The translations under genes and the position numbers were made by a program. A DNA stretch of 64,000 nucleotides from Paenibacillus sp. FSL M7-0420. GTDB lineage: Bacteria > Bacillota > Bacilli > Paenibacillales > Paenibacillaceae. Under the pieces are notes generated by a model. That model was not told where the DNA came from. It saw only the letters and a program-made list of their open reading frames with translations, and ran no database searches. Shown here in pieces: positions 1 through 64,000 of this stretch; the first letter of the stretch is position 1, and each line of letters opens with the position of its first letter. Location: positions 1 to 64,000 of the forward strand of contig NZ_JBBOCJ010000001.1 in assembly GCF_038002345.1 (NCBI RefSeq). The letters run 5' to 3'.

Positions 1-525
1 TTGATAGATAATAATAAAGCCGGGCAGAATATATTGAACTTAAGGAAGGGGCTATCCCTGACCCAGACAGAGCTGTCCAGCTTACTTGGCGTAAGCCATC
101 AGGCGGTTTCCAAGTGGGAGCAGGGTGACTGCCTGCCTGATATCGGGGTGTTGCTGAAGCTTGGACAGGTCTTCGGGAAGTCGGTGGAGGAGCTTCTGTT
201 AGGAGAGAGCGTTAGCGGCGGTTCAGCTTCTGAGACAATTGTAAGCCCTCCCATCGGGCTGCCGGATGAGATCTGGACTGAGGCTTTGGAGCGTATCCAA
301 GACCGCATCTCGCCGCCCAGCTTCAACACCTGGTTCAAGGGCACGAAGGGGAAGCAACTGGGGGAGACTTACTGCGTCTACAGTCCGAGCCGTTTTGCTG
401 CAGAATGGTTATATCAGCGCTATTCCACTTTGATTGTACCGATTCTCGAAGATATTACAGGCACATCCAGCCTTAAGGTCGAGTTCTGCTCTATGGGAGC
501 ATGGGACACCAACCGTAAGGGTTAG
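1..525 (+). CDS. XRE-family HTH regulator fused to a DnaA N-terminal (domain I)-like domain
   Basis: The protein has 174 residues. Residues about 8-66 form a Cro/C1-type helix-turn-helix (QTELSSLLGVSHQAVSKWEQ). After a short linker, residues about 90-165 resemble DnaA domain I, with an IWTEALERI start, then SPPSFNTWFKG and FAAEWLYQRY in the order found in Bacillus DnaA. Domain I of DnaA mediates self-association and contacts with helicase and regulators such as SirA. Here the AAA+ and DNA-binding domains of DnaA are absent, so this is not an initiator. It probably binds DNA through the XRE domain and uses the DnaA-like domain for protein contacts. It begins with TTG at the first base of the window; a start further upstream cannot be excluded, although the HTH appears complete. 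Its stop overlaps the stop of the convergent flavin reductase gene. Confidence 0.8.
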   Translation: MIDNNKAGQNILNLRKGLSLTQTELSSLLGVSHQAVSKWEQGDCLPDIGVLLKLGQVFGKSVEELLLGESVSGGSASETIVSPPIGLPDEIWTEALERIQDRISPPSFNTWFKGTKGKQLGETYCVYSPSRFAAEWLYQRYSTLIVPILEDITGTSSLKVEFCSMGAWDTNRKG

Positions 526-1142
526 GTTTCTGCCCGGTAGGTTTTGCCGAGCTGATGACCCAGACCAAAATAATGGCGGAAATTGTAGATGAGCGGACTC
601 CATTTCAGAGGATCGATATGATTGTCATCGATAATAATATCCTGATGGGCATGTACATGAACAGCTTGCGCCTCAATGATTGCAAAGGCAGGCGAATGAT
701 CGGGTATGCGAATATTTTGTATGCTTGCTTCAATTTGTAACGGGCACTCCATAATTCGGGAAGGCTTAACTGTTTTGGACGCCACGGGTGTGAGTCCGCT
801 GGCAGCATATTTATCCTTTTGATAGGAGTAGCCATGTTGTTGCTTGTAATCAGGGACTGGATTCTTGCCCGTATAGGGAGCAAGCTGCTCCACATTCTCC
901 CACAGCGATGGACCGGGGATGTTAATGACGCATTCGGGGAGCCGTTCCAGGTTCTCGATGGCTTTTCCTCCAAGACCAACCCCTAGTACTATACAGTCTC
1001 CCAAGGCCCAGGAGGATGAAATAGGACTGATATTTACGGTATCATCCTCATTCAAGGTGTTCAGTAAGATGACAGAGGTTCCATAATATAAAATCTTGGG
1101 TTGTATCGTTTCAGTGTTCATCATTTGCTTCGTATGGTCCAT
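522..1142 (-). CDS. Flavin reductase family protein (DIM6/NTAB type)
   Basis: The 206-residue protein has the pattern of the split-barrel FMN-binding flavin reductase family: an early segment around NISPISSSWALGDCIVLGVG, where FMN usually binds, and the ENLERLPECVINIP segment that follows. Members use NAD(P)H or bound FMN in small redox reactions. The substrate cannot be read from the sequence. A strong GGAGGA site lies about 8 bases before the ATG. It is transcribed divergently from the ArsR-type regulator at 1238 with about 95 bases between the starts, so it is a reasonable regulatory target. Its 3' end overlaps the stop of the XRE-DnaA gene by 4 bases. Confidence 0.8.
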   Translation of the reverse strand: MDHTKQMMNTETIQPKILYYGTSVILLNTLNEDDTVNISPISSSWALGDCIVLGVGLGGKAIENLERLPECVINIPGPSLWENVEQLAPYTGKNPVPDYKQQHGYSYQKDKYAASGLTPVASKTVKPSRIMECPLQIEASIQNIRIPDHSPAFAIIEAQAVHVHAHQDIIIDDNHIDPLKWSPLIYNFRHYFGLGHQLGKTYRAET

Positions 1143-1237
1143 TGTATTTCTCCTCCCCTATTGTAGATTCTACTTCAGTGTATAATATAAATAATTCAAC
1201 ACTCATCGAAGTATGGAATGCATAAAGGAGGGTTAGG

Positions 1238-1927
1238 ATGCAGGCAAATCCGAATGTTGCTATAATCGCAGCTCTAGTGAGTGAAGCTTCACGGGCGGCA
1301 ATATTAACTGTTTTACTGGATGGAAGGTTCCATTCGGCGAGCGAGTTAGCATATATGGCTAGAATCAAGCCTCAAACGGCAAGCTTTCATTTAGCGAAAA
1401 TGATCGATGCTAACGTGGTTACCGCTCTGAAACAAGGGAGACATCGTTACTTTGCGATTGGAGATCAAGAGGTTGCGCGGGTGATGGAATCCTTATTGTC
1501 TATTGCTCCGCCCGTGACAGTTAAGTCTTTAAGGCAATCCTCGCAGGACAAGGCGTTGCGTTATGCCAGAACATGTTATGACCATCTCGCCGGGAATGTG
1601 GGGGTGCAACTAACTGATGCATTGCTAAGCAGCGGTATTTTACTTGAAGAAGAGGACAGGTACACGGTGACGGAGCGTGGGGAGCGATTTTTTGCCGATT
1701 TTGGCGTTGATTTGAATGAAGCTGCAACGAAACGCCGTCTATTCTCACATCAATGCCTGGATTGGAGCGAACGCCGCCACCACCTGGCCGGAGCCCTGGG
1801 AAATGCCCTGCTGGAGAGAGTCTTGGAGCTGGACTGGGTCCGGCGTCTGCCTGGTACACGTGCGGTACAAGTCACCGATGAGGGGAAGGCGGGTTTTGAA
1901 GAGGTATTCTCGTTGGATTTGAATTAG
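1238..1927 (+). CDS. ArsR-type winged-helix transcriptional regulator
   Basis: The protein has 229 residues. An N-terminal winged helix (residues about 8-80) contains SASELAYMARIKPQTASFHLAKM, the usual recognition-helix pattern of ArsR/SmtB regulators, followed by a wing with KQGRHRYFAI. Residues about 110-229 form a second helical region with a winged-helix-like end (YTVTERGERF and VQVTDEGKAGF). No CVC metal-binding pair is present in the recognition helix, so a metal sensor of the ArsR type is unlikely; isolated cysteines in the second half might sense redox or ligands. An AAGGAGGG site is correctly spaced before the ATG. The gene is divergent from the flavin reductase, which suggests control of that gene and of itself. 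Confidence 0.85.
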   Translation: MQANPNVAIIAALVSEASRAAILTVLLDGRFHSASELAYMARIKPQTASFHLAKMIDANVVTALKQGRHRYFAIGDQEVARVMESLLSIAPPVTVKSLRQSSQDKALRYARTCYDHLAGNVGVQLTDALLSSGILLEEEDRYTVTERGERFFADFGVDLNEAATKRRLFSHQCLDWSERRHHLAGALGNALLERVLELDWVRRLPGTRAVQVTDEGKAGFEEVFSLDLN

Positions 1928-1942
1928 GTGCAAGGAATGAAG

Positions 1943-2386
1943 CTACCACTCCATAAAATTCTCTTCAATCAGCGCAGCGAATGATTTCGCGATCACCTCG
2001 CAGTCCCCGTTATCATGGTCGATGAGCAGCACGCGGCCTTCGGGGTCAAGCAGGATTGGGTTGCCCGAGCCGTCCATGGAAAAGACTGCACTTCGTGCAA
2101 GCAGCCCGCTCATAGGGGTATCCTTGTAATCCTCGCGGAAGGACAACGTTAACTCAGTCACACTCTCCCGTCCGATGGAGGAACCGTTGCTGAAGGCGTG
2201 TACGGATAATCCGGCATAGGCGCCGCCAAAGCTTCGGATGAATTGAACATAATCCTGATCCAGCGACAGACCCAGTTGCTTCTCTGCCTCAGCGATTTGT
2301 TCCTCTGTTGCCGGTGTACCGAGCAGACTCTGATTCCCCTCTTTGGTTAAAAAAAGCTGCAAACGTTCCATTAGCGCATCATTCAT
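1943..2386 (-). CDS. SMI1/KNR4 family protein
   Basis: The 147-residue protein matches the SMI1/KNR4 (SUKH) fold: an N-terminal segment with GTPATEEQIAEAEKQLGLSL, then YVQFIRSFGGA and GSGNPILLDPEGRVLLIDHD near the C-terminus. Bacterial SUKH proteins are often immunity proteins against polymorphic toxins but also occur as housekeeping scaffold proteins. No toxin gene lies nearby, so an immunity role is only a possibility. A GAGGAGG site lies 7-8 bases before the ATG. It is the promoter-distal neighbour of the secreted protein at 2495, separated from it by a strong hairpin. Confidence 0.8.
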   Translation of the reverse strand: MNDALMERLQLFLTKEGNQSLLGTPATEEQIAEAEKQLGLSLDQDYVQFIRSFGGAYAGLSVHAFSNGSSIGRESVTELTLSFREDYKDTPMSGLLARSAVFSMDGSGNPILLDPEGRVLLIDHDNGDCEVIAKSFAALIEENFMEW

Positions 2387-2425
2387 AGCTAGTCCTCCTC
2401 TTTTAAGAATATCTATTCATCATAA

Positions 2426-2466
2426 CAAGAGCGGCACCCGAGTCAATAGCCCGGGTGCCGCTCTTG
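2426..2466. terminator. Perfect 15-bp stem-loop between two minus-strand genes
   Basis: Arms CAAGAGCGGCACCCG (2426-2440) and its exact complement (2452-2466) enclose an 11-base loop. It follows the stop of the minus-strand secreted protein gene, so it probably ends that transcript. The U-tract on either strand is weak. Confidence 0.65.
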
Positions 2467-2494
2467 TGGATATTCGCTATTTCAAATACTTCAC

Positions 2495-2905
2495 TCACCC
2501 AAACGAAGTTTCGACACTCTGCGCCACAATCTCCCTGAGCTCGGCCTTCTGTGCGTTGAACTGCTGCGGGGTGATGCTGCCGCTGGCGAGTCTCGCTTCG
2601 AGCTGCTGGGTCAGCTGCTTGACCTGGAGGTTGATGACCTGAGTCACGTTGCCGCCATTCTCTTCTGCGATGTTCCGCAGGGATTTGCCTTCATACAAGG
2701 CGTCGTATAGCTCTTCTTCAGAGGTGGAGTTCAGGTTCAGGGCGTCCAGCAGCTCATCGGTATCGGCCACATCAGAGGTGGACCATTTGGCGACAGGTAG
2801 GGTATGTAAGGCCGGCTTACCCCAAGCCGTTCCTCCGAACGACATGGCTACAATCATGGTTCCTACAATCATTACACGCTTAATATTCATATGTTTTATA
2901 TTCAT
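2495..2905 (-). CDS. Small secreted helical protein of unknown function
   Basis: I take the ATG at 2905 as the start because AAGAGGA lies 8 bases upstream of it; a longer in-frame start at 2944 lacks such a site. The 136-residue product has a signal peptide (VMIVGTMIVAMSFGGTAWG) and a mature, polar helical domain with KSLRNIAEENGGNVTQVI and RLASGSITPQQFNAQKAEL. That pattern resembles small secreted Bacillales proteins with a SHOCT-like or calcium-binding-like tail, but I do not recognise the family. It is divergent from the two-component system at 3143, with repeated CTTAA motifs in the shared upstream region, so it could be a target of that response regulator. Confidence 0.7.
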   Translation of the reverse strand: MNIKHMNIKRVMIVGTMIVAMSFGGTAWGKPALHTLPVAKWSTSDVADTDELLDALNLNSTSEEELYDALYEGKSLRNIAEENGGNVTQVINLQVKQLTQQLEARLASGSITPQQFNAQKAELREIVAQSVETSFG

Positions 2906-3012
2906 GTGTATAATCCTCTTTTCGTGGTTGGTTATATGGGTCAAGGTTCATCATTTACGGCGGCTAGCGAAGTTCAGCTAAATACAGTTTACCCAACAAT
3001 ACTGAAATGAAG

Positions 3013-3039
3013 CTTAAGTCTTCTTAAAGATAACCTAAA
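3013..3039. promoter_or_regulatory. Candidate response-regulator direct repeats
   Basis: CTTAAG (3013), CTTAAA (3023) and CTAAAC (3035) are spaced roughly one helical turn apart in the divergent region between the secreted protein and the OmpR-type regulator. OmpR/PhoB regulators bind tandem direct repeats of this spacing. The motif itself is degenerate and the assignment is inferred. Confidence 0.3.
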
Positions 3040-3142
3040 CTTTACTTCCAGCTGCCGGTTCCTTGCTCCGGCTTCTTCATCTGCGTTATTCTTGAAGGGC
3101 ATTGCCGAACCGAACAAGCGAGAGCGGAAGGATGAACCGTCT

Positions 3143-3835
3143 ATGAAAAAAATACTGGTCGTCGATGACGAACCGGCCATTGTAAGTGCGATTGCCTACG
3201 CGCTGCGGCGTGAAGGCTATGAGGTCGATACTGCCGGTGACGGGGAGGAAGCGCTAAGCAAGGCGAATACCTTCCGTCCGAATGTGCTGGTGCTGGATGT
3301 AATGATGCCGAAGCTGAGCGGTTATGATGTCTGCCGCAAGCTGGAGGACCGGGATGATATTGGAATCATTCTGCTCACTGTCAAGAATGATATTGTGGAT
3401 AAAATTGTCGGTCTGGAGCTGGGTGCAGACGATTATATGACTAAGCCTTTCGAGATCCGCGAGCTGCTGGCCCGGGTGAAGGCGCTGCTGCGCCGGCTGG
3501 AGAAGAATACGGCCGAGCTCCGCAATGAGCTGATCGAATACGGCCTCTTGCAGGTTCATCCGGACCGGCGCAGCGCCGAGCTTGGCGGGGAGCCGCTGGA
3601 GCTGACCCCGAAGGAATTCGATCTGCTGCATCTGCTGCTCTCGCACCCGCAGCGGGTGTATATGCGGGAGGAGCTGCTGGAGCAGGTCTGGGATATGGAC
3701 TATGCCGGGGGAACGCGTACCGTAGACATTCATATCCAGCGGCTGCGCAAAAAGCTGGGCGAGCCCTACCAGAATATCCTGCAAACCGTCTATGGTGTAG
3801 GTTATAAGGCAGTGCCTGCGGGGAGCTACTCATGA
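3143..3835 (+). CDS. OmpR/PhoB-family two-component response regulator
   Basis: The 230-residue protein begins MKKILVVDDE. The receiver has acidic residues D8/D9, the phosphoacceptor D52 in VLVLDVMMPK, and the lysine in DDYMTKPF. Residues about 130-228 are the winged-helix output domain (ELTPKEFDLLHLLL, RTVDIHIQRLRKKL, TVYGVGYK). ATG 3143 is preferred because the protein then starts exactly at the receiver and GGAAGGA precedes it. It overlaps the sensor kinase gene by the four bases ATGA, so the two are translationally coupled. The output signal is probably an envelope condition, given the kinase type, but it is not identified. Confidence 0.93.
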   Translation: MKKILVVDDEPAIVSAIAYALRREGYEVDTAGDGEEALSKANTFRPNVLVLDVMMPKLSGYDVCRKLEDRDDIGIILLTVKNDIVDKIVGLELGADDYMTKPFEIRELLARVKALLRRLEKNTAELRNELIEYGLLQVHPDRRSAELGGEPLELTPKEFDLLHLLLSHPQRVYMREELLEQVWDMDYAGGTRTVDIHIQRLRKKLGEPYQNILQTVYGVGYKAVPAGSYS

Positions 3836-5304
3836 GAATCAGCATCAAGCTGAAGTTCAGCCTGTTCCTGGCGGTGCTGCTGATTCTGGCTGTCGGCGTG
3901 CTAAGCTACTTCGTCCTGCGCGGCGTGGAGCGCAATGAGCAGGGCCAGACGGAACGCAGTCTGGCCCAGCATGTCAACACGGTCAATCTGCGCGTGAAGC
4001 AGACATACTATACCGGTGCGCGCCTTACGCCGCAGGTCTTCATGCAGCAGCGCGGCAAGGCGCTGGCTGCCGAGCTGGCCGGATTCACCGGCCTGGAGGT
4101 GACCCTGTACGACAGCCAGGGCCAGCAGGCGGGCACCTCGGCGCAAGGCGAGCCGAGGCTTGGGCCGGGCAAGCCGGATCTCAGTACGGCGCTGGACTAT
4201 GCGCTGAATAACAAGGTCGCCTACCAGAGTGAAGGCGACAAGCTGTTCTACCTGGCCCCGCTGCAGGGACCGGAGGGGCAGATGGGCGTGGTGCAGCTGC
4301 AGTACTCCCTGGAGGGTGCCCGCAGCTTCCAGCAGACGCTGCTGAATCTGTTCCTGACCACAGGCGGCGCGGTACTGGTATTCAGCTTCATCCTCGGGTA
4401 TCTGTATTTCAACCGTGCGGCTGCCGCTATCGGGCGGCTGAAGAAGGCGGCGGAGGATATCCGCGGTGCCGACTATATCACAGCTCCGCCGGTGCGGCGC
4501 AAGGATGAGCTGGGGGAGCTGGCCGAGGGCATCTACTTCATGAGCCGGGAGATCGAGCGCAGCATTGCCGCCAAGGATGAAGAACGGCGCAAGCTCCAGC
4601 TGGCCGTGGAGAAGCTTCAGGCGCTGGAGCAGCAGCAGAAGCAGTATATCGGGAACATCAGCCATGAATTCAAGACGCCGCTGACCTCGATTAAGGCGTA
4701 TGTCGATCTGCTGAATATGTATGACGATGACCCCAAGCTGCTGCATGATGCCAAGCTGAGTATTGCCAAGGAAACAGAGCGGCTGTACGAGATGGTGGAG
4801 AAGGTGCTGCAATTGACGGCGCTGGAGAAGTATGATTTTGAATCCCAGGCAGAGCTGCTGGAGGTTGAGAGTACCCTCATCGATATCTGCGGACGGATGA
4901 AAGGCAAGGCGGAGCGCTACGGCCTGACAGTCACGCTTGACGCCCAGCCTGCGCATATCTGGATCGACCGGGAGAGCTTCATGCATATCTTCATCAATCT
5001 GCTGGACAATGCGATCAAATATAATGTCCCGCAGGGGAGTATCCATCTGCACAGCGAGGTCAGGGAGCAGCGGGTATGGATTACTGTGCAGGATTCCGGC
5101 ATTGGCATTCCAGAGGCGTCCCGGGAGAAGATCTTCGAAGCGTTCTATACGGTCAACCGTGACCGTTCCAGAGCGTCAGGCGGCACAGGGCTTGGACTCT
5201 CGCTGGTCCGTAATCTGGTGGAGAAGCAGGGCGGCACCATTGTTCTGCTGGAAGGCTCAGGCGAAGGGGCAGCATTTGAGCTGTCTTTTCCGCTGGTGAC
5301 CTGA
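3832..5304 (+). CDS. Sensor histidine kinase, HAMP type
   Basis: The 490-residue protein has a first membrane helix at residues about 9-28, an extracellular sensor of about 140 residues, a second helix near 172-192, then HAMP (about 195-247). The HisKA segment holds H278 in ISHEFKTPLT. The ATPase domain has an N box (INLLDNAIKYN), DSGIGIP and GGTGLGLSL. This is the standard EnvZ/PhoR-like architecture and the partner of the regulator immediately upstream. It is followed about 100 bases later by a propeller lipoprotein, which may be an accessory sensor or a target. The ligand is unknown. Confidence 0.93.
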   Translation: MRISIKLKFSLFLAVLLILAVGVLSYFVLRGVERNEQGQTERSLAQHVNTVNLRVKQTYYTGARLTPQVFMQQRGKALAAELAGFTGLEVTLYDSQGQQAGTSAQGEPRLGPGKPDLSTALDYALNNKVAYQSEGDKLFYLAPLQGPEGQMGVVQLQYSLEGARSFQQTLLNLFLTTGGAVLVFSFILGYLYFNRAAAAIGRLKKAAEDIRGADYITAPPVRRKDELGELAEGIYFMSREIERSIAAKDEERRKLQLAVEKLQALEQQQKQYIGNISHEFKTPLTSIKAYVDLLNMYDDDPKLLHDAKLSIAKETERLYEMVEKVLQLTALEKYDFESQAELLEVESTLIDICGRMKGKAERYGLTVTLDAQPAHIWIDRESFMHIFINLLDNAIKYNVPQGSIHLHSEVREQRVWITVQDSGIGIPEASREKIFEAFYTVNRDRSRASGGTGLGLSLVRNLVEKQGGTIVLLEGSGEGAAFELSFPLVT

Positions 5305-5407
5305 AGGGATAATGTTTACAAGTTAGATATATTTGCGATGCGGTTTGGAAATAAGCGTCCGGTAAGCTGAAGAGGCAACATGAGCGATGAGCTGGAGGGA
5401 AGCCTGA

Positions 5408-6529
5408 ATGAATCATAAGAGCCATAGAGCCTGGGGCAAGATCTGGAGCATTCTGCTCTGCGGAGCTGTTCTGCTATCGGTTACTGCCTGTAGTACTGAG
5501 AACACAGACGCACGTGAGGTTGTAGAGAAGGCAGGCCGCAAAATTACAGTCCTCGACAATGTCAGCGAACCGGTCTATACGAAGCTGAAGCTTGCGGGCA
5601 TACAGAAGGTGGAGGGTGTGCGGGGGACGGATTTTGCCGGCGAGGATGTCATGGTAGTGACCAAGGAGAACCGCAGTCTTCCCTCGCAGGTGATTGAAGG
5701 GCAGGAACGGTATCCGCTGAATCTCTATCTGCATACCCTGTCCACAGGTGAGGAAGCTCCGCTGCAGACGGGGGAGCTGAATTATGGCGCGCCGCAGCTA
5801 TCTCCGGACAAGACGCATGTATTCTTCAAGGAGCTGTATGACATCACAGGCTTCGGTTATATTATGGATCTGTCCGGGGGCGCCCCGGTGAAGGTAAGCG
5901 ATGCGGAGTTTCGGGTGGAGGAAGGGAAATGGGCGGATGACACGCATGTGATTTTTCCCGATATGGAAGGCAATATTCTAAGCACAGATGTGACCGGCAA
6001 GCAGGAGACCCTCGTGAAGACGGGCATCCCTTATGTGCATGAGGTGGTTCAGACCGGCAGCCGGATTCTCTATGTTACAGGTGAAGACAGCCAGCTTAAC
6101 GCCTATGACACGGTGACGAAGCAGACCAAGGTGCTGCGTAAAAATGTGATCTGGGCGGTTCCCTCCCCGGACGGAAGTCAGATGGCGATTGTCGAGCGTG
6201 TCGGACGCGGAGAGATGACTCTGCAGCTCTGCGACAGCGAAGGCAATGAGCAGTCTAAGCTAGCTTCGGGGCAGCAGATCTTCGGCACCAGCTGGTCGCC
6301 GGACGGCAAGCTGCTGGCTTATGCAGTGACGGCGGCGGGTGCGACGGATGACCAGCAGGACCTGTTCATTACGGAGGTGGAGACCGGAGAGCAGACGCCT
6401 GTGCTGAATGATTTTCATCTGGCTGATCCTCTCCACTGGAGTCCGTCCGGTAAGAAGCTGCTGGCCACAGCTACGGTTCTGAAGGATAATATTTATCAGT
6501 TTCTGACCTATGTGGTTAGCCTGTCGTAA
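5408..6529 (+). CDS. Lipoprotein with TolB/WD40-like beta-propeller repeats
   Basis: The 373-residue protein starts with a lipoprotein signal ending in the lipobox VTAC (Cys at about residue 27). The mature part contains several propeller-like repeats, for example GAPQLSPDKTHVFF, AVPSPDGSQMAIV, GTSWSPDGKLLAYA and PLHWSPSGKKLLA, a pattern seen in TolB- and DPP-IV-type propellers. No catalytic motif is visible. It lies 103 bases after the histidine kinase on the same strand and is followed by a strong terminator, so it probably belongs to the same transcript. It may sense or present an envelope signal to the kinase, which is inference only. Confidence 0.75.
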   Translation: MNHKSHRAWGKIWSILLCGAVLLSVTACSTENTDAREVVEKAGRKITVLDNVSEPVYTKLKLAGIQKVEGVRGTDFAGEDVMVVTKENRSLPSQVIEGQERYPLNLYLHTLSTGEEAPLQTGELNYGAPQLSPDKTHVFFKELYDITGFGYIMDLSGGAPVKVSDAEFRVEEGKWADDTHVIFPDMEGNILSTDVTGKQETLVKTGIPYVHEVVQTGSRILYVTGEDSQLNAYDTVTKQTKVLRKNVIWAVPSPDGSQMAIVERVGRGEMTLQLCDSEGNEQSKLASGQQIFGTSWSPDGKLLAYAVTAAGATDDQQDLFITEVETGEQTPVLNDFHLADPLHWSPSGKKLLATATVLKDNIYQFLTYVVSLS

Positions 6530-6551
6530 CGCTTTTCTACGCCAAAAGCAA

Positions 6552-6605
6552 AAGGCTGCCCGGGATCAGCCGCATGACGGCTACCCGGACAGCCTTGCTT
6601 TTAGG
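6552..6605 (+). terminator. Rho-independent terminator of the two-component/lipoprotein unit
   Basis: A long GC-rich hairpin begins AAGGCTGCCCGGG and returns as CCCGGACAGCCTT, with an inner AGCCG/CGGCT pair, followed by GCTTTTAG. Confidence 0.85.
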
Positions 6606-6623
6606 TGAGTTTATAATTCATAC

Positions 6624-6653
6624 TTGACAGGTTGGTTTAAAGGGGTATATGAT
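6624..6653 (+). promoter_or_regulatory. Candidate sigma-A promoter of the MarR/sulfur unit
   Basis: TTGACA (6624-6629) is followed after 18 bases by TATGAT (6648-6653). About 150 bases of leader follow before the MarR start; it contains short inverted repeats with GTTCAC/GTGAAC elements that could be an operator. Confidence 0.55.
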
Positions 6654-6812
6654 AACAGCAATCGTTCACCGCTAATTAAATGAACAGTGAAATAATCGCT
6701 GTGAACATCATACCTGAGATTTGAGCTGATTGGACCACCAAAGGCTCCCGTTACAGTTCCCGAACAGGGAATGGACCGGGGGCCTATTTGCGTCCCGTGG
6801 AGGAGAGAGGGC

Positions 6813-7355
6813 ATGGAGGATAGACAGTGGGAGCAACTGGAGCAGGCGGATCATCTGTTCCGTAAGCTGGTACGCAGGTTCGTCAAGGAGCGCGACCGGG
6901 TAAGCGTGGAAGGGGTGGCCTTGCCGGGAATGCTGATTCTGCACAAAATCATCCGCGACGGAGAGCAGCGGCTCGGCGATCTGGCGGAGCAGCTTGATTT
7001 CACCTCAGGCGCCATAACGGCGCTGAGTGACAAGCTGGAGGCGGGCGGATATACGGTACGCAGGCGTAAGGAAGATGACCGCCGGACCGTGCTGCTGGAT
7101 ATTACCGCCAGCGGCCGGGAGATGGTGAAGCGTAACGGCAACATCGGTGCCAGGTGTATTACGCTTCTGTTCGAGGGCTTTACGGAGGAAGAGCTGGAGC
7201 AGCAGAGCTGTTTCTATGAGCGGATGATCGGGAATCTGGAAGGGTTCTCGGAGACGCTGCTTGAGCTGGCCCAGCAGAATGCTGCCAATCCCGTTCCCGC
7301 AGAGCCTGAACAGAAGCCGCGAGCAGTTACGAAGAGCAATTATCTCAGCTACTGA
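6813..7355 (+). CDS. MarR-family transcriptional regulator
   Basis: The ATG at 6813 has GGAGGAGAGA directly upstream; an earlier in-frame ATG at 6771 has no such site. The 180-residue product shows the MarR winged helix (LGDLAEQLDFTSGAITALSDKLEAGG followed by the wing RRRKEDDRRTVLLDIT). The helical dimerisation parts lie on both sides. The C-terminus has an extra charged tail rich in Pro and Glu. It is the first gene of a co-directional set with a sulfotransferase-like protein and an SsuABC-type importer, so it probably controls that unit in response to a small organic ligand. Confidence 0.88.
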   Translation: MEDRQWEQLEQADHLFRKLVRRFVKERDRVSVEGVALPGMLILHKIIRDGEQRLGDLAEQLDFTSGAITALSDKLEAGGYTVRRRKEDDRRTVLLDITASGREMVKRNGNIGARCITLLFEGFTEEELEQQSCFYERMIGNLEGFSETLLELAQQNAANPVPAEPEQKPRAVTKSNYLSY

Positions 7356-7397
7356 GGAATGAAGAGGATACTAACCTAATGATGAGGAGAGATGAGC

Positions 7398-8852
7398 ATG
7401 GGACATTCCACAATATATCCAACAGGGGCTACCATATATAACCCGGCCAAGGCATGGAGCGGCTACACGGTATTTCAGGCGGGCGATGAGGGCGTAGTGC
7501 TGATCGACATGAGCGGCAAGGAGGTACATCTATGGCAAGGGCTAATCGGTTTTCCGGCCAAAATCCTTCCCGGCGGCTATGTCCTGGGCAGCACCGGCCG
7601 AAGAGACCCCAAATTCGGCATTCAGGATAATGTCGATCTGGTGCAGGTGGATTGGGAAGGCAATGTGGTCTGGAGATACAACAGCTATGAGCTGATCGAG
7701 GACCCTGGGGCCGAGCCGCTCTGGTATGCCCGCCAGCACCATGATTACCAGCGGGAAGGCAATCCTGCCGGATACTATGCTCCCGGGCTTGAACCTTCGG
7801 TTAACAGCGGGACAACGCTCATCCTGGCGCATAAAAATCTGCATAACTCCGAGATTTCCGACAAGGAGCTGCTGGATGACACGATTATTGAAGTGGACTG
7901 GGAAGGTAATGTCCTCTGGGAGTGGGCGGCTAGCGATCATTTCGCGGAGCTGGGATTCGACCAGGCGGCGCGAAATGTCCTGTTCCGCGACCCCAACACC
8001 CGCTCCTTCGGCGATCTGGGCGGCGGCGTAGGCGACTGGCTGCATATTAACTCTGCGTCCTATGTAGGGCCGAACCGGTTCTATGATCAGGGAGACGAGC
8101 GTTTTCACCCGGACAATATTATCTGGGATGCCCGTGAGGCGAATATCATCGCGATCACGGATAAGCGCAGCGGGGCCATTGTCTGGCGCTTGGGCCCGGA
8201 TTATTCCCTGCCCGAAGTGAAGCATATCGGCTGGATTATCGGCCAGCATCATGCCCACATCATTCCGAAGGGGCTGCCGGGGGAAGGCAATCTGCTTGTA
8301 TTCGATAACGGCGGCTGGGGCGGTTACGGACTGCCTAATCCGGCATCGCCCTTCGGGCAGAAGAATGCGCTGCGTGATCACTCGCGTGTACTGGAGATTA
8401 ACCCGGTGACGCTGGAGATTGAGTGGCAGTATACTTCGGCGGAGGCCGGATTCTCCATTCCGACGGATTCCTATAAGTTCTACAGCCCGTATATCAGCTC
8501 CACGCAGCGGCTTGCGAACGGCAACACGCTGATCACCGAAGGCTCCAACGGACGGCTGTTCGAGGTCACAGCAGAGCATGAACTGGTCTGGGAGTATATC
8601 TCCCCGTACACCGACCGCCGCAATACGAATATGGTCTACCGTTCTTACCGGGTACCCTATGCTTGGGTGCCGCAGCTTACGAAGCCGGAGGAGCTTGCGA
8701 TTGAGCCGCTCGACGTGTCCAGCTTCCGGGTGCCGGGAGCCGCGCCGAAGGGATCGGATTCGGTCGTGCAGGTGGCGACGACGCTTCCTTTTACAGAGGG
8801 GGCAGCCTGTGTAGCCACTACGGATGAAGGCAGCGTCCGGGGGACCAGGTAG
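7398..8852 (+). CDS. Arylsulfate sulfotransferase-like (ASST) protein
   Basis: The product has about 484 residues. Spacing from GAGGAGA favours the second ATG (7398) over 7392. Repeated propeller blades of the type VDWEGNVVWRY, VDWEGNVLWEW and LEIEWQYTS, plus histidine-rich segments (ARQHHDY, GQHHAHIIPKG), are the hallmark of the arylsulfotransferase family. Characterised members move sulfate between phenols without PAPS through a transient sulfo-histidine. There is no signal peptide, whereas the well-known enterobacterial enzyme is periplasmic, so this one appears cytoplasmic. It lies between a MarR regulator and an SsuABC-type importer, suggesting it acts on an imported aromatic sulfate or sulfonate. 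The exact substrate is not readable. Confidence 0.8.
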   Translation: MGHSTIYPTGATIYNPAKAWSGYTVFQAGDEGVVLIDMSGKEVHLWQGLIGFPAKILPGGYVLGSTGRRDPKFGIQDNVDLVQVDWEGNVVWRYNSYELIEDPGAEPLWYARQHHDYQREGNPAGYYAPGLEPSVNSGTTLILAHKNLHNSEISDKELLDDTIIEVDWEGNVLWEWAASDHFAELGFDQAARNVLFRDPNTRSFGDLGGGVGDWLHINSASYVGPNRFYDQGDERFHPDNIIWDAREANIIAITDKRSGAIVWRLGPDYSLPEVKHIGWIIGQHHAHIIPKGLPGEGNLLVFDNGGWGGYGLPNPASPFGQKNALRDHSRVLEINPVTLEIEWQYTSAEAGFSIPTDSYKFYSPYISSTQRLANGNTLITEGSNGRLFEVTAEHELVWEYISPYTDRRNTNMVYRSYRVPYAWVPQLTKPEELAIEPLDVSSFRVPGAAPKGSDSVVQVATTLPFTEGAACVATTDEGSVRGTR

Positions 8853-8899
8853 AGACTCAGGCAGGCTTCAGAAATTCATAGACGAAGAGGTGCGTTCTT

Positions 8900-9928
8900 G
8901 TGACAAAATCATGGTACAGCTCAAGCCTTCTGCTCTTATCCTTATCGCTGGTACTGGTGCTCTCCGGCTGCAGCTCCAAGGGAGATGCGGCAGCCTCGGC
9001 GGGAGGGGGCAGCGGTACACCGGAGACCCTAAAGATCAGGATTGCCGATATCAACACGAATCCGACCTTCCGGGTAGCCCTTAAGCAAGGCATTTTCAAA
9101 AGCCACGGCATCGATGCGGAGATCATCAACTTCGGGACGCCGGCGGAGGGAGTGAATGCGCTGTTCATCAAGCAGGTGGATGCGGCCTTCGGCGCGGACT
9201 TTCCGGTGCTGAACGCCGTTGCCAAGGGCGACTATTCGATCATCGCTTCCGCCGGTCAGGCCACGGATCAGGCAGCGGCAGTGTGGAAGCTGTACGTCAG
9301 GGACGACATTCAGTCTGCCGCTGACTTGAAGGGCAAGAATCTGAGCTTCCTGCGCGGGACGTTCCTGCCGTATCTGTGGGATGAATACCTGAAGGAGCAG
9401 AGCATCGCGCTTAGCGATGTGAAGCTTACAGGACAGGGGGCCTTCGACGAAGCCTTCATTGCCCTGAAGCAGGGGGATGTCGATGCCGCCTGGTTCAGCG
9501 GTTCAGCGCTGACCGATAAGCTGGTTGCGCTTGAGGGCGTGCATGAGCTGACCGATATGTCCAAGACTCCGGTGCGGCTGGGGATGGGAATCGTAGCCGC
9601 AGATGCTTTTGTAGAGGAGCATGGTGAAGGCATTGGAGCCTTCCTGGCAGCGGTGGATGAAGCCTCGGCGTATGTACAGGAGCATCCGGAGGAGGTGGCT
9701 GAGCTGATGTTCAAGGAAGTGAAGCAGCCGAAGGAGGCGACATTGAAGGACCTGCCGGCGAATCCGTGGAAGGTGGGCTTCACCCAGGCTGCATATGACA
9801 GCCTTGCCGGACAGAAGAAATATATGGTGGATACAGGGATTATCACGCAGGACTTTGACCTTGACAGCAAGCTTAAGCTGGAGCCGCTGAAGCAGGCGCT
9901 GCCGGATAAAGTGACCTATCCGAAATAA
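8900..9928 (+). CDS. SsuA/NitT/TauT-type substrate-binding lipoprotein
   Basis: This 342-residue protein starts with GTG preceded by AAGAGGTG. Its signal peptide ends in the lipobox LSGC (Cys near residue 24), so it is a lipid-anchored binding protein outside the membrane. The mature domain has the type-2 periplasmic-binding pattern of the sulfonate/nitrate/taurine group (KIRIADINTNPTFRVALKQG, VDAAFGADFPVLNAVAKGD, LKGKNLSFLRGT). It is the first gene of an importer with the ATPase at 9951 and the permease at 10758. Position next to a sulfotransferase suggests a sulfur-ester or sulfonate ligand. Confidence 0.88.
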   Translation: MTKSWYSSSLLLLSLSLVLVLSGCSSKGDAAASAGGGSGTPETLKIRIADINTNPTFRVALKQGIFKSHGIDAEIINFGTPAEGVNALFIKQVDAAFGADFPVLNAVAKGDYSIIASAGQATDQAAAVWKLYVRDDIQSAADLKGKNLSFLRGTFLPYLWDEYLKEQSIALSDVKLTGQGAFDEAFIALKQGDVDAAWFSGSALTDKLVALEGVHELTDMSKTPVRLGMGIVAADAFVEEHGEGIGAFLAAVDEASAYVQEHPEEVAELMFKEVKQPKEATLKDLPANPWKVGFTQAAYDSLAGQKKYMVDTGIITQDFDLDSKLKLEPLKQALPDKVTYPK

Positions 9929-9950
9929 ATGAAACCACAGGAGGTGCCCT

Positions 9951-10739
9951 ATGTCGTTATCTGCTAAACCAGCGGCAAGGCAGCATGCTATTCATATCGA
10001 GCAGCTGCGCAAGAGCTACAGTGAACCGGCAGCCGGAGATGTCCACTACATTATCAAGGATGTAGATCTGGTGATCAAGGGCGGAGAATTTTTTGTGCTG
10101 CTTGGCCCAAGCGGTTGCGGCAAATCGACGCTGCTGAATATGATCGCGGGGTTCGTCTCCAAATCGGGCGGACATTTGCGGGTAGACAACATTGAGGTGG
10201 ATAAGCCGGGCCGGGACCGGGCGGTGGTGTTCCAGCAAGCCGATTCGTCACTGTTCCCCTGGCTGACTGTGCGGGAGAATGTAGAATTCGGACTGCGGAT
10301 GAAGAAGGTGGCCAAGGCAGAACGCCGGAGCTTATCTAGCCGGTATATCAAGCTTGTCGGGCTGAACGGTCATGAGGATAAATTCCCGAAGGCGCTGTCG
10401 GGCGGGATGAAGCAGCGGGTACAGCTGGCCCGGGTGCTGGCGAATGATCCGGCGATCCTGCTGATGGATGAGCCGTTTGGCGCGCTGGATGCGATGACCC
10501 GGCGGACGATGCAGAAGGAGCTGGTGCAGATCTGGCGGGAGACGCATAAGACAGTGATCTTCGTGACCCATGATATTCAGGAAGCGCTGCTGCTGGGGGA
10601 GCGCATCGGCATTATGTCGGTAGGGCCCTCCTCCAATATCACGGACATCTACGACAATACGCTGCCCTTCCCGCGGGATGTGGCTTCACCTGAATTCTAC
10701 TCGCTGTATAGCCGGATTCAGAGCCATTTTGAAGAATAG
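9951..10739 (+). CDS. ABC importer ATPase, SsuB/TauB type
   Basis: The protein has 262 residues, with Walker A GPSGCGKST, the Q loop, signature LSGGMKQR, Walker B ILLMDEPFGALD and the H-loop FVTHDIQEA. The group is that of nitrate/sulfonate/taurine importers, confirmed by the neighbouring binding protein and permease. An AGGAGGTG site precedes the ATG. It energises uptake of the ligand bound by the 8900 lipoprotein. Confidence 0.92.
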   Translation: MSLSAKPAARQHAIHIEQLRKSYSEPAAGDVHYIIKDVDLVIKGGEFFVLLGPSGCGKSTLLNMIAGFVSKSGGHLRVDNIEVDKPGRDRAVVFQQADSSLFPWLTVRENVEFGLRMKKVAKAERRSLSSRYIKLVGLNGHEDKFPKALSGGMKQRVQLARVLANDPAILLMDEPFGALDAMTRRTMQKELVQIWRETHKTVIFVTHDIQEALLLGERIGIMSVGPSSNITDIYDNTLPFPRDVASPEFYSLYSRIQSHFEE

Positions 10740-10757
10740 GAAGGGAGGTGACACCTG

Positions 10758-11534
10758 ATGAGATGGGTGGAAAAGAAATGGGTATCCGTATCCCTGCTGT
10801 GGCTTGCCGTACTGCTCCTCTGGCAGCTTGGCGCCTGGGTGTATGGTCCGGATGTCATTCCCGGGCCGTGGGCCACGGTCCGGGGCGGGCGTGAGCTGGT
10901 GGAGGACGGGACGCTGGTGCAATATATCGGGGTCAGCTTGTACCGCGTGCTGATCGGCTGGGTGCTCGGCAGTCTGCTGGCTATTCCGGCAGGACTGATC
11001 ACTGGCAAGGTGAATGTAGTCCGCCTGTTCGCTGAGCCGTTCCTGAACTTCATCCGCTTCATTCCGCCGATTGCCTTCATTACACTCTTCCTGGTCTGGT
11101 TCGGCATCGGGGAGCAGTCGAAGATCGCGCTGATTATGTACGCCACCTTCTTCATTGTGGTATTGAACACCCTGACCGGGGTTATGTCGGTGGAGGAGGA
11201 CAAGATCCGCTCCGCACGCAGCATGGGGGCCAGTGAGTGGCAGATTCTGCTGCATGTCATTGTACCCTCGACGATTCCGTATATTTTCACCGGTGTACGG
11301 CTGGCAATGGGCACCTCCTATATGGCGATTATCGGCGCGGAGATGATTGCCTCGAACGAAGGGGTAGGCTACCTGATCTGGAATTCGCGGCTGTTCTTCC
11401 GCACCGACTGGATCTTCGTAGGGCTGATTAGCCTCGGCTTCATGGGCTTCTTCACAGACCGGGCCTTCGGCTGGTTCGGCCGGAAGGTGCTCTACCGCTA
11501 TGGTGTGGTCAGTGTGGGTGCGCACAGAAGATAA
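10758..11534 (+). CDS. ABC importer permease, SsuC/TauC type
   Basis: This 258-residue membrane protein has about six hydrophobic helices and the permease EAA-like loop (SARSMGASEWQILLHVIVPSTIPYIF, here given in shortened form as SMGASEWQILLHVIVP) that docks on the ATPase. Sequence and context fit the SsuC/TauC group. A GGGAGGTG site precedes the ATG, and the gene follows the ATPase after 18 bases. It completes the ABC importer. Confidence 0.9.
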   Translation: MRWVEKKWVSVSLLWLAVLLLWQLGAWVYGPDVIPGPWATVRGGRELVEDGTLVQYIGVSLYRVLIGWVLGSLLAIPAGLITGKVNVVRLFAEPFLNFIRFIPPIAFITLFLVWFGIGEQSKIALIMYATFFIVVLNTLTGVMSVEEDKIRSARSMGASEWQILLHVIVPSTIPYIFTGVRLAMGTSYMAIIGAEMIASNEGVGYLIWNSRLFFRTDWIFVGLISLGFMGFFTDRAFGWFGRKVLYRYGVVSVGAHRR

Positions 11535-11624
11535 AGGAACAGATCGGACGGTTAGAAGCAGCGGGATTCGTGGTATAATGGGGGAATGTGCAAGCAGGAT
11601 CAACAGGAAGGAGCAGTACCCCCA

Positions 11625-11861
11625 ATGGAAGTAACCGCACAGGAAGTAGCGGAGTGGATGGTGAAGGAGATCAAGTTCACAGGGACGTTACACCAGACCG
11701 CTGCGATTGAATACGTGAAAGCAAATTTCGGTGAGGAATTTGTATTCGTAAATGAGAACGGCAATGCCTCGTTATCCAAGGAAGTGAAGAAGGCCTTCCG
11801 CAAGCTGCATGGCGGCCGGATTGCCTGGGATCGCGACGGATTCTTGTGGGCCTGGACCTAA
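11625..11861 (+). CDS. Small conserved protein of unknown function
   Basis: The ATG at 11625 follows an AAGGAG site. An earlier in-frame ATG at 11586 would add 13 residues without a good site. The 78-residue product starts MEVTAQEVAEWMV and ends with GGRIAWDRDGFLWAW. The pattern suggests a small winged-helix-like or compact alpha/beta fold, and I believe it belongs to a domain-of-unknown-function family common in Paenibacillus, but I cannot assign it with certainty. It is a separate unit between the importer permease and a strong terminator. Confidence 0.7.
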   Translation: MEVTAQEVAEWMVKEIKFTGTLHQTAAIEYVKANFGEEFVFVNENGNASLSKEVKKAFRKLHGGRIAWDRDGFLWAWT

Positions 11862-11893
11862 GGGCTGAGCTCACAATAAGACCTGAACATAAC

Positions 11894-11930
11894 AAAGGGA
11901 GCGTTGCTGATAACAGCGGCGCTCCCTTTT
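11894..11930 (+). terminator. Rho-independent terminator
   Basis: AAAGGGAGCG (11894-11903) pairs with CGCTCCCTTTT (11920-11930). It ends the small protein gene and, with A-rich flank on the left, may also serve transcription from the convergent manC unit. Confidence 0.8.
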
Positions 11931-12001
11931 GTATGCAAAGACGTACAATATTTATGTCTGCAGCACTTAATAAGAGTTCTTCATTGTAGAGGCAACAAAT
12001 C

Positions 12002-13084
12002 TTATACGTACTCCAGCATTCCCTTTTCCTTCAGCAGATCCACAATGTCTTTGACCGACTGTGCTTTATCCTTGGGACAGATCATGACTGCATCCCCCGT
12101 GTCAGCGATGATGAAGCCGTCTACGCCGATAGTGGTAATCAGCCTCCCGTTGCCGTAGATGATGGAATTGCGGGTGTCGATGCCGACATGATTCGCTTTG
12201 ATAATGTTGCCTTCATCGTCAGGCGGGAAGATGGCCCCGAGTGCGTCCCAGCTGCCGATGTCATTCCAGCCGAACTGGCCGGACAGGACCACTACCTCGT
12301 CGGAACGCTCGAGAATGCCGTAGTCAATCGAGATGTTCTGCAGCAGCGGATAGATCCGGTTAAGGGTCTCCTGCTCCTGATCTGTACCGAGTGCATCGCG
12401 GATCGGCAGCATCGTATTGTATAGCCGCGGCAGATAGCGCTTGAAGTTATCAATAATGACCGAGGTCTTCCAGATGAAAATCCCGCTGTTCCAGAGATAA
12501 TTGCCTGAGGCCAGATACCCCTGTGCCTTCTTGAAATCCGGCTTCTCCACGAATTCAGCTACATCGTATACGGCAACCGGCTTGACTGCGATGGGCTCTT
12601 TGTCATAAGCGATGTAGCCGTAGCCGGTGGACGGGAAGGTCGGTTTGATCCCGATCGTGACAATGGCATCACTCTCCATCGCGACAGTGCAGGCTTCGTC
12701 CAGCGTAAGCCGGAACTGCGGCTCATCGGTAATATAGTGGTCGGAAGGCAGGACCACCATTAAGGAATCCCCTTCACTCATCTGCTGGATGGAGAAGGCG
12801 GCGAACAAGATGCTTGCTGAAGTATTCCTAGCCACAGGCTCGATCAGAATATTGCTCTTCTGCACGCTACTGTGCATAATGCTCTCCAGCAGGACCGCCT
12901 GGGTGCGGTTCGTTACAATAACGGTATTCTCCTGCGGGATGATGCCCTTGAAGCGTTCGATGGTATCGTTCAGCATAATATCGTTGCCGCTGATGTTCAG
13001 CAGCTGCTTGGGGATTTCCTGTCTGGACAGCGGCCAGAAGCGGGTGCCGCCACCGCCTGCAAGTATGGTTGCGTATTTATCCAT
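12002..13084 (-). CDS. manC: Mannose-1-phosphate guanylyltransferase
   Basis: The 360-residue protein has the nucleotidyltransferase signature ILAGGGGTRFWPLSRQEIPKQLL and the sugar-phosphate segment VEKPDFKKAQGYLASGNYLWNSGIF. It lacks the C-terminal cupin isomerase domain, so it is the single-function GDP-mannose pyrophosphorylase. It makes GDP-mannose from mannose 1-phosphate and GTP in the cytoplasm. Its start overlaps the end of the upstream toroid-protein gene by 8 bases, and the two plus a glycosyltransferase form a three-gene operon running leftward from about 15479. Confidence 0.92.
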   Translation of the reverse strand: MDKYATILAGGGGTRFWPLSRQEIPKQLLNISGNDIMLNDTIERFKGIIPQENTVIVTNRTQAVLLESIMHSSVQKSNILIEPVARNTSASILFAAFSIQQMSEGDSLMVVLPSDHYITDEPQFRLTLDEACTVAMESDAIVTIGIKPTFPSTGYGYIAYDKEPIAVKPVAVYDVAEFVEKPDFKKAQGYLASGNYLWNSGIFIWKTSVIIDNFKRYLPRLYNTMLPIRDALGTDQEQETLNRIYPLLQNISIDYGILERSDEVVVLSGQFGWNDIGSWDALGAIFPPDDEGNIIKANHVGIDTRNSIIYGNGRLITTIGVDGFIIADTGDAVMICPKDKAQSVKDIVDLLKEKGMLEYV

Positions 13085-14183
13085 GATGAGTCACCAGATG
13101 GGCAATCGAGAACGAGATGATGCTCTCCGATCCCTGATTGAGGTTCAGTCCCGAGCTGTGAATCCCGTCGTAGCAAGCCCCGGTCTGGGGATCGATCAGG
13201 CTGAGCTGCAAGGAGTTATTCCCCGTATACCAGGCATAGCATAAGTCTGCCTGATGCAGATAAGCAGGGTCCTTAAGCACCGTGGCAGCTTCCCGGCAGG
13301 CCAGCAGCATCTCGCAGGCTTCGATCGGCTGCTCGTCATAGAGAGCAGGCTTGCCGCCCCGCAGCAGCCAGCCGTGGCTGCCAATGGGCTTGTAATAGCC
13401 TTCCGGCGCGAAGGTCCGGGAGATCAGGAAATCGAGGCTTTCCTTAGCCGTGATTCTCAGCGCCGGATTGCCGGAAATCTTGTAAGCCTTAAGCAGCGCC
13501 CAGGGCAGCATCGAGTTCCCGTACGTAAGGCTGTCTTCATACCAATTCCAGCCTTCGCCCTTGGTGAGATTGTATTGGTCATTCAGCCGGACGGCGATCG
13601 ATTCGATCAGCCCGCCAACGATAGCTTCAGGCAGGAAGGCCTGTTCTTCTTCTGTGCTTGGTGTATGCGGATAAGGGAAGGAGTAAGTGCGTGCTCCGGG
13701 AGTTTTGAGCAGGTAGCTAAGTCCGACAACGGCATAGGCCAAGGCCCGGGGAGAGCGCATTCCGCCGATATGCGGCAGCGCCTGGTTGATCAGATAGCGG
13801 CAGGTATTCAGCAGGTTATCCGGCAGAATGGAAGAATAGGCGAGTACGAAGCCCAGCGCCCAGAGGGTACGCCCCTGGCAATCCTCAGAGCCGCGCTCTT
13901 CCAGGAAGGAACGGTTATAGTCCATGAAATTCCGGAAGTTGCCTTCTTCAGTCTGTGCATGGTGGACGAAAGAGAGGTACGTATGGATCAGGTCGAGGGA
14001 GGCGTTGTCCTGAGTCTTTTTGTACATCAGCACAGCTGCGATTAAAGCCCGAGCATTGTCATCGGTGGTGTAGCCTTTGGCACGGTCGGGCACGCCGAAC
14101 TTTGTATGCTGAAAGATTCCTGTATCATCGGTGATCCGGCGCATATAGTCAGTTCTGAACTGTGACGCTATAGGTGTCTGCAT
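13077..14183 (-). CDS. (alpha/alpha)6-toroid glycosidase-like protein
   Basis: This 368-residue soluble protein contains repeated helical hairpins typical of six-hairpin glycosidase-like folds (DRAKGYTTDDNARALIAA, DCQGRTLWALGFVLAY, YGNSMLPWALLKAY, QPIEACEMLLACREA). It is often annotated loosely as a glycosyltransferase because it travels with GT4 enzymes and GH130-type enzymes in mannose loci. No family-defining catalytic pair can be assigned by eye. The stop-start junctions with both neighbours (shared base at 14183, 8-base overlap with manC) imply a joint function in building or remodelling a mannose-containing glycan. Confidence 0.7.
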   Translation of the reverse strand: MQTPIASQFRTDYMRRITDDTGIFQHTKFGVPDRAKGYTTDDNARALIAAVLMYKKTQDNASLDLIHTYLSFVHHAQTEEGNFRNFMDYNRSFLEERGSEDCQGRTLWALGFVLAYSSILPDNLLNTCRYLINQALPHIGGMRSPRALAYAVVGLSYLLKTPGARTYSFPYPHTPSTEEEQAFLPEAIVGGLIESIAVRLNDQYNLTKGEGWNWYEDSLTYGNSMLPWALLKAYKISGNPALRITAKESLDFLISRTFAPEGYYKPIGSHGWLLRGGKPALYDEQPIEACEMLLACREAATVLKDPAYLHQADLCYAWYTGNNSLQLSLIDPQTGACYDGIHSSGLNLNQGSESIISFSIAHLVTHHG

Positions 14184-15364
14184 TAAATCACACTCCGGTC
14201 AGCCGGGGCGCGGAGGGCTAGGAGATCCTGAAAGATGGCCGCGTAGGTCTTCGCAACCTCACTCCACATCATCGTACTGCCAAGCTCCTGTGTACGCTGC
14301 TCCATATCCTTAACCTTGGCCGGATCATCCAGCAGCTCCAGAATACAGGCTTCGAGGGAAGCCGAATCACGGAAATTCGCCAGCAGGCCGCGGCCTCCGG
14401 CAAGCATCTCTTCGGCATAGCGGTAAGGAGTGGAGATAATCACTCTGCCATATCCGACGCCGTAAGCAAGCGTGCCGCTGACGGCCTGATCCTTGCCCAG
14501 ATAAGGAGTCATATAAATATCGGACATCACCAGGGACTCGATGACCTCTTCCTGGGTCAGCAGCTTGTCGACGAACAGCACATTATTGACCAGGTCTAAT
14601 TCATGCACCAGATCGGTCAGCTTTTGACGGTATACTTCACCTATCTCCTGTTTGACGACCGGATGGGTCTTGCCCCAGATAATATATAGCGCGTCCGGAT
14701 GCTGCTTCACTACTCCGCTCATAGCCTCAATGGCATATTCAATGCCCTTGCCGGGACTCAGGAAGCCAAAGGTCGACAGGATTTTGCGTTCGCCTAACTT
14801 GTACTGGAGCTTCAGCTCTGCACGTGTGGAGGTCTGGACAAACGGAACGCCGTGATGAATGAAAGCTATTTTGGCGGCATTAATATGATAGACAGAGATC
14901 AGATCCTCTACTGTGGACTGGGCCATGGTCACCACCTTGACGCTTCCTTCGGCGAGCCGGGTGATGATCTCATGCTGCTTGGGAGTAGGCTTGGTTAAGA
15001 CAGTGTGGAAGATAACCACGTAAGGGACCTGAAGCTCTTCTGTGAACTGCAGCAGATATTCGCCGCTCTCTCCGCCATAGATGCCGAATTCATGCTGAAT
15101 GACTAGCAAATCGGTATCTGACTGGTTGATGTCTCTGGCTGATTCTATATAATCGGATAGCTGATGTTGGTTAATTTCCCGCATGACCTGATCCGTGTAA
15201 CGGTAGTTCCCGTTGTTATTCATGGCGATGATGCGCGGTTTGTTGAAGCCCTGAAGCTTCGTGAATTCATCCAGCAGATCCTGGGTGAAGGTAGCAATTC
15301 CGCATTCTCTAGGCAGGCTGGTGGACAGGAAAACAATGTTTTTATTGCGGTTGCTGTGGTTCAT
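14183..15364 (-). CDS. Family 4 glycosyltransferase
   Basis: The 393-residue protein has the GT-B layout: an N-terminal acceptor domain (STSLPRECGIATFTQDLLD, VIQHEFGIYGGESGEYLL) and a C-terminal nucleotide-sugar domain (ILSTFGFLSPGKGIEYAIEAM, YTMPYLGKD-like region, GTLAYGVGYGRVIISTPY). Residues matching GT4 are clear, and the manC neighbour suggests GDP-mannose as donor. It is the first gene of the minus-strand operon. A GGGAGG site precedes the ATG. The leader upstream holds a hairpin followed by seven U residues, so expression may be controlled by attenuation. Confidence 0.87.
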   Translation of the reverse strand: MNHSNRNKNIVFLSTSLPRECGIATFTQDLLDEFTKLQGFNKPRIIAMNNNGNYRYTDQVMREINQHQLSDYIESARDINQSDTDLLVIQHEFGIYGGESGEYLLQFTEELQVPYVVIFHTVLTKPTPKQHEIITRLAEGSVKVVTMAQSTVEDLISVYHINAAKIAFIHHGVPFVQTSTRAELKLQYKLGERKILSTFGFLSPGKGIEYAIEAMSGVVKQHPDALYIIWGKTHPVVKQEIGEVYRQKLTDLVHELDLVNNVLFVDKLLTQEEVIESLVMSDIYMTPYLGKDQAVSGTLAYGVGYGRVIISTPYRYAEEMLAGGRGLLANFRDSASLEACILELLDDPAKVKDMEQRTQELGSTMMWSEVAKTYAAIFQDLLALRAPADRSVI

Positions 15365-15403
15365 AATAGAAAGCCTCCCTATTGATTATCGAACTTTTGG
15401 GGA

Positions 15404-15436
15404 CAAAAAAAGAAAATAAAGCGGGCTTTATTTTCC
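15404..15436 (-). promoter_or_regulatory. Terminator-like hairpin in the leader of the mannose operon
   Basis: On the minus strand GAAAATAAAG and CTTTATTTTC form a 10-bp stem with loop CCCG (15413-15436), followed at once by seven T (15406-15412). It lies about 43 bases after the predicted start of transcription and about 40 bases before the glycosyltransferase ATG. No minus-strand gene precedes it, so it is a leader attenuator candidate rather than the end of an upstream gene. Confidence 0.6.
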
Positions 15437-15485
15437 GGAGATGAGTGGTATAAAATTTTGTTTCTGCAAATCATTTCCTGCCCAA

Positions 15486-15514
15486 ACTATAACATGACCA
15501 TTTAATCTTGTCAA
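15486..15514 (-). promoter_or_regulatory. Near-consensus sigma-A promoter of the mannose operon
   Basis: On the minus strand TTGACA (15514-15509), a 17-base spacer and TATAGT (15491-15486). Start of transcription is expected near 15479. Confidence 0.75.
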
Positions 15515-15518
15515 TTTA

Positions 15519-15547
15519 TTGACTCCCTTGAAATCACCGGATATAGT
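15519..15547 (+). promoter_or_regulatory. Near-consensus sigma-A promoter of the XRE/GH130-like pair
   Basis: TTGACT (15519-15524), a 17-base spacer and TATAGT (15542-15547). Its -35 box lies 4 bases from the -35 box of the opposite promoter; together they form a GTCAAT/ATTGAC palindrome (15510-15523) that could be an operator for the XRE protein. Confidence 0.75.
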
Positions 15548-15565
15548 GATGTAGGAGGTGTATGG

Positions 15566-15862
15566 ATGCCAGTCATACGCAGTAAATTGAGTGAGGTTAT
15601 GGAGAAGCATGACCCGAAATTATCGATTCGCAAGCTAGCGAAGGACATTAATTACCATTTCGATTCCGTCCGGCGGATGTACAAAGACGAGATGGTACAG
15701 TATCCCCGGGATCTGCTGCTGAAGCTGTGTACGTATTTCAATATTCAGCCCGGAGAATTGATCCGGATGGAATCCGATGAGAATGACTGGGACATAGATA
15801 AGACAAATGAATATGAGGAGGAAGGCAATGACAAGGAGCCCGGCGAAGACAGCAACCTGTAA
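15566..15862 (+). CDS. Short XRE-family regulator
   Basis: The 98-residue protein has a Cro/C1-type helix-turn-helix in residues about 5-65 (LSIRKLAKDINYHFDSVRRMY, then LLLKLCTYFNIQPGELI) and a very acidic tail. An AGGAGGTG site is 5 bases before the ATG. The 3' end overlaps the next gene by 35 bases, in another frame. Location in the divergent mannose locus, directly at the two promoters, suggests it controls them. Confidence 0.8.
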   Translation: MPVIRSKLSEVMEKHDPKLSIRKLAKDINYHFDSVRRMYKDEMVQYPRDLLLKLCTYFNIQPGELIRMESDENDWDIDKTNEYEEEGNDKEPGEDSNL

Positions 15863-16775
15863 TGAACTACTGAATACCTTTTATGCCAATCTCCGTACCG
15901 TGCACGTGGAGAAGCTAGTCTTCTCCGGTGTGGGCGGGCGTGATGTCTACAATATAACGGCTCCGTTTCTGCATGACGGGGAGGAAGTGATCTTGGGAAG
16001 AGTTGAGGAACGGGATAGCGAGTTCTCTCAAGTCTTCTTTTTTACATCCGGCGAGAATGGTGTATGGGTTCCTCGTGCGCATACCCATACCTATAATCTG
16101 CAGGACCCTTGCGTAACCCGCGTCAAAGGAGAATTGATTGTCGGCGGAGTTGAGGTGATTACGGCTGGGGATAAGCCGCCCAAGATAGTCTCCTGGGTTA
16201 CCCAGTTCTACCGGGGATACCGGATCGACTCGCTGCATCACTTCTCCTCCGGTCCGGAGCTGATGAAGGATATCCGGCTGATTGAGCTTCAGGATGGCAG
16301 AATCGGCGTACTGACCAGACCGCAGGGAGACCGGGGCGGCAGAGGACAGATTGGCTTCACCATTATTGATTCACTGGAGGAGCTGCATGAACAGACCTTC
16401 CTGGAGGCGGAGATTCTGCAGCATCAGTTCGTGCCGGAAGAGTGGGGCGGAGCCAATGAAGCCCATCTGCTTAAGAATGGCCATGTGGGGGTACTTGGAC
16501 ATATTGCCTGCTTCGACCCTCTGGGGAAGAAGCATTATTACGCTATGGTCTTCTCGCTTAATCCGGACACCTTCGAGACAACTCCGGTCAAAATCATTGC
16601 GGCCCGCAGCGATTTTCCGGTCGGCCCGGGTAAACGGCCTGATCTGCAGGATGTGATCTTCAGCGGCGGACTGGTACGCGGGACGGCCGGCCGGGCGGTG
16701 TTGTCTGTAGGCGTCAGCGATGCAGAAGCCTACAGAATTGAGCTTCCTGATCCTTTTGCCGAATACGAAGTGTAA
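15828..16775 (+). CDS. DUF1861/GH130-like five-bladed beta-propeller protein
   Basis: ATG 15828 is chosen because GAGGAGGAAGG precedes it directly; the in-frame ATG at 15807 does not have such a site. The 315-residue product has repeats in the order typical of GH130 relatives: GRVEERDSEFSQVFFF, LQDPCVTRVKGELIVGGVEV, RIGVLTRPQGDRGGRGQIGF and GGANEAHLLKNGHVGVLGH. GH130 enzymes are inverting mannoside phosphorylases or hydrolases; phosphorylases release mannose 1-phosphate, the substrate of ManC encoded next door. Whether this branch keeps the catalytic aspartate cannot be decided by eye, so activity is inferred from family and context. Confidence 0.75.
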   Translation: MTRSPAKTATCNELLNTFYANLRTVHVEKLVFSGVGGRDVYNITAPFLHDGEEVILGRVEERDSEFSQVFFFTSGENGVWVPRAHTHTYNLQDPCVTRVKGELIVGGVEVITAGDKPPKIVSWVTQFYRGYRIDSLHHFSSGPELMKDIRLIELQDGRIGVLTRPQGDRGGRGQIGFTIIDSLEELHEQTFLEAEILQHQFVPEEWGGANEAHLLKNGHVGVLGHIACFDPLGKKHYYAMVFSLNPDTFETTPVKIIAARSDFPVGPGKRPDLQDVIFSGGLVRGTAGRAVLSVGVSDAEAYRIELPDPFAEYEV

Positions 16776-16783
16776 TGTTACTG

Positions 16784-16838
16784 GTTTGACTAGATTCTAT
16801 GGTCATGGTACACTTTGTTTGACAAGAATTTATGGTCA
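16784..16838 (+). promoter_or_regulatory. Promoter of rplY with an imperfect 22-bp direct repeat
   Basis: TTGACT (16786-16791), 17 bases, TACACT (16809-16814). The sequence GTTTGAC-N10-GGTCA at 16784-16805 recurs at 16817-16838, with 18 of 22 bases the same and a 33-base offset (three helical turns). The second copy covers the expected start of transcription, which suits an operator. Confidence 0.5.
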
Positions 16839-16858
16839 AAGAGAGCGGGAACCAAGCA

Positions 16859-17443
16859 ATGGGTATATTCATTCAACTAAACAATCGTACATCGGAAACA
16901 AAGTCCAACCTGAATGTGGCAAGAAAGCAGGGCCGCATCCCGGCTGTACTGTACGGGATTGGTAAAGATACACTCAGTCTTGAAGTGAACGAGAAGGAAC
17001 TGCTGGAGATGCTGAGAACGAATCCGCGGGCAATTCTACAGGCGAAGCTGTCAGATGGAACGACCCTTCCGGTAGTGGTTCAGCACATTCAGAAGCAGTC
17101 GATGTCCGGTAAAGTGCTGCATATCGATTTTCAGCATGTGAACATGAGCATCAGCATGGACAGCAAGGTGACCATTCATTTTGCAGGCGAAGCTGTTGGC
17201 GTCAAAGAAGGCGGCGTACTGCAGGTGGAAATCTATGAAGTAGAGGTCCGCTGTATGCCGGGCGATCTGCCTACTTCCATGGAAGTGGATATCAGCGGCC
17301 TGGCCATCGGCGACCAATTACTGGTGTCGGATCTGATCTTCAAGGATGGAATTGAAGTGCTGACCGATCCAAGTACTGTCATGATTCAGATCAAGACTGT
17401 ACATGAAGAAGTTGAAGAACCGGTAGTAGTTACTCCGGCTTAA
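16859..17443 (+). CDS. rplY: 50S ribosomal protein L25 / general stress protein Ctc
   Basis: The 194-residue protein has the N-terminal 5S-rRNA-binding domain (ARKQGRIPAVLYG, then LEMLRTNPRAIL) and the C-terminal TL5-type beta domain (VEVRCMPGDLPTSMEVDIS), ending in an acidic tail. That is the long Ctc form of Gram-positive bacteria. ATG 16859 fits the usual N-terminus better than the ATG at 16832. It binds 5S rRNA in the large ribosomal subunit and in Bacillus is induced by stress. It is a single-gene unit with its own promoter and terminator. Confidence 0.92.
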   Translation: MGIFIQLNNRTSETKSNLNVARKQGRIPAVLYGIGKDTLSLEVNEKELLEMLRTNPRAILQAKLSDGTTLPVVVQHIQKQSMSGKVLHIDFQHVNMSISMDSKVTIHFAGEAVGVKEGGVLQVEIYEVEVRCMPGDLPTSMEVDISGLAIGDQLLVSDLIFKDGIEVLTDPSTVMIQIKTVHEEVEEPVVVTPA

Positions 17444-17462
17444 ATACAGATTAACGAATAAT

Positions 17463-17539
17463 AGCCCCTTCGGGCAGAACGTATTCGGAATTCATGAGGA
17501 TATCATGACTCCGGTTACGTCTGCTGGAAGGGGCTTTTT
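17463..17539 (+). terminator. Rho-independent terminator of rplY
   Basis: AGCCCCTTCGGGCAGA pairs with TCTGCTGGAAGGGGCT at the far end, followed by TTTTT. The long loop region holds GTATTCGG and CCGGTTAC. Confidence 0.8.
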
Positions 17540-17618
17540 GTTGAATTATAAGAATTTATATGCTTCACGCTATACATTATCCTGCTATTTCTCGCCGAAA
17601 CGGCAGCCGAATATTCGC

Positions 17619-19952
17619 TTACACCGGGACTTCCCGGCTGCTCTGGCTCATCGGGGCGCTGCAGAGCGGACAGGGCTTCGAGGCCAGGTGATCCTCGGCG
17701 CCGCCCGCCTTCATCCGGGTCCAGCCCTTACAGGCTTTGCCGGTGCATGTCCAGACCGGGACGGTGTGTGTTCTGACTGCGGATGAACCCGTAGCGCTGC
17801 TGCGGGTAACAGGCGTTCTGACTCCGGCCGCCGGAGCTGATGTATACGGGCGGGCTGCCGAACGGAAGGCCGCGAGCATGAAGCGCGAGACCTCCGCTTT
17901 TTTGCCCCGATGTCTTGCAGGCGAGCTGATGAACAGCTCCTCCTTGGCCCGGGTAACGGCCACGTAGGCGAGCCGGCGCTCCTCCTCCAATGCGGCAATG
18001 CCCGCTTCGGCTGCGGCTCTTGCGGCAGCCGTGCTGATCACCTTGACGGAGGCCTTCGCTGGCTTGCGGTCCTTGGCGCGGTCCTCCTCCAGCGCGGAGC
18101 TATGCGGCAGAATTCCCTCTGAGGCTCCGATCAGGAAGACGACGGGGAACTCCAGCCCTTTGGATTTGTGGATGGTCATCAGCGCCACCCGGTTGCCTTG
18201 CTCCTTCAGCCCCGGTTGCCGGTTCTGCTCGTTACGCTCCGTTACGTTGTCGATGAATTCGAGGAACAGCGGAATTGTAGCGAACCGCTCCGCCGATGCT
18301 TCCAGCTCATCCAGCATTTCTTTCAACGTCTCCCGGTGTAGCGTAGCCTGATGGCGCTCGCTGCCTTCAATGAAATAATCATAGAATACCGTGCGGATCT
18401 GGCGGATCGCCTGCACCGGCGTCAGCTCCCGCAGGCCGCGGATCAGGTCCAGCCGCTCGCGCAGCTTGACGCCCTTGAAATCCTCCATGCCCGGCATGGA
18501 CAGCAGATGAATAAGCGGGCCCTGCTTCGCCTGTACCGCCTCCATGCGCCGGATATGCTCCATACCCTTGTCCCGGCTCATGTACAGCGTCGGCAGAATA
18601 TTCTCCATGGCGGCGAAGTCCCTGCGGTTAACCGACAGGCGCAGGTGATCCAGCACTGGAGAGATCAGCCAATGCTCATAGAGCAGCTGGCCTTCCCCGT
18701 AATCAATATAAGGAATATCGCGCAGCAGCAGCAGCTCCAGGACCGCCCGGTTGCTGCTTGTTGCGCGGTATAACAGGGCGAAATCACGGTATTCCCTGGC
18801 TCCGCTCTGAGTTTCACGCTCAATATGCTCCACAATCTGTCCAGCCTCGTCATCTGCTGTCTGCGGACGCAGATAACGGGGCGGCAGACCGTTGCTGCGG
18901 AACGCCTGCAGCGTCTTGTCGCGTCGCCGTGAGTTATGGCGGATGATGCCGTTGCCCAGCCCGATGATCGCCGGACCGGACCGGTAGTTGATATCCAGCG
19001 TGATCACCTTGGCCTGCGGATACAGCTTCTCGAACTCCAGGATGAACTCGCTGCGGGCCCCGTTGAAGGAATAGATCGTCTGGTCATCGTCGCCGACCAC
19101 CATCAGATTATCCTGCGGAGCAGCAACCATCTTCACCAGCTCATATTGCAGCGCATTCGTATCCTGGAACTCATCAACCATCACATATTGATACTGCTGC
19201 TGCAGCTCACGCAGCAGCGCCGGCTGTTCCCGGAGCATCTGATAGGCGAGCAGCAGGACATCGTCGAAATCGATCTTGAAATGATCGGTCTTCCACTGCT
19301 CGTAGAGAGCCAGGATGGCCTTCATCTCCTTCTCAGCCTCGGTCGTCTCCGGCAGCTGCCCGGGCAAGCCCATGTTCATCTTGCAGGCGGAGAGCAGACT
19401 GAGCAGATTCTCCGGCGGATAGGCATCCTTCGGCAGTCCCAGCTCGCGCATAATCTGCTTCAGCAGAATATGCTGGCGGCGGGTCTCGTGGAAAATATCC
19501 TGCCGCAGCCCTTGCCGCCGCAGGAAATATAGAAAGAACGAGTGGAACGTACGCGCCTGCAGGCGCGCAGCATCCCCCTCGTTCACCCCGGGCAGCAGGG
19601 CGATCCGCCCGCGCATCTCTGCTGCTGCCTTACTGGAGAAGGTCAGCAGCAGCAGGCGTCCGGGGGCGATGCCGCGCACAGACAGCAAATACCCGGTTCT
19701 GCAGATCAGCACCGAGGTTTTGCCGGAGCCCGCTCCCGCCAGCGTCAGCAGCGGTCCGAGATGATGCCGCACCGCTGAGATCTGCGGAGGATTGAGCAGA
19801 ATGCCGCCGGCCTCCAGCCGCCTGAAATAAGCGGCATCGCTGTCCCCCGGCTGTACCGTCTCCCGGCTTGTCCGGGCTGAGGCTACCTCCGCCTGGGGTA
19901 TATGTTCACCGCTGGCTCCCAGTGGGATATTATGGTATATAAGCTTGTTCAT
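17619..19952 (-). CDS. UvrD/PcrA-like superfamily 1 DNA helicase with cysteine-rich tail
   Basis: The 777-residue protein has Walker A GAGSGKTS, motif II VMVDEFQDTN, motif III VGDDDQTIYSFNGA and motif VI-like VAVTRAKEELF. The helicase is of the UvrD/Rep class and unwinds DNA with 3'-5' polarity in known relatives. Its last 60 residues carry C-X4-C and C-X2-C groups (TCTGKACKGW, KPCPLCSAPM), a likely zinc ribbon not found in PcrA. ATG 19952 is preferred over GTG 19961, since the GTG lies inside the AAGGTG site. No repair partner gene is adjacent. Confidence 0.9.
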   Translation of the reverse strand: MNKLIYHNIPLGASGEHIPQAEVASARTSRETVQPGDSDAAYFRRLEAGGILLNPPQISAVRHHLGPLLTLAGAGSGKTSVLICRTGYLLSVRGIAPGRLLLLTFSSKAAAEMRGRIALLPGVNEGDAARLQARTFHSFFLYFLRRQGLRQDIFHETRRQHILLKQIMRELGLPKDAYPPENLLSLLSACKMNMGLPGQLPETTEAEKEMKAILALYEQWKTDHFKIDFDDVLLLAYQMLREQPALLRELQQQYQYVMVDEFQDTNALQYELVKMVAAPQDNLMVVGDDDQTIYSFNGARSEFILEFEKLYPQAKVITLDINYRSGPAIIGLGNGIIRHNSRRRDKTLQAFRSNGLPPRYLRPQTADDEAGQIVEHIERETQSGAREYRDFALLYRATSSNRAVLELLLLRDIPYIDYGEGQLLYEHWLISPVLDHLRLSVNRRDFAAMENILPTLYMSRDKGMEHIRRMEAVQAKQGPLIHLLSMPGMEDFKGVKLRERLDLIRGLRELTPVQAIRQIRTVFYDYFIEGSERHQATLHRETLKEMLDELEASAERFATIPLFLEFIDNVTERNEQNRQPGLKEQGNRVALMTIHKSKGLEFPVVFLIGASEGILPHSSALEEDRAKDRKPAKASVKVISTAAARAAAEAGIAALEEERRLAYVAVTRAKEELFISSPARHRGKKAEVSRFMLAAFRSAARPYTSAPAAGVRTPVTRSSATGSSAVRTHTVPVWTCTGKACKGWTRMKAGGAEDHLASKPCPLCSAPMSQSSREVPV

Positions 19953-20045
19953 TAAGTTCACCTTCGTTTGTTTCTGAATGCGTGATCAGCCATGCAATTT
20001 TGGCCAGTATACACTATACCATTCCGCACTCTTTTCTGCACGGGG

Positions 20046-20516
20046 CTATCTCCCGGATGCATTCAGCTTGGCGAGAATGGAATTCACCCTGCGCTCGTAT
20101 AGCCGGGGCTGATCCTCCTTGATCTCCTCCAGCAGGAAGGCCAGACACTGCCGGATTCTTGGCGGCATGCGCACAGCGATCTCAGCGTAATCCTTGCGGT
20201 AGCGGTCGTCCTGGAGAATTCGTTGATTCAGCACAATCGCCCAGTTGCGGGCATGCTCCAGCATCTCGGGCAGCGACTCCAGCAGCTGGGTGAGGTACAT
20301 CTCCATCTGGACACTCTCTACAAAATGAACAAGGCTGAACATCACCTCTTCCTGCTCGGTATCATCGTCGAATACTTTGAAAATCTGGTGAATGACGGCA
20401 TCCTCCGTATCACCGGCCAGACCCTCCAGTGCCAGATCGAACTGCTCGCATTCCAGCTCGGTGCGCAGCAGCCGGTTCTCATATAACCGGGCAATCCCGG
20501 GGTATAGATGGTTCAT
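20046..20516 (-). CDS. Imm30-like (YxxD-type) putative immunity protein
   Basis: The ATG at 20516 has GGGAGGAG at the right distance; the longer frame to 20627 is not supported. The 156-residue, acidic helical protein includes FDDDTEQEEVMFSLVHFVES and RYRKDYAEIAVRMPP, a pattern I associate with the Imm30 immunity family and Bacillus YxxD. Such proteins neutralise polymorphic LXG-type toxins. No toxin gene is encoded nearby, so it would be an orphan immunity gene or have another role. Confidence 0.6.
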   Translation of the reverse strand: MNHLYPGIARLYENRLLRTELECEQFDLALEGLAGDTEDAVIHQIFKVFDDDTEQEEVMFSLVHFVESVQMEMYLTQLLESLPEMLEHARNWAIVLNQRILQDDRYRKDYAEIAVRMPPRIRQCLAFLLEEIKEDQPRLYERRVNSILAKLNASGR

Positions 20517-20653
20517 AGAATAACTCCTCCCAGCAGGAAAATAACGCCATTTATCATAAAGTCCATTTTTTGACAGATGAGGATAATATATTGGACAAAG
20601 GACTAGCTGATTATAACAGATGTACAAGTAGAAGTGAGGTATGGAGGGATATA

Positions 20654-20779
20654 ATGTTTATTCCGGTTCTGATGGAATTAACCAATGCCGAACGGTTGAC
20701 GCTCATTCTATATCTGGCAGTCAACCTGGGCGCCATCTCATTATTATGCTTTCGGCGCTCGGGAACCGACCGCCGCTAA
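20654..20779 (+). CDS. Small single-pass membrane protein
   Basis: A 41-codon ORF starts at ATG 20654, 5 bases after GGAGGG, and ends just before a strong terminator. The product has one hydrophobic helix (LILYLAVNLGAISLLCF) and an arginine-rich C-terminus. The site and terminator argue for translation; function is unknown. It is divergent from the Imm30-like gene. Confidence 0.5.
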   Translation: MFIPVLMELTNAERLTLILYLAVNLGAISLLCFRRSGTDRR

Positions 20780-20783
20780 CAGG

Positions 20784-20809
20784 AACAGCCTTCATGCGAA
20801 GGCTGTTTT
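20784..20809 (+). terminator. Rho-independent terminator
   Basis: AACAGCCTTC (20784-20793), loop ATGC, GAAGGCTGTT (20798-20807) and a short T tract. It ends the 41-codon ORF and sits 8 bases from the stop of the convergent phosphatase gene. Confidence 0.85.
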
Positions 20810-20816
20810 GCTGTCG

Positions 20817-21686
20817 CTACGCTTGTTCCTTATCCAGAAGATGCCGCAGTCCTGCCGCTACACCATTCTCCGTATTACTTGATGTAATGAAGTCAGCGGT
20901 CTGCTTCAGAACGGGTGCGGCATTCTCCATGGCAATCTTGTACCCTGCCATCTCGAACATAGGCAGATCATTGTAGCTGTCGCCCATGACCGCCACTTGC
21001 TCCGCAGGAATCCCGTAGTGGGCAGCGAGCCTGCTTACACCGGCGCCCTTATTCGCTTCCTTATGATTGATCTCGATATTGTTGACATGCGATGCGGTAA
21101 TAATCAGTCCGGGAATGGCGGCGAACCGCACAGAGGCTTCCTTCAGCAGCTCACGGTTCAGAGAGAAGACCAGGGTCTTATAGATCAGATTCTCTTCCTT
21201 GCTCCAGACGTCCTCCATCTTCTCCACATAGGTTACCGCTGCCTGCTGGAACTGCTGATCAACCATCGCCTGTAGCAGCCAAGCCAATTCCTCAGGAACC
21301 TCAGTGTCCTTATGAGTAGCCAGCTTTTCCAGCTGTACCCGCTTGTCCAGCTCTACATATACGTTATCCTCTGTGTATACCTCGTAGTACAATTCAGGAA
21401 CTTCATTCATCCAGCGCAGTGCGGGGATAATATCCTCTTTATTCAGCGGAGTGCTTGCCGCCACCGTCCGGTCAGCAAGCGTGATCACAGCACCGTTAAG
21501 ACTCACCACAGGGCACTCCAGATCAGCCAGCCGCAGCTGCCGCTCAGCGTCCATATAGGACCGGCCTGTAGCAATAATCACGATATGCCCCAGACGCTGT
21601 GCGTGAAGAATAGCCTCTTTGTTCTCCCTGCTGATTTCGCCCTCCGCATTGAGCAGTGTTCCGTCCATATCCAGTGCAATAAGCAT
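20817..21686 (-). CDS. Cof-type HAD-family sugar-phosphate phosphatase
   Basis: The 289-residue protein starts with the HAD motif I IALDMDGTLLN. Motif II-like VIIATGRSY and motif IV VAVMGDSYNDLPMFE follow, and a C2B-type cap lies between residues about 85-190. This is the Cof/YidA group, which removes phosphate from sugar phosphates or cofactor precursors in the cytoplasm; the exact substrate cannot be told. A CAGGAGA site precedes the ATG. Confidence 0.88.
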   Translation of the reverse strand: MLIALDMDGTLLNAEGEISRENKEAILHAQRLGHIVIIATGRSYMDAERQLRLADLECPVVSLNGAVITLADRTVAASTPLNKEDIIPALRWMNEVPELYYEVYTEDNVYVELDKRVQLEKLATHKDTEVPEELAWLLQAMVDQQFQQAAVTYVEKMEDVWSKEENLIYKTLVFSLNRELLKEASVRFAAIPGLIITASHVNNIEINHKEANKGAGVSRLAAHYGIPAEQVAVMGDSYNDLPMFEMAGYKIAMENAAPVLKQTADFITSSNTENGVAAGLRHLLDKEQA

Positions 21687-21984
21687 GAGATTGATCTCCT
21701 GTTCTATCTATTTATTGTAGGTTTCCCTGTAAGGGTGCGTATGCTATGCCTGTATTTTATCATTATTTATCGGGAAACTAAAAAATTAAAGTGTTCATCT
21801 ATAAGATTGCAGTATAGATTGGCCGCTGCATGCAGCGTGAGGAATTTTCAGAAAAGTGTGCTCACGTGGTACAATGAAAGGCAGACCTAGAGCGTGACTG
21901 CCTGGTTCGTCTGCTGAATGCGAATGGGACGATGCCCGGGGTGCAAGCGGCTTGGGGTCGCTATGTAAGGGGGAAAAGATACTG
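21687..21984. other. Divergent intergenic region before the DUF445 gene
   Basis: This 298-base gap holds no convincing gene. An extended -10 element (TGGTACAAT, with TACAAT near 21871) may drive the DUF445 gene. About 105 bases of leader follow, rich in short G and C runs, without a clear terminator or known riboswitch. Confidence 0.4.
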
Positions 21985-23226
21985 ATGAAATCCAGAAATT
22001 TAGCTACGATCTCTCTGGCCATTATGGCCTGCGGCTTTCTGTTCACGTTGTTTCTGCCGGAGAATCTGGCAGTTATTCTGCTGAGAGGGGGCTTCGAGGC
22101 AGGGCTGGTCGGAGGAATAGCCGACTGGTTTGCCGTGACGGCGCTGTTCCGCCATCCGCTGGGCCTTAGAATTCCGCATACCTCGCTGCTGCTGAAGAAC
22201 CGGGATAAGCTGATCCAGTCTCTGATCTCTGCGATGGAGAATGAACTGCTGAATAAGGAGAGCATTGAGAATAAGCTGCGCACATTCAATATAATCTCGC
22301 TCGGAGCCACCGTACTGACCCGGTTCTTCTCCAGAAAGAAAGCGCGGCAGGAAGTGCTGGAGCAGCTGAAGGGCTTCGTACTGCGGCTTCCGGTAGAGCA
22401 GGCCGTTCCGTATATTCAATCGGCAGCGGCAAGCTACCTGCGTGAAGCTAAGCTCGGAGTTGCCGCAGACACCATTGCCACCAGCTTGATGAATGAGGGC
22501 AAGGATATTGCCGCTCTTGATTTTGCGCTGGAGGGGATCTCCGCCTGGAGCGGACGCCCGGAGACGCGGGCCATGCTGGGCAAGATCGCCAGTGAGAAGC
22601 TGGCTGAGGTCAAGCTTGGCGGACTGAAGGGAATGGCCTTCCAGGCCTTCGTCGGGTTCGTGGATGCCGATATGCTGGGGGAAATGCTCCAGGGTATGGT
22701 GCAGTCTACGATCCGTGACTTTAAGGAAGAAGATAGCCCCTACCGGGAGGAAGTCATCCGGGAGATCCGGGTGGCTCTGTTCCAGCTGCTGAGCGATGAA
22801 GCACGGATTGCCTCGCTGAAGAATTGGGCGCTGAATGAGCTTCAAGGGGAAGCGGCCGCCGCATTTGTACTGCAGCAGCTGCAAGGGCTGCGCGGCAAGG
22901 CGGTTACGCTGCTGGAAGAGGACCGGGGCCGGGGAGGCCGCAGGCTGTTCTCGCTATATGCCCTACTTGTCCGGCGGGTTAGCCAGGAGAAGGAATGGAT
23001 TCAGACATCAGAGGACCGGATTCGCGGTACACTGATCTCCTTCGTGGAAGCTAATCATTACCGGATCGGGCAACTGGTCAAGGAGAACCTGGATCAGATG
23101 GACGATGCCGCTCTGGTCAATATGCTGGAGGAGAAGGTCGGCAAGGATCTGCAGTGGATTCGTGTCAACGGTGCCGTCTGCGGCTTTGTGGTCGGGCTGG
23201 GGCTTACCGTGATTCAGCTGATCTGA
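21985..23226 (+). CDS. DUF445 family membrane-anchored protein
   Basis: The ATG at 21985 follows AAGGGGGA. The 413-residue product has two hydrophobic segments at the N-terminus (residues about 7-40), the conserved GGFEAGLVGGIADWFAVTALF signature of DUF445, a long helical middle part, and a last membrane helix (GAVCGFVVGLGLTVIQ). The function of DUF445 is not established; relatives such as Bacillus YheB occur in spore formers. It stands alone between its own leader and a strong terminator. Confidence 0.85.
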   Translation: MKSRNLATISLAIMACGFLFTLFLPENLAVILLRGGFEAGLVGGIADWFAVTALFRHPLGLRIPHTSLLLKNRDKLIQSLISAMENELLNKESIENKLRTFNIISLGATVLTRFFSRKKARQEVLEQLKGFVLRLPVEQAVPYIQSAAASYLREAKLGVAADTIATSLMNEGKDIAALDFALEGISAWSGRPETRAMLGKIASEKLAEVKLGGLKGMAFQAFVGFVDADMLGEMLQGMVQSTIRDFKEEDSPYREEVIREIRVALFQLLSDEARIASLKNWALNELQGEAAAAFVLQQLQGLRGKAVTLLEEDRGRGGRRLFSLYALLVRRVSQEKEWIQTSEDRIRGTLISFVEANHYRIGQLVKENLDQMDDAALVNMLEEKVGKDLQWIRVNGAVCGFVVGLGLTVIQLI

Positions 23227-23250
23227 TCATCGCAAGACCAGGAATTCATA

Positions 23251-23318
23251 GAGGCAGCAAGGCAGCCTCCGGGCCGTCCGTGAAGACGGAGACCGGGAGG
23301 AGGCTTTGCTGCCTCTTT
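23251..23318 (+). terminator. Rho-independent terminator of the DUF445 gene
   Basis: GAGGCAGCAA (23251-23260) is the exact complement of TTGCTGCCTC (23306-23315); an inner AGCCTCC/GGAGG helix extends the stem, and a short T run follows. Confidence 0.8.
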
Positions 23319-23630
23319 CATAAGCAAGAGACTTGATCATTAACATAACGATGAACCCTTTCTACAGCGAATAATAGGTTGTAGGGGGTTGCCCATATCT
23401 CGGTGGCTTACTGTATAGTGCATTTGTTTAATGGTAACGCTTACACGTGTAGTATATTATGAACTCCGGCTGCATCCTGCGAGAAGGATCACCAAATCCG
23501 TATTACACATTGTCGCATCCTGACCGGACATACAGTCCGGTGCTGTCCGCCCTCCAGGAAAGTATTTCAAGGTTAAGCGTTGTGCCCTTCGTTAACCGGA
23601 GGAGCCCTCAAGAAGAAAGCTTCCCCCTGG
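23319..23630. other. Intergenic region without a convincing gene
   Basis: A candidate -10 TATAGT near 23415 and a plus-strand reading frame from 23459 exist, but the frame lacks a ribosome site and runs antisense into the glycosyltransferase gene. GTTAACC (23591) and GGTTAAC (23629) form an inverted repeat at the end of that gene and may act as its weak terminator. Confidence 0.4.
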
Positions 23631-24737
23631 TTAACGTGAAGGCACCAGCTTCAGATAAATATTCTCCAGCAGCTCTGCGGTATGCTGCCATTCATACATA
23701 TGCAGCGTATCGCTTCTTCCCTGCAGTCCGATCCTTGCGGCAAGCTCAGGATTGCGGCCGATCTGCAGCATACGGCTGGCAAAAGCAGCGGGGTTCCTGT
23801 ACTGCTTCACCAGATAGCCGTTATGACCCGAATCGATAATCTCCCGGATTCCGCCGTTGCTGGAGGCGATCACCGGCAGTCCCGAGGCCATAGCCTCCAC
23901 ATTCACCAGCCCGAAGGATTCATGCTGCTGGGAGGGGCAGATCAAGCAGTCGGCAGCCTGGTACAGACTGTGGATATCCTTATGGGGGATATTTCCAAGA
24001 AAGGCTACCTGTACACCCAGCCGCCGGGCAAGGGCTCTCAGCTGCCGGAGATACGCCGGCTTCCCCCTGCCTGCGATCAGCAGCCGGGCAGGCATATGCC
24101 GGTTCAGGCGGTGCATGGCCCGGAGCAGCACGGGTATCCCCTTGCGCGGAATGACCCGGCCTACGAACAGGAGCGTGAAGCCGGGACCAAGGCCATACAC
24201 CGTGCGCAGACGCATCTTCTCCTGCGTTGATGCCGGGGTGAAGCGTGACAGGTCTGCTCCCAGGGGAACCACGCGAAGCTTGCTGCGGATGCCTGGGAAC
24301 CTCCGGATAAGCCGCTGCTCCAGGGAGCTGCTGTTGGCCGTGACGGCATCGGCCATGGCTAGGCTGCGGGCGATACCGGACTCCTGCGGCACGAACGTGA
24401 GAGAGTGAAGGAATGCCAGCACCGGAGTGCCGGGGTGCTGCCGCTTCACAGCAGCTACGAGCCGCGGCCGGTTATCGATCTGGATGAGATCGAACGGCTC
24501 GGCTGCTTCCAGGAACATAAGAACGGAGCTGCGGTACCGGGAAGGGGTGCCTGAGGGCAGCCGGATGAACTGGACCTGCTCGAGCTCATCCGTGTCAGGA
24601 AGCTCTGCGGCTCTGCGGCTTACGATGGTTACCTTATGTCTCTTGGCCAGCCGCCGGGCGATATTCCAGATGCAAATCTCCACAGAGCCGTCCCCGGGAA
24701 CCGTGAACTGCTCCGGTGCAATCATGCAGATGTGCAT
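23631..24737 (-). CDS. Family 4 glycosyltransferase, spore-coat CotSA-like
   Basis: The 368-residue protein has the GT-B/GT4 layout with LLFVGRVIPRKGIPVLLRAM and the nucleotide-sugar-binding E-X7-E motif in HESFGLVNVEAMASGLPVIAS (shown shortened: ESFGLVNVEAMASGLP). The N-terminus MHICMIAPEQ resembles the Bacillus coat-associated CotSA group. Donor and acceptor are unknown. A GGGAGGAG site precedes the ATG. The secreted helical protein gene lies 103 bases upstream on the same strand. Confidence 0.87.
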   Translation of the reverse strand: MHICMIAPEQFTVPGDGSVEICIWNIARRLAKRHKVTIVSRRAAELPDTDELEQVQFIRLPSGTPSRYRSSVLMFLEAAEPFDLIQIDNRPRLVAAVKRQHPGTPVLAFLHSLTFVPQESGIARSLAMADAVTANSSSLEQRLIRRFPGIRSKLRVVPLGADLSRFTPASTQEKMRLRTVYGLGPGFTLLFVGRVIPRKGIPVLLRAMHRLNRHMPARLLIAGRGKPAYLRQLRALARRLGVQVAFLGNIPHKDIHSLYQAADCLICPSQQHESFGLVNVEAMASGLPVIASSNGGIREIIDSGHNGYLVKQYRNPAAFASRMLQIGRNPELAARIGLQGRSDTLHMYEWQHTAELLENIYLKLVPSR

Positions 24738-24840
24738 TGTGGCTGCTCCTCCCGTTGCATAGTAGATAGGGTTCTTAACCTAACATATGCGTTCAGGCGT
24801 GCAGAAGACACAGGAGTAAGTAGTGGGCGTCGTCTGCGGC

Positions 24841-25665
24841 TTAGCTGCCTGTCTGTCTAAGGGTGGCGGCAATAACTCCGGCAATCGTCTGCTCATACTC
24901 CAGGATCTTCAGCTTCCCCGCCGCGATCTGCTTGTACCCGGAGACCATAGAGGATAAGGATTGTCCGGTGAGAGCCGGATTCTGCTTGCGGATGGCCGCC
25001 TTGAAGTCGCTCCAGTCTGCCGTTAGCCGCTTGTTCAGTGCAGAGACTGCGCTTTTCTGTGATTTGATTAAGCTTTGCGGTCTGTCAATGCCCGCCAGGG
25101 TCTTGCGGGCAGCGGCCATCCGGCGGGTACGGGTATCCTTGGCGGCCTTGAGCAGCGCTTCCTTGTCGCGGATCTCCTGGCGGGCCATTTGGACCAGCAG
25201 CTTCATGGCTTCCGACTGGGCCTTCAGGACGGAGTTCAGCGTCTTGTCCTTCAGTCCCTTGAGCAGGGAGATCCGCTTGTTCAGCGCGCTGTATTGATCG
25301 AACAGCGGCTGATAACGCTGTTTGGCACTGCTGACGGCGGTGCTCAGCTTGGTGATGGAGGCCTGGTCTATATTCTTGATGGACTCCCGGGCTGCATTCA
25401 GCGCCTCTGTATTCTGATCATGAAGCGTCCTGATCTGCACCTCCCGGCTGTCATACCCGGCAGACAGGACGGTCAGCTCAGTGAACTGGCTCTTCATCCG
25501 GGCGCGGGCAGTGCTGTCTGCCTTAGCAGCAGTCAGATCAAAGGAAGCCTGAACCGATGAGGTAATCACCGTTGCTGCTGCCGAAGCCGGACCGGCCGGG
25601 AAGCTGAGGGCGAGGGCAATCAAGAGGGATAGCAGCAGACAACTGGGCTTGTACAGATTATTCAT
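24841..25665 (-). CDS. Secreted helical (coiled-coil) protein of unknown function
   Basis: The 274-residue protein starts with a signal peptide (LLLSLLIALALSFPAGPASA), cleaved after about residue 30. The mature part is almost entirely helical and charged, with heptad-like patterns (LSTAVSSAKQRYQPLFDQYS, LKAQSEAMKLLVQMARQEI). No enzyme motif is visible and I do not recognise the family. A CGGAGGA site precedes the ATG. Its mRNA begins at a near-consensus promoter and carries a long hairpin in the leader. Confidence 0.75.
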   Translation of the reverse strand: MNNLYKPSCLLLSLLIALALSFPAGPASAAATVITSSVQASFDLTAAKADSTARARMKSQFTELTVLSAGYDSREVQIRTLHDQNTEALNAARESIKNIDQASITKLSTAVSSAKQRYQPLFDQYSALNKRISLLKGLKDKTLNSVLKAQSEAMKLLVQMARQEIRDKEALLKAAKDTRTRRMAAARKTLAGIDRPQSLIKSQKSAVSALNKRLTADWSDFKAAIRKQNPALTGQSLSSMVSGYKQIAAGKLKILEYEQTIAGVIAATLRQTGS

Positions 25666-25703
25666 TACATTCCTCCGCTTGTATTCATGTCCCGCAGCAC
25701 AAA

Positions 25704-25751
25704 GAAAGCACCCGCAGTAAAGGCCAACAGGCCTCTATTACGGGTGCTTCC
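25704..25751 (-). promoter_or_regulatory. Long terminator-like hairpin in the leader of the secreted helical protein
   Basis: GAAAGCACCCG...AAAGGCC (25704-25725) pairs with GGCCT...CGGGTGCTTCC (25730-25751) around loop AACA. Read on the minus strand the stem is followed by TTTCTTTG. It lies between the promoter at 25786-25815 and the ATG at 25665, so it is transcribed as part of the leader. Confidence 0.55.
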
Positions 25752-25785
25752 GGCGTAATGAGTCACGAAGATAGTTTTGCTTTTT

Positions 25786-25815
25786 ATTATAGATATAATA
25801 TCTTAATTTTGTCAA
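25786..25815 (-). promoter_or_regulatory. Near-consensus sigma-A promoter
   Basis: On the minus strand TTGACA (25815-25810), an 18-base A/T-rich spacer and TATAAT (25791-25786). It drives the gene ending at 24841 and possibly the glycosyltransferase after it. Confidence 0.7.
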
Positions 25816-25967
25816 TATTATCAATTTTAACTTATGCGAATCAAGGGGGAGGACCTTCATTTCATTCCGTGACGGTCTTATCGTATACTGTGAAGGAAGA
25901 ACGTCAAGGGAAGCACAACAGAGGGTCAGCAGAAGCGCCAGCCCCAAAATGAAGGAGGCCTTAGGTG

Positions 25968-28900
25968 ATGGATAACCTGGCTAGGAATAACAGCATTCTC
26001 GATCAAGCCTTCCAGTTATCTCCGGTGGGGATGGCTGTATTGTCTCCGGAAGGAGGCAGATGGATGAAGATTAATCCTGCTTTTTGCAATATGCTGGGCT
26101 GCACTGAGCCTGAATTTCTCTCAGGGACTCTATCGGGGGCCGGCCGGGACCTGCAGGAAGAATTCTCTATTCAGCGAATCGGGACAGAGCTTGTACAGCG
26201 GCAGGGACAGCCTCTCCAGGAGGAGCAGCGGTTCTCCGGCAGTGACGGGAAGCCGTTCTGGCTCTCCCTGACCTTCATCTATGCGGAAGAGGAGCCTTCC
26301 AGCCGAACCGTTATTGTATATGCACAGGATGTAACAGACCGCAAAATTGCTGACCAGCTGACCGTAGACAGAAGCGATCTGTACAATTTATTCATAAAAG
26401 ACGATCAGAGTATGATCTCCTTCTCCCTGCCCGACGGGACGATAACCTTCATATCGCCGTCCTCCTATTCCCAGATCGGATACCATCCGGAGGAGATCGT
26501 CGGCAGGAACCGCGCCGATTTCTATCACCTGGAGGATGTTGAAGCCATCAACAGCTCCGGCAGCCTGCTGAAGAACAATATCTCCATCCGCCGCCTGCGC
26601 CATAAGGAGGGCCATTATCTGTGGTTCGAGACATCCTTCCATGTGGTCCGCGGAGATAAGGGTGAAATCACTCGGATTATGGGGATCGGGCGTAATGTTA
26701 CACGGCGCAAAGCTAGCGAGGAGGCCCTTGCGTCCGCGCAGCGGGTGGCGCGAATAGGCTCATGGGGCTGGGATCTGGTGAAGGGCAGAATCACGTTCTC
26801 CGACGAACTGCGGCGTATTCTGCAATATAGTGTGGAGACAGGCCAAGTGAATCAGGAGGCCTTCCTGGCACTGGTCCATCCGGGAGATATCAGGATTCTG
26901 CAGGAGGCCGTAGAACGGGCTATGGGACTAGGGGAGCCGGGGAATACGGCTTACCGGATGATTTTGCCGGATGGGGAGGTCGTGATGGTGCATGTCCAGT
27001 GGGATGTCATCCTGGGACCGGAGGGCCAGCCAGCCCAGCTGTTCGGCATGATGCAGGATATTACGGAGCGTATGCATATGGAGGAGCAGCTGCGGGAGAG
27101 TGAACGGAATTTCCGGCTGATGTCGGAGAACTCCCTCGACCTGATCTCGCGCCATGCGATTAAGGACAGTATCTTCCTGTATTGCTCACCGGCCAGCCGT
27201 TCGCTGCTCGGTTATGAGCCTGAGGAGATGATCGGCACCAGTGCCTACGATTACCTGCATCCTGATGATCTGGAGATGATTCTGAATCAGATGGCGGAGA
27301 GCGTGGATTCGGGATTGATTCCGCCGGCCTCCTACCGCTACCGGCACAAGAACGGAACCTATATATGGTTTGAGACGAACAGCCGGTATATTTTTGACGC
27401 GCAGGGCCGGAAGACGGAGATTATTGCCGTAGGCCGTGACATTACTGAACGCAAGCAATTCGAATCGAAGCTGCAGGAGAACGAGCAACGCTACAAATCC
27501 CTGTTCGAGTATAATCCTGCGGCGGTATATTCCATGAATCTGCAGGGGGATTACCTGACGGCAAATGCCAATCTGGAGAAGCTGACCGGCTACTCGCTGG
27601 AGGAGCTGCTGGGGAGTTATTTCGGACCGCTGGTGGCCGAGAAGGATATCCAGAAGACGCTGCATCATTTCACCCTGGCCAGCCAGGGGGAGCCGCAGAG
27701 CTATGATCTGACGCTGATCCACAAAGACGGCCATCCGGTGGAGATCAATACGATTAATATTCCAATCGTTGTGGATCATCAGGTGGTTGGGGTATATGGG
27801 ATCTCCCGCGATATTACGGATCATATCAGGTACACGGAGCAGATTGAGAAGCTGAGCAATGATTATACCCTGATTCTCAATGCCGTGTCCGAAGGGATAT
27901 TTGGTCTGGACAACGAGGGGCGGGTCACCTTTATTAATCCTGCGGGGGCGCATATGCTGGGCTTCGAATGTGATGAGATTACCGGGCATCCTTACCTGGA
28001 CCCCATCCAGCAGACCGCGCTTGACGGCAACCATTATCGGCCGGAGGAGTCTCCGCTGATGCGGGCAGTCCGGGCAGGAGAAGCCCATCAGAGCCTGGAT
28101 GCGGTGCTGTGGCGCAAGGACGGCTCCAGCTTCCTGGCCGAGTACCAGGTTACCCCGCTGTTCGACAAGGGTGAGCGCAAGGGAGCGGTTGTCGTCTTCC
28201 GTGACACTACCGGGGAGAAGGAGATTATCAGAGCCAAGGAGCTGGCGGAGAAGGCGGACCAGGCCAAATCGGAATTTCTCGCCGTCATGAGCCATGAGCT
28301 GCGTACACCGATGAACGGAATAATGGGCATGACCGATCTGCTGAGTGAGACGGAATTGACGGAAGAACAGCGGGGGTATACCCAGATTATCAGCGAGAGC
28401 AGTGCATCCCTGTTATATATTCTTAATGAAATTCTGGATTTCAGCAAAATCGAAGCCGGTAAAATGACGCTTACCCGCGAGCCGGTAAGTCTGGCGGAAT
28501 TACTCGACAATATCACGGAGCTGTTCATGCCGAAGGCCCGTGAAAAGAATATTGAGCTGTCCTGCCGCATGGCTGCGGATGTGCCGGAGCTGATCATGGG
28601 AGATGCGGCCCGGCTGCGCCAGGTGCTGGTGAATCTCGTCAGCAATGCCGTGAAATTCACCGAGACGGGACAGGTCTCCATTCTGCTCAGCAGAGAATAT
28701 AGCAGGGATCGCAAGAAGCTGACGCTTAAATTCAGCGTGGCCGATACAGGGATAGGAATCCCTTCGGAGAAGCAGCCGCTACTGTTCCAGTCCTTCTCGC
28801 AGCTGCACCCGTCCATTAACCGCAAGTATGGGGGAACCGGATTGGGCCTGGCCATCTGCAAAAAGCTGGTGGAGCTGATGGGCGGTGCCATTACGGTCGA

Positions 28901-28994
28901 GAGTGTCGTCGGGGAAGGGTCTGATTTCTATTTTATCCTGCCTGTAGATATGGAGCTGGGTCTGGAGCATTTCAGCGATAAGGTATCCCTATGA
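25968..28994 (+). CDS. Soluble histidine kinase with six PAS domains
   Basis: ATG 25968 has AAGGAGG at 9 bases; GTG 25965 is the alternative. The 1008-residue protein has no membrane segment. Six PAS/PAC units end near residues 127, 250, 370, 497, 625 and 755, most with a DITERK-like end (QDVTDRK, RNVTRRK, QDITERM, RDITERK, RDITDHI, RDTTGEK). H776 in VMSHELRTPMNG is the phosphorylated histidine, and the ATPase domain has LVNLVSNAVKF, ADTGIGIP and GTGLGLAICKK. No receiver domain is attached and no response regulator lies next to it. Some PAS domains may bind haem, flavin or redox ligands. Its last bases overlap the C39-like gene by ATGA. Confidence 0.9.
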   Translation: MDNLARNNSILDQAFQLSPVGMAVLSPEGGRWMKINPAFCNMLGCTEPEFLSGTLSGAGRDLQEEFSIQRIGTELVQRQGQPLQEEQRFSGSDGKPFWLSLTFIYAEEEPSSRTVIVYAQDVTDRKIADQLTVDRSDLYNLFIKDDQSMISFSLPDGTITFISPSSYSQIGYHPEEIVGRNRADFYHLEDVEAINSSGSLLKNNISIRRLRHKEGHYLWFETSFHVVRGDKGEITRIMGIGRNVTRRKASEEALASAQRVARIGSWGWDLVKGRITFSDELRRILQYSVETGQVNQEAFLALVHPGDIRILQEAVERAMGLGEPGNTAYRMILPDGEVVMVHVQWDVILGPEGQPAQLFGMMQDITERMHMEEQLRESERNFRLMSENSLDLISRHAIKDSIFLYCSPASRSLLGYEPEEMIGTSAYDYLHPDDLEMILNQMAESVDSGLIPPASYRYRHKNGTYIWFETNSRYIFDAQGRKTEIIAVGRDITERKQFESKLQENEQRYKSLFEYNPAAVYSMNLQGDYLTANANLEKLTGYSLEELLGSYFGPLVAEKDIQKTLHHFTLASQGEPQSYDLTLIHKDGHPVEINTINIPIVVDHQVVGVYGISRDITDHIRYTEQIEKLSNDYTLILNAVSEGIFGLDNEGRVTFINPAGAHMLGFECDEITGHPYLDPIQQTALDGNHYRPEESPLMRAVRAGEAHQSLDAVLWRKDGSSFLAEYQVTPLFDKGERKGAVVVFRDTTGEKEIIRAKELAEKADQAKSEFLAVMSHELRTPMNGIMGMTDLLSETELTEEQRGYTQIISESSASLLYILNEILDFSKIEAGKMTLTREPVSLAELLDNITELFMPKAREKNIELSCRMAADVPELIMGDAARLRQVLVNLVSNAVKFTETGQVSILLSREYSRDRKKLTLKFSVADTGIGIPSEKQPLLFQSFSQLHPSINRKYGGTGLGLAICKKLVELMGGAITVESVVGEGSDFYFILPVDMELGLEHFSDKVSL

Positions 28995-29602
28995 GCCGGA
29001 GGCCTTCTGGTGAGCGATTGAAGGCGAAGGCGTATACACAGTGGGAGACAGGCGTAGCCTCGCCTTCCTCAGCCTGCGGGCCGGCGACCATGGCTGCCCT
29101 CCTGGAATATTGGCATTCGCATAAGGGCCGGACGTTTATTCCGGGTATCCGTCATTTTGATTCCATGGCCGCGCACATCAATTACATCTACACCCATCAT
29201 GGCGGGACGCCCTGGGGCATGAGCGCACGCAGCTTTGTCAGAGGCCTCCGGGCGTACATCGGCGCAGCCCTACCGCCTTTAAGTTACCGCTCTGACCTGA
29301 TTAAGATATCCGTGTTCAATGATATCGGGCGCTACCGGGCCGAGATTGATGCCGGGCGTCCGGTTGCGCTCAAATTCGACAAGTGGTTCAGCCTCCGCTG
29401 GCGGGGCAGATATGCGTATGACTATCATTGGGTGCTGGGAATCGGCTATGAGGATGAGGAGGACGGCTCCTGCAAGCTGGTTGTCCATGACAACGGGGTG
29501 CAGCATCCGGGCGGCGGTTATACGCCGGGCAGAGAACGGCAGATCTCCTATTCAGCCAATAAAAAAATACTTACGATGGTGTCGCTCGACCTGCCGGAAT
29601 AA
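28991..29602 (+). CDS. Peptidase C39-like protein
   Basis: The 203-residue protein fits the papain-like C39 family: nucleophile C29 in SSACGPATMAAL, H146 in YDYHWVLGIGY, and the acidic position in VVHDNG. Known C39 domains cleave leader peptides, but many stand-alone members have unknown targets. No signal peptide is present, so it is cytoplasmic unless exported in another way. ATGA overlap with the PAS kinase shows translational coupling, an unusual pairing that suggests the peptidase acts in the same signalling route. Confidence 0.75.
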   Translation: MSRRPSGERLKAKAYTQWETGVASPSSACGPATMAALLEYWHSHKGRTFIPGIRHFDSMAAHINYIYTHHGGTPWGMSARSFVRGLRAYIGAALPPLSYRSDLIKISVFNDIGRYRAEIDAGRPVALKFDKWFSLRWRGRYAYDYHWVLGIGYEDEEDGSCKLVVHDNGVQHPGGGYTPGRERQISYSANKKILTMVSLDLPE

Positions 29603-29621
29603 TAATCCTCCTATTCTCGCT

Positions 29622-29661
29622 GAAACGGTCCCGTCCTTTAAAAGGACGGCCAAGCCGTTTC
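29622..29661. terminator. Two-part stem-loop after the C39-like gene
   Basis: Outer arms GAAACGG (29622) and CCGTTTC (29655) surround an inner CCGTCCTTT/AAAGGACGG hairpin. There is no T run, so it could be a weak terminator or an mRNA-stabilising structure. Confidence 0.5.
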
Positions 29662-29677
29662 CACTTGCAAAGTGTGA

Positions 29678-29715
29678 TTCAAACGTTTGCACAAAGTTGG
29701 CGGTTAGGATAAAAT
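29678..29715 (+). promoter_or_regulatory. Promoter of pulA with an overlapping cre-like operator
   Basis: TTGCAC (29687-29692), 17 bases, TAAAAT (29710-29715). TTCAAACGTTTGCA (29678-29691) matches 12 of 14 positions of the CcpA cre consensus and covers the -35 box, so catabolite repression or a LacI-type regulator is likely. Confidence 0.6.
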
Positions 29716-29796
29716 TTCATTTAGAGAAATGAAGAGTTGTATAAAACCCAGGAGCCCTGCCGTATATTTAGTTAAGGGTAAAGGAGGCGGTAAGCC

Positions 29797-31752
29797 TTGT
29801 CAGTACAGAAGGAAATGAAGGAACCGATTGATTACGGGGACCCGGCGGCTACCAGCGGAATCTCCGTCTTCGACCGGAGTTTCGATGAGCTGTTCAGCTA
29901 TGACGGAGAGGATCTTGGCCTAACCTATTCGGCGTCCGGCTCCGCGTTCTGTCTGTGGGCCCCGACGGCCCAGGAAGCGGAGCTGGTGCTCTATCCATCC
30001 TGGAAGGATGCTGCGCAGCGGCAGATACCCATGGTGCGAGACGTCCGGGGAACCTGGAGACTCAGCGTTCCGGGTGATCTGGACGGAATGTTCTACACCT
30101 ACAAGGTGCGTATCGGTGATCTATGGAACGAAGCGGTGGACCCGTATGCCCGCGCGGTCGGGGTGAACGGGGACAGAGGGGCTATACTGGATCTGCGCAA
30201 GACCGATCCCGCACGCTGGACGCAGGATAAGCCGCCGCTGGAGGACCCGGTGGATGCGGTGATCTATGAGCTTCACCTGCGCGACTTATCGGTTCATCCT
30301 GCCAGCGGGATTACGCATACAGGGCAATACCTGGGTCTTGCCGAAGCCGGTACCCAGGGTCCTGAGGGCATTGCCACCGGCCTTGATCATATTGCCAGTC
30401 TGGGTGTTACCCATGTGCAGCTGCTGCCTATCTATGATTATGCGACAGAGAGCGTGGATGAGACCCTTCTTACGGAGCCTCATTATAATTGGGGATATGA
30501 TCCCAAGAATTACAATGCTCCTGAAGGCTCTTATGCGTCAGATCCGTATGTTCCGGGCCTGCGCATCCGGGAGCTGAAGACAATGATTCAGGCACTTCAT
30601 GACCGCGGCCTGCGTGTCATCATGGATGTGGTCTACAATCATGTCTATGACGGCTTCCGTGTTAATTTCACCAAGCTGGTCCCTGGCTATTATCTGCGGT
30701 ATAAGCAGGACGGGCGGTTGTCGAACGGCTCCGGCTGCGGGAACGACACTGCTTCTGAGCGCAAGATGATGTCCCGTTTCATCATAGAGTCCGTGTTGTA
30801 CTGGGCTAAGGAGTACCATATTGACGGCTTCCGCTTCGATCTGATGGGACTGCATGATACAGGGACCATGAATGAGATCCGCCGCCGTCTGGATGAGCTG
30901 GACCCCTCGATTATGACCATTGGCGAAGGCTGGGTGATGGACACGGAGCTGCCAGAGGACCTTCGGGCTAACCAGCGCCAGGCCAATGAGATGCCGGGCA
31001 TCGGGCATTTTAATGACGGCTTCCGCGATGCGGTCAAAGGAAATATATTTCTGCATGACCAGAAGGGCTTCATCAGCGGCGGATTCGGCTTCGAGCGCAA
31101 TGTGAAGGCAGGCATTGCCGGAGCGATCTACTACGGGCCCGGCCTCGGGCAATTCGCTCAGGAGCCGCAGCAGAGTGTGAACTTCGTGGAGTGCCATGAC
31201 AATCATACACTGTGGGATAAGCTGGTATTGTCAACGGCAGGAACGGAAGACAATCAGCGCCGCGCTATGCACCATCTGGCCTCGGCCATCGTGCTGACGA
31301 GTCAGGGGATACCGTTCATTCATGCCGGGCAGGAGTTCCTGCGGACCAAGGACGGTGTGGAGAACAGCTATAAATCACCAGTGGAAGTGAACTGGCTGGA
31401 CTGGGAACGCTGCGCGGAGCATGCTGAATCAGTAGCGTACATGAAGCAGCTGATTGCGCTGCGAGCGGCTCATCCCGCCTTCCGGCTGCGTACCGCCGAG
31501 GAGATCCGTGACCATCTGATCTTCGAGGAGGCACCGGCGCAGGCGGTGGCCTTCACCCTCCGCGATCATGCCGGAGGAGATTCTGCGGAGCATCTGTACG
31601 TTCTGTACAATGCCAACCCGGATGGTGCAGCCCTGAGGCTACCTGAGCTGGGCGAATGGAATCTGGTGTTCGGCGGGGAGCAGATCAGCGGACTGGCGGG
31701 CGGCATTTTAACTGCTGCAGGAATTGGAATGATTGTACTTGCTGTGAACTAA
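29797..31752 (+). CDS. pulA: Type I pullulanase
   Basis: The start is TTG, 9 bases after AAGGAGG. The 651-residue protein has an N-terminal CBM48-like beta domain (residues about 40-130) and a GH13 barrel. The signature YNWGYDP of type I pullulanases is present. The catalytic residues are the Asp in GFRFDLMG, the Glu in TIGEGW and the Asp in VECHDNHTLW. It hydrolyses alpha-1,6 branches of pullulan, glycogen or imported maltodextrins. No signal peptide is seen, so it works inside the cell. Its promoter carries a cre-like site. Confidence 0.93.
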   Translation: MSVQKEMKEPIDYGDPAATSGISVFDRSFDELFSYDGEDLGLTYSASGSAFCLWAPTAQEAELVLYPSWKDAAQRQIPMVRDVRGTWRLSVPGDLDGMFYTYKVRIGDLWNEAVDPYARAVGVNGDRGAILDLRKTDPARWTQDKPPLEDPVDAVIYELHLRDLSVHPASGITHTGQYLGLAEAGTQGPEGIATGLDHIASLGVTHVQLLPIYDYATESVDETLLTEPHYNWGYDPKNYNAPEGSYASDPYVPGLRIRELKTMIQALHDRGLRVIMDVVYNHVYDGFRVNFTKLVPGYYLRYKQDGRLSNGSGCGNDTASERKMMSRFIIESVLYWAKEYHIDGFRFDLMGLHDTGTMNEIRRRLDELDPSIMTIGEGWVMDTELPEDLRANQRQANEMPGIGHFNDGFRDAVKGNIFLHDQKGFISGGFGFERNVKAGIAGAIYYGPGLGQFAQEPQQSVNFVECHDNHTLWDKLVLSTAGTEDNQRRAMHHLASAIVLTSQGIPFIHAGQEFLRTKDGVENSYKSPVEVNWLDWERCAEHAESVAYMKQLIALRAAHPAFRLRTAEEIRDHLIFEEAPAQAVAFTLRDHAGGDSAEHLYVLYNANPDGAALRLPELGEWNLVFGGEQISGLAGGILTAAGIGMIVLAVN

Positions 31753-31787
31753 TGGATAGGTACCGTGATATAGGTATTACGCTGAAG

Positions 31788-31813
31788 CAGGCTGCCGGGG
31801 CGGTCTGTTTTTT
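31788..31813 (+). terminator. Rho-independent terminator of pulA
   Basis: CAGGCTGC, loop CGGG, GCGGTCTG (two G-U pairs) and then TTTTTT (31808-31813). Confidence 0.75.
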
Positions 31814-31816
31814 GCC

Positions 31817-32674
31817 CTACCGAATTTTACAGGCAGACATTAGAGCTGAAATGACAGTGAACAGCCAAACCAGTAAACAGAGCAGGGCAAGTATTGAAAA
31901 CAAGCTAACCTCAAACATAGAACGGCCAAGACTGGTCTGAACGGCGATGAACATAATGGCAATCAACCAAGCTATGCAGCCTGCATGCAGGAGCATGCGT
32001 TGTTTGCCGGGCCGCAGATTCGAATGTTCCAGCAGCCAGGCCGGTAACAGTAAGGTTTGGAGGGAATGGAGACCCATTCCATGTAGTACAATATAATTGC
32101 CCCCAGCTCCGATGAAACGGCTTTGTAAGCTCATCATGATCAGGCCTGCCAGATTAGCTATGAATACCGACAGCAAGGCATAACGGATACCGGTGATAAG
32201 TACAGGGCGAGGCAATGGAGCCTTCATCCTCAAAAATTGAATAATAAGCAGGATACCTGAGACCACAAAAGAAAGAGAAATGACGCCAAATAAAGCTCCC
32301 CCAAGGGTGTCCACCAGGCCGCCAGCTTTAGAGAAACGGGGATTGAAGCCCCGAAAATTCTGCAGGGTTTCAATTGCATAGCTGTAGGAAGCAGCAGCAA
32401 TATTAAGCCGGCGAACCACTTTTCTCATGCGGACAGTAAAGCCTGCAAAGGGTAGAATCGCAGCGATGGAGAACAGAAAAATTCCTAGTGCTGCTGCAAA
32501 CGAGAATACATTTTTAATATTACCCTCCGGCTGAACAACGGCCCCTTGAAAGAACATATAGAAAGCAGCACTTCCCGCGATAATAAACCCAAGCAGTCCA
32601 AGGATAACGAGCGCTTTTTCACGTTTGAAAATAGAGACGGCAGATGCCATCAACTCGTTGAACATAGTAGGCAC
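31817..32674 (-). CDS. Polytopic membrane protein of unknown function
   Basis: The 285-residue protein starts with GTG behind GAGAGTGAT. It has about six to seven hydrophobic segments (near residues 23-44, 57-80, 128-150, 165-185, 200-215, 230-248, 255-278) with short basic loops. I do not recognise the family. A palindrome of the same type as upstream of the neighbouring TetR gene lies 20 bases before the start, so the TetR protein very likely represses it. TetR-controlled membrane proteins are often exporters, but no transporter motif is visible here. Confidence 0.7.
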   Translation of the reverse strand: MPTMFNELMASAVSIFKREKALVILGLLGFIIAGSAAFYMFFQGAVVQPEGNIKNVFSFAAALGIFLFSIAAILPFAGFTVRMRKVVRRLNIAAASYSYAIETLQNFRGFNPRFSKAGGLVDTLGGALFGVISLSFVVSGILLIIQFLRMKAPLPRPVLITGIRYALLSVFIANLAGLIMMSLQSRFIGAGGNYIVLHGMGLHSLQTLLLPAWLLEHSNLRPGKQRMLLHAGCIAWLIAIMFIAVQTSLGRSMFEVSLFSILALLCLLVWLFTVISALMSACKIR

Positions 32675-32693
32675 GATTCGATCACTCTCTCAA

Positions 32694-32715
32694 ATTTATT
32701 TATCGATAAATAAAT
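32694..32715. promoter_or_regulatory. TetR operator upstream of the membrane protein gene
   Basis: A perfect 22-bp palindrome with half-sites TTTATTTATC/GATAAATAAA. The same half-site occurs at 33319-33342. Confidence 0.7.
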
Positions 32716-32778
32716 AATTAGCAAAATAATTGCAAGCAGTAACAGATAAGATTCATCCGTTTGCTGCTTGCACATCCT

Positions 32779-33315
32779 TTAATCTTTATTCGTTTGTATG
32801 GACTGTTTTATTTCTGGTATATCAAGCACCTCGGATAACGTGACCAGCAGCCCCATGCTCATAAAACGTATTGCATTTTCTTCCGCATCGGGTAACCCGG
32901 CCTTCTGGAATTTGCCAGTCACTTCATCAAAAATAGTCTTATAAAGCTTAGCAGAATGCTGTTTGATCCCCGCTTCCGATATGGTATAAGCCTGCATAAC
33001 CATCAATATTTCGGAACGGTGCGTCTGCATTAAGTTGAAAAAGCTGCTGCCCATTGCGCCAACCAACTGATCAGCAGGTGCCTCGACTTCCATAAAAGTG
33101 TCATGAATCCGATCGTATGCACGTTTTAACACAGCTATATATAAGTCTTCTTTGTTGTCAAAAAAATGAAAAATATAGGGCTGTGTAACTCCCGCGGCTT
33201 TAGCTACCATGGCTGTTGTTGTCCTGTAGTAGTCATATTCTGCAAATAAGGTTAATGCGCTTTCCATAATTTTTTGCTTTTTATCTTCCTTTGCTGCCAT
33301 TGTGATCAGTTCCAA
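32779..33315 (-). CDS. TetR-family transcriptional regulator
   Basis: The 178-residue protein has the TetR N-terminal helix-turn-helix (IMESALTLFAEYDYYRTTTAMVAKAAGVTQPYIFHFFDNKEDLY, shown by the key parts TTTAMVAKAAGVTQPYIFHF) and a helical ligand domain. Palindromes carrying TTTATTTATCG lie directly upstream of its own start and of the following membrane protein gene, which argues for autorepression and repression of that gene. The ligand is unknown. Confidence 0.9.
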   Translation of the reverse strand: MELITMAAKEDKKQKIMESALTLFAEYDYYRTTTAMVAKAAGVTQPYIFHFFDNKEDLYIAVLKRAYDRIHDTFMEVEAPADQLVGAMGSSFFNLMQTHRSEILMVMQAYTISEAGIKQHSAKLYKTIFDEVTGKFQKAGLPDAEENAIRFMSMGLLVTLSEVLDIPEIKQSIQTNKD

Positions 33316-33318
33316 TCG

Positions 33319-33342
33319 TTTATTTATCGAGCGATAAATAAA
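33319..33342. promoter_or_regulatory. TetR operator upstream of the tetR-type gene
   Basis: TTTATTTATCG and CGATAAATAAA flank a central AG. It lies between the TetR start (33315) and the divergent NUDIX gene, so both may be controlled. Confidence 0.7.
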
Positions 33343-33417
33343 TCATATAAAAGTATGATTTGTCTGTCAATGCTATACTAAGGTAAATACAGCCGAAATT
33401 ATAAGGACGTGAAGCAT

Positions 33418-33873
33418 ATGACCAATTATATTAAACAAATCCGCACCTTAGTCGGAACTCATCCCCTCATTATGGCAGGAGCTTGTGTGATTTTGTTGGA
33501 CCCTCATGGGCGATTATTATTGCAACAGAGAACAGATAACGGCATGTGGGGATTGCCTGGAGGTTCCATGGAGCCGGGGGAAGAGATGATAGAGGTTGCG
33601 AAGCGGGAGCTTTTGGAGGAGGTAGGATTAGAGGCGTTAGACTTAGAGCTACTGGACTTATTTTCTGGGCCGGAATTGTATTATCAGTATCCCAATGGAG
33701 ACGAAGTACATAACGTTGTTGCAGCATATTTGTGCAAAGGTTACCGAGGAACCATTAGAGGAGATGGAGATGAGGTGCAGGATATTCAGTTTTTTGAGCT
33801 AGATCAACTGCCAAGTCACATAAGTCCTCCGGACCGGCCCATCATATCAAGGTTTCTAAGAAATCAGGTGTAG
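33418..33873 (+). CDS. NUDIX hydrolase
   Basis: ATG 33418 is chosen; GTG 33409 lies too near the AAGGA site. The 151-residue protein has the full NUDIX box (G-X5-E-X7-R-E-L-L-E-E-V-G, from GGSMEPGEE to REVLEEVGL-like residues). It hydrolyses a nucleoside diphosphate linked to another moiety; the substrate is unknown. An extended -10 element (TGCTATACT, 33372-33379) precedes it, and a TetR operator lies further upstream. Confidence 0.88.
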   Translation: MTNYIKQIRTLVGTHPLIMAGACVILLDPHGRLLLQQRTDNGMWGLPGGSMEPGEEMIEVAKRELLEEVGLEALDLELLDLFSGPELYYQYPNGDEVHNVVAAYLCKGYRGTIRGDGDEVQDIQFFELDQLPSHISPPDRPIISRFLRNQV

Positions 33874-33936
33874 CACCTGAAGCAAGCAAGATGATGTAAA
33901 AACGGGATAGTAAAGTCCAGGAATATGGCCCGATTT

Positions 33937-33974
33937 AAGCGTCCTTTGGAGGAAACTCTCCAAGGGGCGCTTTT
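33937..33974 (+). terminator. Rho-independent terminator of the NUDIX gene
   Basis: AAGCGTCCTTTGGAG, loop GAAACT, CTCCAAGGGGCGCTT (with G-U pairs) and then TTTT. Confidence 0.8.
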
Positions 33975-34063
33975 ATGTCAAGGGCTTATCCGAGCCTGCT
34001 TTAGTACGGAAACCGGCCATAAGCCCGCTTTTAAAAATAAATAGTATTTCCACATAAAACACT

Positions 34064-34122
34064 ACTTCATCTGTCGTAGTAATTATGCTACAATGAACCT
34101 AATTACTACGACAGATGAAGTA
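34064..34122 (+). promoter_or_regulatory. Promoter of the PadR unit inside a long inverted repeat
   Basis: TACTTCATCTGTCGTAG (34064-34080) is an exact 17-base complement of 34106-34122. Between them lies an extended -10 (TGCTACAAT, TACAAT at 34088-34093). PadR proteins bind such repeats around their own promoter. Confidence 0.7.
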
Positions 34123-34136
34123 TAGGAGGCAGGCAA

Positions 34137-34463
34137 TTGATCAGCAGTGATGTGATTAGGGGATACAATGACACGATGATCCTCTACATGCTTCTGGACG
34201 GGGAGTCTTACGGCTATGAGATTTCCAAGAATATACGGAAGCTATCGGAAGAGAAGTACATTATGAAGGAAACCACACTCTATTCGGCATTCACCCGGCT
34301 GGAGAAGAACGGTTATATTGATTCCTTTTATCTGGATGAGACGTTCGGCAAAAGACGCACTTACTACCGCATCACTCCCCAGGGTCTTGCCTACTACCGG
34401 GCCAAATGCGAGGAATGGCAGATCACGCAGGAAGTTATCAACAAATTCATAAAGGAGCTGTGA
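34137..34463 (+). CDS. PadR-family transcriptional regulator
   Basis: The start is TTG behind TAGGAGG. The 108-residue protein is the short PadR form: winged helix with MILYMLLDGESYGYEISKNI, ETTLYSAFTRLEKNGYI and GKRRTYYRITPQG. It probably represses its own operon through the inverted repeat at 34064-34122. A HAAS-domain membrane protein follows 5 bases later, the usual pairing for this type. Confidence 0.93.
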   Translation: MISSDVIRGYNDTMILYMLLDGESYGYEISKNIRKLSEEKYIMKETTLYSAFTRLEKNGYIDSFYLDETFGKRRTYYRITPQGLAYYRAKCEEWQITQEVINKFIKEL

Positions 34464-34468
34464 GGAAC

Positions 34469-35449
34469 TTGGATACCATCATTGGATACTTGAACAATAT
34501 GTTCGCATCTCTGCCCAGAACGGAACAGATGGCGATGCTGAAGCAGGAGCTGCTTGGCAACATGGAAGAGAAATACTATGAACTGAAGCATGAAGGGAAG
34601 TCGGAGAATGAGGCGGTGGGCATCGTTATTTCCGAGTTCGGCAACATTGATGAGCTGGTCAGCGAGCTGGGGCTTGGAGAGGATCGTAAGGAGGAAGGAA
34701 TACGGCTGCCCATGCTGGATGAGCTTGCTGTAGAAGAATTCATTGCTGCCAAAAGAAAATCCGGCCTGCTCGTAGGCTGGGGCGTAGGGCTGATTTTGCT
34801 GGGTGCTGCGCTGCTTATCCTTTTCTCGGGTCTTGGGGAGAACGGGGTCATGGGAAATGTATTCTCTGAAGATGCGATGAGTATGATCGGGCTGGTCTCC
34901 CTGTTACTGCTGCTCGTTCCTGCTATTGCGTTATTCATCTACAGTGGCACGAAAATGGAGAAATACAAATACATGGAGTCCGGGTTCAGTCTGCCGCATC
35001 CTCTGAAGGCGTATATTGAGCAGCGACAGGCCGCTTTTGCCGCCACGTATACGTTATCGCTTATCATGGGGGTGTGTTTATGCGTGTTGTCGCCGATTGC
35101 CATCTTTGTAACTTCTGCGTTTGGAGATGAATTCAGCTCATACGGGGTGGCCGTTCTGCCGATAATGGTGGCTGTAGCCGTGTTCCTCTTCGTGTATTAC
35201 GGGAATATCCGGAGTGCGTACCAGCAGTTGTTGAAGACAGGCGATTTCAGTGAGGCGAAGCAGGAGGAGGGCCGGATTGTCGGTGCAGTTGCCGCTGTGG
35301 TCTGGCCGCTGGTTACCTGTGTTTTTCTGGTCAGCGGTTTCGTGTTCGACCAGTGGGAGATCAACTGGATCGTCTTCCCGTTAACAGGGATTCTGTTCGG
35401 GGTGTTCAGCTCGGTCTACAATATGTTCAAGAAAAAAGATGCTGCCTGA
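34469..35449 (+). CDS. HAAS-domain (permease-prefix-like) membrane protein
   Basis: TTG 34469 lies 5 bases after the PadR stop and behind GTGAGGA, and gives the expected N-terminus MDTIIGYLNNMF. The 326-residue protein has an N-terminal HAAS/DUF1700-like helical domain (LKQELLGNMEEKYYELKHEG, then AVGIVISEFGNIDELVSELG) and about six membrane helices. HAAS proteins linked to PadR are thought to act as membrane-bound partners or sensors in envelope signalling. The ligand and output are unknown. Confidence 0.82.
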   Translation: MDTIIGYLNNMFASLPRTEQMAMLKQELLGNMEEKYYELKHEGKSENEAVGIVISEFGNIDELVSELGLGEDRKEEGIRLPMLDELAVEEFIAAKRKSGLLVGWGVGLILLGAALLILFSGLGENGVMGNVFSEDAMSMIGLVSLLLLLVPAIALFIYSGTKMEKYKYMESGFSLPHPLKAYIEQRQAAFAATYTLSLIMGVCLCVLSPIAIFVTSAFGDEFSSYGVAVLPIMVAVAVFLFVYYGNIRSAYQQLLKTGDFSEAKQEEGRIVGAVAAVVWPLVTCVFLVSGFVFDQWEINWIVFPLTGILFGVFSSVYNMFKKKDAA

Positions 35450-35742
35450 GTCTGCTGCACACGATTTGCCACATAACGTTAACACAAAAGGTGACATTGC
35501 TCATGTTCCCTCCCTGAGGATAGGTGGTAATATGAAGGCATTTATTCCCCTTATGATAACCGTGCAAGAGCCTGTACCGGGGTGCTTTGAAGCCCCGTTA
35601 TAGCCTCTTGCTTCGCTGCTTTACAGTGACAGAATAACGGACGGTGACAGAAGAGTGTGTTTCTTTTTGGAGCCGGGTGTGGGCATGAATGCCGTCTATT
35701 ACCTTTCGGCGGCCAATCAGAGAGACTCGGAGGATGACAGGG
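35450..35742 (+). promoter_or_regulatory. Long leader before gltD with a 48-base hairpin
   Basis: No gene is visible in the 293 bases. GCAAGAG (35564-35570) pairs with CTCTTGC (35605-35611), with an inner CGGGG/CCCCG helix. A repeated GTGACAGAA element follows near 35626 and 35644. This may be a regulatory leader. I do not recognise a known riboswitch class. Confidence 0.35.
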
Positions 35743-37227
35743 ATGGGTAAAACAACCGGATTTATAGAATATCAGCGGCGGACGCCTGCTGAATGCGAGC
35801 CAATGGAGCGGATTAAGAACTGGAATGAATTCTCGGTTCCGATGGAGGAAGAACAGCTGCGTGAGCAGGGTGCCCGCTGTATGGATTGCGGAACACCGTT
35901 CTGTCATGTCGGGCGTATATTGTCAGGGATGGCCAGCGGCTGTCCGCTGCATAATCTGATTCCCGAGTGGAATGACATGGTCTATCGCGGGAACTGGCAG
36001 GTCGCGCTGAAGCGCCTGCACAAGACGAACAACTTCCCTGAATTTACAGGACGCGTCTGCCCTGCACCATGTGAAGGTGCTTGCACAGTAGGGAAGAACG
36101 GCGATTCGGTAACGATAAAATCGATCGAAAAAGCGATTGTAGATAGAGGGTTTGCTGAAGGCTGGATCGTTCCTGAGCCGCCGCTTACCCGTACAGGCAA
36201 GAAGGTCGCCGTTGTCGGCTCCGGCCCTGCCGGGCTGGCCTGCGCTGCCCAGCTGAACAAGGCGGGACACAGTGTAACGGTATATGAGCGGGCTGACCGG
36301 ATCGGCGGACTGCTGACCTACGGCATTCCGAACATGAAGCTGGATAAGAAGAAGGTGCAGCGCCGGGTGGATCTGCTGGCGGCGGAAGGCGTGACCTTCG
36401 TCACCCGTACCGAGATCGGCAGGGATATTGCAGCGGCTCAATTACAGGAAGAACATGATGCGGTCGTCCTCTGCGGCGGATCGACCAAGGCGCGCGACCT
36501 GCCGCTGGAAGGCCGGGAGCTGCGAGGTATCCATCAGGCGATGGAGTTCCTGACACTGAACACGAAGAGCTTGCTGGATTCCGAACTGGCGGACGGAGAG
36601 TATCTGTCGGCGGCGGGCAAGGATGTGGTCGTCATCGGCGGCGGAGATACGGGTACGGACTGCGTAGCCACTTCGATCCGCCACGGCTGCCGCAGCGTAA
36701 TCCAGCTGGAGATTATGCCGCAGTCCCCATTGACCCGCCAGCCGGGCAATCCTTGGCCGGAATGGCCGAAGGTGCTGAAGGTGGACTACGGACAGCAGGA
36801 GGCGGCTTCTCTGTATGAAGAAGATCCGCGCCGCTATTTGGTGAATACGAAGCGTTTTGTGGGTGATGCGGGCGGACATGTGCAGGAGCTGCATACAGTG
36901 CGTATTGAATGGAAGCGCACGGAGGACGGACGTATGGCCCCTGTAGAAGTGCCGGGCAGCGAAGAGGTCATTCCGGCGCAGCTGGTGCTGCTGGCGCTGG
37001 GCTTCACTGGACCGGAGGAGACAGTGCTGGGACAGCTTGGTGTGGAATGCGATGAGCGTTCCAACGTTAAGGCAGAGTTCGGAGCGCAGGCAACGAATGT
37101 GGAGGGAGTCTTCACAGCCGGTGATATGCGGCGCGGCCAGAGTCTGGTGGTCTGGGCGATTAACGAGGGCCGCCAGGCCGCCCGCGAGGTAGACCGCTTC
37201 CTGATGGGCTCGTCCAATCTGCCTTGA
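35743..37227 (+). CDS. gltD: Glutamate synthase small subunit
   Basis: ATG 35743 lies 9 bases after CGGAGG and gives the standard [10 protein letters not shown] start. The 494-residue protein has the cysteine clusters that hold 4Fe-4S centres ([20 protein letters not shown]), an FAD fold ([17 protein letters not shown]) and an NADPH fold ([13 protein letters not shown]). It passes electrons from NADPH to the large subunit, which makes two glutamates from glutamine and 2-oxoglutarate. The large-subunit gene, usually next to it, is not in the window. Confidence 0.93.
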
Positions 37228-37248
37228 GACGGCTGTGATGCGACCGAT

Positions 37249-37420
37249 TGTTGCATATATTGCAGTTTTGGTGCATGGATACATGGGAGTTTAGGAGAAA
37301 TGTTGCACAAATTGCAGGAAATCATCCCGCATTCAGCTTGAAGGAGAAGGAATCCTGCTTTTTGTGCAACAATAGCTGATTCGTGCCGGAATGGTCAGCG
37401 GAATGTTGCATTTTGGGCAG
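37249..37420. repeat. Four copies of a 17-base intergenic motif
   Basis: TGTTGCA followed by five A/T-rich bases and GCAG occurs at 37249-37265, 37301-37317, 37404-37420 and inverted at 37355-37371. They fill the gap between gltD and the phosphodiesterase gene. Confidence 0.65.
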
Positions 37421-37448
37421 GATATATGGACAGAGAGGAAGCGTACGA

Positions 37449-38000
37449 ATGAAGCTGATGTTTATTTCCGATATTCACGGATCCCTGTACTGGCTGGAAC
37501 AGGCGCTGGCGAAGGCGGAGGAGGAGCAGCCGCACACGCTGGTCATTCTGGGGGATTTCCTGTATCACGGACCGAGGAATCCGCTGCCGGAGGGGTATAA
37601 TCCGCAGGGGGTCGCCGACAGGCTGAATGCTTACAGCCAATCGGGCAAATCGCTGGCGGCGGTGAGAGGTAACTGTGATGCCGAGGTGGATCAGATGCTG
37701 CTGCAGTTCCCGATGATGGGCGACTACGTGCTGATTCTGCATGAGGGCCGGAAGATCTACGCTACGCACGGGCATGGCTTCAGCATCGACCACTTACCGG
37801 CGCTGTCCCCGCAGGATATATTCATTCAGGGGCATACACATCTGCCGGTGGCAGAGGTGAAGGACGGCATTACCCTGCTCAACCCCGGATCGATTGCGTT
37901 ACCGAAGGAGAACAACCCGAACTCCTACGGCGTTCTGGAGAATGGTGAGTTCAGCATTAAGGATTTTGAGGGCAATATAATCAAGCGCATCACTCTGTAA
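37449..38000 (+). CDS. yfcE: YfcE-type metallophosphoesterase
   Basis: ATG 37449 follows GAGGAAG, and the protein then starts exactly with the phosphoesterase motif MKLMFISDIHGS. The 183-residue product has the metal-binding blocks GDFLYHGPRN, VRGNCDAEVD, THGHGF and GHTHLP of the calcineurin-like superfamily, YfcE/MJ0936 subgroup. Members act as manganese-dependent phosphodiesterases on artificial substrates; the natural substrate is unclear. Confidence 0.9.
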   Translation: MKLMFISDIHGSLYWLEQALAKAEEEQPHTLVILGDFLYHGPRNPLPEGYNPQGVADRLNAYSQSGKSLAAVRGNCDAEVDQMLLQFPMMGDYVLILHEGRKIYATHGHGFSIDHLPALSPQDIFIQGHTHLPVAEVKDGITLLNPGSIALPKENNPNSYGVLENGEFSIKDFEGNIIKRITL

Positions 38001-38017
38001 AATCGATTCATCCCCGA

Positions 38018-38092
38018 GGTTCTCTGATTGTAGTCCCGCAATCTCTCTGATTGGAGTCTCACAGTTTTTCTGATTACAGTACCGCAGATTAT
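38018..38092. repeat. Three degenerate tandem repeats with 23-base period
   Basis: CTGATT starts at 38024, 38047 and 38070. The unit reads roughly TCTCTGATTGTAGTCCCGCA. The array begins just after the phosphodiesterase stop. Confidence 0.65.
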
Positions 38093-38238
38093 TATGCTTC
38101 TATGGCAGTCCCTCTGGATATTTCCAGAGGGATTATTGCTGCGCAGCAATTGAGCCTGTCGGCATATTCATGTATGATGGGTGAGGAGCTTGCGGGTAAG
38201 ATCCCCGGCTTCAAAAACTAAACAGCAGAGGTAACTAA

Positions 38239-39270
38239 ATGATGCATCCACGTGATTTACACTATACAATGCCTGCCGAATGGGCCAAGCATGAACGGAC
38301 CTTCATTTCCTGGCCGGTGAAGGACTCTATGGTACACCCAGATAATCATGAAGCGGTTAGTGCGGGCTATGCCGAGATTATCCGGGCGATTGCCGAATTC
38401 GAGCCGGTGACGGTTATCGTCAATCCAGAGGAGCTGGATCAGGTAGAGAAATTGGCGCTCGGCGGGAATGTAACACTGCTCCCCGTCCGGCACAACGATG
38501 CCTGGCTGCGGGACAATGGACCGACCTTCCTAACGGGTCCTGACGGGAAGCTGGCCGGGGTCAACTGGAAATTCAATGCCTGGGGCGGCAAATACTCGCC
38601 TTGGGATCTCGATGATGAGGTAGCTCCGCAGATTCTGAAGCACCTGGGAGTCAGCGCATTCGATGCTCCGCTGGTGATGGAGGGCGGCTCGATTCATACG
38701 GACGGTGAAGGCACGCTGCTGACCACCGAGGAATGTCTGCTCAACACCAACCGCAATCCGGGCTTAAGCCGCGAGGAGATTGCTGCATATGTGAAGCAAT
38801 ATACCGGGACCGAGTCCATCATCTGGCTGAAGCGCGGCCTCAGCGGGGATGAGACGGACGGGCATGTCGATAATATCGCCTGCTTCGCGGCACCGGGCAA
38901 GGTGATTATTCAGGTCTGCGAGGACCCGCAGGATGAGAACTATGCGATTACGCAGGAGAATCTGCGCATCCTGGAGCAGACGGTTGATGCCAAAGGCCGG
39001 AAGCTGGAGATTATCCGCATTCAGCAGCCGCCCCGCGTGGACTTCGAGGGCAGCCGCCTGACGCTGAGCTATCTGAACTTTTATTTTGTGAACGGCGGAA
39101 TTATCCTGCCGGTCTTCGGCGGTACGGCGGCTGAGACGGACAAGCTGGCTGAAGAGACGCTGGCCGGGCTGTTCCCAGGCCGCCGTATCCGTACCGTGAA
39201 CGGAATGGCCGTGATCGGCGAAGGCGGCAACGTGCATTGCACCACCCAGCAGATGCCTGCGGTGGAGTAG
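38239..39270 (+). CDS. aguA: Agmatine deiminase
   Basis: The 343-residue protein contains the family blocks WPVKDSM, LRDNGPTF, MEGGSIHTDGEGT and the catalytic C334 in GGNVHCTTQQMP. It turns agmatine into N-carbamoylputrescine and ammonia. It is followed 28 bases later by the matching amidase, so the pair makes putrescine from arginine-derived agmatine. A GAGGTA site precedes the ATG; the second ATG at 38242 is an alternative start. Confidence 0.95.
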   Translation: MMHPRDLHYTMPAEWAKHERTFISWPVKDSMVHPDNHEAVSAGYAEIIRAIAEFEPVTVIVNPEELDQVEKLALGGNVTLLPVRHNDAWLRDNGPTFLTGPDGKLAGVNWKFNAWGGKYSPWDLDDEVAPQILKHLGVSAFDAPLVMEGGSIHTDGEGTLLTTEECLLNTNRNPGLSREEIAAYVKQYTGTESIIWLKRGLSGDETDGHVDNIACFAAPGKVIIQVCEDPQDENYAITQENLRILEQTVDAKGRKLEIIRIQQPPRVDFEGSRLTLSYLNFYFVNGGIILPVFGGTAAETDKLAEETLAGLFPGRRIRTVNGMAVIGEGGNVHCTTQQMPAVE

Positions 39271-39298
39271 ACCAACCTAATCATAAGGAGGAACAACC

Positions 39299-40174
39299 AT
39301 GAGACAAGTAAAAGTAGCCGCGACGCAAATGAGCTGTTCCGGCGACATAGATGAGAATATCCGCAAGGCGGAGACACTGGTAAGAGAGGCAGCCGCTCAG
39401 GGTGCGCAGATTATTCTGCTGCAGGAGCTCTTCGAGACGCCGTATTTCTGCCAGAAGGAGAAGTCGGATTACTACGCCTATGCTACGGAGCTGGAGCAGA
39501 ACAAGGCGGTGAATCACTTCAAGGCGATTGCCAAGGAGCTTGCGGTGGTGCTGCCGATCAGTTTTTATGAGAAGAAGAATTATGCGCGGTACAACTCGCT
39601 GGCGGTCATTGATGCGGACGGAACCGTGATGGGCAAATACCGCAAGAGCCATATTCCTGACGGTCCGGGCTATGAAGAGAAATTCTACTTCAACCCGGGC
39701 GATACCGGCTTCAAGGTGTGGAATACCCGCTATGCCAAAATCGGAGTCGGCGTATGCTGGGACCAATGGTACCCGGAAGCTGCCCGGGTGATGAGCCTGA
39801 TGGGTGCGGAGATTCTGTTCTACCCTACAGCGATCGGCTCGGAGCCGCAGGATGGGTCGATTGATTCCAAGGATCACTGGCAGACCTGCATGCTGGGGCA
39901 TGCTGCCGCTAACCTGATTCCTGTAGTAGCCTCCAACCGGATTGGCAAGGAGACTGACGAGGATTCCAGCATTGACTTCTACGGCTCGTCGTTCATCGCT
40001 GGTCCGCAGGGCAACAAGATTGTCGAAGCCGGACGGGATGAGCAGACTGTGCTGGTCAGTGAGTTCGACCTGGATGCGCTTGAGGTTGGCCGGATCGAAT
40101 GGGGGATCTTCCGTGACCGCCGTCCGGAGCTGTACCGGATGATCGCTTCCTATGACGGCGATTTGACCTTCTAA
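39299..40174 (+). CDS. aguB: N-carbamoylputrescine amidase
   Basis: The 291-residue nitrilase-superfamily protein has the catalytic triad: Glu in LLQELFETPYF, Lys in YRKSHIPDG and C153 in GVGVCWDQWYPE. It converts N-carbamoylputrescine to putrescine, CO2 and ammonia. An AAGGAGG site precedes the ATG. It forms an operon with aguA and is followed by a strong terminator. Confidence 0.95.
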   Translation: MRQVKVAATQMSCSGDIDENIRKAETLVREAAAQGAQIILLQELFETPYFCQKEKSDYYAYATELEQNKAVNHFKAIAKELAVVLPISFYEKKNYARYNSLAVIDADGTVMGKYRKSHIPDGPGYEEKFYFNPGDTGFKVWNTRYAKIGVGVCWDQWYPEAARVMSLMGAEILFYPTAIGSEPQDGSIDSKDHWQTCMLGHAAANLIPVVASNRIGKETDEDSSIDFYGSSFIAGPQGNKIVEAGRDEQTVLVSEFDLDALEVGRIEWGIFRDRRPELYRMIASYDGDLTF

Positions 40175-40213
40175 CTTATGCGCTAGCGCTAATATGTATA
40201 GACCATTCAGTAA

Positions 40214-40267
40214 GCAGCCAGAATGCGCTGCCGGAGCTCTCTCCGGGGCATTTCGGCTGCTTTTTTT
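40214..40267 (+). terminator. Rho-independent terminator of aguAB
   Basis: GCAGCC...GCCGGAG (40214 onward) pairs with CTCCGGGGC...GGCTGC, followed by seven T (40261-40267). Confidence 0.9.
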
Positions 40268-40331
40268 GCATGAGATGTTACAATATATCGATAATAATGT
40301 CATATTATATTACACACAAGGATAAAGTTAA

Positions 40332-40360
40332 TTGTCATCACTACTTTAATCTGATAAAAT
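40332..40360 (+). promoter_or_regulatory. Sigma-A promoter of the amino-acid importer
   Basis: TTGTCA (40332-40337), 17 bases, TAAAAT (40355-40360), about 40 bases before the start codon. Confidence 0.65.
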
Positions 40361-40399
40361 CTCCTTAAGTTATTTTACAAAAAGTAGGGGGATTGGAGA

Positions 40400-41215
40400 A
40401 TGGGAATCCGGAAAAAGTGGGCGATGTCAGGTATGGTGGCACTCCTGGTCTTGGCAATGGCGGGTTGTAGCTCTGGTAATGATGCGAAAGGCGGCAGTGC
40501 GGACGGGAAAAGCCTCAAAATCGCTACCGATGCCAGCTATGCACCAATGGAGTATATGGATACCGATACGATCAAGGGCTTTGACATTGATTTCATTAAG
40601 GCGGTGATGGCGGAGGCCGGCATTGATTACACGGTCACAAACACAGGCTGGGATACCATGCTGACGAGTGTGAAGCAGGGTACTGAATATCAGGCGGGTG
40701 TATCCTCGGTATCGATTACAGATGAGCGCAAGGAAACCTATGACTACTCCATCCCTTATTTCGAATCTACGAACATGATCATGGTGAAGGAAGGCAGCGA
40801 CATCAAATCCGCCCTGGACCTGAAGGGGAAGAAGGTTGCGGTTCAGGCAGCCACGACAGCAGATGAGCTGATGAGCGGCATTATGGGCGTCGACAACGGC
40901 AATCTGAAGCGGTTCGACAGCAATGCGGTAGCGCTGATGGAGTTGAACGGCGGCGGAGCGGATGCGGTGGTTGCGGATATCGCCATCGTGAACGAATACA
41001 TCAAAAACAATCCGAAGGAGAAGCTGACAGGCATTATCGACAAGGAGAATTTTGGCTCCGAGTACTACGGCATTCTGTATCCTAAGGGCAGTGAATGGAA
41101 GGCGAAGCTGGACCCGGCGATCAAGAAGGTCATCGAGAACGGCAAATATGCGGAGATCTACAAGGAATGGTTCGGCGAAGAGCCGGATACGGCGGCGCTT
41201 ATGAACGCGAAGTAG
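40400..41215 (+). CDS. Amino-acid ABC importer substrate-binding lipoprotein
   Basis: The 271-residue protein has a lipobox MAGC (Cys near residue 23). The mature part is a SBP_bac_3 domain (KIATDASYAPMEYMD, IKGFDIDFIKAVM, VSSVSITDERKETYDYSIPY, LDLKGKKVAVQAAT). It binds a polar amino acid outside the membrane and delivers it to the permease at 41312. The ligand cannot be told; arginine or glutamine is common in this group. A partial terminator separates it from the permease gene, which would keep the binding protein in excess. Confidence 0.92.
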   Translation: MGIRKKWAMSGMVALLVLAMAGCSSGNDAKGGSADGKSLKIATDASYAPMEYMDTDTIKGFDIDFIKAVMAEAGIDYTVTNTGWDTMLTSVKQGTEYQAGVSSVSITDERKETYDYSIPYFESTNMIMVKEGSDIKSALDLKGKKVAVQAATTADELMSGIMGVDNGNLKRFDSNAVALMELNGGGADAVVADIAIVNEYIKNNPKEKLTGIIDKENFGSEYYGILYPKGSEWKAKLDPAIKKVIENGKYAEIYKEWFGEEPDTAALMNAK

Positions 41216-41235
41216 CATAGGCGCCGGCACAACTA

Positions 41236-41275
41236 AGCATGCGTAATGATTGCTATTGCGCGTGCTTCTTTTTTT
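41236..41275 (+). terminator. Intra-operon terminator between binding protein and permease
   Basis: AGCATGCGTAAT (41236-41247) pairs with ATTGCGCGTGCT (41255-41266), with G-U pairs, followed by TCTTTTTTT. Confidence 0.75.
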
Positions 41276-41311
41276 GAGCAAGCCACAAGCAGAAGAGAAG
41301 GGAAGAATTCT

Positions 41312-41959
41312 ATGGATTTCAGATTCGACATCATCGTTCATTATTTACCGGTTCTGCTAAAAGGGACCCTGTTCACCATCGGCGTATCGCTGGTCTCCAT
41401 TCTGTGCGGCTCCCTGCTGGGGCTGATTATCGGCTTCGGCAAAATGGCACCCAAATGGTATTTCCGCTGGCCGTTTCACGCGTATATTAACCTCTTCCGC
41501 GGTACGCCGCTCTATGTGCAGATTCTGATCGTCCACTTCGGGCTGATCCCGTTGTTCTATGGCAAAACCTATGCGCTGATGAGCGCGTTCGTGGCGCTGT
41601 CGCTCAATTCCGCCGCCTATTCTGCGGAGATCTTCCGCGCCGGTATCCAGTCCATCGACCCCGGTCAGCGGGAAGCGGCCCTATCCCTCGGAATGACCCG
41701 GCAGCAGGCGATGCGCTTCATTATTCTGCCCCAGGCCATCAAACGGATGGTTCCCGCCTTCGGGAATGAATTCATCGTACTTGTTAAGGATTCCTCGCTG
41801 CTGGCGCTGATTGCCGCCCCTGAGATTATGTACTGGAGCAATACCATGAAAGGCCAATACCTGCGGATCTGGGAGCCTTATCTGACCGCTGCACTGATCT
41901 ATTTCATCCTGACCTACTCCCTCAGCAAGCTGCTTAATTATATCGAACGGAAGGTGTAA
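41312..41959 (+). CDS. Amino-acid ABC importer permease
   Basis: ATG 41312 follows GAAGGGAAG; the longer frame from 41246 lies partly in the terminator hairpin and is not used. The 215-residue membrane protein has five hydrophobic helices and the HisM/GlnP-type loop ([23 protein letters not shown]). It is the only permease gene in the set, so it probably works as a homodimer with the ATPase encoded next. Confidence 0.92.
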
Positions 41960-41964
41960 CCCCT

Positions 41965-42696
41965 ATGGAACCGGTTATTTCAGTCAAGCATCTGCACAAA
42001 TCATTCGGTGCCCATCAGGTACTGACGGATATCAGCGTCGACATTCACAGCCGGGAGGTTGTGGTCGTCATCGGGCCTTCGGGCTCGGGCAAATCGACCT
42101 TTCTGCGCTGCCTTAATCTGCTGGAGCAGCCGCAAAAGGGCGATATTATCATTGAAGGCACTTCCTTGATGGCCAAGAGCACAAGGATTAACGATATCCG
42201 TACTGAGGTGGGGATGGTTTTTCAGCAGTTCAATCTGTTTCCGCACCGCACAGTGATCGAGAACATCATGCTGGCCCCGATGAAGGTGCGGAAATGGACG
42301 GAGGATCAAGCGAGGCAGAAGGCTGTAGAGCTGCTGCAAAAGGTGGGCCTCAGTGAGAAGGCGGAGATGTATCCTGCCTCGCTCTCCGGCGGTCAGGCCC
42401 AGCGGGTGGCGATTGCCCGGGCGCTGGCGATGGAGCCGAAGATCATGCTGTTCGACGAGCCGACCTCGGCCCTGGACCCCGAGATGGTGGGCGAGGTGCT
42501 GGCCGTAATGAAGGAGCTGGCCCTTGAGGGGATGACTATGGTTGTGGTGACCCATGAGATGGGCTTCGCCCGTGAAGTGGGGGACCGGGTGCTTTTTATG
42601 GAGCAAGGGGCCATAGTGGAGCAGGGTGCGCCGGAGCAGCTGTTCGGCAGCCCGTCGCATGAGCGTACACGGGAGTTTCTGTCCAAGGTGCTGTAA
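41965..42696 (+). CDS. Amino-acid ABC importer ATPase
   Basis: The 243-residue protein shows Walker [10 protein letters not shown], signature [15 protein letters not shown], Walker [13 protein letters not shown] and [13 protein letters not shown], which is typical of the GlnQ/HisP polar amino-acid group. It starts 5 bases after the permease stop. It powers the importer. Confidence 0.94.
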
Positions 42697-42953
42697 GAAT
42701 CGCCTAAAGTAGAATATTGTTATTTAATCGGTTATATTAGAAGAGTAAGAAATAGGCAATAAGTCCAAGCGTGAATAGCTGCCCAGGGTGGCGGGGAGGA
42801 GGCTCGGAGATATCTTTTTTTAAAGTATAAGGATGACAGCGGTTCTGCATAATGATTGATCCTTATATTTCCGGCAGAAAAGGATAGGGTGCTTAATAAG
42901 ACGGCATAGGCTTTCTGCTGGTCATAATTCCATAATGATAGAAGGAGAATACG
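42697..42953. other. Intergenic region between the importer and terB
   Basis: No gene is visible in 257 bases. A T7 tract at 42815-42821 after AGATATC may be a weak terminator for the importer. The promoter of terB must lie here but I see no consensus element. Confidence 0.35.
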
Positions 42954-43400
42954 ATGAGCACATTCAAGAATTGGCTGAATACCACCAAGAGCGGACTGAC
43001 GGATCAAGTGAAGAAATTTAAAAATAAAGACTTTATGAACGCGGTGGTGGCGGGCTGCGCGCTGGTTGCTGCTGCTGACGGCAAGATTGAGGAAGCTGAG
43101 AAGAACAAGATGGCGGGATATATGAATCTCAGCAATGAACTCAAGGTATTTGACATGAGGGACGTCATTGCCCAGTTCAATTACTATGTCAGCAACTTCG
43201 AATTCTCGCCGGAGATCGGTAAGCAGGAAGCGCTGAAGGCCATCGGGAAGTTCAACGGCAAACCGGAGGTTGGACGGTTAATCGTGGGCGTATGCTCGGC
43301 GATTGGTGCAGCAGACGGTGACTTCGATGAGCATGAGAAAGCGGTTGTGCGGAATATCTGCAATGTACTGGGACTTAGCCCAAGCGAATTCAGCCTGTAA
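42954..43400 (+). CDS. terB: TerB-family tellurite/stress protein
   Basis: The 148-residue helical protein has the TerB pattern: MNAVVAGCALVAAADGKIEEAEKNKM and a second, similar half VGVCSAIGAADGDFDEHEKAVVRNI. The acidic pairs in each half are proposed to bind metal ions. AGAAGGAG precedes the ATG. It is the first gene of the Ter island; a palindrome at its stop and a new promoter after it suggest that it is expressed partly apart from the TerD genes. Confidence 0.9.
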   Translation: MSTFKNWLNTTKSGLTDQVKKFKNKDFMNAVVAGCALVAAADGKIEEAEKNKMAGYMNLSNELKVFDMRDVIAQFNYYVSNFEFSPEIGKQEALKAIGKFNGKPEVGRLIVGVCSAIGAADGDFDEHEKAVVRNICNVLGLSPSEFSL

Positions 43401-43410
43401 TTACAGGCTG
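43391..43410 (+). terminator. Perfect palindrome over the terB stop codon
   Basis: CAGCCTG TAATTA CAGGCTG covers the end of terB; the downstream sequence GATTTCATTT is only weakly T-rich. It is a weak terminator or attenuator. Confidence 0.5.
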
Positions 43411-43429
43411 GATTTCATTTGCTAATTAC

Positions 43430-43456
43430 TGAAACTTTAGGCGATTCATCGCCGTA
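43430..43456 (+). promoter_or_regulatory. ECF-sigma (sigma-W-like) promoter of the TerD array
   Basis: TGAAAC (43430-43435), 17 bases, CGTA (43453-43456). Bacillus sigma-W promoters have TGAAAC and CGTA with 16-17 bases between. The TerD start lies about 50 bases after the expected start of transcription. Confidence 0.65.
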
Positions 43457-43511
43457 TCACTGATGTAACACCCGCAAGCATACTTCTATCTGGAAACGGA
43501 GGTACTTCAAG

Positions 43512-44108
43512 TTGGCTGGAATTAATCTGGTAAAAGGTCAGAAGATCGATTTAACCAAAGGCAATGCCGGACTGTCTAACGTAATCGTAGGACTGGGCTG
43601 GGACCCTGCCGAACCGGCAAGAGGATTCTTTGGGGTTAAAAAACAGGCGAATGTGGACTGCGATGCTTCAGCGCTGCTGCTGAATGAGAACGGCAAGCTG
43701 ACGAACAAGCTGAACCTTGTCTGCTTTCACAACAAACAGAATGCGAATAACTCTGTAGTCCACTCGGGGGATAATCTGACGGGTGAGGGCGACGGGGACG
43801 ACGAACAGATCATGGTGAATCTGAAGCAGATTCCTGCCGATGTCCATAAGGTCCTTGTTGTGGTTAACATCTACGATGCGGTGAACCGCAAGCAGGATTT
43901 CGGAATGATCAAATCTGCGTATATCCGCATTATTAATGCGGCAGGGAATGCAGAATTGGTTAAGTTTAATCTGACAGAGAATTATACAGGCTTCACGGCA
44001 CTGATCTGCGGTGAGCTGTACCGTCATGGCGAAGAGTGGAAATTCGCAGCCATCGGCGAAGCGGCCCACGCCGCGCATATCAATCAGCTGGCAGAACGCT
44101 ATATCTAA
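43512..44108 (+). CDS. TerD-domain protein 1
   Basis: The start is TTG behind GGAGGT. The 198-residue protein has one TerD domain: [31 protein letters not shown] and the loop [14 protein letters not shown], which in TerD binds calcium. It has an insertion (PAEPARGFFGVKKQAN) not present in its two neighbours, which shows it is the most diverged of the three single-domain copies. TerD proteins are cytoplasmic calcium-binding stress proteins thought to work at the membrane with TerC. Confidence 0.92.
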   Translation: MAGINLVKGQKIDLTKGNAGLSNVIVGLGWDPAEPARGFFGVKKQANVDCDASALLLNENGKLTNKLNLVCFHNKQNANNSVVHSGDNLTGEGDGDDEQIMVNLKQIPADVHKVLVVVNIYDAVNRKQDFGMIKSAYIRIINAAGNAELVKFNLTENYTGFTALICGELYRHGEEWKFAAIGEAAHAAHINQLAERYI

Positions 44109-44137
44109 ATCCAATTTGAGAAAAGAGGGCTCTATTC

Positions 44138-44713
44138 ATGGCTATTAACTTATCCAAGGGACAAAAAATTGATTTAACCAAAACGAATCCAGGCTTGTCC
44201 AAAATTACAGTCGGCCTAGGATGGGATACGAATAAATACGACGGCGGTAAGGACTTTGACCTTGACGTTTCCGTGTTCCTGACGAATGCCAGCGGTAAAG
44301 TAGATAAAGAAACCAACTTCATCTTCTTCAACAACAAGCAGAACGAGAACGCTTCTGTCGTACACACCGGCGATAACCGTACCGGGGAAGGCGATGGAGA
44401 CGATGAGCAGGTTCAAGTCGATTTGCTTAATGTTCCTGCAGATGTGGACAAGATTGCCTTCACTATTACCATCTATGAAGCAGAATCCAGAAGCCAGAAC
44501 TTTGGACAAGTCTCCCGTTCTTATGTACGTATCGTCAACGATGCGAACAGTGAGGAACTGATCCGTTTTGACCTGGGTGAAGATTTCTCCGTTGAAACAG
44601 GCGTAGTTGTAGGCGAATTGTACCGTAACGGCGCAGAATGGAAATTCAATGCGATTGGCAGCGGCTACAAGGATGGTCTCTCCGGCTTGACCCGTGATTA
44701 CGGTCTGCAATAA
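44138..44713 (+). CDS. terD: TerD-domain protein 2
   Basis: The 191-residue protein is the most typical TerD copy: [38 protein letters not shown] and loop [14 protein letters not shown], all calcium-site residues kept. It corresponds to the YceD/YceE group of Bacillus. An AAGAGGG site lies 8 bases before the ATG. It shows close similarity to the next copy, suggesting duplication within the island. Confidence 0.93.
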
Positions 44714-44763
44714 GGCTCTGACATTACGGGAATTAAATCTGTAAGGAAAGAGGGTTTTTGACA

Positions 44764-45345
44764 GTGACGATCAGTCTTTCCAAAGGACAGCGGATTGATC
44801 TTACCAAGACTAATCCGGGTCTGACCAAGGTAGTTGTAGGACTGGGCTGGGATACAAACAAGTATAGCGGCGGCAAGGATTTCGACCTTGATGCATCAGC
44901 ATTCCTGCTGCATGAGGACGGCAAAGCCAAAAGCGAAAATGACTTTGTATTCTATAACAACCCAAGCGGCGGTACTGGATCTGTAACCCACACAGGCGAC
45001 AATCGTACAGGGGAAGGCGACGGGGATGATGAGCAGATCGTCGTAGACTTCAGCCTGGTGCCTGCCAATATTCAGCGGATCGGGATCACGGTTACGATCT
45101 ATGATTATGAGGCCCGGGCACAGAACTTCGGACAAGTCTCCAACGCTTTCGTCCGCGTAGTGGATGCATCCAGTGACCGTGAGATTCTGCGGTTCGATCT
45201 GGGCGAGGATTTCTCCACCGAGACGGCTGTGGTCTTCTGTGAATTCTACCGCCAGGGGGCGGACTGGAAATTCCAGGCGATCGGCAGCGGCTTCGCCGGC
45301 GGACTAAGCGCGTTATGCAAAAACTACGGGCTGGACGCGCAATAA
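44764..45345 (+). CDS. TerD-domain protein 3
   Basis: GTG 44764 is chosen because the protein then begins M-T-I-S-L-S-K-G as in relatives and AAGAGGG has the same spacing as in the previous gene; TTG 44758 is the alternative. The 193-residue product keeps [20 protein letters not shown] and loop [14 protein letters not shown]. It is the third consecutive TerD copy and is followed by a terminator-like hairpin. Confidence 0.92.
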
Positions 45346-45352
45346 GAGCTTC

Positions 45353-45385
45353 AAAGGCGGGATCATCATCGATCCTGCCCTTTTT
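45353..45385 (+). terminator. Terminator-like hairpin inside the Ter island
   Basis: AAAGGCGGGATC (45353-45364) pairs with GATCCTGCCCTTTT, followed by TTTTTAT. The next gene starts 55 bases later on the same strand, so read-through or a new promoter is required. Confidence 0.7.
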
Positions 45386-45439
45386 ATACACAAAATCTGA
45401 TAAGTTGCGCTCTTATCCATGTATAAAGGTGGCGTAAGA

Positions 45440-46765
45440 ATGAATACAGAAGTAGTCAAAGGACAGAAAGCAGACCTGACCAAAGGGAACCCGGGGCTCC
45501 GCAGCATTACGGTTGAGATCGGGTGGAAAGCTCCGTCTTCCATGGATATTGATGCTTCCGCATTCCTGCTTGGAGCTGGCGGTAAAGTCGGCAGTGACGA
45601 CGATCTGATCTTTTACAATAACCCGTCTACTCCATATATCACTTATAAGGATGTGCCGGGTACGGCTTCGGGCGGACTGAAGCAGTTCGAGGTCTCGCTG
45701 GAGCGGATTCCGGCAAACATAGTGAAGATTGCCTTCACGCTTACTCTGTATGACGGAGAAAACCGCAAGCAGATGTTCGGACAAATGAGTGAAGCGGAGT
45801 GCCGGATCGTGAATCAGGCGACAGGTGCGCAGCTTCTGCGGTGTAACCTTGGAAATCAGTTCTCTGTGGAAACGGCTGTTGTAGTTGGAGAATTATATAG
45901 ACATGGTGAAGAATGGAAATACAGTGCGATTGTTGCGGGCTTCTCGGGCGGGCTTAAGGCGCTCTGCGGCAACTATGGCATAGAAGTAGAGGACGAGCCT
46001 GCGCCGGCACCGAAGCCGCCTGAACAGACGCCTCCGCCGGGACGCCCGCCGCTTCAAGTGCCGCCGCCCCGCGCAGAGTCATCCAGACCGAATATTGTGA
46101 TTCCGCCACCGCCTGCACCGGCACCCCCTAAGCAGGAGGCTGCTCCCGCACCGGCGCTGAATCTCAATCTGAAGAAGATTGAGCTGAAGAAGAAGGGCGA
46201 TTCGATTAACCTGAAGAAATCCGCCTCCGGTCTGGGTGAGCTGCTCATTAACCTGAACTGGAACCAGAAGCAGGGCGGAGGGCTGTTCAGCCGTAACAAG
46301 GGCGGGGTAGATCTCGACTTGGCCTGTCTGTATGAGCTGAAGAATGGCAGCAAAGGCGTGGTGCAGGCACTGGGCAATGCGTTCGGCAACCTCCAGCAGC
46401 CGCCGTACATCATGCTCGATGGAGATGATCGGACAGGCTCCGTAACATCTGGCGAGAATCTGCGTATAAACGGAAGTAAGGTCGCCCAGATTGAACGGAT
46501 TCTGGTGTTTGCCTTTATTTACAAAGGAGTTACCAACTGGTCTGAAGCGGATGGAGTGGTTACCCTGAAGCAGGATGGAGGACCGGATATTATCGTTAAT
46601 CTGGACGAGCATAACAACCGTAAAGGCATGTGCGCCATCGCGCTGATCCGGAATGTGGATAACGAGACCTTCAGTATTGAACGGCTCGTGCAATATTTCA
46701 GCGGTCACAGGGAGATGGATGAGGCTTATGGCTGGGGGCTTCGCTGGGTAGCGGGAAGCAAATAA
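45440..46765 (+). CDS. Double TerD-domain protein with proline-rich linker
   Basis: ATG 45440 follows AAGGTGG. The 441-residue protein has a TerD domain (residues about 1-185), a linker of about 60 residues rich in Pro and Ala, and a second, diverged TerD/TerA-like domain (about 245-441). The first domain keeps SMDIDASAFLL but lacks the [13 protein letters not shown] calcium loop. The second has GGVDLDLACLY and LDGDDRTGS. The pattern suggests a structural or bridging role between calcium-bound TerD units, which is inference. Confidence 0.9.
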   Translation: MNTEVVKGQKADLTKGNPGLRSITVEIGWKAPSSMDIDASAFLLGAGGKVGSDDDLIFYNNPSTPYITYKDVPGTASGGLKQFEVSLERIPANIVKIAFTLTLYDGENRKQMFGQMSEAECRIVNQATGAQLLRCNLGNQFSVETAVVVGELYRHGEEWKYSAIVAGFSGGLKALCGNYGIEVEDEPAPAPKPPEQTPPPGRPPLQVPPPRAESSRPNIVIPPPPAPAPPKQEAAPAPALNLNLKKIELKKKGDSINLKKSASGLGELLINLNWNQKQGGGLFSRNKGGVDLDLACLYELKNGSKGVVQALGNAFGNLQQPPYIMLDGDDRTGSVTSGENLRINGSKVAQIERILVFAFIYKGVTNWSEADGVVTLKQDGGPDIIVNLDEHNNRKGMCAIALIRNVDNETFSIERLVQYFSGHREMDEAYGWGLRWVAGSK

Positions 46766-46792
46766 TTTGATATTACCGGAGGCGCAAGTGGA

Positions 46793-47536
46793 ATGGACTG
46801 GTTCAGTGATTTTTTTAGGAGTATCGGTGAGAATTACGGGCATTTCTTCTCATGGAGTGATATTGCAGGAACGCTCTCCGACCCTGTCAGCTGGGGGATA
46901 ATCGGAAGCTTGATTCTGCTGGAGGGTCTGCTGTCCGCTGATAACGCGCTTGTACTGGCGGTCATGGTTAAGCACCTGCCGAAGGAGCAGCAGCGTAAGG
47001 CGTTGTTCTACGGTATTATCGGTGCTTATGTATTCAGATTCCTGGCGATTGGGCTGGGGACCTATCTCGTCAAATTCACGCTGGTGAAGGTGCTTGGAGC
47101 CTTGTATCTCTTCTACATTGCCTACAAAGGGTTGTTCAAGGGCAGCGGAGAAGAGGGAGAGATTAAGAATAAAGGCGCCTCCTTCTGGAAGACGGTACTC
47201 CTCGTTGAATTAATGGATATTGCCTTCAGTATTGACAGCGTGGTAGCTGCGTTTGGTCTTAGCAGTGAAGTATGGGTACTCTTCCTGGGCGGTATTCTCG
47301 GCGTACTGATGATGCGCGGAGTGGCACAGGTGTTCCTCAAGCTGATTGCCAGATATCCTGAACTGGAACAGACAGCATTCCTGCTTATTGCACTGATTGC
47401 CGGTAAAATGCTTGCCGGAGCCTTCGGCTATGAATTGCCGCATGTAATTTTCTTCGGTATTCTAATTGCGGTGTTTGCAGGTACTATCGTGTATAGCGCA
47501 AGCAAACGCAAGAAGGCTGAGAACCACAAGGCCTGA
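46793..47536 (+). CDS. TerC-family membrane protein
   Basis: The 247-residue membrane protein has seven or more hydrophobic helices and the TerC motifs LEGLLSADNALVLAVM and LVELMDIAFSIDSVVAAFG, whose acidic residues in the membrane are thought to bind a metal ion. Relatives (YceF, YkoY, MeeF/MeeY) export manganese and supply it to secreted enzymes. It is the membrane part of the island. GGAGGCG precedes the ATG. The last gene before the structured intergenic region. Confidence 0.92.
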   Translation: MDWFSDFFRSIGENYGHFFSWSDIAGTLSDPVSWGIIGSLILLEGLLSADNALVLAVMVKHLPKEQQRKALFYGIIGAYVFRFLAIGLGTYLVKFTLVKVLGALYLFYIAYKGLFKGSGEEGEIKNKGASFWKTVLLVELMDIAFSIDSVVAAFGLSSEVWVLFLGGILGVLMMRGVAQVFLKLIARYPELEQTAFLLIALIAGKMLAGAFGYELPHVIFFGILIAVFAGTIVYSASKRKKAENHKA

Positions 47537-47580
47537 TGGTTCTGCGTGCTTCATCTATTTATCCTTTATAGCTGTGCAGG

Positions 47581-47751
47581 AAGGCGCGGGGTTCACGGGA
47601 AGGGTGGACTCCGGCACGCCTTTCGGGTAATCGTAATAGGTTTATAGCATGGCCTTTGCTTGGGTTCTAAGCAAGCCGGATACCGTCCCCGAGAGGACGG
47701 CATAGCTGGTTCTGCTCGCAGCCAGAGGCCATTTGTATTGTGCTGGCACAA
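47581..47751 (+). ncRNA. Candidate structured leader RNA before the Ter biosynthetic genes
   Basis: Between terC and the lyase gene lie several possible helices. AAGGCG (47581) pairs with CGCCTT (47617). ATGGCCT (47649-47655) pairs with AGGCCAT (47726-47732) and encloses three hairpins: TTGCTT/AAGCAA (47656-47674), CCGTCC/GGACGG (47683-47700) and CTGG...CCAG (47706-47725). TTGTG/CACAA (47738-47751) follows. This closed multi-branch shape suggests a cis-acting RNA. I recognise no known class, and no covariation can be tested here. Confidence 0.45.
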
Positions 47752-47769
47752 CATTAAGGGGGAAGGGCC

Positions 47770-48978
47770 TTGAGATATTTCGATTACCTCACACAAGAAC
47801 AGGAAGCCTCATTATTCCATGTTCCGCCGGTTTCATTTGATCATACTACCCGCAAGGATTTACTGGCTTATGCCGTCGGAGCAGCCCTTTATATGCCGGC
47901 CACCCGTGCCAGTGTTGCCGAAGATATTATTAAGCTGAGAGCCTCAGGACTTATTACGGTAATCATAGATCTGGAGGATGCCATCGGAGACGGTGAAGTG
48001 GATTATGCCGAAGAATCCATCGTCAGGCATCTGGCGTTCCTGTCCGCTTATGCGGAGAATGAGCCGGAGCAGCGCGGCAGTCTTCCGCTGCTGTTCATCC
48101 GGGTGCGTAACCCTGCACAGCTGCGGGATCTGATCTTTCGGCTGGGATCATTAATCACCATGCTGACCGGCTTCGTCTTCCCCAAATTCTCCGTAGAGAA
48201 CGGTACGGATTATTTCGAGGCCATTGCCGATTACAATGACACACGCAGCTATTCCGCCCCGGTGCTGTACGGGATGCCGATTCTGGAGAATGCACCGATC
48301 ATCTACCGGGAGAGCCGGATGGATACTCTGCTTGGGGTGCGCGATCTGCTGGGGCAATACCGCGAGTATGTACTGAATGTCCGGATTGGAGCGACGGACT
48401 TCTCCAGTCTGTTCGGACTGCGGCGCAGCCCGGATATCAGTATTTATGACCTGACGCCGATCCGTGACTGCATGTCGGATATCATTAACGTCTTTGGCCG
48501 TGTGGAGGAAGGATACGTGATCTCGGGTCCTGTGTGGGAGTATTTTGCCAGCAAAGGACACCGGGTCCTCCGCCCGCAGCTGCGGGAGACACCCTTCGAG
48601 GATACCTACGGCAAGCATGGCCGCGAGATGCGCAACAGCTTCATTTCAAGCTCGATGGACGGGCTGATCCGGGAAGTAATTCTGGACAAGGAGAATGGCA
48701 TTGTGGGCAAAACCATTATCCACCCCTCCCACCTCAGACCCGTGCAGGCGATGTATACCGTAATGCATGAAGAGTATGTGGATGCCTTAAGTATTGTAGA
48801 CAGCAACGATGGCAGCCGCGGCGTGTTCAAGAGTGAATACTATAACAAAATGAATGAAATCAAGCCTCATTTGAACTGGGCCAGACGAATTTTATTACGA
48901 TCTCAAATATACGGGGTGTTACATGAACAACAGCATTTTGTCGGATTACTACCCGAGAACGAATACACACACGTTTAA
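47770..48978 (+). CDS. HpcH/HpaI-like C-C bond lyase of the Ter biosynthetic set
   Basis: The start is TTG behind GGGGGAAGG. The 402-residue protein is a TIM barrel of the citrate lyase/HpcH family, with MPATRASVAEDI, the metal-binding VIIDLEDAIGDGE and LLFIRVRNPAQL. In Ter islands this subgroup is described as a C-C bond lyase that starts synthesis of a proposed nucleoside-like product. The actual reaction is unknown. Its 3' end overlaps the next gene by 56 bases, an unusually long overlap. Confidence 0.85.
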   Translation: MRYFDYLTQEQEASLFHVPPVSFDHTTRKDLLAYAVGAALYMPATRASVAEDIIKLRASGLITVIIDLEDAIGDGEVDYAEESIVRHLAFLSAYAENEPEQRGSLPLLFIRVRNPAQLRDLIFRLGSLITMLTGFVFPKFSVENGTDYFEAIADYNDTRSYSAPVLYGMPILENAPIIYRESRMDTLLGVRDLLGQYREYVLNVRIGATDFSSLFGLRRSPDISIYDLTPIRDCMSDIINVFGRVEEGYVISGPVWEYFASKGHRVLRPQLRETPFEDTYGKHGREMRNSFISSSMDGLIREVILDKENGIVGKTIIHPSHLRPVQAMYTVMHEEYVDALSIVDSNDGSRGVFKSEYYNKMNEIKPHLNWARRILLRSQIYGVLHEQQHFVGLLPENEYTHV

Positions 48979-50347
48979 TATCGTCGAGAATCTGCAGGTT
49001 ACGGTAACAGAAACCTCCAATCCTTTTCATATGCCTGTGGAGTCCTTGTTCTCTATGGCTGCACGAATCAATAAGAAGCGCTCCTTCCTGTTCGTCAGCA
49101 AAGTGCTTGGCAAGCACATTCCCGTAGGGCCCTATACCCCGCTGCTTAGCGGAGCGGCACTCGCCTTGCTCCTGTATCTGGAGATGAGCGCGGATACCGC
49201 TGACCGGGAGATGATGGAACCGCTGATGAACCAGGCCGTTCATGGCCTGATCCATCCTGAAGTTGCGGAAGAAGCTTATCATGCGCTGCTTGCTGCGCGC
49301 CTGGCTCTGCCTGAGCCGGTTCTGTTTATCGGGTTCGCCGAAACCGCTACCGCCCTTGGCCACAGCATGTATAATGCATTCGCCGGCGGTGCGTCCTATA
49401 TTCATACCACGCGTGAGCTGATTCCTGAGCTGGAATCGGTGGTGACCTTTGAAGAGGAGCATTCCCACGCCGTAGATCATCTCTGCTATGCCCTGAATGC
49501 CGGGCTGTTATCGGGGACAGAGCCGATTGTATTAGTGGATGACGAGATTACGACCGGTAATACGGCGATTAATACGATCCGGGACATCCAGTCCAAATTC
49601 CCGCGCAGGGAGTATGTAGTGGCTTCTCTCTTGGACTGGCGGAGTGAAGCTAATATCCAGGCGTACCGTGAGCTGGAGCTGGAGCTGGGGATACGCATAC
49701 AAGCTCTATCACTGCTGCAGGGAAGCATCAAGGTTGAGGGGGTTCCGCTGCTGCAGCCTGCAGCCGGTAACGGAGCCGCCGCTACCACAGGCGCAGAGCT
49801 TGTAACTACTTATGCATTCGACGGCTTAGAGCGGCTTCCGGTAACCTCGGCGGATGGACTGGGCGTTATCAATCCATCGCCTTATCTGAAGCACAGCGGC
49901 CGCTTCGGCCTGGAGTCTGCGGATAATGCGCGGATAGATGCAGGTGTAAGCCGTGTGGCCAGGCAGCTCCGGGGGCTGCGGGAAGGCGGACGTACCCTGG
50001 TGATGGGCGTAGGCGAGTTCATGTATCTGCCGATGCGGATCGCCGCAGAGATGGGAGAGGGCGTGCTGTACCAGTCCTCAACCCGCAGTCCGATCCATCC
50101 CGAGCGGCGTGCGGATTACGGCGTGCACAGCGCCGCAGCCTATCCGTCCGCAGGCGACACGGAGATCAAGAATTTCATCTATAATGTGGACCCCGGCCAG
50201 TATGACGATATCTTCGTCCTGCTGGAACGCGAGGTGCCCCGGCAGCGGATTGCACCGATGACGGATATTTTACAGAGGCTGGCGGGCAATAAGGTACATC
50301 TTGTTGTGCTCAGCCCAGAACCAGATACGGGAGGCTCAGGGCTATGA
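48923..50347 (+). CDS. PRPP-binding phosphoribosyltransferase with TRSP-type domain
   Basis: The 474-residue protein has a type I phosphoribosyltransferase domain in residues about 30-275, with the PRPP loop IVLVDDEITTGNTAIN, and a C-terminal TRSP-type domain (GEFMYLPMRIAAEMGEGVLYQSSTRSPIHP; key part YQSSTRSPIHP). It should attach phosphoribose to a base-like ring. It overlaps the lyase gene by 56 bases and the next gene by ATGA. Such genes are part of the Ter-linked biosynthetic module. Confidence 0.88.
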   Translation: MNNSILSDYYPRTNTHTFNIVENLQVTVTETSNPFHMPVESLFSMAARINKKRSFLFVSKVLGKHIPVGPYTPLLSGAALALLLYLEMSADTADREMMEPLMNQAVHGLIHPEVAEEAYHALLAARLALPEPVLFIGFAETATALGHSMYNAFAGGASYIHTTRELIPELESVVTFEEEHSHAVDHLCYALNAGLLSGTEPIVLVDDEITTGNTAINTIRDIQSKFPRREYVVASLLDWRSEANIQAYRELELELGIRIQALSLLQGSIKVEGVPLLQPAAGNGAAATTGAELVTTYAFDGLERLPVTSADGLGVINPSPYLKHSGRFGLESADNARIDAGVSRVARQLRGLREGGRTLVMGVGEFMYLPMRIAAEMGEGVLYQSSTRSPIHPERRADYGVHSAAAYPSAGDTEIKNFIYNVDPGQYDDIFVLLEREVPRQRIAPMTDILQRLAGNKVHLVVLSPEPDTGGSGL

Positions 50348-51498
50348 AGGGAATAGATATCGAAGCCATTCACAATAGAACAATATCCCCTCCGGTGGCA
50401 CTGGGCAGCTATCCTGCTTCCGACGTTACCTTCCTGCTCAAGGATCTAAGCAATGTATCCCTGGAGCGGGGAACGGCCGAGCGGGAGGAAGCGATCCAGT
50501 CCGGCGTGCATTATTCGGAGATGCTTCCGGTGGAGTACCAGCCGACAGAGCAGTATATCGAATTGTTTCATGAGACGCTGCAGCAGACTGCGAAGAAGGT
50601 GGCGCTGGCTGTAGCTGTGGTGTCCGAGATGATTGTAGCCCGGCGGGGAACGGCGAATACCGTGCTGGTCTCCCTGGCGAGAGCGGGCACACCTATTGGG
50701 GTATTGATCAAACGTTATATTCTTGAGAAATATGGAGCGGATCTTCCGCATTACAGCATCTCGATTATCCGCGGCAAGGGGATTGATGAGAATGCGGTGC
50801 TCTATATGCTGCAGCAGCATGGAAGGGATGCCGAGCTGCAATTCATCGATGGCTGGACCGGTAAGGGGGCCATCCGGCAGGTGCTGATAGAGGCCTGTGA
50901 GAGTATGCATAAGAAATATGGCATTACGCTAAATGATGATCTGGCGGTACTCGCAGATCCCGGGCACTGCTCGGGAACCTACGGCACCCGGGAGGATTAT
51001 CTGATTCCAAGCGCCTGCCTGAACTCCACGGTATCCGGCCTGATGAGCCGTACGGTGCTCCGTGATGATCTGATCGGGCCAGAGGAATTCCACGGGGCCA
51101 AATTCTACAAGGAATGGCTGGACAGTGATCTGTCCAACGTATTCGTTGAAGCGATTACCCCGTATTTCGCGGAAGTAGCAGCAGAGGCATTTGCGCAGGC
51201 TGCGGAGATGCTGGAGCATCCGCCGGAGATTACCTGGCAGGGGCTGGCCGATATCCGTAGTATCCAGGATACCTTCGGCATAGATAATATCAATCTGGTG
51301 AAGCCCGGAGTGGGGGAGACGACACGTGTACTGCTGCGAAGAGTGCCCTGGAGAATCCTTGTCGACAGGCTGGACAATCCCAACCTGCGGCATATTCTGC
51401 TGCTGGCGGAGGACCGGGGCGTGCCGGTAGAGGTCTATCCCGGGCTGACCTACTCCTGCTGCGGCATCATCAAGCCGCTGAAAGGGGAGAGTGAATGA
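50344..51498 (+). CDS. StiP-family protein with PELOTA-like C-terminus
   Basis: The 384-residue protein has the pattern of the StiP group (often named cysteine protease StiP): SDVTFLLKDLSN, PTEQYIELFHETL, LVSLARAGTPIGVLIKRY and ADPGHCSGTYGTREDY. The last 80 residues (TRVLLRRVPWRILVDRLDN, AEDRGVPVEVYPGLTYSC) look like a PELOTA RNA-binding fold. The part around LARAGTPIG resembles a phosphoribosyltransferase-like core. Whether it is a protease or a transferase is open. It overlaps both neighbours by ATGA. Confidence 0.82.
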   Translation: MKGIDIEAIHNRTISPPVALGSYPASDVTFLLKDLSNVSLERGTAEREEAIQSGVHYSEMLPVEYQPTEQYIELFHETLQQTAKKVALAVAVVSEMIVARRGTANTVLVSLARAGTPIGVLIKRYILEKYGADLPHYSISIIRGKGIDENAVLYMLQQHGRDAELQFIDGWTGKGAIRQVLIEACESMHKKYGITLNDDLAVLADPGHCSGTYGTREDYLIPSACLNSTVSGLMSRTVLRDDLIGPEEFHGAKFYKEWLDSDLSNVFVEAITPYFAEVAAEAFAQAAEMLEHPPEITWQGLADIRSIQDTFGIDNINLVKPGVGETTRVLLRRVPWRILVDRLDNPNLRHILLLAEDRGVPVEVYPGLTYSCCGIIKPLKGESE

Positions 51499-52331
51499 TC
51501 TACGCCAGCGATCTGGACCGCACGCTGATCTACTCTCTTAGCGCGATAGGCGTTCCTGAGGATACCCCGGGTCTGGTTCCGGCAGAGGTTGTTGACGGCA
51601 GAACGGTATCGTATATCTCACAGCAGGCTCTGGCTACACTGATAGAGCTGGCGGCGAAGATTGTCTTCATGCCGGTGACTACACGTACGATTGCCCAGTA
51701 CCGGCGGATTAACCTGTTCCAGGAGACGGTCATTCCGGATTATGCCATCACCAGCAATGGCGGCAATATTCTTGTGAACGGGATAGTGGACCAGGATTGG
51801 CGGACGGCTGTCGGCAGAGCGGTGGAACGCGGCTCCGCTGCGGCGGAAGAAGCCGAAAGCATCGTGCGTGCTGTTGTTCAGGAAGAATGGATCATTAGCC
51901 GGCGGTATTGTGATGAGCTGTTCTATACCTTCGTGGTTCACCGGGATTCGCTGCCGCTGGAGGAGATTGCCCGGATGTCTCAACGGCTGGGCGAGCTTGG
52001 CTGGAGAGTATCCCTGCAGGGGCGCAAGCTCTATATCGTGCCGGAGGCGGTGAACAAAAGCGATGCCATTCTTCATGTCCGCCGCACCGTGCATTCGGAG
52101 CCGATGGTCGCCTCAGGCGATTCCCTTCTGGACAAGAGCCTGCTCGCCGCCGCCGACTATGCCATAGCTCCCTGCCACGGAGAAATATTTGCCGAGCAGC
52201 AGGCGGGTTTAGTACACTTAGAGTATCCGTTTACAGAGCGGCCGGGGGTATTTGCCGCGGATGAGATTATGCAGTATGTTCACAGGATTTATACACATTC
52301 GACAGCATTGGGAGTTGGACCGCCACCATGA
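51495..52331 (+). CDS. HAD-family phosphatase of the Ter biosynthetic set
   Basis: The 278-residue protein starts with motif I YASDLDRTLIYS. VFMPVTTRTIAQYRRINLF contains motif II and VASGDSLLDKSLLAAADYAI motif IV. It is a C2-cap-like HAD of the sucrose-phosphatase/Cof class. It could remove the phosphate from the phosphoribosylated product made by the two preceding enzymes. Joined to both neighbours by ATGA overlaps. Confidence 0.87.
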   Translation: MIYASDLDRTLIYSLSAIGVPEDTPGLVPAEVVDGRTVSYISQQALATLIELAAKIVFMPVTTRTIAQYRRINLFQETVIPDYAITSNGGNILVNGIVDQDWRTAVGRAVERGSAAAEEAESIVRAVVQEEWIISRRYCDELFYTFVVHRDSLPLEEIARMSQRLGELGWRVSLQGRKLYIVPEAVNKSDAILHVRRTVHSEPMVASGDSLLDKSLLAAADYAIAPCHGEIFAEQQAGLVHLEYPFTERPGVFAADEIMQYVHRIYTHSTALGVGPPP

Positions 52332-53383
52332 AAAAGGTAAATATATATTTCAACCGCTGGTTCTCTGTTGCCTATCATTATATGAATCTCATCCGAAGCA
52401 ATGAAGACGGGATTCCGGTGCAAATCTTCGCCACCCACCCGGATATCCACCATATGTCGCTGCAAGGCGCCGATGTGGCCGCAACCGAGCCTGCACTCGA
52501 AGGCATTGAATACGTGCAGTTCTGTGTTGATTTTTGCCGCCGGAACGAGATTGATATCTTCATCCCCCGGCTGCATATGCTCGATATCGCACTGCATGCA
52601 TCGCTGTTCGATGAGATCGGGACGAAGGTGCTGGTCTGCCGTGATCTGGATCTGCTGGAGATGATCATGGACAAAGGCAAGTTCTATGAGAGCGTGAAGA
52701 CCACCGGGATTATGACAATTCCTGATTATCATGTGGTTAGTAATGCAGAGGAGTTCAGGGAAGCTTATGAAGATCTCGCAGCCAAAGGGCATAAGGTCTG
52801 CTTCAAGCCTACCGAGACGGAAGGCGGGCTCGGATTCCGGATCATAGACAATGACCGCAGTCCCGTGGAGGAGCTGTTCGGCCATGTGACCCCGCTGATC
52901 TCCTTCGGGGAGGCTTACCGCATCCTTGCTGAAGCCGGGAGCTTCCCTAACCTGATGGTGATGGAGCTGCTGGAGGGATATGAATATAGTATTGATTGCC
53001 TGTCGGATGAGAAGGGCAGGCTGCTGGCCGCAGTCCCCCGCCGGAAAGCAGGCGGCCGCCTGCGGTTGATGGAATATATCCCGGAGCTTGCGGAGGTGGC
53101 CCGCAGGGTGGCTGAGACGTACCGGATTCCGTTCAATTTCAATATCCAGATGAAATACAGCGGCGGCGTGCCCAAGCTGCTGGAGATCAATCCGCGGATG
53201 TCCGGCGGCCTGCATATCTCCTGTCTGTCTGGAATTAACTTCCCTTATCTGGCTGTCAAAAGCGCGCTCGGAGGCGAGGTTCTGCCTGCGTCGTTCGAGC
53301 ATAATGTCCTGGCCAGCCATGTCGAGCAGCCGCTGATCATGAAAATAAACGGAGAATCCGTCATTACGGATTCCGTGAATTGA
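52328..53383 (+). CDS. ATP-grasp ligase of the Ter biosynthetic set
   Basis: The 351-residue protein has the ATP-grasp layout: lid segment GHKVCFKPTETEGGLGFRII, the acidic MELLEGYEYSIDCL, and the metal-binding end KLLEINPRMSGGLHISC. It would join an amino acid or other carboxylate to the nucleoside-like intermediate. Enzymes of this type are a defining part of Ter-linked modules. Its start overlaps the HAD gene by ATGA; the next gene follows after 36 bases. Confidence 0.88.
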   Translation: MKKVNIYFNRWFSVAYHYMNLIRSNEDGIPVQIFATHPDIHHMSLQGADVAATEPALEGIEYVQFCVDFCRRNEIDIFIPRLHMLDIALHASLFDEIGTKVLVCRDLDLLEMIMDKGKFYESVKTTGIMTIPDYHVVSNAEEFREAYEDLAAKGHKVCFKPTETEGGLGFRIIDNDRSPVEELFGHVTPLISFGEAYRILAEAGSFPNLMVMELLEGYEYSIDCLSDEKGRLLAAVPRRKAGGRLRLMEYIPELAEVARRVAETYRIPFNFNIQMKYSGGVPKLLEINPRMSGGLHISCLSGINFPYLAVKSALGGEVLPASFEHNVLASHVEQPLIMKINGESVITDSVN

Positions 53384-53419
53384 GCGTGTAGCATTCACGC
53401 TCATAAGAGGTGAGAAGGA

Positions 53420-54139
53420 ATGCAAGCTAAATTCAAAGTACTGGCGTATGCCGGTGCCGGTTATGTCGTAGCCGTACTGACCAGCGGCTTCCTGCCTGAG
53501 CTGGTCTCGCTGCTGCTTCCGGTAATCGGAGCCGCACTTGCGGTGCCGGAGCTCAGGCGCACCAGAGTGAATCTTCCGGTAGAGGTGATTCCTGCCGGAC
53601 AGGAGCCCAAGGTGATTCCGGCGGCATCGTCCGCCGCGCCGCAGGCTTCGTCTGCTGCCGCTGCTGCGACTCCTGCTGCTGCGGGACAGGCCTCCCCGGC
53701 CCATTCGGGTGCCGGACACAGGGAGGACATACAGATCGGAGCAGAGTTCGCTCCGGTGGTGGAGTATCTGGGCATCCTGGAGGATATGATCATCTCCGAA
53801 GGGCAGAAGGATACGCTGGACAATGAAATTGTCGAGAAGTCGCTGGCGCTGTTCGCCAGGCTGCAGCGTGTCATTCCGCTGCTGCAGGAGCTGGGCAACG
53901 GCGAGATTAACCATACCGTCCGCAGGCTGGTGCTGAAGGACCTTAATGGAGTCATCAATCCGTTCCTGCGCCTGGGGGGCGAAGCCAAGACAAGAAACCG
54001 GAGAATGCTGCTGAACGGTCTGCGTGATGTCGATGCCAAAATTTCCGATATTGCGTCGACAATCGAGCACAAAGACCTGATGGAACTTCAGACCAAGGCG
54101 GAACTGATTCATCAGCGCTACAGCAGTTCCGAATTATAG
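53420..54139 (+). CDS. XpaC-like membrane-anchored protein
   Basis: The 239-residue protein starts with two hydrophobic segments (residues about 8-45), followed by an Ala/Pro-rich linker of about 50 residues and a helical domain (EYLGILEDMIISEGQKDTL, RLQRVIPLLQELGNGEI). Position directly before telA matches the Bacillus XpaC-YaaN order. XpaC is known only as a protein linked to hydrolysis of a phosphate dye. It may anchor TelA at the membrane. Confidence 0.75.
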   Translation: MQAKFKVLAYAGAGYVVAVLTSGFLPELVSLLLPVIGAALAVPELRRTRVNLPVEVIPAGQEPKVIPAASSAAPQASSAAAAATPAAAGQASPAHSGAGHREDIQIGAEFAPVVEYLGILEDMIISEGQKDTLDNEIVEKSLALFARLQRVIPLLQELGNGEINHTVRRLVLKDLNGVINPFLRLGGEAKTRNRRMLLNGLRDVDAKISDIASTIEHKDLMELQTKAELIHQRYSSSEL

Positions 54140-54152
54140 GAGGAGGATAGCC

Positions 54153-55247
54153 ATGTCCACGCAGTTAATTGAGCTTAGAAAAGAAGATGAGCAGAAGGTA
54201 GTCCAGGAGGCTTCCCAGTTAATTGAGCAGGTAGCCAAGACTGACACGGTGGCACTGGATTCCCTGATGGATGATATCGGGAAGCTTGGGGTCAAGACGC
54301 AGGAGAAGGCAGGCCAGACGCTGAAGCTGCTGGACCGCCCCGTCAATGACCTGATGAGCGGCAAGCGGGTGGAAGTGCCCAATATGATTATGAAGCTGCG
54401 GGGTGAGTGTGAGACACTCCAGCAGAGCAAGAATGTCAGCTTCTTCGGCAAAATGCTGCGCAAAAGCCCGCTTAAGAATTATGTCTACAAATATCAGTCG
54501 GTCCGCACCAACATTGATGCCATTATCACCGGTCTGCGTGACGGCCGGGATACGCTGGAGGAGAGCATCGTCAACATGCGCCAGCTGAAGCGCACCTCTA
54601 TGGAGGAGATCTATAACCTCCAGACCAAGATCGCCTTCGGCAACAAGCTGAAGGAGCTGTTCGAGGTGGAGATCGCCAAGCCCGAGAATGAGTTCCGCAA
54701 AGCGTATCTGGAGCGCGGGCTGCGCAAGGTCATGGTGCGGATTCAGTCCATGACCGAGATGATTCTGCTCTACAATCAGGCGATAGCGGCAACGGATATC
54801 ATCAATGACAATAATGACAAGCTGATTGATTCCGTAAACAACGCGATCGATAAGACCTCTAATCTGATCACCGTCTCGGCGATGATTGCCATGTCCCTGG
54901 CCGATCAGGAGAATGTCATCAATGCGGTCGAAGCCACCAACAAGACCATTGAGGATCAGTTCAAGGAGAATGCACGGCTGCTGCGCACGACGACCGAGAA
55001 GACAACGGAGCTGCTCTCCAAGCCGTCCATGTCGCTGGAAGCCGTGAATCAGGCTATTGGCGACCTGCTCAGCGCCCTGGATACCTCAGAGCAGTCCAAC
55101 CGTCGGATCATCGAGAGCTGTCAGGATTATACGTCCAAAATGACCACCATCAACACCCAGCTGAACAACCGGCTCGGGCTGAATGAGGGTTCACAGCCGC
55201 AGGCGTTGAAGCAGGCGGAGAACGGGCTGAGCAGCTTTTTGAATTAA
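54153..55247 (+). CDS. telA: TelA-family toxic anion resistance protein
   Basis: The 364-residue helical protein has the TelA pattern: GVKTQEKAGQTLKLLDRPVNDLMSG, NFFGKMLRKSP-like segment and QTKIAFGNKLKELFEVEIAKPE, then long coiled coil to the C-terminus. TelA/KlaA/YaaN proteins give resistance to tellurite and other membrane stresses by an unknown mechanism. AGGAGGAGG precedes the ATG. It is the last gene of the island and is followed by a strong terminator. Confidence 0.93.
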   Translation: MSTQLIELRKEDEQKVVQEASQLIEQVAKTDTVALDSLMDDIGKLGVKTQEKAGQTLKLLDRPVNDLMSGKRVEVPNMIMKLRGECETLQQSKNVSFFGKMLRKSPLKNYVYKYQSVRTNIDAIITGLRDGRDTLEESIVNMRQLKRTSMEEIYNLQTKIAFGNKLKELFEVEIAKPENEFRKAYLERGLRKVMVRIQSMTEMILLYNQAIAATDIINDNNDKLIDSVNNAIDKTSNLITVSAMIAMSLADQENVINAVEATNKTIEDQFKENARLLRTTTEKTTELLSKPSMSLEAVNQAIGDLLSALDTSEQSNRRIIESCQDYTSKMTTINTQLNNRLGLNEGSQPQALKQAENGLSSFLN

Positions 55248-55289
55248 GGGTTTGATTCTGGGCCTGTAGAATAACTTGAATAATGCACC

Positions 55290-55323
55290 AAGCCTGCTGA
55301 TATGGATTCGGCGGGCTTTTTTT
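55290..55323 (+). terminator. Rho-independent terminator closing the Ter island
   Basis: AAGCCTGC (55290-55297) pairs with GCGGGCTT (55311-55318) and a seven-T tract follows. Confidence 0.85.
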
Positions 55324-55406
55324 GTTGTTAAATTTCTAATTTACTAATATATTCCGGTGAGCTATTATGAGAAGGTTCTAGTCGTACATACAAGGAGAGA
55401 ATATTG

Positions 55407-58400
55407 ATGGTCAGAAAATTAACAGGAATACTGGCAGGTATAGTTGGAGCGGGGATGCTGTTTGGTTCTTTGGGGACAGCGGCAGCCCAGTCTGCATTGA
55501 CAAAGGATTATGAGGGACATTGGGCTCAGCAAACGATTCAGAGCTGGCTGGATAGCGGTTTGCTTAAAGGCTTCGGGGATGGATCGGTTAAACCGAACCA
55601 GACCATAACCAGAGCGGAGTTTATGACGCTCATCAACCGTTCTTATCATTTTACGGAACAGAGTAAGGTGAATTTCTCCGATGTGCCGCCTACCAGCTGG
55701 GCGTATAGTGAGGTTGCAAAGGCTGTAGCGGCTGGATATATCCAGGGCTTCAACAATGAGATGCGCCCGAATGCTCCGATTAACCGTCAGGAAGCGGCAG
55801 TTATAATCAGCAAGCTGCTGAAGCTGGACGCGGGTAGTATAGAGGTATTGGGGGTATTCAGTGATGCAAGCCAGATTGCATCCTGGAGTAAAGGAAGTGT
55901 GGCTGCCGCAGTCACAGCGAAGGTGCTTAAAGGATATCCGGATGGAACCTTCGGGCCCGTCAAACCCTTGACCCGTGCAGAATCCTTGGCGCTGATCGAT
56001 GCGGCAGTCGCTCAGACGGGTCAATCTGCACAGGGAGCGGCGGCGCCTGCTCCAGCCGTAATACCGTCAGCTACTCCAGTAGCTACAGCTGCACCAACTG
56101 CGACTGCTGCTGCAGCTGCGGGAGGAAGTGGCGGCGGTAGCGGTAGTGGTGGTGAATCTCCGGCGACGCCACCTCCGGCTCCGACTGAAACTCCTGGTGT
56201 CACAGCCACACCGGCAGCGACAGCAACTCCATTAGCTATTCCGTTTGTAGACGGGGTGAAGATTGCTGTTAACGAGGATATCCGTACGGCTAATTCCGTC
56301 AATCTGACGATCGATTTCAGACGGGTTCCGGACGAATTGGTATCTAAGATAGACCATTTTGAACAGTATATTTCAAACGGTGCTGTTCCGGTTGAACAGT
56401 TATTGTCGGGAGAATTCTATCCTGAATATTTTGACTCACTTTATGAAAATTTCAACTTTCCTATTTATGCCTTTCAATTAGAGGGGATTACCGATCCCTA
56501 TATTACGCAGGTCTTTTATGATACCGATAATCAGCCGGTAGGGTACTTCAGACAAAAGACTGAAATGAAGCTTATGACGGTTACAAAATCAGACCAATTC
56601 TCAGAGTTGCATGATGGAGTGACAGTATCCAGAGGCTCTGTTGGAGCAGATGTCTATGATATCCGGATAGATGTTTCGGAGGCACTGGAGCAAGCCGGAA
56701 AACAAGTCGTCTATTACTCGATTAATCCTCAAGAAACACTTATGGAACCGAGTGATGCACATGTGATCGACGAGATCCTGACAGGCCAGAATTATTTATA
56801 TCGTCAGGACAGCGGGACTGTGTATTTTGAATACAGTTCAGATAAGACTTATTATGTAGTGTTCTATGACAGCAATCTTCAGGCTCTAAGCTATTACGCA
56901 GGAGATTGGAAGAGATCGGAGCAGAAGGCTTTGGAGCTTGCACTCACCCGTATTCAAGCCTTGCCGGATGCTGCGGTCATAACTCTAGCTGATGAGGATG
57001 CAGTAACTGCCGCTTTAAGTAAATTTGATATTCTGTCAGAAGATCAGAAGATGAAGGTAAGCATGGAGCTGCAGGACAAGCTGAACGATTCGGTTGAGGC
57101 AATCGGAAATCTGCGTCCGCTCGGCAGTTTGGGGTATCCTTATTTTAATGCGGTTACTACAGGTGAAGGTGATTATCTGAATAGTATCCCGATTGTTATA
57201 GATTTGCAGAACCTGCCGAGCCTACTCCGCTACACATCCGTTAATTTTACTCTTTCAGTTACAAGCAACCCTATCGGACTGGGGTTTCTAATTAATCAGG
57301 GTGAGAATTACAAATTCGATTTAGCCAGCAGACCGGTGGATATTGGAGGACCAACGGCGGATAGTTATCTAAACATCGTTCTCTATGATAAGCAAGGGAG
57401 AATAACTGCATACTATAGCGAGCCAGTGAGCTTTCCGGCAGTTAGAGCTGTGTGGAGCAATCCTATTCCTCAAATTACAGAGGGTGTAGTGATCCGGAAG
57501 AGCGACACCGGTGGCGATGCTGAAATTGACATTAGCGGATATGTGAATCAAGTCCCGCAATCGGCTGCTTATTACACTTTGAATTTACAGTCCCAGGAGC
57601 GCGGAGGATTAACGGAGTTTGGTCCCGAAACGAGGTTATTAAATAAGGAAATGGCATACTTGCGCAGCACCAGACAGTCGACTATAAATGTATCTAACGA
57701 GAGGGATGATGAGCAATATTTAATTATCTTTTATGACAGGAGCTACAATGTGCTCGGCTATTATCAGGGCCAAGCTGCATATACAGAGCAGCAACTCCTG
57801 ACTCTGGCGAGTTCAAGGCTGTCTGAACTGCCGGAAGTAGATGCAATTACTCTTGAAGATGAATATCGCGTGGAGAAAGCAAGGTGGGCTTTTGAAGCTT
57901 TAACGGAGAGCCAGCGGCACCAGCTGAATGCTGCTTACCTTGCAAAACTGGAGCAGGCTGAATCCAGAATAACTGAACTTCATTCCGGCGGGCCGATATC
58001 TGTGCTCCCGCAGGTCGGAGGAGTAGTCAGAGACTTTGAATTCCCTAATATGGTGAACGGAACATATCTGGGTGTCACATTTTCCTTCTTGCCTCTGGCG
58101 GTGAAGGAAAAGGCAGTGTCCTTTAAAGCCTATCTAACAGATCAACCCATTACAGAGAATGATCTGAGCAACCGGTGGCCGGACAACAGTTACCCTTTTG
58201 GAGCGGGCGGCTATACTCTTACTAGCCCTGAACTTCCGGTGGAGAAGTACGTTACGCTGGTATTTTACGATAAGAATAATACAGCAGTTGCTTACAATAC
58301 GCAAAAAGTTCAATTTACAAAGAATACGCCGCTTCTTGACGCCCCGGTTATTGAATTAACAGAAGGCGTGGAAATTAGCAGCAGAAATGTTGGGGAAGAG

Positions 58401-58655
58401 AGAAGTATAGTTATAGATGTTTCAAAGGTACGCAATAGTCCAGAACTGGGTTTTGCTTATTATTCCGTGGTGTCCAAAACCCAGCTTGGAGGTGACGTCG
58501 AGTTTACTGTGGAGAATGCGGCCAAGTACCGGAATTTCTTAAACAATAACGATCGATATTCACTTCTTGAAACCCATGACGAGGAATACATCATTCTTTT
58601 CTATGACAACAATTATAAGGTATTGTACTACTACAAAGGCAATACTTCAGACTAA
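55407..58655 (+). CDS. SLH-domain surface protein with a repeated C-terminal module
   Basis: ATG 55407 lies 8 bases after AAGGAGAG. The 1082-residue protein has a signal peptide and three SLH motifs in residues about 30-200 (GHWAQQTIQSWLDSGLLKGF, FSDVPPTSWAYSEVAKAVAA, SWSKGSVAAAVTAKVLKGYP), which bind pyruvylated cell-wall polymers. A Thr/Pro/Ala linker with a Gly/Ser run follows. The rest holds about three copies of a beta-rich unit. Each has a GV-I core (LHDGVTVSRG, ITEGVVIRKS, LTEGVEISSR) and ends in FYD-N-LxYYxG (FYDSNLQALSYYAG, FYDRSYNVLGYYQG, FYDNNYKVLYYYKG). Helical spacers join copies 1-2 and 2-3. Function unknown. Confidence 0.88.
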   Translation: MVRKLTGILAGIVGAGMLFGSLGTAAAQSALTKDYEGHWAQQTIQSWLDSGLLKGFGDGSVKPNQTITRAEFMTLINRSYHFTEQSKVNFSDVPPTSWAYSEVAKAVAAGYIQGFNNEMRPNAPINRQEAAVIISKLLKLDAGSIEVLGVFSDASQIASWSKGSVAAAVTAKVLKGYPDGTFGPVKPLTRAESLALIDAAVAQTGQSAQGAAAPAPAVIPSATPVATAAPTATAAAAAGGSGGGSGSGGESPATPPPAPTETPGVTATPAATATPLAIPFVDGVKIAVNEDIRTANSVNLTIDFRRVPDELVSKIDHFEQYISNGAVPVEQLLSGEFYPEYFDSLYENFNFPIYAFQLEGITDPYITQVFYDTDNQPVGYFRQKTEMKLMTVTKSDQFSELHDGVTVSRGSVGADVYDIRIDVSEALEQAGKQVVYYSINPQETLMEPSDAHVIDEILTGQNYLYRQDSGTVYFEYSSDKTYYVVFYDSNLQALSYYAGDWKRSEQKALELALTRIQALPDAAVITLADEDAVTAALSKFDILSEDQKMKVSMELQDKLNDSVEAIGNLRPLGSLGYPYFNAVTTGEGDYLNSIPIVIDLQNLPSLLRYTSVNFTLSVTSNPIGLGFLINQGENYKFDLASRPVDIGGPTADSYLNIVLYDKQGRITAYYSEPVSFPAVRAVWSNPIPQITEGVVIRKSDTGGDAEIDISGYVNQVPQSAAYYTLNLQSQERGGLTEFGPETRLLNKEMAYLRSTRQSTINVSNERDDEQYLIIFYDRSYNVLGYYQGQAAYTEQQLLTLASSRLSELPEVDAITLEDEYRVEKARWAFEALTESQRHQLNAAYLAKLEQAESRITELHSGGPISVLPQVGGVVRDFEFPNMVNGTYLGVTFSFLPLAVKEKAVSFKAYLTDQPITENDLSNRWPDNSYPFGAGGYTLTSPELPVEKYVTLVFYDKNNTAVAYNTQKVQFTKNTPLLDAPVIELTEGVEISSRNVGEERSIVIDVSKVRNSPELGFAYYSVVSKTQLGGDVEFTVENAAKYRNFLNNNDRYSLLETHDEEYIILFYDNNYKVLYYYKGNTSD

Positions 58656-58747
58656 GCTTTCCGAAGGATATATCTGATTCATAATGCCCCGCTCTCCCGC
58701 ATACGTTGTCACTAAGGCGACCTGTGGAGAAAGAGGGGATAAGCGGG

Positions 58748-58849
58748 ATGATTCTGGGATGCTTGATCGTGGTGCTTATCGTCGTAGCCAGCAGTGAGAA
58801 GGCGGAGGCGATTGCCAGCCTGAATGATCGGGAGGATAACGGCCTGTAA
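58748..58849 (+). CDS. Possible 33-residue membrane peptide
   Basis: ATG 58748 to TAA 58849 encodes a peptide with a hydrophobic start (GCLIVVLIVVASS) and a charged end. AAGAGGGG lies about 9 bases upstream. It is in the gap between the SLH gene and the FNT gene, on the same strand. Coding is plausible but not proven. Confidence 0.4.
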   Translation: MILGCLIVVLIVVASSEKAEAIASLNDREDNGL

Positions 58850-58995
58850 CAAAGGTGCGGGGAGTGCGCGGATTCATAAATTATTGATGCTCTGTGATTC
58901 AAGCAATTTCCAGTGGTTTATTGGGTATAATAGCCTGGAGGCTGTACATCAGTCTTCCGGCACCGCTGAAAATATAAAGTGAATACGGAGGTCAA
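58850..58995 (+). promoter_or_regulatory. Upstream region of the FNT gene
   Basis: A -10 element TATAAT (58926-58931), preceded by GGG (GGGTATAAT), lies about 65 bases before the FNT start. The -35 region is not consensus. GGGTAT would also suit a stress sigma factor, but the matching -35 is absent. Confidence 0.4.
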
Positions 58996-59784
58996 ATGGA
59001 GAACGAGGCACTGCTGCAGGTAGAGAAGCTTGCACTTAAGAAACAGAAGATCTTCCGGCAAAGCGTATTCCGGTACATTGCCAGGGCCATGCTCGCCAGC
59101 ATGTTTATCGGATTCGGCGTGATCGTAGCCTTTAAGACCGGCAACTTCTTCTATATGGAACAATCGCCGATGACCTATCCGATGGCTGCGATCACGTTCG
59201 GCGCAGCCATCATCCTGATTTCCTACGGCGGGGGTGATTTGTTCACCGGGGACACTTTCTATTACACCTATGCGGCACTGAGGCGCAAGCTGGCATGGAC
59301 CGAAGTTGTACGGATGTGGGTCGTCAGCTACCTGGGCAACATTCTTGGGGCTACGGCGTTTGCACTGCTTATTTTTCTGACAGGCCTATTCTATGATTCG
59401 TCTGTGAACGGGTTCCTGCTGAATGTGGTGGCCCATAAGATGGAAGCACCGGCGATGCAGCTGTTCTTCCGGGCGATTCTCTGTAACTGGCTCGTCTGTC
59501 TGGCCTTCTTCGTCCCGATGTCAATGAAGAACGACGGTGCCAAAATGTTCGCCATGGTGCTGTTCGTATTCTGCTTCTTTATCTCGGGGTACGAGCATAG
59601 TATTGCCAACATGTGTACCTTCGCGATTGCTCTCGTCCTGGATCACCCCGGTACAATCTCCTGGGGAGGCGTAGTGCATAATCTCGTCCCGGTCACATTA
59701 GGTAATCTAATCGGCGGCGGCGTGCTAATGGGCGTGATGTATTACTATGTGAACAAGCCGTTTCTGGACGATGAGTCTCACTGA
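58996..59784 (+). CDS. Formate/nitrite transporter (FNT) family protein
   Basis: The 262-residue membrane protein has six hydrophobic helices and the FNT-type signature in LISYGGGDLFTGDTFYYTYA and CNWLVCLAFFVPMSMKNDGAKM, with the filter region ISGYEHSIANM. FNT channels carry small monocarboxylates, nitrite or hydrosulfide. The substrate cannot be told, because no formate or nitrite enzyme gene lies nearby. ACGGAGGTC precedes the ATG. Confidence 0.9.
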   Translation: MENEALLQVEKLALKKQKIFRQSVFRYIARAMLASMFIGFGVIVAFKTGNFFYMEQSPMTYPMAAITFGAAIILISYGGGDLFTGDTFYYTYAALRRKLAWTEVVRMWVVSYLGNILGATAFALLIFLTGLFYDSSVNGFLLNVVAHKMEAPAMQLFFRAILCNWLVCLAFFVPMSMKNDGAKMFAMVLFVFCFFISGYEHSIANMCTFAIALVLDHPGTISWGGVVHNLVPVTLGNLIGGGVLMGVMYYYVNKPFLDDESH

Positions 59785-59803
59785 ACAGCAATATAATCGA
59801 CAA

Positions 59804-59844
59804 CACAACAGCGATTCTCCGGTAACAGGGGGATCGCTGTTGTG
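59804..59844 (+). terminator. Stem-loop after the FNT gene
   Basis: CACAACAGCGAT (59804-59815) pairs with ATCGCTGTTGTG (59833-59844). There is no T run, and it lies between convergent genes, so it may serve both. Confidence 0.65.
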
Positions 59845-59878
59845 CGTCTATAGTACGGAATTCGGGAGTCTGAAAATA

Positions 59879-60331
59879 TTATAGTGAGCTGTTAGATACG
59901 TTCCAGTATAGAGGTGCATTCTCCTTAAGTGTTCCTTCCAGACTCCCCCCTTCCTTGCGCCAATACTCTATGCCTCCGAGCATTTCTTTCACCAAGTGCC
60001 CCTGTGCGGCGAGTTGTGCAGCGGCTTTGCTGGCTCCATTACAGGCAGGCCCCCAGCAATAGACCACCAGAACCTCCTCCTTGGACCACACCGGGGAAGT
60101 GCTGTGTATACGGCCTCCAGGCAGGGAGAGGGCACCCGGCAGATGTGCTTCCGCATAAGAACGGGCATCACGGACATCGATGAGCCGGAAGCCGGTAATT
60201 CCTTCGCGCAGATCATAAGCAACATCGGCTACATCCGTCTCGAATGCTGCTTTTGCAGTGAAATGCCTTGCGGCATCTGCCGGGTCTGCAGTCTGTGCAG
60301 CCAAGACTTGAGATTTTGTCTGTCTTTTCAT
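59879..60331 (-). CDS. Rhodanese-domain protein
   Basis: The 150-residue protein has a rhodanese domain (residues about 35-135) with RLIDVRDARSYAEAHLPGALSLP and the active-site loop YCWGPACNGA, where C92 is the expected sulfur-carrying cysteine. Sulfur transfer or thiol redox is the usual role. An AAGGAGGA site precedes the ATG. It is divergent from the LysR regulator, which is probably its controller. Confidence 0.88.
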   Translation of the reverse strand: MKRQTKSQVLAAQTADPADAARHFTAKAAFETDVADVAYDLREGITGFRLIDVRDARSYAEAHLPGALSLPGGRIHSTSPVWSKEEVLVVYCWGPACNGASKAAAQLAAQGHLVKEMLGGIEYWRKEGGSLEGTLKENAPLYWNVSNSSL

Positions 60332-60409
60332 ACGTGATTCCTCCTTAAAATAAGTTGGTTTAAGTATACTGGGAACTTATAATTGGAGTTATTTATAGTC
60401 TGTGATATC

Positions 60410-60432
60410 AATTATCGAAAAGTTTGATAATT
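60410..60432. promoter_or_regulatory. LysR-type palindrome between rhodanese and lysR genes
   Basis: AATTATC (60410-60416) and GATAATT (60426-60432) are separated by 9 bases and fit the T-N11-A pattern of LysR boxes. The site lies 15 bases before the regulator ATG. Confidence 0.5.
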
Positions 60433-60446
60433 CGGGAGGCCTGCAG

Positions 60447-61325
60447 ATGGAATTGACTTACTTACGGACCTTTTGTGCTGTGGTGGATCACGGGAGTTAT
60501 ACGCGGGCGGCAGATGTGCTGGGGTATGCCCAGCCGAGTGTAACCGCACAGATTGCCAAGCTTGAGGAGATGTATGGGGCCACTTTACTGGAACGTTCCG
60601 GTAGAGGGATGATTCCCACCTTCGCCGGCCGTAATTTGCTCCCGTATGCCCGGCAGATGCTGGTCCTAAGCGAAGAGGCAAAGAAGGTAATTACCGGCGG
60701 CGACCAGGGTACGCTAAACATTGGTGCTATTGAGACACTGGCTGCCTACTTTCTGCCTCATCGGCTTCATCAGTACCGGATGCGTTATCCTGGCATGCAG
60801 CTGCGGGTACAGCCGGGCTCTGAAGAGGATATTATTGCTGCCGTCCTGGAGAAATCCGTTCAATTCGGACTGATCTTCGACGTTCCTTTTCATACGGGCG
60901 ACCTGATCACTCTGCCGTTGCGTGAAGAAGCGCTATATGTCGTTACCCATCCAGAGCATCTCTTGGCAGCCGGGACGGAGGTTACTGCAGAGCAACTGGA
61001 AGGAGAGCCGCTGGTGTTAACCGAGCATACCTGCACATACCGGAAGCAGCTGCTCCAGGTATTCAGAGAATCCGGCGTTGCTGCCCATATAGGCATGGAG
61101 TTCGGTAATCTGGAGGGTATCAAGCAGGCGGTGAAGCATAACTGGGGGACGGGTTTTCTGCCGCGCTATGCGGTGGAGGAGGAACTGCGGACGGGTGCAT
61201 TAACGGGCATTCCATTGGCGGGGCAAAAGGAACACTTCTACATTCAGCTCATCTACCGCAAGGAGCAGCAGCTTTCCCCAGCCTTCACGGATTTCATTGC
61301 CCTCATGCAGGAGCAATATAATTAG
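60447..61325 (+). CDS. LysR-family transcriptional regulator
   Basis: ATG 60447 lies 7 bases after GGGAGG and gives the standard MELTYLRTFCAVVDHGSYTRAAD start; the in-frame ATG at 60402 would add 15 residues and lacks a site. The 292-residue protein has the N-terminal winged helix (YAQPSVTAQIAKLEEMYG, LLERSGRGM) and a periplasmic-binding-like effector domain (LNIGAIETLAAYFLP, GLIFDVPF). It probably regulates the divergent rhodanese gene. Effector unknown. Confidence 0.92.
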   Translation: MELTYLRTFCAVVDHGSYTRAADVLGYAQPSVTAQIAKLEEMYGATLLERSGRGMIPTFAGRNLLPYARQMLVLSEEAKKVITGGDQGTLNIGAIETLAAYFLPHRLHQYRMRYPGMQLRVQPGSEEDIIAAVLEKSVQFGLIFDVPFHTGDLITLPLREEALYVVTHPEHLLAAGTEVTAEQLEGEPLVLTEHTCTYRKQLLQVFRESGVAAHIGMEFGNLEGIKQAVKHNWGTGFLPRYAVEEELRTGALTGIPLAGQKEHFYIQLIYRKEQQLSPAFTDFIALMQEQYN

Positions 61326-61415
61326 TTGGCGCGGGGATGCGTGGGCGAATGTATGCGGAAAAGCTAATACAATGTGCAGAAGCGAGGATGCGCGGGACGG
61401 TTGAAGTTCGAAGAC

Positions 61416-61448
61416 AGCAAAAATCAGGGACACTTACATCCCTGATTT
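61416..61448 (-). terminator. Rho-independent terminator of the TPM gene
   Basis: On the minus strand AAATCAGGG and CCCTGATTT (61448-61421) enclose a 10-base loop and are followed by a T run into 61416. Confidence 0.8.
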
Positions 61449-61523
61449 CGCTTGATGACCAGAATAAGTTGTTACATCACCCACCTGTTAGGGTGAGTAT
61501 GTGCTGTAGCGGCAATCAGCTGC

Positions 61524-63833
61524 TTACCACTTGGAGCCGCCGGAGCTTCGGCCGGATTTGCCGCCGCCAAACGAAGAGCCGCCGGAGGAACGTCCGCCGC
61601 CACCGCCGCCCCCCCAAGAAGAGCCGCCGGAAGAGCGTCCGCCACCGCCAAGCCCGCCGCCGAATCCTCCGCCTGGCGGGCCGGAATTGCGTCTACGGGC
61701 TTGTTCCCGGCGCTGCTGCTCCCGCAGCATGGCCATTCTGGCTGCGCGTTCGGCCTCTTCCTTCTGGCGGACGAGCCGGTTCGCTTCCTCTACGAAGGAA
61801 GCGATCTGCGAAGCATAGGAGCGTCCTGTCTCCTCCAGCTGATCCAGATCGTAGGGACCCGAGGCCAGACGCTGCTCCAGCTCGGTATACTCCGGCAGCA
61901 GGGACAGCTGGAAGCGGTTCTGCGAGGTAATTCCTCTGCTGTGCAGCAGATTGTAGGCGGCATCCACCCGGCTCTGCCCCTCCGTGAACAGCCTGTTCAG
62001 GCTGTCCAGGCGCTCCTCCAGAGCGTCCAGACTGCTGCTGATGCTATTCATGCTGTTTGCCGTCTCATCCTGCAAGGCAAGCAGGCGGTCTAGTCCGCTG
62101 CGGGCATTGTCATACTCTCCGCGTGCATCGCTGGTCCAGGTCTCAAGCTGCGGCACTTCCGCCGCGCCCTGCCGTAGTGCGCCGCCGGCCTCTTCCAGCA
62201 GCTTCTCCAGAGCGTCCAGGTGCTGCCGGGCGAACCGGTTCTTCGCCCCGGCAAGCCGGCTCTGCAATTCATTCCGCCGCTGGCTTAGTGTTGCCCATGT
62301 GCTGCGTACCGTCTCCAGATCCCTGAGGTTATTCTGCCGGATCATAGCCTGGCGTTCCGTCATAGCCACGGCTTCAGTCAGAAGGGCATCCATGTCAGCG
62401 CCAATCCGGCGCACTTCGTCCATATCGCCGCTGTGCAGCGGCGCTTCCATGGAACTGGCGGCAGCGGAGGCCTGGTCCAGGCTGTCGTAAGGCTTAACCT
62501 TCATATTGTGCAGAGAGTTCTGGTCGATCAGCCCGGTAATCCGGCTACGTGCAGCCGCAAGGACACCGGGGAAGGCTTTCAGCTTGTCGTCAAAGGTCCC
62601 CACATCCTGCACATCCTGCTCAATCTGCTGCTGCCGCTTCTTCGCTTGTGCAGTAATCTCCTGGGCAGCAATGGGGTCGAACAGCTCCAGTTGATCTGCC
62701 TTGGCCGTCTCTTCGGCCAGCTCCTGAAGATCTTGGGCAATCTCCTCCAGCGTATAGCCCGTCCCCAGGGCCGCTTGCTGCCGCTGCTCCTCAAGCTCCG
62801 GGGCAGCCTGCTTCAGCTCGGTGATCTGCTGCTTGACGTTCCGGTCGGCATCGCTGACGACTGCGATATTCTTCTCCTCTTCCTCCAGGGAGGCACGGAA
62901 TTCCCCCTCTGTCTGCTGAAGCTGCTCTGCCGCCGCCTTAAGCGCAGACAAGCGGTAGAACGGCGGCAATGGGGCTTGCCCGGCGGTCTGCAATGCAGAG
63001 ATTTCGACCAGCCGGGAGGTCAGACGCTTCGAGATGCCCTCGACCATCTCCCCGGTCTTGCCCTGCACGATCCCCTGGAAAGGCTGAAGGGACTCCAGGG
63101 CGCGGTTCGCCCGTACCAGCAGGTCAGCGAGCTGCTCACGCTGTGCGGATAGTCCCTTGCGGCGGCGCAATCCGGTAATTAGTACATACAGCAGCAATAC
63201 CAGCAGCGCGGCCAAGACAAGACCGCCTGCGACCGGCAGGAGAGGGAATCTGCTGCCGCTGTCGTTAGGATTATAGCCAGCTCCTGCGGTACCGGTATCC
63301 GCACTGCCTGCCGCACCGCTGCCGGTATTACTGCTCGGTCCGCTGCTGCCAATGGCTTGCAACTGCTGGATCACAGAACGTATGCCTTCAGGGATATCTC
63401 CGATTTTGGCATAAGGATTAAAATATTTCTCCAGCACCTTGTTAATGGCTGCGCTGCCCGCAGCTCCGCTCTGTTGTATGGACCAAGCATCGAGCGCATC
63501 CTGCAGCCCGGGGTTAATGAAGCTGATCTCAGTCAGCTGATCTTCGTAAGCGATCAGGAGCAGGATGTCCCGGGACTTCAGCCCCCAGGTATCATATACA
63601 TCCGCAGCATAACTGGACATGTCGCTCCCGGCTACCGAATCAACGGTTAAGACATGGAAGGTGTACCGGTCTGTAGTAGCAATCCGGGCAAGGCTCTCTG
63701 CTTCTTGGGCAGACAGCAGCCGGGCTTCATCCGTAATCACTCCCTGCTGTGCGGGAACATTCGCAGCATAGACCCCCGGAATCCATAGCAGGGATAATAT
63801 CAGGACCAAGGCGAGGGTGAGGTTTTTTCTCAA
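61524..63833 (-). CDS. TPM-domain membrane protein with long coiled-coil and glycine-rich tail
   Basis: The start is TTG 63833 behind GGAGTG. The 769-residue protein has a signal peptide (about 1-23), a TPM/Psb32-type domain (about 28-160; VITDEARLLSAQEAESLARI, SRDILLLIAYEDQLTEISFI), a low-complexity Gly/Ser spacer, one membrane helix (about 198-220; FPLLPVAGGLVLAALLVLLL) and a cytoplasmic helical region of about 450 residues. The end is a Gly/Ser-rich tail with GGG and RSSGGSS repeats. This tail plus TPM resembles YgcG-type proteins, but the coiled-coil is much longer than usual. Function unknown. Confidence 0.85.
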   Translation of the reverse strand: MRKNLTLALVLILSLLWIPGVYAANVPAQQGVITDEARLLSAQEAESLARIATTDRYTFHVLTVDSVAGSDMSSYAADVYDTWGLKSRDILLLIAYEDQLTEISFINPGLQDALDAWSIQQSGAAGSAAINKVLEKYFNPYAKIGDIPEGIRSVIQQLQAIGSSGPSSNTGSGAAGSADTGTAGAGYNPNDSGSRFPLLPVAGGLVLAALLVLLLYVLITGLRRRKGLSAQREQLADLLVRANRALESLQPFQGIVQGKTGEMVEGISKRLTSRLVEISALQTAGQAPLPPFYRLSALKAAAEQLQQTEGEFRASLEEEEKNIAVVSDADRNVKQQITELKQAAPELEEQRQQAALGTGYTLEEIAQDLQELAEETAKADQLELFDPIAAQEITAQAKKRQQQIEQDVQDVGTFDDKLKAFPGVLAAARSRITGLIDQNSLHNMKVKPYDSLDQASAAASSMEAPLHSGDMDEVRRIGADMDALLTEAVAMTERQAMIRQNNLRDLETVRSTWATLSQRRNELQSRLAGAKNRFARQHLDALEKLLEEAGGALRQGAAEVPQLETWTSDARGEYDNARSGLDRLLALQDETANSMNSISSSLDALEERLDSLNRLFTEGQSRVDAAYNLLHSRGITSQNRFQLSLLPEYTELEQRLASGPYDLDQLEETGRSYASQIASFVEEANRLVRQKEEAERAARMAMLREQQRREQARRRNSGPPGGGFGGGLGGGGRSSGGSSWGGGGGGGRSSGGSSFGGGKSGRSSGGSKW

Positions 63834-63953
63834 GCTGACACACTCCGATCTATAGGCTATTGTTCATTGTAGTATGCTGATCATTATACTATATCATTAC
63901 ACATTCTAAGCCCCGCAGATGCAGGTACCCCGGAATTGACGGAATAAACGTAC

Positions 63954-63981
63954 AAAAACCGCACCCCGGTAAGGGATGCGG
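63954..63981 (-). terminator. Terminator of a minus-strand gene beyond the window
   Basis: On the minus strand CCGCATCCC and GGGGTGCGG form a hairpin (63981-63959) followed by TTTTT. It must end a leftward transcript that starts to the right of the window. Confidence 0.65.
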
Positions 63982-64000
63982 CTGTGTAAGAAGTAAGCTA

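Follow-up and report, generated by a model that had tools for sequence, protein, structure and literature searches.

Positions 42954–55247 of the window (the whole stretch of 64,000 nucleotides analysed here) carry a run of genes, all on the + strand, which were identified from the list of open reading frames with Pfam and NCBIfam. The run begins with a TerB-type protein of 148 amino acids (42954–43400; Pfam TerB, 8e-23). Four TerD-type proteins follow, the first with a TTG start as listed (43512–44108; Pfam TerD, 3.9e-70), the second at 44138–44713 (TerD model at 44138–44701, 4.2e-81), the third at 44758–45345 (TerD model at 44767–45327, 8.9e-82), and the fourth a two-domain protein of 448 amino acids at 45419–46765, with TerD domains at 45440–45976 and 46190–46534. 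After a TerC membrane protein of the YkoY family (46793–47536; TIGR03716, 1.1e-72) come five enzyme genes, encoding an HpcH/CitE-type C-C bond lyase (47770–48978; PF15617, C-C_Bond_Lyase, 1e-117), a phosphoribosyltransferase (PRTase) with PRTase_2 and TRSP domains (48923–50347; PF15609, 2.3e-70, and PF12500, 2.5e-40, both clearing their Pfam cut-offs by a wide margin), a "StiP" protein with an L7Ae-like PELOTA_1 domain (50344–51498; PF11202, 2e-105, and PF15608, 4.6e-35), an S6PP/HAD-IIB-like HAD phosphatase (51495–52331; PF05116, 8.2e-09), and an ATP-grasp ligase of the Ter type (52328–53383; ATPgrasp_Ter, PF15632, 2.5e-45). A protein of unknown family (53420–54139) and a TelA-type protein (54153–55247; PF05816, 3.1e-35) close the run.

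This gene content bears out the preliminary description of a Ter island on one strand, and the three ATGA junctions it reported between enzyme genes are real, being readable in the letters at 50344, 51495 and 52328; the lyase and PRTase_2 reading frames overlap by 56 nt. The name XpaC, given there to the gene directly 5' of telA, is not supported: residues encoded by 53420–54139 have no Pfam match even at E 10 and no NCBIfam match at E 0.01, and a whole-genome search with the XpaC model PF10112, at E up to 10, gave no match at this position.

The 80 genome loci closest to the window, of 594, were then used for comparison, and nine without 4.5 kb on both sides were left out, leaving 71. The lyase, PRTase_2, StiP, HAD and TerD genes are present in all 71, a count that is biased towards relatives since these loci are the closest of the 594. 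TerC is found in 58 of them and TelA in 20, while homologues of the 53420–54139 protein occur in 14, each followed by TelA. The complete order from TerB to TelA was found again in eight Paenibacillaceae loci (L028–L032, L034, L039 and L077). Because the full order recurs there, and the core genes and TerD are present in 71/71 loci, the cluster is not a product of chance. A known, uncharacterised bacterial stress operon is present here in a well-preserved chromosomal version. It was also correctly proposed that 42954–55247 contains a Ter-linked biosynthetic module: all the enzyme families are present, with PF15617, PF05116 and PF15632 as the lyase, HAD and ATP-grasp partners (Pfam), and they lie beside TerD, TerC and TelA (Pfam, NCBIfam and the TerD model). 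The module is of a known kind, whose product was predicted in 2012 to be nucleoside-like.

The two central enzymes are closely paired. Of 299 genomes of the phylum, the 15 where StiP exceeds its Pfam cut-off are precisely the 15 where PRTase_2 does; 77 genomes have a PRTase_2 match, of which 62 lie under the cut-off and were left out. A single reading frame holds both PRTase_2 and StiP in 22 of the 80 loci, although in two of these fusions (L095 and L106) only part of PRTase_2 is in that frame. Such a fusion is a stronger sign of coupling than the ATGA overlaps, and the structure predicted for the fused protein of L047 has a pLDDT of 91.1 and a pTM of 0.83. The smallest enzyme set seen is PRTase_2, StiP and HAD, found near TerD and TerC in a 25-kb stretch of phage ME3, and with TerD in genome G189; in both, the PRTase shows no match to the TRSP domain. 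The link of the lyase to this core is not strict, since none was seen in the ME3 stretch or in G189, and it occurs without both PRTases in genome G095. For these lyase counts, matches under 300 bits were left out, the next best being 66 bits, and the Pfam cut-off is passed in 45/299 genomes. Among viral contigs, a scan with the single sequence found no relative, and a scan with the alignment found three loci. Plasmids also carry relatives of StiP, in 2566 of 72,556 records and mostly in those from enterobacteria.

Between terB and the first terD gene lies an ECF-sigma-type box, TGAAAC-N17-CGTA (43430–43456, + strand; pattern match). It is the sole match in the window, where 0.18 are expected, and 17 of 100 shuffles contain at least one. 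Applying the strict pattern TGAAAC-N15-17-CGTA to the region upstream of the operon, I found the same type of box 5' of the first terD gene in 30 of 72 related loci, against 0.54 hits expected (eight of the 80 loci, without a lyase plus an upstream TerD, were left out). A looser pattern, with coding matches counted too, gives 36/72, and among Paenibacillaceae-like loci only 7 of 17 have the strict box. This recurrent box may control the operon, and suggests envelope stress as the condition of interest. The available part of one report has the B. subtilis yceC-yceH Ter operon controlled by sigma-W, -B and -M (PMC3498285).

I next consider the enzymes themselves. PRTase_2 qualifies as a protein of the PRTase fold, and its PRPP loop is intact, as had been assumed: the acidic pair and TG loop residues D206, D207, E208, T211 and G212 are invariant in 34 sequences. 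A PDB profile search with the PRTase_2 alignment returned a weak mix of matches, with UMP synthase at the top (E 0.11) and many PRTases. In three further enzymes, residues of active-site type are conserved in 97% of the rows or more: E69, D70, R111, R113, K139, E173, D210, K314 and H318 in the lyase (82 rows), D6, D8, T10, K188, G208, D209 and D213 in HAD (86 rows), and K116, K160, E219, E286 and N288 in ATP-grasp (27 rows). (The row of locus L080, which has X from masked bases, is included in alignments A3 and A4 and excluded from A5.) The ATP-grasp gene is near the module in 21/71 loci, and a strong match anywhere in the genome was found in 16 of 44 genomes, strong meaning above 100 bits, a cut placed in hindsight into the empty interval from 119.8 down to 83.3 bits; distant ligases could be among the weaker matches, which score 83.3, 70.6, 68.7 and 58.7 bits in reading frames of 303–430 amino acids. 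The ATP-grasp enzyme is thus dispensable to the module. The route put forward earlier, namely lyase product, phosphoribosylation, dephosphorylation and ligation, is partly supported, by the intact PRPP loop and the conserved HAD, lyase and ATP-grasp residues; its ligation step is optional.

The StiP-type gene is present as described, but its reading changes. The predicted structure (pLDDT 93.9, pTM 0.93) has a PRTase fold, its closest structural matches being PyrR, CriT and HPRT, and the best 50 matches are PRTase-like plus one of L7Ae type. Foldseek aligns it to PyrR with modest TM-scores, near 0.25 by query and 0.5 by target. The StiP half also matches 8a0c_B and 7shg_B, glycan PRTase-like domains with flanking helices, with Z tied with PyrR. 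A PDB profile search with the StiP alignment was weak, its hits being mainly ribosomal proteins of the L7Ae/eL8/eS12 type that matched the PELOTA part (best E 0.18). The PRPP loop reads D169-G170-W-T-G-K-G and is shorter than usual, with a glycine at the second acidic position; D169-G170 is invariant in 19 and in 59 sequences, so that StiP lacks the adjacent acidic pair. Judging by the model, StiP looks like a second PRTase-fold protein paired with PRTase_2, rather than a protease. Two paired enzymes of ribose transfer would narrow the range of possible products. Since the second acidic residue is a glycine and the loop is shorter, it could be a non-catalytic partner.

The protease reading comes from the Pfam and NCBI names: PF11202 is so named, as are 39 among the best 40 of the 2566 plasmid records. 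It is very improbable given the PRTase fold of the model, and across 19 diverse StiP sequences no position is always cysteine; the best, C225, reaches 16/19 and is absent from a protease-named Citrobacter plasmid protein. Full-text literature searches found no primary source for StiP protease activity, and one paper does no more than use the name; in the accessible part of PMC13239750 stiP is only listed among metal-resistance genes, and the main text of PMC10318531, supplement aside, does not contain "StiP" or "PF11202" as far as it is available.

Two other readings of StiP overlap with the explanation I favour below. PyrR is an RNA-binding regulator, and StiP might similarly sense nucleotides through its PRTase fold and bind RNA through its L7Ae-like domain, controlling PRTase_2 or the operon with no catalysis. 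Of 16 PDB entries that Foldseek matched at E <= 0.001, 13 represent PyrR or 1ufr, its relative from Thermus, the DD pair is degenerate in StiP, and the PELOTA domain aligns with Snu13 around K-G-A-N-E-A-T-K, with E325 and R328 invariant in 19 sequences. The Snu13 match is weak, however (E 0.018–0.023), StiP has Gly in place of the Asn of this stretch, and an Rfam scan of 42600–55500 at E 1 or better matched no riboswitch or other known RNA, a known leader RNA included. An enzyme subunit would account equally well or better for the fusion with PRTase_2 and the strict pairing. StiP has the PRTase fold in common with PyrR and differs from it in its separate L7Ae-like domain, its shorter PRPP loop and its fusion or operon partner, PRTase_2. 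I consider a regulator of this kind unlikely. Alternatively, StiP could be a glycan-type O-phosphoribosyltransferase like CriT of Bcs3, placing ribose-5-phosphate on a hydroxyl from which HAD removes the phosphate; the product would be O-ribosylated, perhaps doubly, and not a nucleoside. As far as the available descriptions go, Bcs3 CriT/CrpP and the gPRT/PRP ribofuranosyltransferases likewise combine a PRPP-using PRTase-fold transferase with a HAD phosphatase, and CriT's own acidic pair is split (D680, E818). CriT and gPRT match the StiP half in structure but not in sequence, and serve glycan polymerisation; PRTase_2, the lyase and an L7Ae-like domain are not among the parts described in those sources, and the HAD coupled to the module in 71/71 loci is a separate gene of HAD-IIB/S6PP type. 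This reading too is rather doubtful.

The explanation I favour, and hold to be somewhat probable as a whole, is that of a Ter operon under envelope-stress/ECF control in which the paired PRTases and HAD make a ribosylated small molecule. Envelope stress would induce the pathway through an ECF sigma factor, and PRTase_2 and StiP would work as one physical unit using PRPP. The HAD phosphatase (51495–52331) would strip the 5'-phosphate from the transferred ribose, while the lyase (47770–48978) may make or trim an organic-acid part of the acceptor and, in this lineage, the ATP-grasp enzyme (52328–53383) may ligate another carboxylate or amine onto the product. This product may be a nucleoside or another ribosylated compound and, following a literature proposal, could be a ligand or signal for TerD and TerB proteins at a TerC/TelA membrane complex. 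The available text of one paper proposes that TerD binds a nucleotide-type signal (PMC7159879), and that of another proposes this for TerB and TerD (PMC7824862). With the PRTase fold and pairing of StiP, the three-enzyme smallest set and the optional ATP-grasp, the "unknown metabolite" becomes a small reconstitution problem. In 2021 papers, as far as their text is available, the compound of the Ter module is described as predicted.

It is also conceivable that the pathway yields a metal-binding or siderophore-like ligand and not a signal, with TerD proteins storing or using the metal complex. Ligand pathways often use ATP-grasp and aldolase-type enzymes. Four carriers were read one gene at a time, and a P-type cation ATPase gene lies alongside in two, an Alkaliphilus plasmid and G189, but not in the phage ME3 or Citrobacter stretches. 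Within 42954–55247 no transporter or siderophore gene was identified besides TerC, and I judge this reading distinctly improbable.

A bolder version of the ribosylation pathway, which must be called quite speculative and unlikely, would have StiP as an O-phosphoribosyltransferase of the CriT kind joined to a nucleobase-type PRTase, so that PRTase_2, StiP and HAD make a doubly ribosylated compound or, given the L7Ae-like domain, ribosylated RNA, with the lyase and ATP-grasp as lineage-specific decorations. If true, the product would represent a novel type of stress metabolite or RNA mark, common to chromosomes, conjugative plasmids and a jumbo phage.

Among known systems, the B. subtilis yceC-yceH operon is also a Ter-type stress operon; StiP has no match in the control genome of B. 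subtilis, and the biosynthetic module is therefore missing there. The ter region of the Citrobacter freundii plasmid pPSV, an enterobacterial IncHI plasmid, carries all five enzymes too, arranged as ATP-grasp, PRTase, HAD, StiP and lyase. These are divergent from terZABCDE-type genes, the gene order differs from that of the present locus, and the plasmid StiP is 37% identical; TerW, vWA, TerY-C and phosphatase/kinase genes are additionally present. A further close parallel is the Ter-linked biosynthetic module that Anantharaman, Iyer and Aravind reportedly described in 2012, with a nucleoside-like compound as its predicted product. The same families (C-C lyase, PRTase_2-TRSP, PRTase/StiP-PELOTA, HAD and ATP-grasp) stand beside TerD, TerC and TelA in both, and the present locus differs by its chromosomal Paenibacillaceae order of TerB, four TerD, TerC, the enzymes, the protein of unknown family and TelA.

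Pfam and NCBIfam searches of the region 42954–55247 (+ strand) gave matches to TerB, four TerD-type proteins, a YkoY-type TerC, C-C_Bond_Lyase, PRTase_2 with TRSP, StiP with PELOTA_1, an S6PP-like HAD phosphatase, ATPgrasp_Ter and TelA, and the ORF listing and sequence letters bear out the ORFs, strands and overlaps given in the preliminary description. The name XpaC, which that description gave to the gene at 53420–54139, is unsupported: this gene has no Pfam match at an E-value of 10, and a whole-genome search for PF10112 gave no match there. Its relative in locus L042 likewise has no Pfam match at E 10, and that in locus L047 has only sub-threshold matches, all to other families. Homologues are found in 14 of 71 related loci, each immediately 5' of TelA.

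The genome is 7.67 Mb in 2 contigs, and the closest relatives of StiP (50344–51498) are from Paenibacillus, with P. helianthi and Paenibacillus sp. S150 both at 84%, among the named genomes in the matches listed; I take the module to be a chromosomal Paenibacillaceae locus. A large protein with three S-layer-homology stretches (SLH, 55404–58655) lies immediately 3' of TelA, and PAD_porph (peptidyl-arginine/agmatine-deiminase-type) and carbon-nitrogen hydrolase genes, which adjoin each other at 38239–40174, are possibly a putrescine pathway pair. Beyond the window, the genome (G000:C1) has five more TerD-domain places (2133398, 1285160, 1286606, 4378313 and 7186720), two of them ∼1 kb apart on opposite strands, and a second TelA (3118140–3119078) that scores higher than that of the window (256.8 versus 123.9 bits).

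A species-level scan, with one genome each, found at least 594 StiP-encoding stretches, of which the best 80 were retained. The full order TerB-TerD(x4)-TerC-lyase-PRTase_2-StiP-HAD-ATP-grasp-unknown-TelA is present in 8 Paenibacillaceae loci (L028–L032, L034, L039 and L077), and further loci depart from it by a few genes. Among the 71 of these best 80 loci with at least 4.5 kb of flank on each side of StiP, lyase, PRTase_2, StiP, HAD and TerD are each found in all 71 and TerC in 58; fewer have ATP-grasp (21), TelA (20), the 53420-type gene (14) or TerB (10). Since these loci are those closest to the window, the counts describe relatives and not all carriers.

PRTase_2 (48923–50347) and StiP are tightly paired. 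Among 299 genomes drawn evenly from the phylum, 15 have StiP above its Pfam cut-off and the identical 15 have PRTase_2 above its own, while in 62 more all PRTase_2 matches are sub-cut-off; the B. subtilis control genome of this survey has no StiP match. The two are fused in a single ORF in 22 of the best 80 loci (of at least 594), in Paenibacillus, Alkaliphilus, Marinisporobacter, Pelosinus, Lysinibacillus and Streptomyces, two of these ORFs (L095 and L106) containing PRTase_2 only in part.

The lyase exceeds 300 bits in 15 of the 299 genomes, 14 of which coincide with the StiP/PRTase_2 carriers. One exception, genome G189, has the PRTases and no lyase match; its divergent minimal module (G189:C18:1–14000, 1336–12095) comprises PRTase_2, StiP, HAD and three TerD. 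In the 10 of 17 listed ORFs scanned there, the module adjoins TelA, YceG and a P-type cation ATPase, PRTase_2 lacks a TRSP match and StiP a PELOTA match. The other, G095, has an ortholog-level C-C_Bond_Lyase (G095:C1:1302000–1318000, 7687–8829), with neither StiP nor PRTase_2 above cut-off. The window lyase is 44% identical to it, versus a median of 47% to other Ter lyases. The neighbours of the G095 lyase (fumarase subunits, a TPP enzyme, a DegT aminotransferase, a nucleotidyltransferase and UDP-GlcNAc 2-epimerase) would fit a hydroxy-acid or keto-acid substrate.

A PRTase, HAD and StiP set also lies near TerC and TerD in a 25 kb stretch of phage vB_AbaM_ME3, as described earlier in PMC7824862. 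The unannotated record MT836648.1, labelled as a bacteriophage, is a contig of 15 kb on which three TerD genes occur together with PRTase_2, StiP and a lyase in reversed orientation.

Candidate residues are kept in at least 97% of rows for HAD (86 rows), lyase (82) and ATP-grasp (27). The final ligation proposed in the preliminary description holds in part: ATPgrasp_Ter is present here, but is optional among relatives. Within 44 module-bearing genomes, 43 from chosen loci plus the window's own and thus not a random draw, it exceeds 100 bits in 16; the remaining 28 reach 83 bits at most, and in 21 of these the top match is an ORF of 1051–1106 amino acids, the length of carbamoyl-phosphate synthase. 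Ligation is therefore probably dispensable for the core product.

For TGAAAC-N17-CGTA the window has a single match, at 43430–43456 (0.18 would be expected; at least one match in 17 of 100 shuffles). In the 300 nt before the first terD, TGAAAC-N15-17-CGT is found in 30 of 72 related loci, with A next in all 30, versus 0.54 expected from the density in the same loci, although relatedness means that these are not 30 independent events; among the Paenibacillaceae-like loci the motif is present in just 7 of 17. The B. subtilis yceC-yceH operon is described in PMC3498285 as controlled by sigma-W, -B and -M, and I read the Ter module as being under envelope-stress control.

The most likely pathway is one in which the paired PRTase unit would carry out PRPP-dependent ribosylation, the HAD phosphatase a subsequent dephosphorylation, the lyase organic-acid chemistry and the ATP-grasp enzyme an optional ligation; the order of steps and the product are inferred. 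Two other roles for StiP overlap with this paired explanation: it may O-ribosylate, as does the glycan phosphoribosyltransferase CriT, which is unlikely, or act as a regulator like PyrR, for which the chances are similarly low. That the product is a metal ligand seems more doubtful still. Because this Ter biosynthetic module was already known, novelty is limited; what the analysis adds is a sharper and testable model of the pathway.
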